Positions 1 through 48,454 of a stretch of DNA of 48,454 nucleotides are shown here, in pieces. Location: positions 1 to 48,454 of IMG/VR virus record IMGVR_UViG_3300006753_000011; one strand, 5' to 3'. Each line of letters starts with the position of its first letter. Within the stretch, counting starts at the first letter, position 1. Below the pieces are notes generated by a model that saw only the letters and a program-made list of their open reading frames with translations, was not told where the DNA came from and did no database searches. The stretch comes from a virus. A program made the position numbers and the translations under genes.

Positions 1-2068
1 TGCCACTCACTTCTGGCCCTGGGAGCATTAGCTTTTCAAATTTCATCCCCAGCGAGTCAGCTGTCCAGGCTGTTGGCGCGCCGCTGCGGAAAGTTAGGCG
101 ATATTCTTTCATCGCATCTGCAGCCCTCTTCCAAATCCCCACCCCGCTTGAAGTTGTAAAGGGAATGGCGCCCGCTGCGGCAAAAAACTCACTGCGAAAT
201 CGCTTATAGCGACTATCATAATAAGGTTTAAAAATATTTTTCACAGTTTCAGTGCTGCGATTTCCAAATGTAGAAATTATAGTTGCAGGAGGAAGCTTGG
301 CGTTGGATGTTGATAGTTTATAATATGCTTCCAGTTCCACTTTTAATTTCATATATTTTTGTAATTTTTGCTGCAACCAGTATTGTGTACCATCTAGAAA
401 ATTCAGTTCTACTTGATATTGATAAGAGCCAACAGCTTGAGCAACCATATTATAATCACTAAAAACAAAGTATCTGGTGTAATCAACAGCATTTGTGCTT
501 GGTGATAAAACAAAGTGTTTTTCTCGAAGATCTCCAACATTATTATATGTAGATTCTGCTGTTCCCCACACTACGTCTTGTATGCACGCAACTGTTCGTA
601 TCGGCTCCTCATGAACTTTATCGTTCTCAAACTTCTCATAACCATCGATACCATGCGTACTGTTAACTCGCGTTCTCTTAAGAGAAAGTTCAATAATTCT
701 GTTGCTCTCCAATATCTCAGATACGGTATTGTAATTGATATGGGCCAAATCACTCAAATAGGGGAATAGTTGCGAATTATTTTTTAACAAACTATAAATA
801 TCAATATAAAACATACCATGTACAGCGCCCTGAGAGTCTCGAGAAATATAAAGCTTTGAATATTCTGTGTCATTATCTTTCGCGAAGTCTTTTTTCGCCT
901 CTTTTTGAAGTGGACTAAGAATAACTCCCAATTCTTTTTCTATTTTTTTATAATTTGGACCAATATTAGATACTGCATCGGGACTAGGTTCCCCGAAGAG
1001 ATCTGGTATTTTTTGATCAAGCGGATCCGTAAAATCCTGCACAAGAGTGTTTGGCCACGTTGCAACTTCAAGCTTTTCGTTTTCTAAATCCGGCGAATGA
1101 AACTCACCAGTCATATATCCTTGATAATTGTCTCCTGGCACTGGGTTGTTGGGTCCATGATAGTGTACGGGACCGGTCCAGGGGCGCCCTTGAAGGTTTA
1201 CAAACACTTCTCTAGTATCAACAATCTTTCCGCCCTTTATAATAACCTCGGCAGAAATAGGACCTTCCATGTTTAGCTGATCAGCATACTCCTCTGCAAG
1301 TGGATTAATGCTTGCTAGGTGTGTTGCCAAATCTAAACTAGTATACGCCGCAATTCCTAAATTTCGGTTAACTGAAACACTTGAATCTCTCCAATAAAAC
1401 TCATGAGTCAAAGGTATGGCATAATAAACATGACCATTGTGAACTTCCTCCCTGATGCCTTCCTTGTGCGCGGTGTCTGGATTGCGCAGCGCAGGAAACA
1501 CGGATGGGAGAGGCATTGCAGTGTGTTTATTCAAGCTTCCCGCCTTCCCGCCGGCAAAAGCTTTTGGATCAGACCATGGATCGCGATCTGCGCTCAAAGC
1601 CTTGTGCAGAAAAATCGATTTATCATCATCCCACTTTTCATCCCCGGGGTTGGGTAGTGGATTGGGCTTTCGCATCATATATACATATTTTCTTGACTGT
1701 ACTGTTATTATATTCAACCGAAAAAAATCAAACATACTGGTTATTGTTTCGGGGCCATCGGTTAGATCTAAGTCTATATCATTGAGCCATGATTTAGTAA
1801 GCAGCTCATCTTTGCGTTGATAAAGCTCCATTTGTACTGAAATTTTATATTTTGCCGGCCCACCGTCTTTATCTTCAGTAGCATCTTCAATAAGAACATT
1901 TTTAATATGCACATGTGGTAGAATACCGCCGACAAGGGTATCTAACACCGGCGTGGTTCCGGCCCTGGCGGCGCTGTGGAGGACGTCCACAGGCGTATTT
2001 CCAACAGGATCCGTATTTGTTTGCGGTGGGCCCGTGGTCTCCGCGCCTCCGGTGAGGTCATATACCAT
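1..2068 (-). CDS. Large virion-module protein, 3' part cut by window edge
   Basis: An open frame of 689 codons runs without a stop from an ATG at 2068 to the left edge, so the gene continues outside the window. The start shares one base with the stop of the preceding gene (TGATG), suggesting translational coupling. I do not recognise the family. The N-terminus is Gly/Thr/Pro-rich (about residues 5-45). It is followed by a beta-type stretch beginning HVHIKNVLIEDA, then a long mixed alpha/beta body rich in Asp, Tyr and Asn without signal peptide or membrane segment. A charged segment with LKRTRVN lies near residue 480. Position at the end of the baseplate giants and the composition suggest another structural or host-recognition protein. 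That role is inferred from context only. Confidence 0.85.
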   Translation of the reverse strand, partial: MVYDLTGGAETTGPPQTNTDPVGNTPVDVLHSAARAGTTPVLDTLVGGILPHVHIKNVLIEDATEDKDGGPAKYKISVQMELYQRKDELLTKSWLNDIDLDLTDGPETITSMFDFFRLNIITVQSRKYVYMMRKPNPLPNPGDEKWDDDKSIFLHKALSADRDPWSDPKAFAGGKAGSLNKHTAMPLPSVFPALRNPDTAHKEGIREEVHNGHVYYAIPLTHEFYWRDSSVSVNRNLGIAAYTSLDLATHLASINPLAEEYADQLNMEGPISAEVIIKGGKIVDTREVFVNLQGRPWTGPVHYHGPNNPVPGDNYQGYMTGEFHSPDLENEKLEVATWPNTLVQDFTDPLDQKIPDLFGEPSPDAVSNIGPNYKKIEKELGVILSPLQKEAKKDFAKDNDTEYSKLYISRDSQGAVHGMFYIDIYSLLKNNSQLFPYLSDLAHINYNTVSEILESNRIIELSLKRTRVNSTHGIDGYEKFENDKVHEEPIRTVACIQDVVWGTAESTYNNVGDLREKHFVLSPSTNAVDYTRYFVFSDYNMVAQAVGSYQYQVELNFLDGTQYWLQQKLQKYMKLKVELEAYYKLSTSNAKLPPATIISTFGNRSTETVKNIFKPYYDSRYKRFRSEFFAAAGAIPFTTSSGVGIWKRAADAMKEYRLTFRSGAPTAWTADSLGMKFEKLMLPGPEVSG

Positions 2069-3048
2069 CAGCAAACCTCCCCTGGATCGTCGGTTTCTGG
2101 TTCATAGATATCAAAAACCTTTTTGCGCTCTTCTTCTTCCAAAATTTTACAATTTTTGAGCTTCTTGTCAATAAAAACGCCTTTTTTCGTCATATCAACG
2201 TCTAAATCACATATAATCTTTTCATTAATTTCGTCATCAGCCAATAAATCGAAATAATAAGCAACATTTCCCTGCGTTAGAGGTGGCTGAGAGATATTAA
2301 TAAAGTCAAATTCTTTATCAAAAGGTTGATTCTTGATAAATTCCAGCGGTCTGAGTGTTTCTGTAGTGTTGTTGCCTGCATCATCTTTATCTTGAACAAT
2401 ATCAAATACTTCAATATCAAAATTCTTCTTTTGAAAAGGAGCGTTTTCTTCATTTAGTTTAATAATAAAATATGTATCTTCTTCTCTAGTGACAACTCCA
2501 ACAATCGCACCAGGATCTTCAGTTTCATAAAAATCAGTCACATCGGTTGGAATATATTCAATTTCCAGCTCTGATTCCAGTTGCGGTATTTTTAATGTAT
2601 TCTTTCCAGCATCTGCAGTTAAAGTTAAGGACGACGTCATCGATTCAAGCTTCCCTTTAAGAAAATGAACTGACATTGCAGGCGCATTTTCTTTATTAAT
2701 GTCTGAAGTGCCAATTGGTTGAGGAAGTGCATAGTTTTTAATTGCCGTCGGTTGCTGGCTCTTGCCGCCTGTTTTTTCTTGCCCGGAAAGAACCTTGTTG
2801 TAATTTTTCAAAAACTCTTTCTCCAAGCTAGAAAAAGATATTTGAGCTTTCATGGTTGGAGTTTCTTCAATTCTTGATTGAGAATTATTCTGTTCTTCTC
2901 TTAAATTTTGAAGTTCGATATTGTATAGAATATTATCATCGTGAAAAGAATAATAAACGGGCTTAAATTTACCTTTAGACAGCAAGTGCCGGCCAAATTG
3001 AGTTAGCTGGAGATCAATAACTTCCTCTTTTTTGTTAAAAAACTCCAT
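2068..3048 (-). CDS. Conserved phage structural-module protein (FFNKKEEV family), 326 aa
   Basis: The ATG shares one base with the stop of the 3095-aa gene (TAATG), and the stop shares one base with the next start. The N-terminus, EFFNKKEEVIDLQLTQFG followed by a Leu-rich stretch and KFKPVYYSFHDDNILY, resembles a family in large T4-like phages that sits beside baseplate or neck genes; its function is not established. The rest is acidic with alternating beta stretches (about residues 140-250) and ends in a charged, Glu-rich tail. There is no signal peptide or membrane segment. Context makes it a likely virion or assembly protein. Family resemblance is from memory of the N-terminal motif and should be treated as moderate. 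Confidence 0.85.
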   Translation of the reverse strand: MEFFNKKEEVIDLQLTQFGRHLLSKGKFKPVYYSFHDDNILYNIELQNLREEQNNSQSRIEETPTMKAQISFSSLEKEFLKNYNKVLSGQEKTGGKSQQPTAIKNYALPQPIGTSDINKENAPAMSVHFLKGKLESMTSSLTLTADAGKNTLKIPQLESELEIEYIPTDVTDFYETEDPGAIVGVVTREEDTYFIIKLNEENAPFQKKNFDIEVFDIVQDKDDAGNNTTETLRPLEFIKNQPFDKEFDFINISQPPLTQGNVAYYFDLLADDEINEKIICDLDVDMTKKGVFIDKKLKNCKILEEEERKKVFDIYEPETDDPGEVC

Positions 3049-6000
3049 TATTTAATAACCTCATATTCAATATCTATCTTAGCCTTCTCAAGTAATGAAA
3101 AATAATCATAAGGCCAGTTTGCACCATAAAGTTCCTTAGTGGAAAGAGAATCTACCTGATGGAGATAAGCAGAGCCGGCTGCAGCTCTATTAACTCCCTG
3201 ATTTCTTAAAGCCACATCAATCTGTCTTTCGCGATATTTGCCATAATCTTGAGCTGCCCGTTGTTTTACTTTAAAAACCATCCAACGTAATTTTTCAAAA
3301 TATTCCGCTGAGGTTTTTGGACGATTTTTAGATATATATCCATTGAAAGCCTTTCCCTGTAATACAAGGTTTATTGCTGTAGTATTCAAAAACTGTCCAA
3401 CGTTGCTATCCACAAATGCTTGGCGCGCGGGCCCGTGAATATCGGTGCCGGCGGCGGCGGCCGGAGAGCCCGGGGGCGCCCAGCCAGAACCCAAAAGATC
3501 GGGACTCCACCCAGAAAGAACTTGAACACCTGGCTGCAAAATAACGTCACTTTTAACTTTTGTGGCACGTAATGAAACATCAGGCATCAAATTTTGCCAG
3601 ATATGCATCAAATCAACTCGATCTAAAGTATGTTGAAACGGGGCAAGCACCATTTGGAACGGCGACACTGCAGAATTATTAATAAAATCGAATTCTGGCG
3701 GCAGCATATACCCAACGCGTCCTGGATCTCCAGAGGTTGTACCAATACCAATTAGTCTCTTTATCATTCTGCCAAGATCCATTTTTTCAACGTGCCCTAA
3801 AGCGTGTTTAAAGTCAACCCATGTTTTTTTACACCTCTCGTTTTCTTCAGATCCTGGAGTGGTTAAGTGATCCACCAGTAATACACTAAGGGCATTCTCA
3901 AATAAAATCGGATCGATCTTTAAGAAATATTTTCCTGGTATAATAGCCTCTTGTAGCGTTCCAGCGATAGTCCGACGCTGGCTTTTCATAGATACTGGCG
4001 AAGCAAAGTCCATATCAACATACCACGGCTCTTCAAAATAAGGAATTGCAACAATTGCCTCAGATATGACTTTTTTTGCAGCAATTTTACCAATTGGCAT
4101 TGGACTGGCATAATCTTTAAAGCCCAATAGATCCACCAAGGACCCAGTTACGCCCTCAGAAAATACTTCGCTTCTAGTAGTGACATACCCAGATTTTGCT
4201 GCAGCGCTATCAAGATCTGTTGCAAAAGCGGTCGCATCGGATATTTCTGGACTATAATTTTCTGGAAATGCTTCAGATATCTGAAAATATATTCCTTTTT
4301 TCTCGAGGGATGCGCGATCTTGTGTTGGATCTGTAATGGCAAATGTTAACCCGGCTTTTTCTAATACAGCAAGGTCGACGTCGGCGCTATCTTTGTTTAC
4401 AAGGCCATAAATCTTTTCCATATTTGTGAAATGAGTCTTCATATATTCTAGATCTTCTCTACTATAGGGATCAACACCATAGCCCAACCACATTGAGCGG
4501 CCGGACAGAAAATCATAATAAGGAACTGTTCCTTTGATCTTTTTATCATAAATCTTTTCATGTTCGCCATACATGCCGGCCTCAGTGATGGCATAACCAA
4601 AATCACGATAGTTTTTTACATTACGAACTATAGTTCCCGGGAGACCAAAATCTAAAACAGGACATACCCACTTTGGCATCATGGCCCAAACGTGCGTTTG
4701 TGGCTCAGAATCACGAAATTCTGGGAGACTTTGAACTGGGATTAACTGCGGCACAACGCCAGGTGCAGTGGACATGCCATGCCCCCCTGCTCCACCAAAA
4801 ATATCAAAACTAGATTCAATTTTCATTCTCGCAACGGAGCCTGTTGAAACAGATTCCGGGGTTGGTATTTTAGGACATAATGAAGATGATGGAAATCGCA
4901 AAGAAGAATATCCCGCAACATCGGATCCAGTCAGGCCTGTAATATATTCTTCAAAATATAAAGATTGATCCCGGATTTTTGCCACAAGGTCTACAATATT
5001 AATTTCAGACTCAGTGGCTTCATATTTCATAACTATCGACGATGGGCCATAAAAATAAGGCGGCGTTACATGGTGGTATGCAGGATCTGTAATATTATCA
5101 ATTAAGCCGTTGTCGCAGGTGCTTCCAAAGTCGTTGTCGCCACAGCCTTGATAGATTCCGTAACCCGGGTTGGTTGTCGCGCCAGATATACTAGATAATG
5201 GATTTGTCATCGAAGAGCTTGGGCCGCCATCGGAGAAACTACGGTGCACAACTTCCATCGGGGGGCCAAAGAAGGCGCCTCGCATCGATGCACTAGCAAA
5301 ATCCCTAATATATGGCACATCAGCAAAACGTGGCCCCTCACACATAACATGACTTTCTCCCATGTACAAATTAACGGTCATGTAATATGTGGTACCTCTT
5401 TCAACCTTAATGGTTGGGTGCGCTGGCTTAGAAACCGCTATAGGCATCCGGAGATCAAAATATTTACCAAGACCATCGGTAGTTTTTTGAATAAAGAAAT
5501 TTATTGTTTCTGCTAAAAAGTTATTAATTGAAGATTCATATATTCTTCGCTCAATATTGTATGATCCGGGGTGCGAAAAGCCGGCCATTTCACCAGTCGG
5601 GGAGAAGTGTGGCCTAAACGCATGCTCAGAAGTATTTCGATGGGTCGGATACTCGCGTGATTGCTGGTCTGCGAGGCCCACAGTCCCAAAATACCACTTA
5701 AATGCGCCCTCGAGGTTCGAGATGCCTGAGGAAGCTGAAATCTGAATCAATCGCTGTTGTTCAAGCGACAATGAGTGCGCGCTATGTATGGTTACAACAG
5801 CCCCAGACACAGAAGCCGTCAAAATTTGATTGCTGCGGCCGGGGCCCGTGTTGGGCCAATAGTCCACGAAATAAGATCCCTTTCCTGATGTAGGGTTCAT
5901 GCCGGCAGTTCCAGTGGCATGTGTGTTGATGGCAGCTGCTATATTCGTTGCACGAACAGCTTCATCATCATTCCACGCATATTGAATAACTACTTCATTT

Positions 6001-9000
6001 GGACTAATCGTTGGGACAGCCGGGGAGGCTTTCGCCGTAAACGAAAATTTGGCATAGGCCGGCCACGCCGAAAGATAAACTATAAATTTTTCATTATTGA
6101 CGCCACAATCGCCGGCGGAACAGTCGGTGGCGACGAGTGTCGCAGATCCAGTAGCAGTGGTCCATGCATGAGGATCGCTAGCAAGGCTCCCCTGCACATT
6201 GTGGCCGCGATCATTATCAAAAAAATCATCAACCATATATATATTTCCATCAGAAAGCTTGTTAGCTAGATTAGAATATACGCCTTCAAGAACATCTAGG
6301 TTATAAAGAGCCTCAAATGGCATCTGATACTTGTGTTTGCTCATCAAAAACGTTGGCATTGCAGAAGCAACGCCCATCATAGAACCATATCCCATACTAA
6401 TAGTTTTTTTTGGGTCGTGGCTATGTGGCCAGGTACCACAGTTGCCGGCTGCCTCACATACCGTAGCGTCGCCAGAGACATCCCATGAGGCGCCGTCGGC
6501 GCTCGAACTCAAAAATCGTCCTGTCGAAGTGCCGCCGCGGGTGTCGTGCGCATAGGGGCCAAAATCCGAAACAATGTTTGGATTTCCATAATAACGTGGG
6601 GGCTTGTGATAGAGCGGATAACTAACTGCAATCCCAGATTTGATAGAATTATACATAATTCCCGGGGCAAACAAAGGCTCTATAAAACTTTGAGTTGCTG
6701 CAGCTGCAATTGTGGTGAGTTTAGGATAATTTTCCAGAATCTCAGCATGAGGGGTAAAAGATGATGTATACTTCAAGCGCTCATATACATCAGGATCGTG
6801 GCTAATTGAAGATGTATATACATCAGCCAGCTGGGCGCCTAGAGTTATAGTACGATTAACAGGATAAAAATCTTTATAAGGTAAAAGCTTTTTAATTGCT
6901 CGAAAACTAAGACGAACCGTCGAAGGGACGGTTTCTTTATCCGCAATAAACGCTTTATCGTCTTGTTCTAGCAATTTAGCAAAATTCTCACCGGCCTCAG
7001 TATGGCCGTGGCGCTCATAAAAATTCACGCTTACAGGATCAGTCCTCCAGCTTTCTACCACAGGATCCTGATTATAGTTTGTTTCTACAACATCGCCGGC
7101 TGGTATATAATGATAGACTTGCTCACTAGATGGTAACTCAACATCGGCTGCACTTTGAGAAATGACATTGATGTTCACTTCCCCAACTTGGTTAAGCTCC
7201 GGGCCCTCTTGTTTATATTTCGTGCGCACACCCTCTAAATTCAAAAAATTAGCCACATGCTTCACCGGCTTATATAAGTTTCTTATGAGTCGTTTTCTGG
7301 AATTTAAAACATAAACGGGAACATCTTTTTCTGACGCCTCGCGAAGTACTTCATCATATTCTTCTTGGTTAAGAGACAACCTAAACTCTGGCAATATAGA
7401 ATAGTCTCGAGACATCGGAGTTATATCAGACACGAATTCTAAATACGTATTATGCATTGGGGCGCGTTCAGAAAGCTCATCTAATCTCCATAGCGGCTGA
7501 AAATATGGCCATGCGTGGCGAAGAAACTGAAAGCTGGCTGTCGAAGTTTGATAACCAAGCTGAGTATCGGTGAGCCAAACCTTGTCTGCGTGCATAACGT
7601 GATGTCTGTTCGTTGTCCAGTGATATACAAAACGGCCCGGGAGGAGTTCGGTCGCGTCGTCGTTGCCGTCCAGGATACCACCGTAGTCACTGGCCATGTT
7701 TGCCTTGGATGGTACGTTTCCGGCGGGATATCCCGGGGGATCGAATTCTACAGGACCTCTTTTATAAAAAGTAATTGTAGGCTTTGTGCTATAAATTAGC
7801 TCTCCTGCTGCACCTGTTCGAAAGCTGGGTGGGGAAGATTCGACGTCTCGATCATTCCTGTATTGCCCGGTGAGGTGGTCAAGGCCCTTGAGGGCTATAA
7901 TATCTATCGGCTCAGTAGGGGGTTTGGGGGCGCCTTTTAAAAACCAATCAACTGATGTTGGCCATTTATCCTGACACTTGCCAAAAGCGAAGGGATCAGA
8001 TTCTTTATTGCACTCATCCTCATCAATGGTTTGTCCATCGCACTTATAGGGCGTCCCAAGCCGATTTGGTGCCAGACCCAAACAAACGTGGCCACGTGAA
8101 TATTGACCACCATATGGTGTCCACTGGCCATGCGCTTCCTTTTCTCCCCACACGAATTTCGACTTCCCCGCGCTGGAAATGGTGAACTCAGAAGGCAGTC
8201 TTTCAACAGTAGCTATGTGGGCCGGCCAATCTAGTGGCCACATGCTTATCAAGCTAAAGTCATATGGCTGGTGGTCCATTTTTTGATTGATTATATAGTC
8301 TTTTGTGATGGCGTCATCTGCTGCAGCGCCGTTTGGCCCAACCCAATCCTTAGCCTCGTAAGCTGGTACAGAAGCTGTTGGTGTTGGATCTGTAAAGTCC
8401 GGGGTACCGTCCGAGTCAAAATCAGGCCCAATCTTTGGTTCGTGAATCAGATGAGCTTTTGTAATTACAGAACAAGTAATTTCAGCATAACCAACGCCGT
8501 ATATGTTTGGGTGGGATTCACCAGGTACATCTAAGTCCCCAAATTGAATAATGGCGTCCTCTTTCTTGAAGCTATTATACCACACAGCAATTCCAGACCC
8601 AAACCATGGTTGCCCATACACGGGAAGCCAAAGAGGGTTCAACGCTTGCATGGCAGCAAGATCTGGCTTCGAATATAAGCCATGAGACATTTCCCAACCC
8701 TCGATGTACTGACCATCTTTCTGGTAAGTATTCCAAACACCGTGCCATGGCAATGCCCATGGGTGGTTGATTGAACTATAGGGCGTCTGTGCAACGAGCA
8801 TGCTGCGATTGCCTATTTGGGGCCTAAGATGATATGGTCTTATTCTATCACACTTATTTGTTCGCCAGAAACTTCTTATGTGGGAAAGTCGGCGATGCAT
8901 GCCATTTTCATGGTAGCCACGCACCTCTTCGTAATTCAAGCGCTGTCGTGTAAGCGTTCTAAATGTATTGACTTCTTTGGGAAATATTTGTTCTCTGAAT

Positions 9001-12000
9001 AAGAAATTTCGTGATTCCTGAAGCTCTCGGGCGCTAGCGTAGAAAAAACCATACACTTCTTTGTTTCGAAGATGTCGACCAGCCTCAAGATCTACAGTAG
9101 CACCATCGCTAATTCCATGAATCTCGTTCATTTCAGGATTTGTGAAAAAATGCAAACCATTAAACAGCGTACTACGAACAACAGCTGTGACAGTTTCCGC
9201 GTCGGCGGCGAGATCTCGAACATCATCAACCCGATAAACAAATGGACTATGCCTAGTAACAACCGGTGGCTCATAATAATATCTTGTATTTGACTCAACA
9301 CCTCCATTACATGTAAATCTGGGGGTTGCAAGCGTAAGCTTAACCGGAGGCAAGAAGCTGGACGGATCCGTTTCGAGAATATCTTTCGGTGAAGGATAAT
9401 CTATAATTATGTGATGTGGATAATCGTCCTCACCTGGCATCGTGGGAGGGCTTTTTGTATTCCCAGGCCACTTAAAATATTCATTACTTTTTTTAGTAGT
9501 TCCCGCGGGGCCCAAAGGATCAACAGAAATAATATTATTTGCTCGATGGTTTCTAGCTAACTTATGTTCAGCATTTCGTATTTGCTTCCACATCGGATGT
9601 TCATAAGGGCCATTTCTGTTTAATAACAAATTATTTAAATAATCTGCATCGTTTTCAAGAGGTCCAGAGGCAAACCCATATAATCCAGCCGCATTTGGAT
9701 TAATATTTTGCACTGACGATGGGTTTTGATTATCATAATCTCCCGAAGAGCCAGCCTGAAGTAAATTACATCGGCGCGAGTAAGGCGCATCGATACCGCC
9801 ACGAAAATAAATCTTGTCCTGCGAAAAAGGCGCCTTATCATCTTTCGTAGTATCGTCGACCCCTTGATTCTCGCCTGAATCGGGGGCGTCGTCGCCATTA
9901 TCGCCGTTGCCTCCGCCGGTCTCGTAGACCACCGGTTGATCTGGATCATCGCCGACCGTGATTTCGAAATCAAAAGTGGGATCCCCGTCGACGTATGTAG
10001 GTTCAGCGTATATAGGCTCAACGTATATATTGTCCTCAAAACCGCCTCCTACAAGATCTCCTTCTGACGTCGAAGTTACCTGTAATATCACCTCCGACAC
10101 AGGCATCCCGCCTTTAATTTTAGTAGGTTCGGGAAGTATTTTGACAATAAAGCTCTCGTTGGCCTTGTCAGTAATTGCATCTGCAAGTATTTCCGCCACA
10201 GCCTCAGTCGTTCCGGCGGCGCCAACATCGCCGGCCTCTGTGACATCAAGAACGTTGGCGCCCTCGTCAAAACCAGATTCCCCTATATCATCTAAAACTT
10301 GATCATCGATACCGCTATCTTTTTTATTACCCTTGTCCTGAATTATAACCATTCCCAGAGGTTTATCCGAGCATGGATCCGCGCCACAGTCGTCTGTTTC
10401 TGGTATCCAACCTATTGCGATGACAGGTTCATCACAACCCTGGCTAGTACAGGGACTTCCTACATCAGCACTGGTCTTAGCACATATAATGATTTCGTGT
10501 CCGCTTGCTTGAGCCGTCAAAAAAGGATTTACCACAGAGTTTGCGGTAATTGCGGCCGCGATGGCGAGAGCAGTGGCTTCTTTATTTGCCTCGCCACCAA
10601 AGCCAGTAAAAGACGTCGCATCGAAAGCGGTTGGCGAGGCGGCAACATCGCTTATGACAAAAGCATCATCAGTGCTCATGCCCGCAATTGAATTAATAAC
10701 AATTTTTCCACAAGTCTTGCCAAGTCTCACGTGACCATCTGTAATTAATGTTCCATTAATGGGAATATTTCCCTTTTGGCCGGCAGTTTTCATCGTTACA
10801 TCAACATATTCATTGTCGCCTGTAATGGTCTCAATGTCTAAAAGCGCGCCGGCGGCGGTGCTGCGAGAAGAGGAGCTTACTCCATATTGAGCTGCCTCAT
10901 TTAATGATTCCTTAATTGCTTTAGCCAAGTGACTAGTCGTGGTGATTCCGCTAACACCAATTTTGGTTGCAGTGGATTGAGTGTAGGTTAGGTTAGTACC
11001 ATCCGCGAGGGCGCCCACTGTGTTTGTTGTGTAACTTCCTCCATTCACAATACTATTAGTAAAATTTGTACTGCACGATATGGTTGTGTTTCCATTCGTG
11101 CCACCAACTCTTTGTGTTAAAGCTACAACAGCGTCACTAACGGAGGTTAAAATTTCGGCGCCATGGCCTATGGACATGGCTGTTATAAGGTTTAAAGCTG
11201 ACTGGGCTGCAGTGGGACCTTGTTGATAATATATCGTCTGCACGCTAGATGTTGATGATAAGTCAATACGCTTAGACTCTCCAGTGGGTATATCATCACA
11301 ATCTCCAACAGCTTCGTATGCCACTATAGTGCCATTAGTACTTTCAAAAGTCACTGTCGAGGCTTTCACGGCGGGCGCGCTAAACTCAAAAGATGCTGCG
11401 GCCGCGGTGCCAGCTGAACAAGTTGCCGAATATCTCGTTCCTAGAACATCTTTGAATGTTAAGGTGGCGCCGTGGATATATCCAGGGCTTAAGCCCCTAC
11501 CGCCTATAAAATATGTAGCATGAACATAGTCGCCAGTATTAGTAAGCTTGATCGCTGCGTTACCAGCAATGCCTGGGTTGTCTTGAGTTAGTTTAATTAT
11601 GTTTCCGCGGGACGCAGCATCCGTTCCGGTGAGCGGATCACCAGCTAAAGTACCTTCCGACTCCGCAGTAATGTTAAGCGTGAGGCTGTTGCCAGTATTT
11701 CCTGTTGTCGCATTAACAGCCAGCAAAAAATCAGCTGCATCGGCTGCAGCTGCAGTGAGCGGGGGGGTGCGTGCGTTGCTAGCAATACCGACTATAACTT
11801 GACCACTACCATTTTTGCTACCATCGACTGTATCGACAGAGGTGTCAAATACATAAACTACAGCATTTCCATCAGCATCCCTTAATTCAACTGTACCGCC
11901 ATTAGCTACGGCGCCTTCGAAGGCAATTTCTCCACGGGCTCGCGATGCTGTCGGTGTAAATTTAGCTGTTGCGGCCACATCTGTTGCTCCTGCGCCACCG

Positions 12001-12335
12001 AATGTAAAAGTGTAAAATCTATTTCTGTCAACAAATGTAAGCTTATCTCCAACAATCGAGCGAACCGGAGGACAAGCATCAACATCTTGAGTTGTGTTCG
12101 CTGAATTTATAGTTATAAGAACCGATCCTGCGGCTGCAGATGAATAAATCGGATCCCTCGTCAAAGTATTCATACCAGAATAATCCGACACAGGATATAC
12201 TGAGTTTGTGCCGTCATTGTATTGCGGATCCGCATGGCTTCTAGCATCAGCACCCACAACTCGTACGCTTACTTGAGTTCTTGAGGTAGTTCTGCCGAAG
12301 GTAATACCGCTTGATGTTGTTTCTGTTTTAGACAT
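3048..12335 (-). CDS. Giant virion protein, 3095 aa, with repeated helix-beta modules
   Basis: A single open frame of 3095 codons starts at an ATG preceded by AAGGGAAG. It has no signal peptide. Residues about 90-750 are Ala/Gly/Thr-rich and contain at least five related modules, each a short Ala-rich helix (such as IAAAI or LITAM) followed by beta strands. They centre near residues 195, 385, 490, 600 and 730, and a sixth lies near 2110-2160. An acidic Gly/Asp linker (about 792-835) separates this from a Tyr/Pro/His/Trp-rich body of about 2100 residues that I do not recognise. The C-terminus (about 2990-3095) is helical and basic. It follows the LamG/MAM giant after a 100-base gap and is coupled to the 326-aa gene. 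A peripheral baseplate or host-contact role is inferred. The length far exceeds any T4 baseplate protein. Confidence 0.9.
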   Translation of the reverse strand: MSKTETTSSGITFGRTTSRTQVSVRVVGADARSHADPQYNDGTNSVYPVSDYSGMNTLTRDPIYSSAAAGSVLITINSANTTQDVDACPPVRSIVGDKLTFVDRNRFYTFTFGGAGATDVAATAKFTPTASRARGEIAFEGAVANGGTVELRDADGNAVVYVFDTSVDTVDGSKNGSGQVIVGIASNARTPPLTAAAADAADFLLAVNATTGNTGNSLTLNITAESEGTLAGDPLTGTDAASRGNIIKLTQDNPGIAGNAAIKLTNTGDYVHATYFIGGRGLSPGYIHGATLTFKDVLGTRYSATCSAGTAAAASFEFSAPAVKASTVTFESTNGTIVAYEAVGDCDDIPTGESKRIDLSSTSSVQTIYYQQGPTAAQSALNLITAMSIGHGAEILTSVSDAVVALTQRVGGTNGNTTISCSTNFTNSIVNGGSYTTNTVGALADGTNLTYTQSTATKIGVSGITTTSHLAKAIKESLNEAAQYGVSSSSRSTAAGALLDIETITGDNEYVDVTMKTAGQKGNIPINGTLITDGHVRLGKTCGKIVINSIAGMSTDDAFVISDVAASPTAFDATSFTGFGGEANKEATALAIAAAITANSVVNPFLTAQASGHEIIICAKTSADVGSPCTSQGCDEPVIAIGWIPETDDCGADPCSDKPLGMVIIQDKGNKKDSGIDDQVLDDIGESGFDEGANVLDVTEAGDVGAAGTTEAVAEILADAITDKANESFIVKILPEPTKIKGGMPVSEVILQVTSTSEGDLVGGGFEDNIYVEPIYAEPTYVDGDPTFDFEITVGDDPDQPVVYETGGGNGDNGDDAPDSGENQGVDDTTKDDKAPFSQDKIYFRGGIDAPYSRRCNLLQAGSSGDYDNQNPSSVQNINPNAAGLYGFASGPLENDADYLNNLLLNRNGPYEHPMWKQIRNAEHKLARNHRANNIISVDPLGPAGTTKKSNEYFKWPGNTKSPPTMPGEDDYPHHIIIDYPSPKDILETDPSSFLPPVKLTLATPRFTCNGGVESNTRYYYEPPVVTRHSPFVYRVDDVRDLAADAETVTAVVRSTLFNGLHFFTNPEMNEIHGISDGATVDLEAGRHLRNKEVYGFFYASARELQESRNFLFREQIFPKEVNTFRTLTRQRLNYEEVRGYHENGMHRRLSHIRSFWRTNKCDRIRPYHLRPQIGNRSMLVAQTPYSSINHPWALPWHGVWNTYQKDGQYIEGWEMSHGLYSKPDLAAMQALNPLWLPVYGQPWFGSGIAVWYNSFKKEDAIIQFGDLDVPGESHPNIYGVGYAEITCSVITKAHLIHEPKIGPDFDSDGTPDFTDPTPTASVPAYEAKDWVGPNGAAADDAITKDYIINQKMDHQPYDFSLISMWPLDWPAHIATVERLPSEFTISSAGKSKFVWGEKEAHGQWTPYGGQYSRGHVCLGLAPNRLGTPYKCDGQTIDEDECNKESDPFAFGKCQDKWPTSVDWFLKGAPKPPTEPIDIIALKGLDHLTGQYRNDRDVESSPPSFRTGAAGELIYSTKPTITFYKRGPVEFDPPGYPAGNVPSKANMASDYGGILDGNDDATELLPGRFVYHWTTNRHHVMHADKVWLTDTQLGYQTSTASFQFLRHAWPYFQPLWRLDELSERAPMHNTYLEFVSDITPMSRDYSILPEFRLSLNQEEYDEVLREASEKDVPVYVLNSRKRLIRNLYKPVKHVANFLNLEGVRTKYKQEGPELNQVGEVNINVISQSAADVELPSSEQVYHYIPAGDVVETNYNQDPVVESWRTDPVSVNFYERHGHTEAGENFAKLLEQDDKAFIADKETVPSTVRLSFRAIKKLLPYKDFYPVNRTITLGAQLADVYTSSISHDPDVYERLKYTSSFTPHAEILENYPKLTTIAAAATQSFIEPLFAPGIMYNSIKSGIAVSYPLYHKPPRYYGNPNIVSDFGPYAHDTRGGTSTGRFLSSSADGASWDVSGDATVCEAAGNCGTWPHSHDPKKTISMGYGSMMGVASAMPTFLMSKHKYQMPFEALYNLDVLEGVYSNLANKLSDGNIYMVDDFFDNDRGHNVQGSLASDPHAWTTATGSATLVATDCSAGDCGVNNEKFIVYLSAWPAYAKFSFTAKASPAVPTISPNEVVIQYAWNDDEAVRATNIAAAINTHATGTAGMNPTSGKGSYFVDYWPNTGPGRSNQILTASVSGAVVTIHSAHSLSLEQQRLIQISASSGISNLEGAFKWYFGTVGLADQQSREYPTHRNTSEHAFRPHFSPTGEMAGFSHPGSYNIERRIYESSINNFLAETINFFIQKTTDGLGKYFDLRMPIAVSKPAHPTIKVERGTTYYMTVNLYMGESHVMCEGPRFADVPYIRDFASASMRGAFFGPPMEVVHRSFSDGGPSSSMTNPLSSISGATTNPGYGIYQGCGDNDFGSTCDNGLIDNITDPAYHHVTPPYFYGPSSIVMKYEATESEINIVDLVAKIRDQSLYFEEYITGLTGSDVAGYSSLRFPSSSLCPKIPTPESVSTGSVARMKIESSFDIFGGAGGHGMSTAPGVVPQLIPVQSLPEFRDSEPQTHVWAMMPKWVCPVLDFGLPGTIVRNVKNYRDFGYAITEAGMYGEHEKIYDKKIKGTVPYYDFLSGRSMWLGYGVDPYSREDLEYMKTHFTNMEKIYGLVNKDSADVDLAVLEKAGLTFAITDPTQDRASLEKKGIYFQISEAFPENYSPEISDATAFATDLDSAAAKSGYVTTRSEVFSEGVTGSLVDLLGFKDYASPMPIGKIAAKKVISEAIVAIPYFEEPWYVDMDFASPVSMKSQRRTIAGTLQEAIIPGKYFLKIDPILFENALSVLLVDHLTTPGSEENERCKKTWVDFKHALGHVEKMDLGRMIKRLIGIGTTSGDPGRVGYMLPPEFDFINNSAVSPFQMVLAPFQHTLDRVDLMHIWQNLMPDVSLRATKVKSDVILQPGVQVLSGWSPDLLGSGWAPPGSPAAAAGTDIHGPARQAFVDSNVGQFLNTTAINLVLQGKAFNGYISKNRPKTSAEYFEKLRWMVFKVKQRAAQDYGKYRERQIDVALRNQGVNRAAAGSAYLHQVDSLSTKELYGANWPYDYFSLLEKAKIDIEYEVIK

Positions 12336-12435
12336 GTCTTCCCTTAACTACTAAGTAAATAGATTATATATAAATTCTGCCTCTACGTTAAGAATAAGTT
12401 AGCCGACTATAGTTTTGCATGCCAAACCCCCATTG
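12336..12435 (-). promoter_or_regulatory. Longest intergenic gap; candidate promoter and RBS for the 3095-aa gene
   Basis: This 100-base gap is the only sizeable non-coding stretch in the window. On the minus strand it is AT-rich, with TTTATATATAATC at about 12363-12375, one mismatch from the T4 late promoter core TATAAATA. It also has a Shine-Dalgarno-like AAGGGAAG just before the ATG at 12335. Near 12410-12427 an imperfect inverted repeat surrounds GCATGC, but no U-run follows, so I do not call a terminator. A separate promoter for the 3095-aa gene is plausible but unproven. Confidence 0.3.
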
Positions 12436-15400
12436 TTAGCTTCCCACTTCGGTGCCTTGCTCGATCCCCAGATATGGTATCGCGCGGCCCGTTCCTGACT
12501 TTACGATGGCCTCGATGTCGCCATATGTAGGACTATTCGGATCTAATTGCTCAAAAATGCTCAGATCAAGTTCTGCAATTGCCTTAATCCACGCAACCTG
12601 ATCATTTGTTCGCGGGATAGTGTGGCTAACATATGCATTATCATATTGAGAGCCATGTGCAATGCCGCCGCCACTGGTTGAGAGAGAGTCTAGGGTTTGA
12701 TCTACATTTTTGCCATACACCAATCTGTCTCCGCGGTTTCTGTGTCTCTTGTGTGCTGAGGCTCGGTGAACTTTATCGCTAGAATTACTAGCTGATCCTG
12801 ACGTTATGCTATAATCTTCTTTATGAATTGTTCCTGTGGGGGACTCTTCAGCTGCAGCCAGCGATCCATCAGCGGAGCTTCCGAAAGTAGTACCTAGTGT
12901 TGTTGTTTCATATACTCTAGACGTAGCATCTTTACCTCCATAAAATCCATTAACAACCAGCGCGGATGACGATACTGCACAAATAATTGGCTGATTGCCA
13001 ACTGAGCCTGGTATGCCCTGCATCAAATCTATATAACCTAATACAGAGTTTATCTCCGAGAGAATGGTCCAATAATAATCTCGTTTATCCAAATATTCAT
13101 CATAATATCCCTGAGTTGCCGGGGCTTGGAGGCTGCCCACCAAAATCAAGTTGGTGTTGCCAAAAGCAACCAGTATTGCTTGTTCCAGGCGCCCGAGAGT
13201 ATCTACAAAATCATCGCCAAGCTCAACAAGATAGGGGAAGCTAGCATAATCATCGTTCGCATCATGCACTGCTGATGAAAAGTTAAAAGTTGCTTTATTT
13301 CCGCCGGCATCAAACATAGTTAAGTGGGGGCCCTCAGCTATAGCCTCCTCTCGAGTTGCTACAGAAGGAAGCTTATTCCAGTCTTTGATCCAGATTCTCC
13401 CGTGAGCGGTCGACCCGACTTGGTCAAATGCGACGCCTGGTGTTGCTGAGGAGGTGTTAGAATAATCAGCAAACTGAGAATGTGCGCTAACACCAAACTT
13501 CCCAGAATGTGCCGCCAACATTGAATGACAATGCTTGCGCAGATGGTAATTTCTCCACGGAAGTGCATTGTGCACAGCAAAAACCTCATGAGGCGTTGTA
13601 AAGAACCCTCGCGAAGAATCTAATATATCACCAGGGCTTGAAAAGCGATTAACAAACCGCGTTTTGTTCTTTTGGTGCTGAATAACATCAGAACCAACAA
13701 CAACACGGTATTTCCATGCCTCAAACTCAGTTCTATCTGGTAGTTTGTAATTTTTGCCACGTGCTGGTGAAAGAAGGCGCCCCTCGGTGCCAAAAGAAGA
13801 TGCGGCGAGGGTATATCCAGCACCTAAGCCGGTATCTCCAAGCGTTGTAAGATACATGCTAGCAATTTCTTGCTGATATGTTCCTGAGGGTTCCGTAGAG
13901 TTGTCACCAGCGTCCGAAGCTTCATATATATCGCCCTCTTTCTTAACAAAATAAGGATCATTCGCCTCGCGACCAAACGTATTAACATATTCATAGCGAT
14001 TATAATAATTGCCTGCTTTAGTCGCTGGTAAAACACTACCAAAATACTCACGTGGTCCAACTATGCTAGCTATCATGTGATTCTTTTTATCAGTAGAGTC
14101 AAGCTGGGCTGGTGTCAAAGAACCAATCTGAATATTTCTAATATTGACCGGTCGTTTTGCTAGCTCTTCTCTTGTGTGAACCGCATATGGGCGATTGTGG
14201 TCATCGTGGGTCGGGTGAAGCAGTCTAAGAGAGCCATATGGCCCGAGAGCAGGAAAAGGCGCAGTAAACCCGGTAGTAAGAATCTTTATATTATCTAAAG
14301 CGCAATCGGCGTTGTGTATGATGGGAGAGAAGTACACAAATCTAACAAAAAACTTGGTTTTTATGAGGCTGCTTATATCAATCTGCCCTCTCTTCCAATC
14401 AGCAGCCTGCGAAGTTTGTTGTTGGCCAGATAAGCTTGTCGCAGAAGACTGAGTGCCGTCGACATCCCATGTTGTCGTAAAATCAGTGCCTCCATCAGAA
14501 AAATCTGACTCATATGAATATTGAACCGATAAATTACCATGAGGCAAGCCATACATATGATATTTAAACTCAAGATACGCGGCGGATTCTCCAAGGTTTA
14601 CAAAATCTGCATTGCTCAACAAGTCAATCATCGGAGTGCGTAAACCAAATATTCTTCCCAAATCATCTAAAGTTGGTTGAGGCGCTGCAACTGCATAATA
14701 TGTTGAATTATCACCAGTTAGTGGGCCTGAATTGGCCGATGATGGGCCTTGCTGGTTTATTTTCCACCCAGATTCTGACGCTCCGGTAAATGTATGGTGA
14801 TTGGTTACGTTCGAAAACTGGTTATCGGATTCCGTGGTTGAGCCGGCGTTGATAACGACTTGTATATTATCTAAAGCACAATCAGCATTATGTATAATAG
14901 GAGAAAAGTACACAAATCTAACAAAAAACCTAGTTTTTGCAAGACTGTCCAAGTCAATGCGCGCTGTCTTCCAATCAGCATCCTGCGAAGTTTGTTGTTG
15001 GCCAGATAAGCTTACTGCAGAGGTGTTTGTGCCGCCATAGTCCCATACTGTTGTAAGATCAACACCCCCATCAGAAAAATCCGACTCATATGAATATTGA
15101 ACCGATAAATTGCCGTGTGGTAGGCCATACATGTGATATTTGAACTCTAAATATGCCGTATCCCCGCTGGAAGGTGTATAATCTGCATCCAATAAATCAA
15201 CCATTGGGGTGCGCAGACCAAATATTCTTCCTAAATCATCTAAATTTGATTGAGGCGCTGCAACTGCATAATATGCTGAGCCGTCGCCAGTTAGTGGGCC
15301 TGAATTAGCCGATGATGGGCCTTGCTGATTTATTTTCCATCCTGATTCTGATGCTCCAGCTAGTGTATGATGATTTGTTATATTAACAAATCGGTCTTCT

Positions 15401-18400
15401 TCAGATGGATCATCTCCTGTTGGCGCGGGGGGTTCGGAGGCGCCCAATGTGGGGCTGGACCCAGACATTTCTGGTGGCATATTATATTCACTTGAAAATG
15501 GAATATCAAGCACAAGAACTTTAGATATCGCGCCTATAGACTCCTCGAAATCTAAAACCATATCAAAAGCTTTGCTGTCGCTTAAAAGCTCGCCGGAACC
15601 TTCCATAACCAAAGCCCAACCTTCGGGGCGCGACATTCTGTTGTCAAAATTATCAATACCGGGACCGTCTCCTGCCGTAACACTAGGTTGATTCAAGTAG
15701 GCATGTCTATACTGGTTCCCTCCAACATGTTGGTTTGTAAAGGGGCCCTGCATTGGCACTTCAAACGTTGGTCGATAAGAATCGTGATGATAATTTGTAA
15801 ATTCTGTTGAACCTGAAAAATATAAATCATAATCAGCGTTGTAGTCTTTTGCTTTAAAGCTATCAAAAGAGCTTGAATACATATTGAACGGCAATAAACG
15901 AGTACTCTTATCGTCCGTGGGTTTATAATCGTCTTTTCCAGTACCATCTGCATTTGAGCTTGATAAATCATCAGCCGTCATCGTAAATGCTTTAATAATT
16001 CGCCTTTTTTTGTTTTTTGGCCAAGCATCCGGAATAATTTCGTCTATACAGTCTTTTGTCGGTAATTCATGGTCCCTATCAAGCCAAACAAAGTCATTAT
16101 CACTGCCGAATTTTATAACACCTTTATAAAAATCCGGCTTTTGCTGATCATCTGGGTTACTGCCACCCTTATACGACTTAATAATATCAGAATCCAAGTG
16201 AACTAGCTTGCTAAGCGCCCTGTCATAGTAATATGATGCACTATATTGTGTTTTTGGCGAGGATCCATAAGACAAAGCTAGCGTATCGTTACCTGAAAGC
16301 TCGGTAATTATAGTTTTTAAGATTATATCTTTATTACTATCAACAGAAGCATCACCAGAAGTCAAAACACCGCTTCTTTCTGCTCGATTTTTCCACCAAA
16401 AACAGTTTGTGTTCTCAGCATGCCCCGTTCCATTGGTGAAGTTGGTAAAATCTAAACCTGTGTCACCATCTGGCTCTGTGAAGCTTTTATTTCCATCGGA
16501 TCCGGCAGTACCTTGTGTCACAGTAATATTGTTTCCATTGGCCGCGGCGGTGAAGCCGATGGCTGTACCAGCACTAATTCGGGCAATGATTTGATCCCGA
16601 ACGCCTGCTGCTGTGAGGTCAACGAGGTCGCCAAACCAAATAGAAGTAGTTGTTCCAGGAATATAAGCACCGGTGTTACTCGCAATATTTCCGCCCATAG
16701 AAATGTTATATGTCGTTGTAACGCCAGCAGCATCTGTAATCGTGAAATCTTTAGTGTCTACCAGTTGAGCTTCTGCGCAAGTTATGATTGTTCCTTCAGC
16801 GGCGGTACCGACGGGCGCATGGCCATATTTCCAGTTGTATAGAAGCTCATTAATGCCTTTAAACTGCTCAAATGGCTCTGGCTTGTCCATTTCAATGGTT
16901 GGAAACTTGTGAAAATACTTATTTCTCTCCAAAATATGGCTTTCAACCATGTTTCTTAAGAATTCAACCTTGTTTGCGGACGCAGGAATCAATTGAAAGA
17001 TGAAAAAGGTCACCGCATCGTCAATCCACTTAAAATATTCAACAAACTTGTCTAAATCGGGCTCATTTTCGACACCTTCAAAGAAAATGCTTCTCAATTT
17101 CTCTAATTGCTTGTAAGATGGTCTATATCTATTAACTGGATCACCAACAAGGTTGTTAAAACCAACAATTGTACCAAACATGTTAACCATCTTGTCGGAT
17201 ATCACCTGATACATGCTCTTTTCAACCGATATTAGGTGTTGTACGTATGTTGTATCTCGCGTGAAAACAATATCATCCTGTTGATTGAGGATTTTAACCA
17301 TGTCATCGCTGTTGGCGATCTCAGGCAGTCTTTGTTTCGCTGTTGGCACGAACTCTAAATCAACAGCTTCAGATGTGCTGACAACAAAATGATCTCCCCG
17401 GGCAGGGTATAGATACGTATTAATATCACTCATAACTCCATAGCGTTTATTTGTGCGATCATCTACCGACCCCGATGATATATCGTCAACAGCAAACTGA
17501 CCATTCGCATCAGATCCAGTTACGTTGGTAAAATCCCAGTGAAGAAGCAATGTTTCTATCTCTGGGATTCGTACTTGCCACAAAGTTTGGGCGCCTGCTG
17601 TGCCTGCGTCCAAGTCTCCCTTAGATCCGGCGCCGAATAATGTATTTTTATATGGTTGAAGGCGCCCGAAGCTGGCCGCATTACGAGCATGAGCCCTAAT
17701 AACTTCATCTTCTAGATAATCATACCACATTCTAACTGATGAAATTTTAACATCAGATGGTGTTATAAGATCGCCATTAAAGCTTGTTCTGTGGGCGCCG
17801 GCAAAAACTCTTTTCGCACTCTCAAAAAACTTTATAGCTGCAGCTTTGGTTAAGCCGTTGGCGGCAGTCAGGGTAAATTCATTTTGCAACGTATCAGAGA
17901 TATAATTTACACCATATAGTTCAATTGTATAATCCACGATTGTTGGTGATAAAATTTTATCAGCCAAAGGATGAATTACTGGTTTAATTCTTACAGCAAG
18001 GTTCCACTTTTCATTATCATACACACCCTTAAAAGACGAAGTGGTTATAAGCTCTTCAATATCTGAACCGCCTACTAGCTTAAATTTAACACTCCTATTG
18101 TCATCATCTGATTTTATAGCTTGTACTTGAAAATTAACACTGTCATCGACTGCAAAATTAAAATTTTGATTCATATTCTCTTCTGTGTCGCTAGTAATGA
18201 GATGCAACCCAAACAAAGAAACTGCGCTGTCAGGATAAGTCGATGAATTTAAATCATCTTTAATCGATCTTTTTGGAAAAATAACCTCTGCTTCCAGTGT
18301 TGCGGCAAGCGATCCGGGTTCTGCAGTGGCATCCATATTAAACGCAGGAATAAAAGAAAGAGAGTTGGAGTCACTTGAATCATAGTATTGATATACAGTG

Positions 18401-21153
18401 GCACTATAAGCGTTAGAATATCCTAACTCTATTTTCATTCTAGTCTCTGGATCATCAAAATCCGCATACTTTTTTCTTAGCGCCATGTGAGAAACATTGT
18501 CTTTAAACTCATATGTTTCATTTTTTGGATATACGTTAACTCTCACCAATTCTTCATCAACGCCAAAACACCTTAAAAGGTTTCTAATAGATTTTGCTGT
18601 GCCCTTAGACTTCTGAATATAAGTTAAGTTATTGTAAATGTTCTGATAAATTGTATTTTTAACTTCATAAAGCTTCTTCTCAAATAAAATCTTTTCATCT
18701 CTATCCAAAAATTTTGCCAAAGCATCAGCATCAGCGAAAAGCTCTGGAGCATCCGTTCCGCGGGTGGACAACAACCTATCTGCAAATGGCAATGGTTTTT
18801 CAAAGTTTACATCATAGGGGTAGTTTATGTCTTTTATCCTGGGTAAGCTCTGAATCTGGAGAAATAATTCATCAAAATAACTTGCCATAATCTGGGTTAG
18901 TTGTCTCAAGTGATTCGAGTGTGTTTCGTCGGCCTCCGAAATCCAAGCCGGAAGGGTGCGATATAAAGACGTCACATTTTGGTGATCGTGTACTGCACCA
19001 AGAATCTTCCTTGACTCTGCAAGGGCAACAACATCCGGATGAGAAGAATATAAAATAGGATCTTTATATTCTTTGGTTCCGGCGTCGGCCAAAACAATAG
19101 CGGAGCCTGTATTTCTCGATGGAGTCGCCCCAGATTCCCTATAATTTACAAAAACTCCATTAGAAATGCGACCTGAATAGTCTAATATGGTTTGATCTAC
19201 ACTGGCGCTTCCTAGTATACCTTCATTAAATTTATAATACACACCTAAATCAATCAAATAATCAGTATTATCATATTTTACGTTATCTGTGTTGGTGCCT
19301 GCGCCCACTTGATCTTTATAATATCTTCCTATTTGTTGCGCAGAACGCCTTGTTTTCCAATAACGGAACTCATCAAACGATGCAGAAACTATATTGCCCC
19401 AGCCGCGGCCGGCATAAAAACCAGCAGAAATATTTCCAACCGCAGAAGAGGCGCTTTTTTCCGTTGCAAGGGCTCCAATAGCACCCACAATTGCACCATC
19501 TACTGCTCCGAGACTAGTTGCACCAACTGCCTTCGTTGATTTGTGTTCTCCATCCAAATATAGCTCAAACTGACCATAGCTTTCGAAATTGGAGATTGTT
19601 GTGACACCAGATTCTGGGTTGGCATTATAAAGATTGCCTATATTTGATCCGGCGCTGTCTAGAATCGTTGTAACGTCACTTGCCGAGGCGCCGTCGCCCA
19701 TTTCCCACCAAGACACTAGCTTGCTGTTATCTGCAACATATACTGAGTGTTTTTTTGGATTAATATAAGTTCCAGAGTTATAAAGCTCTGTCACCTCTGC
19801 AGCAGATAACGCGTCAGACCAAACAGTCACTTCATCGATATAACCATCAAAAAGAAAAGCGATATCCTTGTTCGAGCCACCATCTCTTCTTGCTCCAACA
19901 AGGAGATCAAACCCAGGCTTCATTGTTGACCCGCACACTCCAGCATCTAATTGTGGCGCGCCATCAACATATAGCGTGTGAGTGGTGGTATTACTAACAA
20001 GAACACAATGATGCCAATTTCCATCATTAACAACAGAATCAGAAATAGAAACATTACTATTTCCGCCGACCGCTCCATATAATTTACCGGCGGTGGCGCC
20101 GGGGCCCCGGACATACATTCTGTATTGCGCGTCGGGGTCTCCATCAGAAAAATCAGAGCTGATTCCTATGATACTTCCGTGACTTGTGGTCTTTATCCAC
20201 GCAGAAAGTGTAAACGAATCATCATCAGGATCAAAATTTAAATTTGACGGCTGTCCAAAAGATATAAAATCATCAATACCATCAAATTTAACCGACTTGC
20301 CAGAAATCTTTTTCATGGTAAGCGCATGATGATGCCAGTTTCCATCAGCTAGCGTCGACAGTCCCGTATCGAAAGATGAAGAAATTGAAACTGAGCCTGA
20401 GTCATAAGCAATATAGATGTCTGTAGGCTCGGTTCCCTTTGCATATGCTCTTAAATTTCCATATGCACCACCACTTGATCCCGTGTTTGCAACATTAAAG
20501 AAATATTCAATTGCGCCGGCACGGCCGTCAGGTGCGGTAACCCAGCCATCTTTTTTGCACCAATATTCTACAGTAATACCCTTTACGGGGTCAAGCTCAA
20601 GATTATTTGTTCGCTGACTAGCTGTATGGTATATATTCGCTTTTGATGTGGAATTTTGTTTCTGGCCAGCGGATGCAGGGCTTTTAAAGTCTCCACTTGG
20701 GTCTGGGTGGGGGCCTCCCTTAATTAAAACATATTCTGGTGCACTACTACTATAAATGTAGTCTGTGGGGTCGTGGACTTCCGTTGTGGTATAAGATGAA
20801 GCAGTGGGGTTGATCGTGATATACCCATTTGTTCTTGGATAATCATTTTCATATACAAATAAGTCTATGTAGTTGCTATTATTTTCCCATTCAATTTTTT
20901 CAGCCAACGAACCATCGTAAGGATACGTTTTGTAAATCCTCTCTATGGCCTGGGAATAATATAGCTCTGCTGATCCAAAATTAGCAAAGTTTGATGCAGT
21001 CGCAAAATCGACATTAGGAAAAAATCTTTCGCGGCGAGTTACGTAAGCATCAACGAAGCGCGAAGACTCTAAATCTTCACGAACATCATCTTGTGATTTG
21101 TTCTTTAAAAATTTTAAAGAATGCCCTTTATCAAAAAAGTCTTTAATGCCCAT
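12436..21153 (-). CDS. Giant baseplate-associated protein, 2905 aa, with nested LamG and tandem MAM-like domains
   Basis: A single frame of 2905 codons starts at ATG 18 bases after the 664-aa gene. Residues 1-130 form a helical N-terminal region, perhaps for baseplate attachment. An outer LamG/concanavalin-like domain (about 185-615) has GNWHHHALTM and later ELYLDG plus FDEFRYWKT. It is interrupted at about 286-522 by a second complete LamG domain (SVKFDGIDDF, GNWHHCVLV, LYVDG, IDEVTVW). A helical region follows, including KGTAKSIRNLLRCFGV, a motif type seen in tail and baseplate proteins. A helix-beta module is inserted at about 1446-1577 between GHAPVG and TNCFWWKNRAERSG. Two MAM-like domains lie at about 1922-2100 and 2113-2293. 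The C-terminal 600 residues are unrecognised. LamG and MAM folds bind glycans or proteins, so a receptor-contact role is inferred. By position after gp6 it could replace T4 gp7, without demonstrated homology. Confidence 0.92.
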   Translation of the reverse strand: MGIKDFFDKGHSLKFLKNKSQDDVREDLESSRFVDAYVTRRERFFPNVDFATASNFANFGSAELYYSQAIERIYKTYPYDGSLAEKIEWENNSNYIDLFVYENDYPRTNGYITINPTASSYTTTEVHDPTDYIYSSSAPEYVLIKGGPHPDPSGDFKSPASAGQKQNSTSKANIYHTASQRTNNLELDPVKGITVEYWCKKDGWVTAPDGRAGAIEYFFNVANTGSSGGAYGNLRAYAKGTEPTDIYIAYDSGSVSISSSFDTGLSTLADGNWHHHALTMKKISGKSVKFDGIDDFISFGQPSNLNFDPDDDSFTLSAWIKTTSHGSIIGISSDFSDGDPDAQYRMYVRGPGATAGKLYGAVGGNSNVSISDSVVNDGNWHHCVLVSNTTTHTLYVDGAPQLDAGVCGSTMKPGFDLLVGARRDGGSNKDIAFLFDGYIDEVTVWSDALSAAEVTELYNSGTYINPKKHSVYVADNSKLVSWWEMGDGASASDVTTILDSAGSNIGNLYNANPESGVTTISNFESYGQFELYLDGEHKSTKAVGATSLGAVDGAIVGAIGALATEKSASSAVGNISAGFYAGRGWGNIVSASFDEFRYWKTRRSAQQIGRYYKDQVGAGTNTDNVKYDNTDYLIDLGVYYKFNEGILGSASVDQTILDYSGRISNGVFVNYRESGATPSRNTGSAIVLADAGTKEYKDPILYSSHPDVVALAESRKILGAVHDHQNVTSLYRTLPAWISEADETHSNHLRQLTQIMASYFDELFLQIQSLPRIKDINYPYDVNFEKPLPFADRLLSTRGTDAPELFADADALAKFLDRDEKILFEKKLYEVKNTIYQNIYNNLTYIQKSKGTAKSIRNLLRCFGVDEELVRVNVYPKNETYEFKDNVSHMALRKKYADFDDPETRMKIELGYSNAYSATVYQYYDSSDSNSLSFIPAFNMDATAEPGSLAATLEAEVIFPKRSIKDDLNSSTYPDSAVSLFGLHLITSDTEENMNQNFNFAVDDSVNFQVQAIKSDDDNRSVKFKLVGGSDIEELITTSSFKGVYDNEKWNLAVRIKPVIHPLADKILSPTIVDYTIELYGVNYISDTLQNEFTLTAANGLTKAAAIKFFESAKRVFAGAHRTSFNGDLITPSDVKISSVRMWYDYLEDEVIRAHARNAASFGRLQPYKNTLFGAGSKGDLDAGTAGAQTLWQVRIPEIETLLLHWDFTNVTGSDANGQFAVDDISSGSVDDRTNKRYGVMSDINTYLYPARGDHFVVSTSEAVDLEFVPTAKQRLPEIANSDDMVKILNQQDDIVFTRDTTYVQHLISVEKSMYQVISDKMVNMFGTIVGFNNLVGDPVNRYRPSYKQLEKLRSIFFEGVENEPDLDKFVEYFKWIDDAVTFFIFQLIPASANKVEFLRNMVESHILERNKYFHKFPTIEMDKPEPFEQFKGINELLYNWKYGHAPVGTAAEGTIITCAEAQLVDTKDFTITDAAGVTTTYNISMGGNIASNTGAYIPGTTTSIWFGDLVDLTAAGVRDQIIARISAGTAIGFTAAANGNNITVTQGTAGSDGNKSFTEPDGDTGLDFTNFTNGTGHAENTNCFWWKNRAERSGVLTSGDASVDSNKDIILKTIITELSGNDTLALSYGSSPKTQYSASYYYDRALSKLVHLDSDIIKSYKGGSNPDDQQKPDFYKGVIKFGSDNDFVWLDRDHELPTKDCIDEIIPDAWPKNKKRRIIKAFTMTADDLSSSNADGTGKDDYKPTDDKSTRLLPFNMYSSSFDSFKAKDYNADYDLYFSGSTEFTNYHHDSYRPTFEVPMQGPFTNQHVGGNQYRHAYLNQPSVTAGDGPGIDNFDNRMSRPEGWALVMEGSGELLSDSKAFDMVLDFEESIGAISKVLVLDIPFSSEYNMPPEMSGSSPTLGASEPPAPTGDDPSEEDRFVNITNHHTLAGASESGWKINQQGPSSANSGPLTGDGSAYYAVAAPQSNLDDLGRIFGLRTPMVDLLDADYTPSSGDTAYLEFKYHMYGLPHGNLSVQYSYESDFSDGGVDLTTVWDYGGTNTSAVSLSGQQQTSQDADWKTARIDLDSLAKTRFFVRFVYFSPIIHNADCALDNIQVVINAGSTTESDNQFSNVTNHHTFTGASESGWKINQQGPSSANSGPLTGDNSTYYAVAAPQPTLDDLGRIFGLRTPMIDLLSNADFVNLGESAAYLEFKYHMYGLPHGNLSVQYSYESDFSDGGTDFTTTWDVDGTQSSATSLSGQQQTSQAADWKRGQIDISSLIKTKFFVRFVYFSPIIHNADCALDNIKILTTGFTAPFPALGPYGSLRLLHPTHDDHNRPYAVHTREELAKRPVNIRNIQIGSLTPAQLDSTDKKNHMIASIVGPREYFGSVLPATKAGNYYNRYEYVNTFGREANDPYFVKKEGDIYEASDAGDNSTEPSGTYQQEIASMYLTTLGDTGLGAGYTLAASSFGTEGRLLSPARGKNYKLPDRTEFEAWKYRVVVGSDVIQHQKNKTRFVNRFSSPGDILDSSRGFFTTPHEVFAVHNALPWRNYHLRKHCHSMLAAHSGKFGVSAHSQFADYSNTSSATPGVAFDQVGSTAHGRIWIKDWNKLPSVATREEAIAEGPHLTMFDAGGNKATFNFSSAVHDANDDYASFPYLVELGDDFVDTLGRLEQAILVAFGNTNLILVGSLQAPATQGYYDEYLDKRDYYWTILSEINSVLGYIDLMQGIPGSVGNQPIICAVSSSALVVNGFYGGKDATSRVYETTTLGTTFGSSADGSLAAAEESPTGTIHKEDYSITSGSASNSSDKVHRASAHKRHRNRGDRLVYGKNVDQTLDSLSTSGGGIAHGSQYDNAYVSHTIPRTNDQVAWIKAIAELDLSIFEQLDPNSPTYGDIEAIVKSGTGRAIPYLGIEQGTEVGS
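14275..15390 (-). repeat. Tandem in-gene duplication of a MAM-like domain (two copies of about 180 aa)
   Basis: Copy 1 (about 15390-14851) and copy 2 (about 14817-14275) are spaced 573-576 bases apart, with a one-residue length difference near the DLL motif. Both contain TNHHT, SGWKINQQGPSSANSGPLTG, GRIFGLRTPM, LEFKYHMYGLPHG, SLSGQQQTSQ and FVRFVYFSPIIHNADCALDN. The YHMYG...G pattern is typical of MAM/jelly-roll domains. Protein identity is around 80% by eye. Where the DNA differs (for example 14301-14340 against 14877-14916), changes are mostly at third codon positions. Confidence 0.93.
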
Positions 21154-21171
21154 TTGTATTCCCGCTCATAG

Positions 21172-23166
21172 TTAATCTTCAACTCTAAATTTGAATATTT
21201 CCTCCTGATCCTTCCAGGCGCCGGCGATATAATAAGATAACTGAATTCCGTACATATAGCCAGCCTCCAAAAGAGACATATCAAAATCAAAATAGCTTCC
21301 AGAAGTATCATATGAAAGATAGGTGTGATATGGTGCGCTGCCAGTACCGTGCGAGAACAAGACCTTGCCATCTACTGTTCTAAGAATAGAATAAGAAGCA
21401 CTAACAATGGTTTCTCCCTCAATATTCTTATTTGCAACTGTGTAAACTGTTGGGGTAAAGTTTCTTGCTCGAGCAAAGACGCGCATGCGCTCAGATGTGT
21501 TTTTTCGGCTATATGAATCTTTCAAATTAGTAATTGTGGTTACATATTGAGATTGTGTGTTTGTTGTCTGCGAAGTTCTTGTGCGCACAGTTATCGATCC
21601 CGTGTGATAATCACCTCCATCGTCGGCCTGGGCCCAGATATCGTGCACGGTAGTGTAAGAGCCTGTGTTGTCAAAAACAACTTGCGCTTGATATATGCCT
21701 GTTTCAACCATCGAAGCGCTAGTATCTGTAACTAACGCGGAACCTGATGGTGCGGAACCTGAGCTGGCGTAGATAGAACACTTTACAGTCTCCCCAACAG
21801 ATGTAAGCTGTCCATCAACATAATTGTATAGATATAACGATTGTGTATTAGCGGTGCTGCATAAAGAACTACTAGCGTAGAATTTATTCCTATCATCCGT
21901 TTTTCTATCTTCCCATCGAGCCTCAATCACTGGGCGCCTAAAGAAAAACTCAGAACTTCTTGCAAAAAACCTCTTTGTGTACATAGACTTAGTAATGCCA
22001 CCAGTATTTTGTACCTGCGAACCTGAGTCACCTATTGAACTAGAGAAATAAGCCTCTTGACTGCCTGTAACCATAATGCCAAAACCGTAATCATCTAAAC
22101 CAACGCCCGCGGTAAAAGTGGATGCAGCCGTAACGTTAGCTAGCCCACTAGTAATTCCAGTATTACCGGCGCGGGTTGCCGTGGCTTGTGTTAGTGTCAT
22201 TCCCTGGGCGCTGCCGTCTGCGGCCCCGGGGAGCCCTGAGACTGTTATTGTGTCTGTGCCAGAGCCATGGCCGGCATCGCTTTCTATGGCTGCTTTCAGT
22301 TGAACTAAAATTTGATATTGATTATCTGGGTTTTCTATATTAACACCGACTGCGCATGCAGATCTGCCAGCTATTGACGTGTACGTGGCGCCCCCAAGGG
22401 TATCGCTGTTTGATAAAGCTGTTCCTGACGCTTTTCCACCAGCAACTCCAGTATTTGATATCACATATTCTACAATTCTACCAGCAGAATCTTCAATGAC
22501 AAATTTTTGTCCAGCAGCAAGGTCGTCCATAACGCCAGCAACAGCAATTGTGCCCTGAGCTACGTTAATTGATGCGGTGGCCGCTGTTGTGGAGGTGCTT
22601 ATCCACTCCTCAACCAAATCAGTGACGTCGACTTCTAAATCTTCTGATCCCGTAACAAAACTAGCCGTATACCAAGCTGCAGAATTTTGACTGCCAGAAA
22701 TATAATCTCCACCATCTCTTGTCCAAGCAACGCCCTTGGTTCTGTTGTCCCAGTTCGAGCCAGGGATTGCATCTTTGGTTTTATCACCATGGTTAACAAG
22801 ATCTAATCCTGTTCCTTCCTCCCAGGCTCTCGCAACTGGGAATATGCTCAATGTAAGGTTTTCAGGCAGCTGTTCGTCATGACGAGCATTAAAAAGCCTT
22901 AAATAAAACTTTAAACTGCTCGAACCAGAAGCTGGAATTGTTGTTGCTGTTCTATCTGCTTTGATTCCTGCCGTGCCAGTGACTGGAAACTTGATTAAAA
23001 CACGCGAAAGTTCTGAAGAGCTGGTTGAATACTGCCCATAAATGGAAAACACTTCAAGAATATCATTGGCGCCGGCATTGGAGCCTGTGCCTCGGGCCGA
23101 TAAAACAGTATCATATGCATTTGTTATGGTATTATCTGCTTCTGCGTAATATCTTTTAATAGCCAT
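21172..23166 (-). CDS. DNRLRE-like baseplate/virion structural protein, 664 aa, with inserted module
   Basis: The start overlaps the gp6 stop by one base (TAATG), so it is probably translationally coupled to gp6. Residues 1-191 look like a DNRLRE-type beta domain: repeated strands, RVLIKFPV, a LSIFPVARAWEEGTG stretch, and DVTDLVEEWI at the end. The canonical final strand, YGFGIMVTGSQE, comes only near residue 358. The roughly 160 residues between are an Ala/Gly/Thr-rich helix-beta module like those in the two adjacent giants. Residues 385-430 contain KRFFARSSEFFF and PVIEARWEDR, followed by Ig-like beta repeats to the C-terminus. Proteins with this N-terminus and position next to gp6 occur in large marine T4-like phages. 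A structural role at the baseplate is likely; the exact role is unknown. Confidence 0.88.
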   Translation of the reverse strand: MAIKRYYAEADNTITNAYDTVLSARGTGSNAGANDILEVFSIYGQYSTSSSELSRVLIKFPVTGTAGIKADRTATTIPASGSSSLKFYLRLFNARHDEQLPENLTLSIFPVARAWEEGTGLDLVNHGDKTKDAIPGSNWDNRTKGVAWTRDGGDYISGSQNSAAWYTASFVTGSEDLEVDVTDLVEEWISTSTTAATASINVAQGTIAVAGVMDDLAAGQKFVIEDSAGRIVEYVISNTGVAGGKASGTALSNSDTLGGATYTSIAGRSACAVGVNIENPDNQYQILVQLKAAIESDAGHGSGTDTITVSGLPGAADGSAQGMTLTQATATRAGNTGITSGLANVTAASTFTAGVGLDDYGFGIMVTGSQEAYFSSSIGDSGSQVQNTGGITKSMYTKRFFARSSEFFFRRPVIEARWEDRKTDDRNKFYASSSLCSTANTQSLYLYNYVDGQLTSVGETVKCSIYASSGSAPSGSALVTDTSASMVETGIYQAQVVFDNTGSYTTVHDIWAQADDGGDYHTGSITVRTRTSQTTNTQSQYVTTITNLKDSYSRKNTSERMRVFARARNFTPTVYTVANKNIEGETIVSASYSILRTVDGKVLFSHGTGSAPYHTYLSYDTSGSYFDFDMSLLEAGYMYGIQLSYYIAGAWKDQEEIFKFRVED

Positions 23167-24962
23167 TATCTTATAGTTCCTTTAATGTCCAAGTTGGGGT
23201 ATTTCAACTCATATATAACATCATTCGGAGCATATTGTATTCTTCCATCAGCAGAAAGATGCTCTCTAAAGTTTAAAGAGTAATCTGAATATCTAGCACC
23301 TGTTTTCGAAACAATCTCGACATCTACAACATCTACAATCTCATCTAAATTATTTAACACATCATAAATCTTTGAAATATATATTGGTTGTCCAATGTCT
23401 AGATTTTCGGCAAAGATGTCTTTAATTGTATTAATAGCTACATTTAAAGCCTCAAATTTATCTTGGTCTGTATTGACAACGGCTGAAAAACTAATACCAA
23501 AATTTGCTACCCTTGCATCAAGAATATCAATTGTATCATTAAGCATTTTATATTGTTGTAAGAAAACCTTCAAATTGTTTTTCAAAACCTGGCTTGATGT
23601 AATCAACTTACCATCATTGTCTTCGGAAGTAACATACAAATTCAAATTTCGTTTAAATGAATCATGATCTCGAATAATTCTAGCTCTTTTTACTTTGCCA
23701 AACTTTGGCTCCATCCTATAAACTAACGATCTATAATCATCCTCTGTCACTGCTCTGTTTTGAGTTGCAAATAAGTCATTGATTCTTTGTTTAAGCTCAT
23801 TAATCGTTGGCAACCCCACATCACCGGTGATTGGTTGCTCGTTTGTGCACTCCAGGCTATCTCTAACAAGGCGAATTTTATTTAAATTAACGGCATTATC
23901 AGGAAATATAAATATAGGATCACCAGGATTGACAACAGTGTTCGTTGCCGTATTAGCAGTATCAGATGTATTTGAGCGATATACAATTCTCAAGATAGTG
24001 TTTGCGGGTGCGACGCCAAACTTATCATTTTCTAGAAGCTTTGAAGGATCAAACGATTCATCAGTCACATAGTCTTTGCCGTGCATCTTTAACACCACAT
24101 TTGACGGATGAGTTAAATTATCTATCTTTAATGACTCTTCAGATCCATAGCCAAATTTTAAAAACGTTTTATCGTTTCTGACAAAAGTAACAAACCGCCT
24201 TGGCACAGATGTTGCAACAAGTACACTTGGAACATAATCCCTCGTAGTATTGTCTTTATTTACTACAGTTCTATAAATCGTATCCTGTGATAAAAAAGGT
24301 ACTTCAAAATATTCATGCCCCTCGGTGTCTGTAACCGATACAATCTCTGTAATATTTTCATCGGCAACGGCCACTGTTAAAAACCGTTTAAACTCTCCAA
24401 CAGTAGCTAGCTCATCCAAAGTCTCGCCAGAGATTACTCGACCATATGCCTTAACAATAAAGCCAGTTGCGACACCGGTATCCTGATCCTCTGTCGCAAC
24501 AACAACTTCATTATTACTATTTGCAAAATCGACATCATCAATTAGCACATACGTATCACCAGTATTGGTGGTAAATTTAGTATCTTTAACTAAAACTGGC
24601 AAATAATTTACATCTGGGCCAGTACCATTTGGTTCACTAGGCGCCAATATAAAAATCGACAACACGCCAGAAGAGCTAGCTCTAAGGCTTGGACTATATC
24701 CGACCTGTTCTCCTAGCCGCAAAACATTATCATATTCAACAGCAGTATCAATAAAAGATTCATTTGCTTGATAGTCTATATAAAAAGACAACATATCGCC
24801 CACATAAGCTACTGTGTCCAACATAAGGGAACCAAACGATGCTTCCGAGAAATCTCTAAATACGTTTGGATAATATCGCTTTGTATATTCAACTAAATTA
24901 TCTTTAATGCTGTTGAACTCTCTGTCTGTATATCTTATTAATTTTTTACTTTTTTTGCTCAT
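23166..24962 (-). CDS. 6: Baseplate wedge protein gp6 (Baseplate_J family), 598 aa
   Basis: In T4, gp6 forms the inner ring of the baseplate wedge, clamps gp25 and gp53, and transmits the sheath-contraction signal. The N-terminus matches the family: TDREFNSIKDNLVEYTKRYYP (split here as a 21-residue region at about 12-32), then FGSLMLDTVAYVGDMLSFY at 43-61 and QANESFIDTA at 65-74. The central part carries the beta-rich J-like fold, and EDDYRSLVYRMEPKFGKVKRA-like residues lie near 410-430. At 598 aa it is close to T4 gp6 (660 aa). The start shares one base with the gp25 stop (TAATG), with GAGGAAA upstream, and the stop overlaps the DNRLRE-like gene start. The gp25-gp6 order is conserved in contractile-tail phages. 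Confidence 0.93.
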   Translation of the reverse strand: MSKKSKKLIRYTDREFNSIKDNLVEYTKRYYPNVFRDFSEASFGSLMLDTVAYVGDMLSFYIDYQANESFIDTAVEYDNVLRLGEQVGYSPSLRASSSGVLSIFILAPSEPNGTGPDVNYLPVLVKDTKFTTNTGDTYVLIDDVDFANSNNEVVVATEDQDTGVATGFIVKAYGRVISGETLDELATVGEFKRFLTVAVADENITEIVSVTDTEGHEYFEVPFLSQDTIYRTVVNKDNTTRDYVPSVLVATSVPRRFVTFVRNDKTFLKFGYGSEESLKIDNLTHPSNVVLKMHGKDYVTDESFDPSKLLENDKFGVAPANTILRIVYRSNTSDTANTATNTVVNPGDPIFIFPDNAVNLNKIRLVRDSLECTNEQPITGDVGLPTINELKQRINDLFATQNRAVTEDDYRSLVYRMEPKFGKVKRARIIRDHDSFKRNLNLYVTSEDNDGKLITSSQVLKNNLKVFLQQYKMLNDTIDILDARVANFGISFSAVVNTDQDKFEALNVAINTIKDIFAENLDIGQPIYISKIYDVLNNLDEIVDVVDVEIVSKTGARYSDYSLNFREHLSADGRIQYAPNDVIYELKYPNLDIKGTIR

Positions 24963-25360
24963 TAAGCTATTTCCTCGCTATTAATAACGATAGTTGATTC
25001 AAAGTTCATATTTGGTACTGAAAAAATAATTTTCACTGATAATATGTGACGATCTATCAAATCAGTACCAGCATTGTCATCAGAGTCAAAAAACATATTT
25101 TCAATTTCTATATATGGCATATATCTAGCAACCTGCGCATATAATCTTTTTTCAATTTGATGAGGAACGTGATCACGATTCTCAAATAAGAATCTGCGGA
25201 TCCCAACACCAAAATCTGGGTTCATTATCCGTTCGCCAGGATTTGTTAAAACTAAATTTTTGAAATTTTGTTTAATTTCATCATGATAATTCGTTATCAG
25301 GGAATAAACTCCGTGTCTCGAATCGGTAGAAAGTGGCAATAATGGACCTATTCCCTGCAT
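24962..25360 (-). CDS. 25: Baseplate wedge protein gp25 (GPW/gp25 family), 132 aa
   Basis: gp25 nucleates sheath assembly and bridges the wedge to the central hub in T4-like tails and related contractile systems. The 132-aa length equals that of T4 gp25. The family signature is visible at residues 38-60: LTNPGERIMNPDFGVGIRRF followed by LFE. A helix (KRLYAQVARYMPYIEIE) follows, then the C-terminal beta strands (SVKIIFSV, ESTIVINSEE). A good ribosome site, AAGGAT, lies six bases before the ATG. It starts a tightly coupled gp25-gp6-DNRLRE gene run, and the short gap before it holds a 14-base palindrome. Confidence 0.95.
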   Translation of the reverse strand: MQGIGPLLPLSTDSRHGVYSLITNYHDEIKQNFKNLVLTNPGERIMNPDFGVGIRRFLFENRDHVPHQIEKRLYAQVARYMPYIEIENMFFDSDDNAGTDLIDRHILSVKIIFSVPNMNFESTIVINSEEIA

Positions 25361-25383
25361 AATATTATCCTTTTATTTAGTAA

Positions 25384-25397
25384 ATAGTAGCTACTAT
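25384..25397 (-). promoter_or_regulatory. 14-base perfect palindrome at the stop codon before gp25
   Basis: ATAGTAGCTACTAT is self-complementary and includes the TAG stop of the 3954-aa gene. It lies in the 33-base gap before gp25. As RNA it could not form a stable hairpin without a loop, and no U-run follows, so it is not a classical terminator. A dyad-binding site or RNA-processing signal is possible, or it may be chance. Confidence 0.35.
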
Positions 25398-28300
25398 AAT
25401 TCCTCTGCGCACTTCTCTTGCCAACTTTTCGCAACACCTTCAGCTTCTTCGTCTTTTAGAACGTCATATGCGTCACTCATCAACAATACTAAGTATATCA
25501 TACCAGGGATTGTGCTTGGAGGGCCAACGTAGAATGGTGGCGGGACAATGCCGCCCCAATACGGGGTCATGGATGGTACTAGCATGGCCCATGCCGAGGG
25601 CAGCAAAAAGTTAGATCCAAATATATTTTCCATTACCTTTTTGGTGCAAGCCAGCTGGCCGCCTTTTTTATCGAATTCTTCATCGCTCACACCCGTCGGA
25701 TCACCTGGCCTAGGGCACGGGGCTTTGAACTTTAAGTCTGCTGCATCCTTTTCGTCCTGCAGCTCCTGAATTTGCGCTAGAAGGCCCGCATACTGGCCAA
25801 CCATCTCCATAAGCCCATCAGCTGTTTCGGTAAACTCACCCCATGTTGTTGTCCATTTTGGATCATTATCGCCGGCGCTGTCGGGGGCGGGCTTGAAGGT
25901 CTCATCCTTGACACCATCAGGCGCTTCAGGGTCGTCTGGAAGCGGCCGATACTCTACTTTCCAATCTTTTATATCTCCTTTCAACTCCATTGTGATATTA
26001 CCGTCTTCGTTGAGGTCCGTGCCTGGAATCGTGGATCCATCGCCGCCTTCCGGATCTACCAACTTTGGGCCGGCCTTCTGGGCAAATCCAGTTTGCATGC
26101 CCTCGATGGCCGGCTTCATCATTGCAATGGTCATTTCAACCTTCGCAGCTGTCGAATTGGCAGCATCAATTGCTCCTTGCAGCCCCATCGCATATGCGTT
26201 ATAAGTTGTTTCTATGGTGACAATAACCACCTGATAAACGGCTTTTGCTAAATCAATATAGAATTTAGCAATTGCAATTGCAGGATCTGTTAATTCAACA
26301 AAGCCTTTGAGAACCAAAAGCATCGCTTTATAAATAATTTCTATAATTTGCTTTGTTAAGCTTTTATCTGCACTGTTTGGGCTTGTACTTTGCACGCCGG
26401 CTAGCAGGTCATCGCGCAGGTGGTTTTTTACTGCTGACGGTATAAACGTGTAATCATCAGCACCATTTATAAGCCCCTCGAGCAAGCCCAAGATTAATAG
26501 TTTTGTTTCTTCTAGAAGTTTTGTTGGGTCACCAATAAGTTCCAATATGCAATCACTAGAATACAAAAAGCCCAAAGCCATGTATCTTTTAACTGGGATT
26601 AAATGATCAAAAACCAACTTAAATTCTGGGGAATCTTGAAGTTCAGCTAACATGCCTTTTGCGAGGTGTTTATAGTAAAACCCTCCCGGATTTTGTACAA
26701 TGGAGCGATACATGGCTTCGGGGCCAACAACATCTTCACTAACATATGCAAACTCGTTAACCATCTCATTCATGTTCATTTTTTCAGCTTCTATGTCAAA
26801 CATTCCAAGGCCATGTTTAGCATTTATAATATCTATAGATTTGCCGTCTAGGTCTTCTACAACAGGCTTGTCATAAGAAAATTCATTAAAATCATAATAA
26901 CTGTTGCCAACTTTAATTTGTCCATCAACATATTCAACTTCTCTCTCAATTTCCACAATTGGAATATGTAATTCATTAAATAACTGTGGCCACCAAGAAC
27001 CTTTCCGCTGTTCTCCAACATCCACAGTATCCTCATCGTACGACCGTGACAACTCATCTCCCCGCACGTTAATAAAGGGCCCTCCGGTATCAACAACAGA
27101 ATCATCTTTATTATATTTATGATCAGCCAAAACAATAGTTCTTTGAGACAGCCCCGCCTTAGAGTTATTCAAGCCTCTTTTGCCCATTATTGTTCCAATC
27201 GTTTCGGTGGCCTTCCACTCAAGGTGCCCCGGGGTGGCCGGGCCGGACATGTTAAGAGCCCTGCTTTGTACAACGGTGCCAAAATTACTAACATATGTCA
27301 TTCGAAGCCCCATCTTAACGCTCTTAAAAAATGGCTCAAACCCAAAACGTTCATAAAGAAGCCTAATTTTAAAATTGTCTGGTTGGTTAATCCATGGAAA
27401 GAATTTATAATTAATAAACCATGAAAAAACCTCCAGAGGAACAACACCATATATATGTGATTGAAACGGGTTAGAAACAATAACGTCGGCGCGCCGATGG
27501 TTTCTTAATATCGGGTCCGCGCCAAGAATATCACCCGCGTTGACCACATTTCCTTGACTCTCATCATCACAAATTTCGTAAGGTTCATAATCTAAATAAC
27601 GCAAATTAAGCGCGTCGCGGCCGGCCTTGGTCTGATCTTCAATTTTTACATAAGTTTGAAATACAAAATTTCCGGCTCGAGCATTAAGCCCATTTCCAAC
27701 CAAGTATTCGTGTTTATTTTCAAATTGACTTGGGTTTGCAAATAATTTATCTTGCAATATTCTCTGCACTCGATTTTTCTTGAAATAACTTTTCCCATAA
27801 TCCATCAAAGTCTTATAAGTATAATATTCACGATCTTTTAATTTATCACTGTTCGTTTCAATAGTAGGTTCATCTAAAAGCAATATAGGATCAGACGTAT
27901 AAGCTCCATGATAAGCTACAGGTACAGAGTGAAGAAAGTTTTTCTGTGAAATTCTAGATTCATTACCAGAAAAATCCTGCGTCGGAAATTGTATTCGCCA
28001 TCTTTTTTCAAAAGGATCATCTGTGTGCTTCGCCAAGTCACCACCATATAAATATTCTTCGGCTTCAGGATCTACGGAGTCTTGAAAATCAGTAGCCATC
28101 ACATCATACATCGAGGAGATGTTTTCATCGGACAACCCTAGCGCTTCGAGTATATCTCTATACTTCCAGGGCTCTTTGGCAATCTCATAGTACGTAATAT
28201 TATTCATCTCTTCTACACAATTGTCGTAAGCGTCGCCTTGTTTGTCTTTACAAATCTCGCTTATTAAAAAGACGCTTTGAAGACCCACCACATTAGCGTC

Positions 28301-31300
28301 TACGCGCAGCGCGCCCTCTGTCGTGCTATGCCCAGTCGACTGGTGGTGGGCCGTTTCCGCCAGAATCGTTAGGTTCTTAGCTAACGATTCTGGGTCTGCG
28401 GCTGCGAGTCCAGCCGCCTTATATGTTGTGTAATTTCCACCAATGCCGGTTTGAATAAACCAATTTGACAAAAACGGAGCATGATAATAAGAACTATTTT
28501 CTAGACGACCTAGGCCATAATTGTGTGTGTATGGGTTGTTGGTTAAATAAGGAACAGTCACATAATCTAAATCATATTGTTCAGACAAACCGTTAATAGC
28601 CATAGTATGGTTTGCAAGCCTCTGTTCGTTAAACCGGCCCTCTATATCGCCTAAGTATCCTTTTGACTCAAGTTCTGTTGGATACCATAAAAAATTAGTT
28701 TGTGGCGCATCATAAAGCATTTGTAACTCATCTTTAAAGCCCGCGTCCCTAGAAGTTGCTGTCGATAAAACTAAGTTTGTATTAATTTGATTTCCATATC
28801 GGAACATCCCCTTGATAATGGTGCTAATGTTGGCTGCTTCTTTCCTCATTAAATATTCAAGGCCGCTCGAGGACTCGAGCACAACTCGCACCGTCACAAC
28901 AGGAACATTTTCTTGCTTTTTCATAATGTCATTAGCAAAATATTTTAATAATTTAATATCCTCATCACCGTGGATATCTACGCGCAAATCTTTGCTCATG
29001 TTGCGAATCAACATTTTTGTCATAATTGGTTGACTAAAGACATCATCAATATCGTACGCATCCCAAGAAATTACTCCGGCAAGACATAGTTCCAGCGTAT
29101 ATACCCTTATCAGAAGAATAACAGCTCCCTCCATTAGGGCTTTTTGACTAGCTGTGTACTCGCCTTCTTGACTTTCATATACGTCCCTGCAAATTGATTT
29201 TTTGAAAAAATCAATAATTTTTGGCTTAACAGAGTCAATTTTAAAAAAGTCCGTTTCGGTACCTTCAGGAAAATTAGTTGTTGTGTCGGCTGACAACTCC
29301 TGCAACTTAGCCAGGCACCTTGGATCGTGATGTTTATCAGTAAGCGGCGTATTTAAAACCTTATCCCACAATTGTGTCATAAACTTTTGTTGATTTAACC
29401 TAGATAATCTCAATTTTCCAAATATTTCTGATGAATAGGCTAGCCTGCAGGTTGAATAATCATAAGTGCCTAGAAAATGCAAAAATTTATCACGAGAATC
29501 AGCATCAAGCTCACCACCATTGCCATATTCCCTAAGCAGTTTTTTTAATTTGTGCACCATTAGCTGTGCAAATATGGCTTGATTGTAATTTTTATTATCC
29601 GCATTGGTCATCTGATTGTCATACGTGGTAGCCAGCGATGTGGCTGCGGAATATTGAATTGCGGTCGCGGTGGCATCTGCAGCGGAAAGACCACTGAGAT
29701 CAACTGGAAATTGTGGACCTGGGCCCAGAACTGGTATTGAGCCACCTGGAGGGTTCTTCATTACTTCTTCGAGCAAGCTGCCGACCTCTTTTCCACTCCA
29801 ACCATGTTTGGTCGAAAATGTTCTTCCATAAGCACTAACATTATTCATTTGTTTTAAAATATTTTCACAATCCGAAGAATTAACAATTCCAATATCTTTT
29901 AATAAATTTTTCACCCGAGTATCATATTCCTCTGTGAATTCAAAATTGAACTCAGAGGCTTGTATGCGACTATCTTCATACATTGGCATTGTTGGATCCC
30001 ATGGTCCCGGCCAGCCTTTCTTTGTTAATGTTTGGCCAAGTAATTTTCCTTTTGCAACCTTATAACAGTCTTTCATCTTACTACTGCAAAGCGCTTTTTG
30101 ATTAATGTTTATTGGAAATTCTTGATATAACAATGTATTATCTGTAACAACACTATCAAAGCTATTTTGAGTCGAGCCAATAGACTGCAAAGCTTCGGGC
30201 TTCATAATATTTTTGAAGCTATCCAGCGCCTTCTGAGCTTTTCCGCTAGCGAGACCAAAAGCCTGGGGGTTTTTAAACGGCATTGGCCAATACAGTACAT
30301 CTGGATTGAAGTTTGTATACAAATAATAATCAAAATATTTTCTTTTTTTATTTAATTCTTCTTCTTCTAAATCTGCTTCGGCGCCGGAATGAACTCCAGG
30401 TGTTTTTATTTTATAGCCCCAGTTTAAGTTATAATACCAATCCTTATCAGCAGTGTCAATCTCCGGGAATGTATTAATGGCGGCAAGAAAGCCCTCATGA
30501 AGGCCATGCTCTTGGACCAGGAGTTCTACCGCGGCGAGTTCCTCGGGGCTCAGGCCCTCGGGTTTAATTTTCGTGATTCCCGGATTAGCACTATTATGTT
30601 GTCCGGGTACCACAAGACCACCTGCAACTTCTAGAGGGCCTTCATGAAGCTTTGGATAAACCGCCCACATATGATGCCCGGTTTTATCCCACGTGTAGTC
30701 GGCGTCTTCGCAGGCTTTTTTAGTGGTGAGTGAGATGGAGCCGAGATTTCCATATTGATCCGTGGAATGCTCATAGACATCCAGGAGTATCTCACCCCCC
30801 TCAAACCGCCTGCAAACACCTCGCTTACCTGACCACCTCTCCCAAACATACATCTGCTTGGCCAAGGATGACATCCAGAAGTCGCGCGCGTCGGCGAAGA
30901 CTTTCTTGGCCGCTCCTTCTCCTTCGACCGCCTGGCGGATCTGGTAGAAGCTTTTACCACCGATGGTGGGTGGGATTATCAGGGGGTGTTCTTCATTTCC
31001 AGGGTAAAACCTTCCTGCGGCTTCAAGTCCCTCGGGATTTTCTTGGCCATACTTAAATCCAGGATAGTCTTTGATATAGTATTCATAAACCGGTTCTTGC
31101 CCTTTTTTCCATTGTGGTATGAAATCACGCACAGCGGGATCGTATTCATAAATTAATTTAGTTTTTACATCTTGTTTGGGCATCAAAAGACCATTTAATG
31201 TCGTTGCAAAGCCCTTTTCAGTTGTCTTTCTATAAAGCGCAGGAGGAAACGTTTCTCGCATTCTAATTTCTTTAGTATTATCAAAAGCGCTAATAAATTT

Positions 31301-34300
31301 TTTATTAATAGGGGCTGAAGATTTGTTTCGCAGTGGCCAAAGAGGGCTTGTCGAATCCATGTTTTCAAGGTGGCTGTCTGGATCTCTAAAAAACTCTGTG
31401 CGCACAACAAAAACCGGCAAAATATCTGAATATTTGCGTTTGGGATTGTACTGTGCATCAAATATAACGCCTCCATCCTCTTCAATGCTTTCATACAGTC
31501 CCCACCACTTTGGATAAAGATATCGAAGAATGTCTTTTTCCAGCCCAATTGCCACTCCAATTGGCATATACATAAAAGCAGACAACCAATCGTTTTGCGG
31601 CATATCAGCATAACTAGCAATAATCTCAAATGCTGTCTCCTGGGCGGCTGATAACCCCAGTTCCCCTAAAGCTGTTTCACCCACAGTCAGGTGTTCATTA
31701 TAAAAGCCGGCCTTGTCCACGGCTTCTACCGACATACCCACAAAATTTGCAAACAATTGTTTAAAGTTGTTTCTTCCGTCGCCCCGGAGCCACCTCACCC
31801 TCTCCGTGGATGGCGTGCGGCCTATGAGCGGAGGGGTCCCATCGAGCTTGTAAAGCGCCCAAGAAGTAGATCCATCTCTTGGTATTAGACTTCTAACCTT
31901 CTGATCCAAAGAGAACATTCTAAAATACTTTCTTCTCCACTTCGCGCCGCCGGTGATTCTTGACAAGCCATAATAAATTCTCGCCCAGTCGGCAAGGCTT
32001 AATACTTTTTTATGAAAGCCGGCAGGGACGGTTGCGGTAGTGCCATCCTCGTTTTTTTTGTTGCCTAGGCGAAGTTCATCAAGATTATACGATATCATAG
32101 GCAAATTCACCGGCGAGCCCGAGTTGGGCGCGAAATGTGGACTTCCAAAATAAGGGCTGCCTAGGCCGCCGTTGCCAGGGGCTGGTATGGTACCATGGAG
32201 TTCTACCTCTTTAGGAAATTTATGTGCATATACCTCTTTTGCATATAACTTCATCATACCGCGGACGTGCTTTAATTGAGACGCGCCGGGAAATTGGTTC
32301 GTATACGTCCCAACCGCGTTGACAAAGTTTAAGGGAAGCGCTGATTTATAAATTCTACCTGATTCGGATTTAATATCTCCCGCAAAATGACCAATATTTA
32401 AAACAGTTTTTGCTTTATCGCCCTTTAAACCACCATCCTTCAGTGACCGAGTGCCAGTGCCATGGGGGACCGCCCTGAAGGCCTCTTTCTCTGGCCATAA
32501 TGATATTCCTGCACGACTATATCCTAAAATATTCACAGCACTTCCGCGCGAGGAGGCAGGAACATTCTCTGTTTTAGTATAAGTTAAAATAGTATTTACA
32601 ACATTATCAGAGTTATATTTTCCTAATGCATCCTCACGTTCTTTTTTATTTAACGTTCGGCCGGCGGCCGGCACTAGAGACCTTTCAAGGGGTACCAAAA
32701 CTAATTTTTCAATTTTTTCTTTCGTTGCGTCATTCATCGCTCTATGCGCTTCGATCATTTCTTCCGGATTATTCAACAACTCTACTGCTCGTGGCGGTTG
32801 AGACAAAAATTTAACACCTTGCAAATCTCTAATCATAGCAGCCTTTACGCCATCTAAAAAGTTGTCTGTAACTTTAGACATAGTATCTTCCATGGCAGGT
32901 GGAAGTTGAAAATATCCATTTGGGCCGCACGGGTGCGGAAGCATTGTTTCTAGAACATCTGAATCTGGAAATATAAATCCTGCGAAATTTCTTACTTTAT
33001 TACGAAGATCTTCCAATTCTTTTTGAATTTGCACATCACATTCTTCTGTTGTGAGGCCTTCCATCTGTAGTTCGGCGCATCGAGCATCCCAATCATATTG
33101 TGCATCGCATGCATCCAAAAGAAGTGGTTCTGTTGCTTGAATTGCGTCACAAATTTGCAAATCAACGTTTTCGCTAAGATCGATAAATATTTGTCTTACA
33201 TCTGCAGAATTGTCAATACCAGTTCCCCACACTAGTGGCCATTTTTCTTTCGTTCTTTGCAAAATTTGCGTAACCGTAAGCTCTATGGCGGTACCCTGCA
33301 ACATACCACATAGTTGTAAAGGACTTAGATAATCAATAATATCCCTCAGCCATGCAAGAAAATTAGGCTGCGGATCTGATTTTGGAAGATTTCTTGCAAA
33401 ATTATCCAAAGTCGGAAGAGGAATTGTTGGTGGTGCAGGGCGCGCAGATGGTCGTCGTGGGGCCTCCACCGCTGCCTCCTCAAGACATTTTTCCAGAAGA
33501 TCTTTCAAGATTAAACTGAGTATTTCACCCAATATCATCCCCACCATCATTGCAAACGTAGCAACCAACTTATCTGCATAGTCTTTAATAAGATCATCCG
33601 TTGGTAAATCAGAAGGCATAGCCACAGAAGGAATTGAATCAAACGGATTTCGAAATTGTCTTTTGAGCCTAGCTGTAAGGTTATCCCACCAATTTTTCCA
33701 TGCTTGTACAAAATCTCCTGGTCGGGTAAAAAGCAGTCCAGGCATTTGTAACAAAGGTCCAACAATAGCTTCACAAATTGCCTGCAAATCCACAATTCGT
33801 TTCAAAAATAGAACAAACTCTTTAGCTTCTTTTGCTGTATTTTTAATATTAGTACCAGATTCAGCTGAGCCGGGAAGGTGGGGAACAGGCGCGTGGTATC
33901 CCGGGGCGTCGGGGTCCTCAGCACGTCTTTCCAAGTCTTCGCCAAACTTCTCAAACGCCTCTGCAGCCGTAATTATGCCACCTGCAATATCGGGCGTTGG
34001 AGTCATGATAGCTTTAATAAGGCTCGGGCTAACCTGCAAAAAACCATCCTTAACCAGCGCAGCGCGGGCCTCTGCCTTACTAAACCCACTTTCAATATAG
34101 GAATCTTCCAAGGCTGTAATTTCTTCAAATGAATATAGCTGAGAGTTTTCTCTATCGACTGGATCCTCCCAAAATGGCTCAACGGCTATAGGCGTTCCTT
34201 TGCGCTCCAATGCCGCTATTTCACCAATCAGGTGAGTGCCGTGTGGAAAGGCCGGGGGGTCCGGCGGGATGCCTATTGCGTACCGGTATTCTACGGTGCC

Positions 34301-37258
34301 AGGACCTTCGAGGAGTCTAGCGGACAAAGCAACTGCAATGGGTGCATCTTCGAGTTGTTTATTTTTGATTAACCCTTCGCCAAACTTCTCTATAAACTCT
34401 TCAGTGGCTTTTTCCGTTTCATATGGCTCGCCTGCTTGCCCTTCCATCAAAGCCACAGTATCTGCCCCAAGCCTGGCGTCGATATAATCTGTTGTATCTC
34501 CGAAAAATAGAGCTAATCTAGGCATATACCTGAATATCGTTTTCTTTATTTCGTCGACGCCTATTTTTTCAACCAGTTTTTCAATCGCAACCTCACAAAG
34601 CGCGTTTGCTGTTATGGGTATACCAAGTTCTTTTTGTAAGCAAGCTAACAATAAAGCTATCAATCCAGCTACATCTAACTTGTGTAGGAACCCGTCATAC
34701 AACGTGAACAGAGTATCCCAAGATGCGAGTTCATCCCAAATCGCTCCTGGTAACGTTACCGAACCGCCGCCTCCCGAGGAGGACGTGGCCAAGGATTGTT
34801 TATATGATAATTCATATCTCGAAGATTCTGGATCCGTTGCGCTTGTGTCTTTAAGTACCATCTCCAAGTACTCCCGGCCGCAATTTGCCTTTACCTCCTC
34901 GAGGAGCTTCTTGTCGTCTACGCCAACAGTTGTATGACTATCCTCCAACTTCGCAATCATCTCTGCGCAGTTAAACTTTGCCGGATCGTGCGCCCTATCT
35001 TTCGAAAGCTTAATAAGAAGCGGGGGAACAGTATATGCCTGCAAAAACTTGACCCAGTTATTTGTAGAAAAATCTTGCTCTATTGTGTCTTCATAAGTCA
35101 CTATGTTTCTATGTGCAAAAAAGTAATGCAGAGTTCTACACCCTTCAGCGTCTAAAAACTTATCTCGCAACCACGGGAGGGCTCGACGGCATGCAATTGC
35201 AGATCTGCTTATTTCTCTCTTGCCAGCTAGCTCCTCCGTGGTTACCTGAGGATCAAAAAATAAAAGTTCATTTACAGCGCCGAAATCTCCGGCCCCCTTT
35301 CTCATGGTTTCTGGATCCGGACTGTATAAAACAAATGATATAGTTTGGCGCACATCTGCGCCCATTTCAGAATTATCTCTAAGACCAATTTGTATTAAGG
35401 CCTCGCCTTCGGAGGCGCCGGGCGCCAGGCCGGCTAAAAAGCCCTTTCTAAGCTGATCCGTTAAATAATCGCGGTCGACGCTTTTTGGAGGGGCTTGTCT
35501 TTGCAAGAATTCTTCAAGTTTTGTTGGAAAATCTTTAATTCTTTTTATCTGAGAATCGATATTATAGTTTATACTATTTTTATTTTGAATTATTCCGCCG
35601 CCATCCTTAAATTCGGCTAGCCTTCCTTTGATTTTAGTAAACACCTTTACTAAGTTATCTGATATTTTTTTGACATCAGTCATCTTCATAGTGAAAACAA
35701 AATCTCTTCCTGCATCAAATTCCGCAAACATTTCTTCGTTTCCTGGCGAAAACTGCTCATAATAAAGGCGCTGTGTATTTGGGAGCGCTTCGATTATTGA
35801 AGCTGGAATGGCAAACAACATTTTTGTATTATTTGCAGTTGGGGCGCCAGTGGAAGTATGCACATCAACAAGAATTGTCCAGATATCTTGCAAGTTCTTG
35901 AAATCTTCATTTGATACTGACTTGGCATTATATTCCAAAATCATGTTCAAAGCCTTCGAAGCAGAAGACTTAGATTTTGTTTTGAGATCGGCTTTTTTAG
36001 CGGCACTTATCTCGCTCGAACTGTTCGGATCTCCTGTTGGTGTAATTATTATCTCATCTAATAGATCCCCCAAAGATTTTCGAGCAGAATCAATCGTAAC
36101 AAAATAATAATAACCCTCTGACAATCTTCCCGTGGGGCGCTCCAAAAAATTAATAGACTTCGAAGTAATTTTCTCGTCAGGGTAAACTTTGGAATTATGT
36201 TCATTAAAATTGTAATAAGCTAATTGGACATCACCATATTTAAGGCCTTTCCAATTTAAGTTTGAATCAGGTTTAATAAGTGCGGCGGCATCGGGCATGA
36301 GAGGACGAGGATCCGGAGTGTTAACAGAAATAAGTGTATGATTAACAGCTGGGTCTTCGGGCTTTAAGGCGGTGCCTTCCACAGGGGGGGAAACTTTACG
36401 TCGAATATATTTTGGGCGCGTATACAACACCCTTGTGCTATTCTTTGTAAATTTACTTGTCTCTGTATCTTCTACTTGTGGTACAAAACCCACCCACATT
36501 CCAGTATTGCTTAAAATAAATTCAGTAATTCGAATACCCAGGCCGCGCTGGAAGTCAACACCACTCGCTTCGAAACTGCCCTCGAAATCGACCAAATTGC
36601 CGGCATTATTTAAAGCTTTATACGCTTCATCATCCCAACCATTCGCAAGGGGTGGGGTGTGGTGATATGGTGCATAACGTATGGGGAGATAAGCCTGGTT
36701 CCCGCCCTCAGCCGACTCGAGAATTCCAATGTAGTGTGGTGCAGTTGGAGCAATAGAATCTCCCAAGAAAGCTTCAAGCTCTTCATCAACCATGATAATT
36801 TCTGCAGATGAGGATGGGCCGGCCACAGGTCTTATTTTATTACGCGTAAAATAAGTCTCTCCAAAATAATTTAAAAACTGGTTAGATATCTCAAAGATAT
36901 CGGCTGCGGCTGGGCCATGATCGGAGAATTGTTTGTTTACATTGGGTGTTAAATAGCCCGCCAGAGTGTTGAGGGTGAGCACCTCATCATAAGTTAACTC
37001 ACGATAAAAGAATTCCTTATCCAATTCCTCGTCTGCTGCTGTAAATTTAAGGTATGACAGCGTCAACGTGCGCCCATCTAAAGCCTTTATGGCATTAAAG
37101 TTCGACTTAGTTTCTTCACTGGGTCCATGGAGTTGGTCGGACTCGACTTCGGAATCCTGAAGTGTAATGTTGTCTAGACTGTTATAAGTATCAACTGCGC
37201 CCCTCAGCGATTCCAAAATATCATCCAGTTTTTTTATTTGATCAGGTGTGAATGGCAT
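25394..37258 (-). CDS. Giant virion protein of unknown function, 3954 aa
   Basis: One uninterrupted frame of 3954 codons makes this the largest gene here. It lies between the 441-aa hub-type protein and gp25. I do not recognise a catalytic domain. The N-terminal 850 residues are mixed alpha/beta and charged. Hydrophobic helical stretches occur near 858-895 (VAGLIALLLACLQ) and 1229-1260 (FAMMVGMILGEILSLIL). A Cys-containing helical region follows (about 1275-1420). Another hydrophobic helical run lies near 3629-3700 (AMLLVLKGFVELTDPAIAIA), and the C-terminal 75 residues include AWAMLVPSM and GMIYLVLLMSDAY. Some marine T4-like phages carry a very large VrlC-like structural protein in this neighbourhood, which is a possible relationship I cannot confirm. 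The hydrophobic stretches could touch membrane or pack in the baseplate core. GC-rich patches interrupt an AT-rich background. Confidence 0.9.
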   Translation of the reverse strand: MPFTPDQIKKLDDILESLRGAVDTYNSLDNITLQDSEVESDQLHGPSEETKSNFNAIKALDGRTLTLSYLKFTAADEELDKEFFYRELTYDEVLTLNTLAGYLTPNVNKQFSDHGPAAADIFEISNQFLNYFGETYFTRNKIRPVAGPSSSAEIIMVDEELEAFLGDSIAPTAPHYIGILESAEGGNQAYLPIRYAPYHHTPPLANGWDDEAYKALNNAGNLVDFEGSFEASGVDFQRGLGIRITEFILSNTGMWVGFVPQVEDTETSKFTKNSTRVLYTRPKYIRRKVSPPVEGTALKPEDPAVNHTLISVNTPDPRPLMPDAAALIKPDSNLNWKGLKYGDVQLAYYNFNEHNSKVYPDEKITSKSINFLERPTGRLSEGYYYFVTIDSARKSLGDLLDEIIITPTGDPNSSSEISAAKKADLKTKSKSSASKALNMILEYNAKSVSNEDFKNLQDIWTILVDVHTSTGAPTANNTKMLFAIPASIIEALPNTQRLYYEQFSPGNEEMFAEFDAGRDFVFTMKMTDVKKISDNLVKVFTKIKGRLAEFKDGGGIIQNKNSINYNIDSQIKRIKDFPTKLEEFLQRQAPPKSVDRDYLTDQLRKGFLAGLAPGASEGEALIQIGLRDNSEMGADVRQTISFVLYSPDPETMRKGAGDFGAVNELLFFDPQVTTEELAGKREISRSAIACRRALPWLRDKFLDAEGCRTLHYFFAHRNIVTYEDTIEQDFSTNNWVKFLQAYTVPPLLIKLSKDRAHDPAKFNCAEMIAKLEDSHTTVGVDDKKLLEEVKANCGREYLEMVLKDTSATDPESSRYELSYKQSLATSSSGGGGSVTLPGAIWDELASWDTLFTLYDGFLHKLDVAGLIALLLACLQKELGIPITANALCEVAIEKLVEKIGVDEIKKTIFRYMPRLALFFGDTTDYIDARLGADTVALMEGQAGEPYETEKATEEFIEKFGEGLIKNKQLEDAPIAVALSARLLEGPGTVEYRYAIGIPPDPPAFPHGTHLIGEIAALERKGTPIAVEPFWEDPVDRENSQLYSFEEITALEDSYIESGFSKAEARAALVKDGFLQVSPSLIKAIMTPTPDIAGGIITAAEAFEKFGEDLERRAEDPDAPGYHAPVPHLPGSAESGTNIKNTAKEAKEFVLFLKRIVDLQAICEAIVGPLLQMPGLLFTRPGDFVQAWKNWWDNLTARLKRQFRNPFDSIPSVAMPSDLPTDDLIKDYADKLVATFAMMVGMILGEILSLILKDLLEKCLEEAAVEAPRRPSARPAPPTIPLPTLDNFARNLPKSDPQPNFLAWLRDIIDYLSPLQLCGMLQGTAIELTVTQILQRTKEKWPLVWGTGIDNSADVRQIFIDLSENVDLQICDAIQATEPLLLDACDAQYDWDARCAELQMEGLTTEECDVQIQKELEDLRNKVRNFAGFIFPDSDVLETMLPHPCGPNGYFQLPPAMEDTMSKVTDNFLDGVKAAMIRDLQGVKFLSQPPRAVELLNNPEEMIEAHRAMNDATKEKIEKLVLVPLERSLVPAAGRTLNKKEREDALGKYNSDNVVNTILTYTKTENVPASSRGSAVNILGYSRAGISLWPEKEAFRAVPHGTGTRSLKDGGLKGDKAKTVLNIGHFAGDIKSESGRIYKSALPLNFVNAVGTYTNQFPGASQLKHVRGMMKLYAKEVYAHKFPKEVELHGTIPAPGNGGLGSPYFGSPHFAPNSGSPVNLPMISYNLDELRLGNKKNEDGTTATVPAGFHKKVLSLADWARIYYGLSRITGGAKWRRKYFRMFSLDQKVRSLIPRDGSTSWALYKLDGTPPLIGRTPSTERVRWLRGDGRNNFKQLFANFVGMSVEAVDKAGFYNEHLTVGETALGELGLSAAQETAFEIIASYADMPQNDWLSAFMYMPIGVAIGLEKDILRYLYPKWWGLYESIEEDGGVIFDAQYNPKRKYSDILPVFVVRTEFFRDPDSHLENMDSTSPLWPLRNKSSAPINKKFISAFDNTKEIRMRETFPPALYRKTTEKGFATTLNGLLMPKQDVKTKLIYEYDPAVRDFIPQWKKGQEPVYEYYIKDYPGFKYGQENPEGLEAAGRFYPGNEEHPLIIPPTIGGKSFYQIRQAVEGEGAAKKVFADARDFWMSSLAKQMYVWERWSGKRGVCRRFEGGEILLDVYEHSTDQYGNLGSISLTTKKACEDADYTWDKTGHHMWAVYPKLHEGPLEVAGGLVVPGQHNSANPGITKIKPEGLSPEELAAVELLVQEHGLHEGFLAAINTFPEIDTADKDWYYNLNWGYKIKTPGVHSGAEADLEEEELNKKRKYFDYYLYTNFNPDVLYWPMPFKNPQAFGLASGKAQKALDSFKNIMKPEALQSIGSTQNSFDSVVTDNTLLYQEFPININQKALCSSKMKDCYKVAKGKLLGQTLTKKGWPGPWDPTMPMYEDSRIQASEFNFEFTEEYDTRVKNLLKDIGIVNSSDCENILKQMNNVSAYGRTFSTKHGWSGKEVGSLLEEVMKNPPGGSIPVLGPGPQFPVDLSGLSAADATATAIQYSAATSLATTYDNQMTNADNKNYNQAIFAQLMVHKLKKLLREYGNGGELDADSRDKFLHFLGTYDYSTCRLAYSSEIFGKLRLSRLNQQKFMTQLWDKVLNTPLTDKHHDPRCLAKLQELSADTTTNFPEGTETDFFKIDSVKPKIIDFFKKSICRDVYESQEGEYTASQKALMEGAVILLIRVYTLELCLAGVISWDAYDIDDVFSQPIMTKMLIRNMSKDLRVDIHGDEDIKLLKYFANDIMKKQENVPVVTVRVVLESSSGLEYLMRKEAANISTIIKGMFRYGNQINTNLVLSTATSRDAGFKDELQMLYDAPQTNFLWYPTELESKGYLGDIEGRFNEQRLANHTMAINGLSEQYDLDYVTVPYLTNNPYTHNYGLGRLENSSYYHAPFLSNWFIQTGIGGNYTTYKAAGLAAADPESLAKNLTILAETAHHQSTGHSTTEGALRVDANVVGLQSVFLISEICKDKQGDAYDNCVEEMNNITYYEIAKEPWKYRDILEALGLSDENISSMYDVMATDFQDSVDPEAEEYLYGGDLAKHTDDPFEKRWRIQFPTQDFSGNESRISQKNFLHSVPVAYHGAYTSDPILLLDEPTIETNSDKLKDREYYTYKTLMDYGKSYFKKNRVQRILQDKLFANPSQFENKHEYLVGNGLNARAGNFVFQTYVKIEDQTKAGRDALNLRYLDYEPYEICDDESQGNVVNAGDILGADPILRNHRRADVIVSNPFQSHIYGVVPLEVFSWFINYKFFPWINQPDNFKIRLLYERFGFEPFFKSVKMGLRMTYVSNFGTVVQSRALNMSGPATPGHLEWKATETIGTIMGKRGLNNSKAGLSQRTIVLADHKYNKDDSVVDTGGPFINVRGDELSRSYDEDTVDVGEQRKGSWWPQLFNELHIPIVEIEREVEYVDGQIKVGNSYYDFNEFSYDKPVVEDLDGKSIDIINAKHGLGMFDIEAEKMNMNEMVNEFAYVSEDVVGPEAMYRSIVQNPGGFYYKHLAKGMLAELQDSPEFKLVFDHLIPVKRYMALGFLYSSDCILELIGDPTKLLEETKLLILGLLEGLINGADDYTFIPSAVKNHLRDDLLAGVQSTSPNSADKSLTKQIIEIIYKAMLLVLKGFVELTDPAIAIAKFYIDLAKAVYQVVIVTIETTYNAYAMGLQGAIDAANSTAAKVEMTIAMMKPAIEGMQTGFAQKAGPKLVDPEGGDGSTIPGTDLNEDGNITMELKGDIKDWKVEYRPLPDDPEAPDGVKDETFKPAPDSAGDNDPKWTTTWGEFTETADGLMEMVGQYAGLLAQIQELQDEKDAADLKFKAPCPRPGDPTGVSDEEFDKKGGQLACTKKVMENIFGSNFLLPSAWAMLVPSMTPYWGGIVPPPFYVGPPSTIPGMIYLVLLMSDAYDVLKDEEAEGVAKSWQEKCAEEL
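28332..28393 (-). repeat. Strong inverted repeats inside the 3954-aa gene
   Basis: A perfect 13-base inverted repeat (CCAGAATCGTTAG at 28360-28372 and its complement at 28381-28393) encloses an 8-base loop. Sixteen bases before it on the plus strand is a 12-base perfect palindrome, CCAGTCGACTGG (28332-28343). On the coding strand the hairpin spans the codons for PESLAKNLTILA. No U-run follows, so it is not a typical terminator. A further small inverted repeat, GCTCGAG-GA-CTCGAGC, lies at 28865-28880. Confidence 0.7.
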
Positions 37259-37269
37259 GCTTTACTCTG

Positions 37270-38595
37270 TTAGTTCGTCTTATTAAATCTACTGTTGATA
37301 TAATCTTTTCCCTTCATCGTTAGAAAATTACTTCTAAAACCAGCCAAATTTGTTAAATGTTTCAATATAGATAACTCTGTTTTTGATATTTGTTCAAAAT
37401 TAACCAGCTGGCCGCCAAACTGACACTCTAAAGATGGTAATGTTTTCTTGGCAAAGAATTTTTCGATGTGTGTATGATTAGCCACAACTTGATTATATTT
37501 CATCTGGTATTTTAAATAACCATGAAAAAGTTTCCCCAAACTTTCTAAGTGCTTTGACAGTTCATGTAGGCATTTTGATAGGTTATTTCCCACAGGGATT
37601 GGTTGCAATCCTTTTTCATCATTATTTGCCATCAAGTGAATTCCAGACCATTGCTGTATTTGCCCACCTTGAGAATTAAAAGTATCTGTGTTGGTTACTA
37701 GCACGAGACTCTCTCTGCCCACCAGGCGCACATTATCAGCCTTCACTGTAATGGCAGATTTTGCCTTGGATTTTGTCTGCATACCTTCTTTCAAACCAAT
37801 ATTAAAATTTTCATCAACATCTGTTTTTTGTGATATATGAATTCTTGCCGCATCTAAAAAGAAATTTGGACTAGTATAAAAAGGCGATCCGGATTGATCC
37901 GCTTGATTTGGCTTAAAACCACCCATACCAGCGACAATATCGACAGAATCACACTGGGTATATCCTTTTCCACCATAACCACTCAACTCGTTACTTGAGC
38001 GATCATTACCAATAACAATAAATGCATTATTATCTGGACCTCGGTGCACCAACTCGCTCTCGCAATCGATTCTATTAATCTTGGCTTGTATACGTTTTTG
38101 CCCAAAAACTCCAGAAATACCTCTAGAATATTTTTCCCAATTAGGAAGTTCACACAGGCGGCGTTGGGCATCTGGCAAACCATCACAATCAACTGCTTTT
38201 TTCTTTGTATTTGATGTAAATTTTTCATTTCGATCATTAAACGACGACATGGGTGGGCGCCCTGCATCTACACCCTTCATTTCCTCCATGCCTGGATTTG
38301 AAGAGTCTTCTATGTTGTCCGCGGGGGGTGGCGCGGGCCCAACCGTATTATCAAAAGAGGCATCTGATTTTTTCAGAGATTCATCTTGTTTTTCCGTTGA
38401 GCCGCCAACAGTTGCACTTGGGTTTTTAGCCTTGGCCGTCTCATAAAATTTAGATGCCTCTGCGTAATCCGAAGTTGATATAGAATCTTTAACAACTCCG
38501 TTTTGGTCGACAACCTTAACAGAGTATATCGATTGGGCGCCGTCTTTTGTCGGCACAGTGTATTCAAATGTTTGTATGTCTGTTTTATTAGCCAT
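37270..38595 (-). CDS. Baseplate hub/spike-associated structural protein, 441 aa
   Basis: The gene sits one base after the M15-peptidase hub gene and 11 bases before the 3954-aa gene. Residues 1-130 are a flexible, Ser/Lys/Pro-rich N-terminus with a low-complexity stretch GPAPPPADN near 86-94. Residues 185-310 form the conserved part: AFIVIGNDRS, SGYGGKGYTQCDSVDIVAGMGG (188-225 region), DAARIHISQKTDVDENF (248-264), AITVKADNVRLVGRESLVLV (281-300) and a GIHLMANND motif. This beta-repeat pattern resembles a recurrent protein of marine T4-like phages in the gp5/hub neighbourhood, comparable to a beta-helical spike segment. The last 110 residues are helical, with HTHIEKF. Assignment to hub or spike is by pattern and position, with moderate certainty. 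Confidence 0.85.
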   Translation of the reverse strand: MANKTDIQTFEYTVPTKDGAQSIYSVKVVDQNGVVKDSISTSDYAEASKFYETAKAKNPSATVGGSTEKQDESLKKSDASFDNTVGPAPPPADNIEDSSNPGMEEMKGVDAGRPPMSSFNDRNEKFTSNTKKKAVDCDGLPDAQRRLCELPNWEKYSRGISGVFGQKRIQAKINRIDCESELVHRGPDNNAFIVIGNDRSSNELSGYGGKGYTQCDSVDIVAGMGGFKPNQADQSGSPFYTSPNFFLDAARIHISQKTDVDENFNIGLKEGMQTKSKAKSAITVKADNVRLVGRESLVLVTNTDTFNSQGGQIQQWSGIHLMANNDEKGLQPIPVGNNLSKCLHELSKHLESLGKLFHGYLKYQMKYNQVVANHTHIEKFFAKKTLPSLECQFGGQLVNFEQISKTELSILKHLTNLAGFRSNFLTMKGKDYINSRFNKTN

Positions 38596-38596
38596 T

Positions 38597-41500
38597 TTAT
38601 AAGTTGTATACTACTCCATTGAGGCGCGCTGCTTCTGCAATCTCTTCAAATGTAATAAATGACTTTCCTCCCCAAAACTGAAAATGCATATGATCATTAA
38701 GAATTTCTGTTTTCCAAGATATTGCTCTTACTCTATCTACAACATTAGTAATACCAAATATTCTGTCTAGTTTATCTTTCTCGGCTGGAAGCCAATCACT
38801 TCCTCCTCGATATCTTTTTCTCATAAAAGTACCATTTCCCCACCTCATTCCAGAAGTTTCGCAAAACACCAATACCCACAAAAGAGGGTTAGAGTTTATA
38901 GGACATATTATATTATCTTTATGAGCAGACGTTAAGTAAGTTCCTAGATCTTCTTCATAGGCTCCATAAGCACCATCATAAGTCTCGCTCCTACGCAATC
39001 TATCGGTAGAAGCCCTATCCCAGAAGGTTTCGGAGGTGCCGCCGGACATCCCCCACCAGTCTTCATAAACGTTATCCATTAAATCTTCTGCTTCTTCGGC
39101 ATACACTCCAAGCGCGTCAATATCTTCATCTCCTACTGTTCTTTTCATCCAAGCATTTGTAAAGACACCTCTAGTCCAATCGATATCATTTCCATTAAGC
39201 GACGGATCGATATCTATAGCCAGCCCCAAATCATGCAAAGATATACCGGTATCTATATTTGGTGTTTTTTCCTTACGATATCCAGCAAATATTCTGAAGG
39301 GGATATATTTAGACGTTACACACGCAGTTTCCCAGCTGGATTGAATTTTTTGTGCTAAACACCCCCACACCTTAGTACCATAATCACCGCTGTTAATGTA
39401 AGATATATTACCGCCAGATCTTCTTGTTAGGTGTTTTATTCCTGCCAGCTGGTAACCTGGCGTTCTTTTTAACTTGTCATCCTTATTGCCGGCCATAACA
39501 TCGCTCTTTTTTGGATAATATGGAATGTGGCGCGCAAGTTGAACATAATCTTCAGGGGCGGCGCCAATGTCAAGACTTCCACACTGTACAACTCCTGCTG
39601 AATAGGCACCATTAATTTTTCGAGATCCGCCAAATATTCCCAAGGAGCGCGGTGGAGCTGGGCAATCTGCTTTTGTCGCAGTACTAGACTGATCGTCAGT
39701 AGAGCCTAGGATTCGCTTTCGTGAATCTTCTAAATGTTTTTTTCTCTGTGTTTGAACATACTCTTCTATATAACCCTCTACCATTGGCATCACTCTAGAA
39801 TCCTTGCCAGGCGTCGTGGATCCCAAAAAAGCACGGATGTTTTGGCGCTGTTTATCACCCTCGGCCCAGGCCGGCATATAAAAAGCAGAGTGAGCTTTGT
39901 CTATATTTTCATTTTTTTTCGTATCTTTTTTTACCTGTGATAACCTAACGTTAACACCTCCAGGTTCTTTAGTCAAAGAATCAGTTATTGCCTCCAGGGC
40001 CAGATGCTTTGGAAGGTTTTCTACCCACATCATCCAGTCCCTATCTGCCAGCATAACTTCTGTTCTTGCTAGTTCTTTCAAGTCGGCATACCACAGCTTA
40101 TATGCACTCTGTAGCGCAGAGCCTGGGGATATATCAAGTGTTCGCAAGTTACTTCCTCCCACCTTTACACAGAACCCCCAATCCGGATTTAAACCTTCTT
40201 CCACAAGACAAATGTTGTCTTGGCCGCGATTTTTAAAAGCTACAAGAAATTCATCAAAATACCCCATTTTTGATTCCAGTTCCTGTTTTCTTGCTTGCAG
40301 GTCCAACAATTTTGAGTTCATAGGCTTGCTAGCAATAATATCTGCGTGATCAGGAACTTCACCATTTAATATTCTTGGAAGACTCGATCTCATAAGTGGA
40401 GGCCTATTAACTTGATCCGCAACAAAATCATTAATCGAAGTCATGGCCATTAATTCTGGCTTATCACTAAGATATAATGATGTAAAGTTTTTGTTTGTAA
40501 CACTAGGGGCGGTAATAGGGTTAAAATGACTTTTCGTGCGTCCGATCTTTCCAGGTTTATAATATTTATTAAAACTTCCAGGATCAAAACCAAGACCGCT
40601 AAAAAAGCCATCATTTTGTGCACTTTCAGAATCATATTTGGTGAAATAATTAAATTCTAGTGGTTTGCCTTCTTTTGCCCAGGCATTAACCACCTTTTCA
40701 TAAAATACAACAGCAGGAAATTTATTGCCCAATTGAGGACTTTGGCGCGCCGCTTCATCCGCGGCGCTATTAACAAGATCAATTCTATCAATTTTTATAT
40801 CAAATGGATTCGCGGCGCCCGCATAAGTTGACATAGCCGCAAGTGTTGAAACGCCAGCGCCAACCGCGGTGATAGAAACATAATTAATCTGCAACCTGGT
40901 AACGGCGCCCAAATACTTTCCTATAACCTCCCCAACTTCTCCGTGAAAACTTGAAAAATTACCTCCGGTATAAGAATTATCAAATGTAGAATAAACCCTC
41001 TCCTTCCATCTATTAAGCCCCGTCACTCTCTCGGTGGCGGCGCGCGAATGAGAATCAACCAGGTTCTTCATCGCCTTTACTGCTACAAGGTTCTTTTCAG
41101 CTTCTGGCATTACCCTTTGAATGTCGCCATCATGTGGCTTGGTGCTGCCCATTCCAACGTCTTTTCCTGTTTTAAGCTTGCTAACTCTACCATCATCTTG
41201 CAGTTTAGTTCCATATCCGCGTGAGTGCATCATCTCTGGTATAACTAAAATAAAATTTCTACCAGACGCCATCATGCTTTTAATGGCCGGCCCGATAATT
41301 TCTTTAAAGTCAGTTTCGTTTTCACTAGCGTTAACAATCGATTGAGCTACTTGGGTGCCAGGGCCATTAATCCACGCCATCCCGAACCCGGCCCGATCAT
41401 GAAAATAATATTTTAACTCAATGGGTACCCCGGTATCTAGATATTTTGGTGCATATATGATTGTTTCTCTACCCAAATCAGGTGGCCTGTCAACATAGTC

Positions 41501-42430
41501 CATATAGCCATTATTTTTCATATGGCCTACCCATATAAATGCATTTTTAAAATTTGGCGCGCCGCCATTAATTTTACGGGGATATGTCTTTGAATGATGA
41601 ACGCTCGGCGCGGAATCCAAGCTAGCCACAAAATGAGCTTTTGTTTGCGCAGAGCCCTCGCCAAAAACACCCAAAGATATTTTGTTCTTTACCTTTCTCA
41701 CCAGGCGCCCAGAATCAATAAGGGCAATTGTATGACTTGTATAGTTTCCGCCGGCTGAACCAGCCAGCTCTAGAGGACTGGCACACTTTGGGGAAAAACC
41801 AGATTTTGCCGAAGTTCGAAGCTCTCTTACGTCTGCTGGTCTGTTGCCCAGGACTCCAACAATTGTACCAACAGGAAGAGGGCCGGCATTATTTGTAAAT
41901 GCTCTATTGTGCTGGACCCTGACTATGGTACCAGGACGTATCTCAGACAATTTTGGCATATCTGGGTCAATTGCGACATATTCTGGATAGAGAGAAATAA
42001 TCTGCTCATCTCTTTCAGATGGTGGCCAATTCTCCGGCATTGGTAAATCCGGTGTTAATCCAAATATTTTTACAATCGCTCGAAGGGGTGGTTTTTTACT
42101 TTGAAAAACTGAAAGTTCTTCCCACCATGGCCTTGTACCTCTTACAGATAAAAGTTTGGTTAATCTACCACTAGTACTAGCATCATTGTTGGCCCATGGG
42201 CCTGAGAGTGGCGCCAACACTAATCCTATAGTAAAGTTTTGATCTTTAAATATATCAGGTGTTGCTCCGGAGCGTCGACGAGCTTGCGCATCATGGTGAC
42301 TATTTACACGCGGATCGTCATAGTCGCCAACAATTGAGGCTCCGGAGGGATCGATTTCGTCATGTGAATACGACTCCCACACAGCATATGGAGTCGATAA
42401 CGTTACAGCTTTGTCTGGATCTTTTGCCAC
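38597..42430 (-). CDS. Tail hub-like protein with C-terminal M15 (D-Ala-D-Ala-type) peptidase, 1277 aa
   Basis: The start is GTG at 42430 with AGGATTAAAAT before it; an overlapping ATG is in another frame. The N-terminal third includes IRPGTIVRVQHNRAF and VGTIVGVLGNRP (about 164-193), beta strands compatible with an OB-like hub domain. Residues about 330-540 look alpha/beta-hydrolase-like (RNFILVIPEM near 390, NFSSFHGEVG near 490, SITAVGAGVST near 518), but the usual GxSxG serine is not evident. The C-terminus has the M15 signature: SLHDLGLAID at 1064-1073 (His1066 and Asp1073 as zinc ligands) and HMH at 1247-1249 for the catalytic acid region and third ligand. M15 enzymes cut peptidoglycan peptides, so the domain probably opens the wall during injection. 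Position suggests it replaces the T4 gp5 lysozyme hub; homology to gp5 itself is inferred. Confidence 0.9.
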   Translation of the reverse strand: MAKDPDKAVTLSTPYAVWESYSHDEIDPSGASIVGDYDDPRVNSHHDAQARRRSGATPDIFKDQNFTIGLVLAPLSGPWANNDASTSGRLTKLLSVRGTRPWWEELSVFQSKKPPLRAIVKIFGLTPDLPMPENWPPSERDEQIISLYPEYVAIDPDMPKLSEIRPGTIVRVQHNRAFTNNAGPLPVGTIVGVLGNRPADVRELRTSAKSGFSPKCASPLELAGSAGGNYTSHTIALIDSGRLVRKVKNKISLGVFGEGSAQTKAHFVASLDSAPSVHHSKTYPRKINGGAPNFKNAFIWVGHMKNNGYMDYVDRPPDLGRETIIYAPKYLDTGVPIELKYYFHDRAGFGMAWINGPGTQVAQSIVNASENETDFKEIIGPAIKSMMASGRNFILVIPEMMHSRGYGTKLQDDGRVSKLKTGKDVGMGSTKPHDGDIQRVMPEAEKNLVAVKAMKNLVDSHSRAATERVTGLNRWKERVYSTFDNSYTGGNFSSFHGEVGEVIGKYLGAVTRLQINYVSITAVGAGVSTLAAMSTYAGAANPFDIKIDRIDLVNSAADEAARQSPQLGNKFPAVVFYEKVVNAWAKEGKPLEFNYFTKYDSESAQNDGFFSGLGFDPGSFNKYYKPGKIGRTKSHFNPITAPSVTNKNFTSLYLSDKPELMAMTSINDFVADQVNRPPLMRSSLPRILNGEVPDHADIIASKPMNSKLLDLQARKQELESKMGYFDEFLVAFKNRGQDNICLVEEGLNPDWGFCVKVGGSNLRTLDISPGSALQSAYKLWYADLKELARTEVMLADRDWMMWVENLPKHLALEAITDSLTKEPGGVNVRLSQVKKDTKKNENIDKAHSAFYMPAWAEGDKQRQNIRAFLGSTTPGKDSRVMPMVEGYIEEYVQTQRKKHLEDSRKRILGSTDDQSSTATKADCPAPPRSLGIFGGSRKINGAYSAGVVQCGSLDIGAAPEDYVQLARHIPYYPKKSDVMAGNKDDKLKRTPGYQLAGIKHLTRRSGGNISYINSGDYGTKVWGCLAQKIQSSWETACVTSKYIPFRIFAGYRKEKTPNIDTGISLHDLGLAIDIDPSLNGNDIDWTRGVFTNAWMKRTVGDEDIDALGVYAEEAEDLMDNVYEDWWGMSGGTSETFWDRASTDRLRRSETYDGAYGAYEEDLGTYLTSAHKDNIICPINSNPLLWVLVFCETSGMRWGNGTFMRKRYRGGSDWLPAEKDKLDRIFGITNVVDRVRAISWKTEILNDHMHFQFWGGKSFITFEEIAEAARLNGVVYNL

Positions 42431-42433
42431 ATT

Positions 42434-42733
42434 TTAATCCTCATTAATTAAATCATATATATCCGATTTTTCCATTGACGATAAGCCTGTAGCAGCGGAA
42501 GCTTCTTTTCTACTTAATAAAGAAGCGAGCTTAACAAGTTGCTCATTAGATCTTTGTAGAGTTTCAAGATATTTTGCTGCGACGACGCCACAGCTTTGAT
42601 GTCTCTCTTCTGAAGCTTTCATGTAGCCAGTAAGGTGGACTAACAAATCTGTTGCCAAGGCTCGATCATTCTTAATGTTGTCAATCGCTAACTCTACAAA
42701 ATCTCGAGAATCTATATGCTTCCTTTTTCCCAT
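42434..42733 (-). CDS. Small conserved helical protein next to gp55, 99 aa
   Basis: The ATG lies inside the end of the gp55 gene (22-base overlap), and the stop is three bases before the hub gene GTG. The protein is almost wholly helical, with a basic start (GKRKHIDSRDF) and a core, VAAKYLETLQRSNEQLVKLASLL, around residues 50-73. That core resembles small conserved proteins encoded beside gp55 or hub genes in marine T4-like phages. No function is established. It might assist late transcription or packaging, but nothing in the sequence shows this. Confidence 0.85.
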   Translation of the reverse strand: MGKRKHIDSRDFVELAIDNIKNDRALATDLLVHLTGYMKASEERHQSCGVVAAKYLETLQRSNEQLVKLASLLSRKEASAATGLSSMEKSDIYDLINED

Positions 42734-43407
42734 TCTTTTTTAAAAGTCCTATACCTTTGTCTTATTCTATTCAAGTTATTAACTATTTGTTTAGTATTTA
42801 AACCGGTTATCTCTCTCATATACAAGTAAATAGCCTTTTTGTTGAAAATTTCAATTTCATCTACACTGTCAAACAAAATTTTAATCGCCTCTAAAACTTT
42901 ATGCTCGTTGTCTTTTAGCTTCATGTTCTCCCAGTCTTTTATCTCGTCAAACAAGTGCTGCCAAAATTCAGAATGTTCACGGTCGACCAGATAAGGATTA
43001 TAAGAAACCATATCTCCTTTTTCTAATTCTCTGCTAGAATTTTCAAATTGCACTTCGCGCCTGAGTGCTTTTGAGTTTTGTTTCACTTTATGGATAAACC
43101 AATTTTTAGTTATAACACTAAAATAAGAAAAGGCTTTGGAGTTTCTCGATGCATCATACTTATCGAGAATCGTCATCAGCCATATTTTGCAATCATCTTT
43201 AAGATAATCGATATTTGGTAGATTGGAAAATTTATACGTATAAACTATTTTATTGACCAGCTCTGAAAAAGCCGGCTGAATAAGAGTTATATAAAGTTCT
43301 GAGCGCTCATTAACCTGTTCCGTCTGGGTATATTTAATAATTGCGTTTTCATGAACCTTGGTAAAGTATAGATTCTTCTTCCTCTTGCGGGTTGTCTTCT
43401 TCATCAT
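42712..43407 (-). CDS. 55: Late-transcription sigma factor, T4 gp55-like, 231 aa
   Basis: gp55 is a minimal sigma factor that redirects host RNA polymerase to late promoters and works with the sliding clamp and gp33 in T4. The sequence matches the marine T4-like form: LYFTKVHENAIIKY near the start, LYITLIQPAFSELVNKIVYT, NLPNIDYLKDDCKIWL, then FSYFSVITKNWFIHKVKQ (sigma region 2-like, about 90-112) and KKAIYLYMREITGLNTKQIV near the C-terminus. I chose ATG at 43407; a TTG at 43410 directly before it is also open. It overlaps the upstream 134-aa gene by about 60 bases. The final residues (TFKKEWEKGSI) lack the obvious hydrophobic clamp-binding peptide of T4 gp55. At 231 aa it is longer than T4 gp55 (185 aa). 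Confidence 0.92.
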   Translation of the reverse strand: MMKKTTRKRKKNLYFTKVHENAIIKYTQTEQVNERSELYITLIQPAFSELVNKIVYTYKFSNLPNIDYLKDDCKIWLMTILDKYDASRNSKAFSYFSVITKNWFIHKVKQNSKALRREVQFENSSRELEKGDMVSYNPYLVDREHSEFWQHLFDEIKDWENMKLKDNEHKVLEAIKILFDSVDEIEIFNKKAIYLYMREITGLNTKQIVNNLNRIRQRYRTFKKEWEKGSI

Positions 43408-43753
43408 CAATTTCTTCTACTCTAATGTCATAATATTTTTCAAGCACGTCGATGATATCATTGTTTACGGTTCTTGAGTGATTAATTAGGCCTTGCAAAA
43501 CTGGTTCGCCATAAAACATCTCCATACCGTGTACTTCATCTAGCTCATCTGAAAAATTCTCTATGGATTTTAAAATTTCTAAGAGGTCTTCTTGAACGTC
43601 ACCAACATTTTGTAAGGCTTTATATGCATACCACGCTAGCAATACATTTATTACCGCACTAAGATACAGTAAAAAAGGTACCAAACCCCAGAGAAAGGAA
43701 AGCAAAACACCATTCAAAATAACCGAAATGGAAATAAGAATGTTATTCATCAT
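43349..43753 (-). CDS. Two-TM membrane protein with acidic tail, 134 aa
   Basis: Residues 4-22 and 24-44 are two hydrophobic segments with few charges (ILISISVILNGVLLSF and LVPFLLYLSAVINVLLAWY), predicted to insert in the inner membrane as a hairpin. The remaining 90 residues are soluble and acidic, with HGMEMFYGEPVLQGLINHSR near 80-100 and a Glu/Asp-rich tail. Similar small membrane proteins lie next to gp55 in marine T4-like phages, with unknown function. The gene starts at ATG within the end of the zinc ribbon gene (11-base overlap) and its 3' end overlaps gp55 by about 60 bases. Confidence 0.85.
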   Translation of the reverse strand: MMNNILISISVILNGVLLSFLWGLVPFLLYLSAVINVLLAWYAYKALQNVGDVQEDLLEILKSIENFSDELDEVHGMEMFYGEPVLQGLINHSRTVNNDIIDVLEKYYDIRVEEIDDEEDNPQEEEESILYQGS

Positions 43754-44003
43754 CAGCCAAACCGTGCTTAAAATTTTCCCTCATATTTTCTATTTCTTCT
43801 TTAGTATTCTCAATATGTTCTTTTACAATACTTCCAGGCTTTTGAGTTTCTATAATTTTTTCCTGTAAGTTGATTTTTGACGGAACTCTTTTTAATACAT
43901 TTGTTGATCCACACAAGCCACAATCATTCTGTTTTTCAACAATTGCGTGATACATAACCATGAATTCCTCACACTTCAAGCACTTATATGTATATTTTGG
44001 CAC
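43743..44003 (-). CDS. FmdB-like zinc ribbon protein, 86 aa
   Basis: The N-terminus has the FmdB-type ribbon: PKYTYKCLKC with Cys8 and Cys11, then CGLC with Cys28 and Cys31, which would bind one zinc. VLKRVPSKINL follows, as in the family, then a charged helical tail. The start is GTG at 44003 right after a double stop TAATAA of the preceding gene; no better start lies upstream. FmdB proteins are called putative regulators, but the activity of phage versions is unknown. It might bind nucleic acid or RNA polymerase. Its place just before gp55 would suit a transcription role, which remains inference. Confidence 0.88.
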   Translation of the reverse strand: MPKYTYKCLKCEEFMVMYHAIVEKQNDCGLCGSTNVLKRVPSKINLQEKIIETQKPGSIVKEHIENTKEEIENMRENFKHGLADDE

Positions 44004-44006
44004 TTA

Positions 44007-44216
44007 TTAAGCTTCTTCTGTTTCGTCCGAAGAGTCTTCTTCTGACAATCCAAAATCGCTCATTTTAACCAGCGGGGGGTTAACAACATAAAGCTCGTCA
44101 TTAACAACTTTAAAATCAAGCCCCTGAAGTACCGGTACGATATCACTTTGTTCTAGAAGAGATTTTTGAAGAGCCATCATGACTGCGCCTAAAGCCTCAT
44201 TAGATAAATTAAGCAT
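44007..44216 (-). CDS. Small conserved phage protein, 69 aa
   Basis: I place the start at the ATG at 44216 (MLNLSNEALGAV) because AAGGAG lies six bases upstream and the gene then overlaps the glycosyltransferase stop by only eight bases. The longer in-frame version to 44255 adds 13 residues with no better ribosome site. The protein has a helical N-terminal half (ALGAVMMALQKSLLEQSD), the short strand VPVLQGLDFKVVNDELYVVN, and an acidic tail rich in Glu, Asp and Ser. Small proteins of this look occur near gp55 in marine T4-like phages. The function is unknown. Confidence 0.82.
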   Translation of the reverse strand: MLNLSNEALGAVMMALQKSLLEQSDIVPVLQGLDFKVVNDELYVVNPPLVKMSDFGLSEEDSSDETEEA

Positions 44217-45471
44217 CTTCTTCTCCTTGTTTAATATTATAGCCTCCAACTTCAACGAGGCTTTGAACTATTTTTTCATGAATATCTTTTTCAGCAAAGT
44301 TATCCAGGATCCATCTTTGTAGCTCTTTTGCTTGTTTTCTAAATTTCTCATAATCCTTATAGACGCTATCCATGTTCATCTTAACCGAGCCGGCTTCAGG
44401 ATGTGCCCACATAGAATCCTTTTCAATTACGCCCGGCCACAATGCAAATTCTTGTACTGGGCCAAGCGTATAGCTGATTCTGGAAAACATTGCCTTGTTT
44501 CTTTTTTTATTCTTTTTGTGTTTAACGGGATTATACAAGAAATCTAATTGTCCACTCCAATCCGGAGCGATCACTGGCATGCCATTATATGCTGCTTCAA
44601 AAATAGGCAACCCAAAACCTTCGCCATGAGTTGTGGTTATATACGCATGAAGCTTGGGGTGAGTATATAGAGAATTAAGCTCTTGTTCAGACAAATAACC
44701 ATGCAAAAGATATATTTTACACTTATAATCACCAAGGCGCCTTAATTGACCTTTCATAGAATTTACAGTGGCGCGCCGATCTAAAATACAATTTTTCATT
44801 AGATTAGCCTTCAATACCAGCCCAACATCCTCATTGTCTCTGAACTGGTCGACAAAAGCTTGTACAAGCTGTGGGACGTTTTTCCTAGGAGACCACTGTT
44901 GTACCGAAAAGAAATTAAACTCAGTTTCTAAATTAAGATCAAGCTCTTTTGTAGACTCAAAAGACTTTACTGGGTAATTTATAACATCAATCGGAGTTTG
45001 CAGAGAAAGGACCACCTCTTCTCCTGTTTCCCGGGATTTGCCCTCATATGAAGTGTCCTTATACACTTGCGCTGAGTGCTTAGAAACCGTGATAATCCTA
45101 TCCATTTCGTTGCCCTTCTCTAGCCACACCGGAGATGTCTTTGTGGTTTCAATTCCAGCAGTAACACCAATATTTATAGGTGCAACGGGCTCCCACTCAT
45201 TAGGAATGGTTACTTGCACAGTCATATCAAAATCTAAAGGCCCGCCGGCCTCATGCAATTCTCGCATTGTTTTTTCTAAACATTGGTCGATCCATGTTCG
45301 TTCTTCATTATCTTCCCACTGCCACCCGGTTTTACCCCAATTGGTGGCATGCAAATATACATCAAATAAATCTTCTCTTGAACGAAGTGCGCGCAAAATC
45401 AATCTTCCATGTTCTCCATAGCCTGATTGCGTCAAAACGGGCGCCCTAAGTAAAACTTTTTTTGCAGTCAT
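44209..45471 (-). CDS. Glycosyltransferase, GT4/GT-B type, 420 aa
   Basis: This is a GT-B-fold retaining glycosyltransferase that would use a nucleotide sugar. The N-terminal Rossmann-like half has KVLLRAPVLTQSGYGEHGR (5-23) and GVTAGIETTKTSPVW. The donor half has VQQWSPRKNVPQLVQAF (190-206), with Arg196/Lys197 at the usual phosphate-contact place, and the E-x7-E signature EGFGLPIFE (Glu284 and Glu292). The ATG follows GAGGT, one base after the stop of the second glycosyltransferase. Adjacent GT pairs are known in T4-like phages. The acceptor could be virion protein, host surface glycan or modified DNA; the sequence does not say. Confidence 0.92.
   Translation of the reverse strand: MTAKKVLLRAPVLTQSGYGEHGRLILRALRSREDLFDVYLHATNWGKTGWQWEDNEERTWIDQCLEKTMRELHEAGGPLDFDMTVQVTIPNEWEPVAPINIGVTAGIETTKTSPVWLEKGNEMDRIITVSKHSAQVYKDTSYEGKSRETGEEVVLSLQTPIDVINYPVKSFESTKELDLNLETEFNFFSVQQWSPRKNVPQLVQAFVDQFRDNEDVGLVLKANLMKNCILDRRATVNSMKGQLRRLGDYKCKIYLLHGYLSEQELNSLYTHPKLHAYITTTHGEGFGLPIFEAAYNGMPVIAPDWSGQLDFLYNPVKHKKNKKRNKAMFSRISYTLGPVQEFALWPGVIEKDSMWAHPEAGSVKMNMDSVYKDYEKFRKQAKELQRWILDNFAEKDIHEKIVQSLVEVGGYNIKQGEEDA
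44223..44228 (-). promoter_or_regulatory. Shine-Dalgarno AAGGAG that decides the start at 44216
   Basis: AAGGAG on the minus strand is six bases before ATG 44216, inside the end of the glycosyltransferase gene. The alternative upstream start at 44255 lacks a comparable site. Confidence 0.75.
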
Positions 45472-45472
45472 A

Positions 45473-46726
45473 TTATACCTCTATTAACTCCCAAGCTTGA
45501 TAATTTCTTCTAGTTTCCCACGATCCATGACGGTCGTTAATAGCTTTCAAAAGCGCATCCCAATTTTTACAATAATTTTTGTAATTATAGTTTTTAAGTA
45601 CATGTTCGCGCCCTAACTCACCTATTTCTTCCAACTCATCCTTTTTGTTGTAAAGTTCCATTAAGGCATCCACAACACCTTCTTGGCTAACTCTATCTTC
45701 GTAAATATAAGGGATATCCTGAGATCCTATAATCGATTTAACTGCTGGCTCGATCCCAACGCCAAACCAATTTTCACCATCTGTAACCTGTTCTTGCAGT
45801 CCCCCAGTCATGTTAACAACAATAGGAGTTCCACACGACAGAGACTCTAAAGTAGAAAGACCAAATCCTTCTGCATCTGAAATATTAATTGTTACATCTG
45901 CAAGATTATACATCATTGCTAGTTGTTTGCTCTCAATTTTGTTGGTTGAAAACTTAACCTCTCCGTTTGTTATTTTGAGTTTATGCACGATTTCTTCCAG
46001 ATTAGGACCATTTGGATCGTCTACATCCGTATGCATAATAAGCTGTGCTTTATCCTTGCCAACTTTTTCTAGAAATTCATTAAAATAAAATATCAGAGAT
46101 CCTGGCAATTTCCTCCGGGCATTTCTATTGTTCCAAAAAATAACAAACTTATCAACAGCATCTGGCATAAACTGCTGTTTAGCCAATTTTCTCTCTTCTT
46201 TGTCCATTGGTTTGAAAACCTCGGCGTCGACCGCATGCGGGATGTGGTGCACCTCTAAGCCTGGAGATACGTTTCGAACAATATCATCTGTAACTTTCGA
46301 GATAGACACCACAACGTCATTAGAGGAGTAAAATGGCTCATTATAATCCGGATATGGATAATTGTCCCATACATGATAATAAATCATTGGCATCAAGGGC
46401 CTAATTTCGTCTTCCATTTCCCAAAGCCAACCAAAAAACCTAGGATCTGTCATAAACCACATCATATCTGGTTTTTCTGTGCGAATAATTGAGCGCACAA
46501 CTTCATGTGTACCGTAACCTTCAACTGGGTAGATTATTAGATCGTCGCCCCACTCTTCAGATTTTTGAGGAGCATAATCTTTATGCTTCATGGCGCCTCC
46601 TAAATACCGGATTGAATAATCTCCAGTATTAAGCAAGTGTTCCATGATATACCGAGTTTGTGTTCCAACCCCAGAAGGAGAATACATATGATCGGATATA
46701 ACCAAAAGTTTAATTTTCTTTTTCAT
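45473..46726 (-). CDS. Glycosyltransferase, GT4/GT-B type, 417 aa
   Basis: The N-terminal Gly-rich loop, SDHMYSPSGVGTQTRY (11-26), starts the acceptor domain, followed by DPRFFGWLWEMEDEI and YYHVWDNYPYPDYN (117-129). The donor domain has VIFWNNRNARRKLPG (195-209), LIMHTDVDDPNGPN and the E-x7-E motif EGFGLSTLE (Glu286 and Glu294), then GTPIVVNMTGG. This organisation is that of GT family 4 and of phage GTs in the T4-like group. The start is ATG with AGGT before it, two bases after the nuclease gene stop. It shares only the fold with the next GT, so the pair probably add different sugars in sequence. Confidence 0.92.
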   Translation of the reverse strand: MKKKIKLLVISDHMYSPSGVGTQTRYIMEHLLNTGDYSIRYLGGAMKHKDYAPQKSEEWGDDLIIYPVEGYGTHEVVRSIIRTEKPDMMWFMTDPRFFGWLWEMEDEIRPLMPMIYYHVWDNYPYPDYNEPFYSSNDVVVSISKVTDDIVRNVSPGLEVHHIPHAVDAEVFKPMDKEERKLAKQQFMPDAVDKFVIFWNNRNARRKLPGSLIFYFNEFLEKVGKDKAQLIMHTDVDDPNGPNLEEIVHKLKITNGEVKFSTNKIESKQLAMMYNLADVTINISDAEGFGLSTLESLSCGTPIVVNMTGGLQEQVTDGENWFGVGIEPAVKSIIGSQDIPYIYEDRVSQEGVVDALMELYNKKDELEEIGELGREHVLKNYNYKNYCKNWDALLKAINDRHGSWETRRNYQAWELIEV

Positions 46727-46728
46727 GT

Positions 46729-47505
46729 TTACCTACAGTGTTTAGTTTTATAAAATTCACACCGACCACAAGAGAGCCGGTTTTTAATATTAATATTATT
46801 ATCAACATTATATAAAACCTTTTCCATCAAGTTAAGTGCCTTTTCTATTTTTTGTTCTCCACACGACACTTCAAATATTTCAACGTGATTTTTCTTAGCG
46901 GTGCGCTTGAGTAAACCAAAATAAGTTTTGACTTTTTTAGGGTCAATACCATGTTTTTGGCAGAAGAAATGCTTATAATAAGCCAACTGATATGTTGTTA
47001 TCCTGTCGCTTTTCCGTCGTGCATTCCAACCCCAACCACACGTCTTCCAATCCATTATGTGATATGTATCGCCTATTTTTAGCACCAGGTCGATATATCC
47101 TTTAAAGTGTTTATCGGCCGGCATTTTTACATGAAGCTCCTCTTCAACAGAAATAATTTCATGATCACCAAAATACTCGGTTACTGACGGGACTACTAAC
47201 TCGGCTAATATTTGTCCATTTTCGCGCATTGTGCGAATTAATTCTCGATCTAATTCTACATCTGGAGTCTTTTTGCGTATTTCCTGCAACTCTTCCACAA
47301 ATCGATTTTCAAAATACGAAGCTGGATTAGCTGCTGTTTTATCAACTAAGAACTTTTCGCTAACAGCGTGGATGGCTTTGCCAAAAGCGGTAAACTCATT
47401 TCCGCTAAAAAGACGAATATCATTAACATATATTAAATTATGTTTATATGAACACTCTTCCCAGGTTTTTATTTCAGAATATGATACATAATTTCTTCCA
47501 CTCAT
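46729..47505 (-). CDS. PD-(D/E)XK nuclease, RecB/Cas4-like with four cysteines, 258 aa
   Basis: The likely start is ATG 47505 (MSGRNYVSYSEIKTW), preceded by AAGGAT; a longer frame to 47577 overlaps the previous gene more. The RecB-family motifs are in order: GKAIH with His46, a Glu near 122, GYIDL with Asp139, MDWKT with Asp152 and Lys154, and QLAYY with Gln173. Cys18 together with Cys246, Cys249 and Cys257 form the one-plus-three pattern of the iron-sulfur staple in Cas4/AddB nucleases. The enzyme probably degrades DNA ends or assists recombination or replication. Phage Cas4-like nucleases are common. It precedes the glycosyltransferases by two bases. Confidence 0.9.
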   Translation of the reverse strand: MSGRNYVSYSEIKTWEECSYKHNLIYVNDIRLFSGNEFTAFGKAIHAVSEKFLVDKTAANPASYFENRFVEELQEIRKKTPDVELDRELIRTMRENGQILAELVVPSVTEYFGDHEIISVEEELHVKMPADKHFKGYIDLVLKIGDTYHIMDWKTCGWGWNARRKSDRITTYQLAYYKHFFCQKHGIDPKKVKTYFGLLKRTAKKNHVEIFEVSCGEQKIEKALNLMEKVLYNVDNNINIKNRLSCGRCEFYKTKHCR

Positions 47506-47506
47506 T

Positions 47507-47872
47507 TTAATCCTTGTTTTTTTTGACTGGGAGTTCTTGAGCGCTAGGTCTGGTTTTTTTACTTGGTTTGCTATCATCGGTTTTTAAATTTGGTTTAGCT
47601 TTTTGAGGAGCCCGCCGTGCCTGTTTAGTTTTTTCAAGCGGATAAACATAAGCTCCCGTATGGTTGCAATGGCGCCAATTGTCGATTATAAGCCCGTTTC
47701 TAGTATAACTTACTGTAAAGCCTTCAATCCTAGTGCTCTTTACTAACTCCCATGCATCAGCGCCATTAAAAGATAAATTTTCATCTCTTGCGAAATTCTT
47801 CTTAGGCACCTCTACCAATAATGTAAGTACTTTATTCTCTTTGTCAACCTTAATCTCGTGTTTGATAGTCAT
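47507..47872 (-). CDS. Hypothetical protein with basic C-terminal tail, 121 aa
   Basis: AGGAGAAG lies six bases before ATG 47872, and the start overlaps the metallopeptidase-like gene by 23 bases. Residues 1-80 look like a small beta-rich domain (KVLTLLVEV, EGFTVSYTRNGLIIDNW, HTGAYVYPL). Residues 81-121 are disordered and basic, rich in Lys, Pro and Ser, which could bind nucleic acid or another acidic partner. I do not recognise the family. Confidence 0.82.
   Translation of the reverse strand: MTIKHEIKVDKENKVLTLLVEVPKKNFARDENLSFNGADAWELVKSTRIEGFTVSYTRNGLIIDNWRHCNHTGAYVYPLEKTKQARRAPQKAKPNLKTDDSKPSKKTRPSAQELPVKKNKD
47510..47515 (-). promoter_or_regulatory. Shine-Dalgarno AAGGAT that decides the nuclease start at 47505
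   Basis: AAGGAT on the minus strand precedes ATG 47505 and overlaps the last codons of the 121-aa gene (stop TAA at 47509-47507). It supports the shorter 258-aa nuclease. Confidence 0.7.
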
Positions 47873-48454
47873 GTTCTGCTTCTCCTAGATGAATTGAATC
47901 AATTTTTGAAAATACCGCAGGGGTAACTTTCTTAACTACTTCTCTACCTCTTAAATAGTATTCTTCGAAGCTTGTCGCAAAATACTCAGTTAGCGAAGTC
48001 ACACTATAGCTATTTAAAAACATTCCCTGATCGATATTTCTAAGTTTCTCATACCCAACCTCGTTGTGCAAGAAAATGTCAAAATTTAAATCATACTCTG
48101 GGGTGATAAAATTATACTGTTCTACATCGTAACCTTCATAATCTAGCAAAGTTTCCAATTTCAACCTTTTAGATAAAAACTCACTTTCAATTGCATTATC
48201 AGAATATATTTGCATGTTATAATTTTTTTCTACTGCATGAGCATATTCATGCAATATATCATCCATCATATCTGCGTCGTTTGTTTGTTCATTAGTTGTA
48301 TAGATAGCGCTATCCATATACGTTGCGTTGGTTTGTTTTATATCCAAAAAATCAAATTTGCCAATATAAATAATATCTACCAAATCCAAAATGTGGTTTG
48401 GCAGCTTCTTTGTAATCGAACCCACAACAGAATTAACATCAATATTTTTTGGAA
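47850..48454 (-). CDS. HExxH metallopeptidase-like protein, 5' part outside window
   Basis: The frame is open through the right edge of the window, so the start is probably outside; a GTG at 48425 is the first visible candidate (191 aa from there). Counting from that GTG, ILHEYAHAVE carries His59-Glu60-x-x-His63, the zinc-binding core of gluzincin-type peptidases, and SLTEYFATSFEEYY offers Glu147 as the third ligand. There is no signal peptide in the visible part. It may be a virion or assembly protease, or act against a host protein. The fold call rests on these motifs only. Confidence 0.75.
   Translation of the reverse strand, partial: PKNIDVNSVVGSITKKLPNHILDLVDIIYIGKFDFLDIKQTNATYMDSAIYTTNEQTNDADMMDDILHEYAHAVEKNYNMQIYSDNAIESEFLSKRLKLETLLDYEGYDVEQYNFITPEYDLNFDIFLHNEVGYEKLRNIDQGMFLNSYSVTSLTEYFATSFEEYYLRGREVVKKVTPAVFSKIDSIHLGEAEHDYQTRD

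Follow-up and report, generated by a model that had tools for sequence, protein, structure and literature searches.

The window analyzed in this study, a stretch of 48,454 nt that represents a fragment of an uncultivated virus, probably a marine phage (IMG/VR record IMGVR_UViG_3300006753_000011), contains a 2905-aa open reading frame (12436..21153, minus strand) whose product carries one complete LamG domain inside another. The hairpin that receives the inner domain is empty in about 150 proteins and filled in eleven, where the cores are often unrelated to one another, and it therefore looks like a slot for exchangeable host-binding heads. Our favored interpretation, to which we assign a probability of roughly 0.6, is that the insert is an exchangeable surface-binding cassette docked in the hairpin of a baseplate LamG, its most likely ligand being a host-surface glycan or protein.

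A sequence-only reading of this DNA had proposed a LamG within a LamG, and the translation bears out the open frame and motifs that it described, as well as the order in which they occur. The first half of the outer LamG (residues 172–285; 20299..20640, minus strand; family profile 124 bits) stops after the WHH strand, at ...HHALTMKKISG in the family alignment, and the second half (residues 527–650; 19204..19575, minus strand; 153 bits) runs from GQFELYLDG to FDEFRYWKT. The break proposed at residue 285 was thus placed correctly, but the outer domain resumes at about residue 527, a few residues later than the 523 originally suggested. Between the halves lies a unit of 241 aa (residues 286–526; 19576..20298, minus strand) with two parts. 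Its core (residues 286–457; 19783..20298, minus strand) bears the ordered motifs KSVKFDG, GNWHHCVLV, LYVDG, and IDEVTVW, and its tail (residues 458–526; 19576..19782, minus strand; YNSG...LVSWWEMGDG...GNLYNA) resembles the unit end of phage LamG repeats, for which the module consensus is ...LYNSGxP...WRMGDG...GTMTNM. Pfam alone sees one strong LamG in the whole protein (residues 305–454), since the insert divides the outer domain. The sequence-only reading had suggested comparing profile searches with the insert removed and intact, and this comparison agrees with nesting: the outer halves joined (residues 160–285 plus 527–665) scored 38.9 bits against Laminin_G_3 (PF13385), for which the curated cut-off is 27.6 bits, whereas neither half matched any Pfam family separately. 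The insert by itself scored 81.9 bits, and uninterrupted relatives gave 36.8 and 41.7 bits, near the value for the joined halves. As judged from sequence, these results confirm that residues ~172–285 and ~527–650 make up one LamG and that residues ~286–526 constitute a second, complete LamG between its WHH and LYxDG strands.

Firmer evidence than fold prediction comes from relatives in which the hairpin is empty. An initial IMG/VR search returned 77 loci, and in the 62 distinct relatives of the first alignment the segment WHHYAFTxKTxGSxTxSNLYVDG runs unbroken where the window has 240 extra residues, the hairpin measuring 11–22 residues vs. 255 in the window. The family alignment places residues 286–526 in the hairpin that joins the WHH and LYLDG strands, as the sequence-only reading had held. 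The idea that the insert was unique to the window was dropped once searches with two further nested homologues (L080 and L121) as queries found more. The final set of 172 distinct IMG/VR homologues includes 148 that are continuous and therefore lack the unit, 13 that are incomplete, at contig ends or otherwise, and 12 that are nested, window included; L080, whose contig ends inside the insert, is counted in both of the latter classes. Nested genes are accordingly a minority. Eleven have the insert in the WHH/LYxDG hairpin (the window, L080, L310, L337, L346–L351, and L353), while L121 carries a LamG in the neighboring loop just before the WHH strand, its nearest relatives being continuous there. 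With the exception of L080, every nested gene retains the outer domain at both of its ends, and in L310, L337, L347–L351, and L353 the gene is complete to either side of the insert. One further sequence, L356, is a near copy of L348 with a broken frame. A scan of 333 LamG-matching ORFs for nesting elsewhere flagged only the 2905-aa protein, and its sensitivity was poor, as it missed L121. In one other relative (L047:2639-7635), the outer LamG is where the gene is broken: a first ORF stops past the hairpin, and ~4 kb with two paralogue-like ORFs (642 and 544 aa) precede the second part, which restarts at GNFSFDEFRYW. This split may be a real rearrangement or an assembly error.

It could be argued that the nesting is an artefact, either an assembly chimera or tandem LamGs misread as nested, given that LamG paralogues align to each other easily and do confuse alignments. 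We regard this as very improbable. The insert is also crossed by another IMG/VR contig (L002), which over 17,311 bases shows 2 mismatches to the window, so the nesting is not a chimera private to the window's assembly. Furthermore, there are eleven other nested homologues, the halves that match nothing separately pass the LamG cut-off when joined, and the same halves are already joined in 148 relatives.

Alignment confusion did affect structure prediction. A single MAFFT alignment of both LamGs was abandoned after many sequence mixes, as outer relatives or modules were drawn onto the wrong domain, and AlphaFold2 was therefore run twice with complementary alignments. With 65 outer sequences, pLDDT was 78–97 over residues ~180–289 and 78–96 over residues 520–559 and 590–599, which include the resuming strands; the inner part, having no aligned relatives in that run, was poor. 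With 52 module sequences, the inner unit (residues 290–509) was mostly at pLDDT 72–96 (mostly 80–96 in the core and 72–93 in the tail to residue ~509), and the outer part was poor. Two jelly-rolls, the outer one built from non-contiguous segments, had been expected by the sequence-only reading; confident strands were indeed predicted on either side of the insert and no series of three domains appeared, but outer and inner LamG were never both confident in one model. Strand pairing across residues 285 and 527 would follow from the continuous relatives, in which a short turn joins those two strands. The nearest solved folds to the inner-unit model are pentraxins, LG domains and other carbohydrate-binding or binding proteins. 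Because half of the outer model is of low confidence, searching the PDB for folds like it gave nothing informative.

When the inserts were compared with the proteins that carry them, the two gave different histories. Between the window and L310, identity rises from 38% across the N-terminal part and outer half 1 to 63% within the insert core, and is 40% for the tail of the insert and 50% for outer half 2; the window and L080 share 40% in the N-terminal part, 61% in the core and 22% in the tail. Conversely, L310 and L337 are 80% identical in the N-terminal part and 82% in outer half 2, with insert tails at 74% and cores at only 35%, which makes them a clean cassette-swap pair of near-equal host proteins and tails with differing cores. 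Host proteins that are distant thus carry related cores, and close ones carry unrelated cores, which indicates that the core has been exchanged rather than passed on by descent alone, and, at the level of sequence, its ancestry is independent of that of the host protein. In the tree of the N-terminal part, the window falls deep among continuous relatives, with L080 far off.

In a different account, the unit would have been inserted once, long ago, and then passed on vertically, with loss from most lineages and faster evolution of the insert in some pairs. In its favor, 10 of the 11 hairpin inserts examined at the junction have similar openings (KS/RS-[IV]-x-F-[DN]) and close just before the next outer strand, and the insert tails of L310 and L337 remain alike. 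Vertical descent, however, is contrary to insert cores that are 61–63% identical between the window and L080 or L310 where the host proteins are only 38–40% identical. Moreover, a clade joining the window with L080 was rejected (p-AU 0.00035), as was one joining the window, L080, L310, and L337 in the larger set (p-AU 0.0003). The 12 nested rows are scattered on the host-protein tree with at least 10 state changes (shuffled mean 11.4), and many exact losses would be required, although parsimony counts alone cannot tell gain from loss and the quick tree of the larger set has moderate supports. Taken together, we find a single ancient insertion improbable. Precise loss of the unit is nonetheless possible as well, for example in L313, which is continuous inside the clade of L080, L310, and L337. 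The GC and GC3 of the insert equal those of the rest of the gene, giving no compositional sign of recent import, and no direct repeat of at least 8 bases was found at its junctions. In a search for bacterial or archaeal donors, the best genome matches reached 34–37% identity, and no donor could be named.

The setting of the gene suggests where the protein works. The 2905-aa ORF sits among large virion genes, downstream of a gp6/J-like baseplate wedge gene (23166..24962, minus strand; PHROG baseplate wedge subunit, E 3e-19) and a gp25-like baseplate wedge gene (24962..25360, minus strand; PHROG baseplate wedge subunit, E 5e-15). These neighbors make a contractile-tail baseplate likely, and the product is likely a giant, peripheral baseplate or tail structural protein of a contractile-tailed phage. 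This placement rests on gene order, because the core of the protein (residues 690–1448) matched no solved structure or clearly named family. A search for similarity to wedge proteins of the T4 gp7 or P2 gpI type yielded no PDB match with a 30-sequence profile and weak PHROG matches.

Within such a baseplate, the inserts could be explained as follows. A LamG domain, a concanavalin-like jelly-roll near the N-terminus, is common to all relatives, and the turn of one edge hairpin, from the WHH to the LYxDG strand, tolerates a whole second LamG unit. We infer that recombination through conserved flanks, namely the outer halves and the insert tail, adds, removes and exchanges these units. The outer jelly-roll would then act as a rigid base that displays the inner one outward as an exchangeable head, and the most likely target of this head would be a surface glycan or protein of the host. 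The branched adhesin proposed by the sequence-only reading is, on the available sequences, plausible. A broader version of the favored interpretation holds that, across a large group of uncultivated phages, the WHH/LYxDG hairpin serves as a dedicated docking slot in which LamG cassettes of different ancestry are swapped by flank recombination so that host recognition is altered and the tail assembly parts are left untouched; to this we would give even odds.

Alternatively, the inner LamG may be passive decoration, such as a spacer or a weakly sticking surface for particles or mucus, that has no effect on host choice, with the hairpin being merely permissive. Most relatives do without it, and the host protein accretes modules in several places. 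Among 74 long homologues examined, 11 have extra LamG units elsewhere in the protein. A second insertion site (residues 1447–1580; 16414..16815, minus strand), recognized by homologue comparison, holds a ~130-aa non-LamG module between YGHAP and NTNCFWWK in the window. Most relatives lack this module; at the same joint, flanked by the same YGHAP and NxxCxWWK motifs, two homologues (L134 and L161) carry a LamG and another (L013) a short linker, the window's module being a third kind of filling. Against passive decoration, the core in L310 and L337 has been replaced while base and insert tail stayed, as would be expected for a binding head under selection. We consider passive decoration unlikely. 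Elsewhere in the window's protein, a MAM-type segment is duplicated in tandem (residues 1918–2297; ~14265–15402) with 78% protein and 84% DNA identity, and relatives align with one copy.

Exchangeable heads in the hairpin would have a parallel in the evolved Dits of siphophages, in which carbohydrate-binding modules in loops of the galectin domain bind the host (PMC7291167). In both cases a beta-sandwich module occupies beta-sandwich loops of a tail protein and is present in some relatives and absent from others. Unlike evolved Dits, host and guest here both match Laminin_G_3, and the giant protein, encoded beside gp6- and gp25-like genes, has no Dit match in Pfam or PHROGs; by analogy with Dits, the insert may bind the host. 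LamG domains in phage tails are already known (PMC7824862), and Synechococcus phages S-RSM4 and Sf-CH11 possess large virion proteins with a LamG related to the insert (34.5% over 81–103 aa), that of Sf-CH11 being annotated as a baseplate wedge subunit. The 2905-aa protein differs from these: a tblastn comparison with 50,697 annotated phage records, at a threshold of E 1e-5, gave no match to it and thus no cultured relative among those records. The LamG fold is also known to take loop segments in neurexin LNS domains, where they tune partner binding: the SS2 insert of LNS2 extends strand beta-9 and raises affinity about 6-fold (PMC6856630). Neurexin inserts, however, are 8–30 residues long and arise by alternative splicing, whereas here a whole domain is inserted; equivalence of the hairpin with SS2 is not implied.

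Members of PF13385, a family of the concanavalin A-like lectin superfamily whose cut-off both the inner unit and the rejoined outer domain pass, normally stand alone or in tandem, whereas here one interrupts another. The sequence-only reading called insertion of the same fold uncommon, which is too strong. A survey of 48,551 domain insertions (ECOD), which share the A1-B-A2 architecture seen here, states that 65.8% join different homology groups, from which it follows that about one third fall within one group (PMC13114784); its abstract and the passages searched make no mention of LamG or concanavalin-like nesting. Tail proteins with plug-in modules have been described before and, going by those parts of the survey, insertion into a member of the same homology group is no rarity overall. 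What is unusual, and goes beyond the sequence-only reading, is that one hairpin is used repeatedly and that its cassette is exchanged; we found no description of a LamG slot with exchangeable LamG units in a baseplate protein in the open-licence literature searched. Plug-in binding modules, a concept built on the evolved Dits of siphophages that infect Gram-positive bacteria, are thereby extended to another class of tail protein, the giant baseplate proteins found in uncultivated phages. If the interpretation is true, the docking slot would provide a modular route to changed host recognition without altering the tail assembly parts, and the natural series of empty slots, filled slots and swapped cores with flanks kept would allow a test of whether a change of cassette brings a change of host range. 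From the standpoint of protein evolution, the nesting is a naturally recurring example in which a single hairpin of a fold admits a second, entire domain of that fold, with possible uses in domain-insertion design and as a structure-prediction benchmark in which two homologous domains confuse alignments.

The remainder of the window contains other large ORFs near this gene (25394–37258, 3954 aa; 3048–12335, 3095 aa; 38597–42430, 1277 aa), none with a Pfam match; the 3954- and 1277-aa ORFs, which were the two covered by the PHROG scan, had no match there either. The segment at 42712–43410 weakly matches a late sigma transcription factor (phrog_234, E 9e-5), and two glycosyltransferase-like genes (PHROG 2170) lie side by side near the virion genes at 44209–46726.
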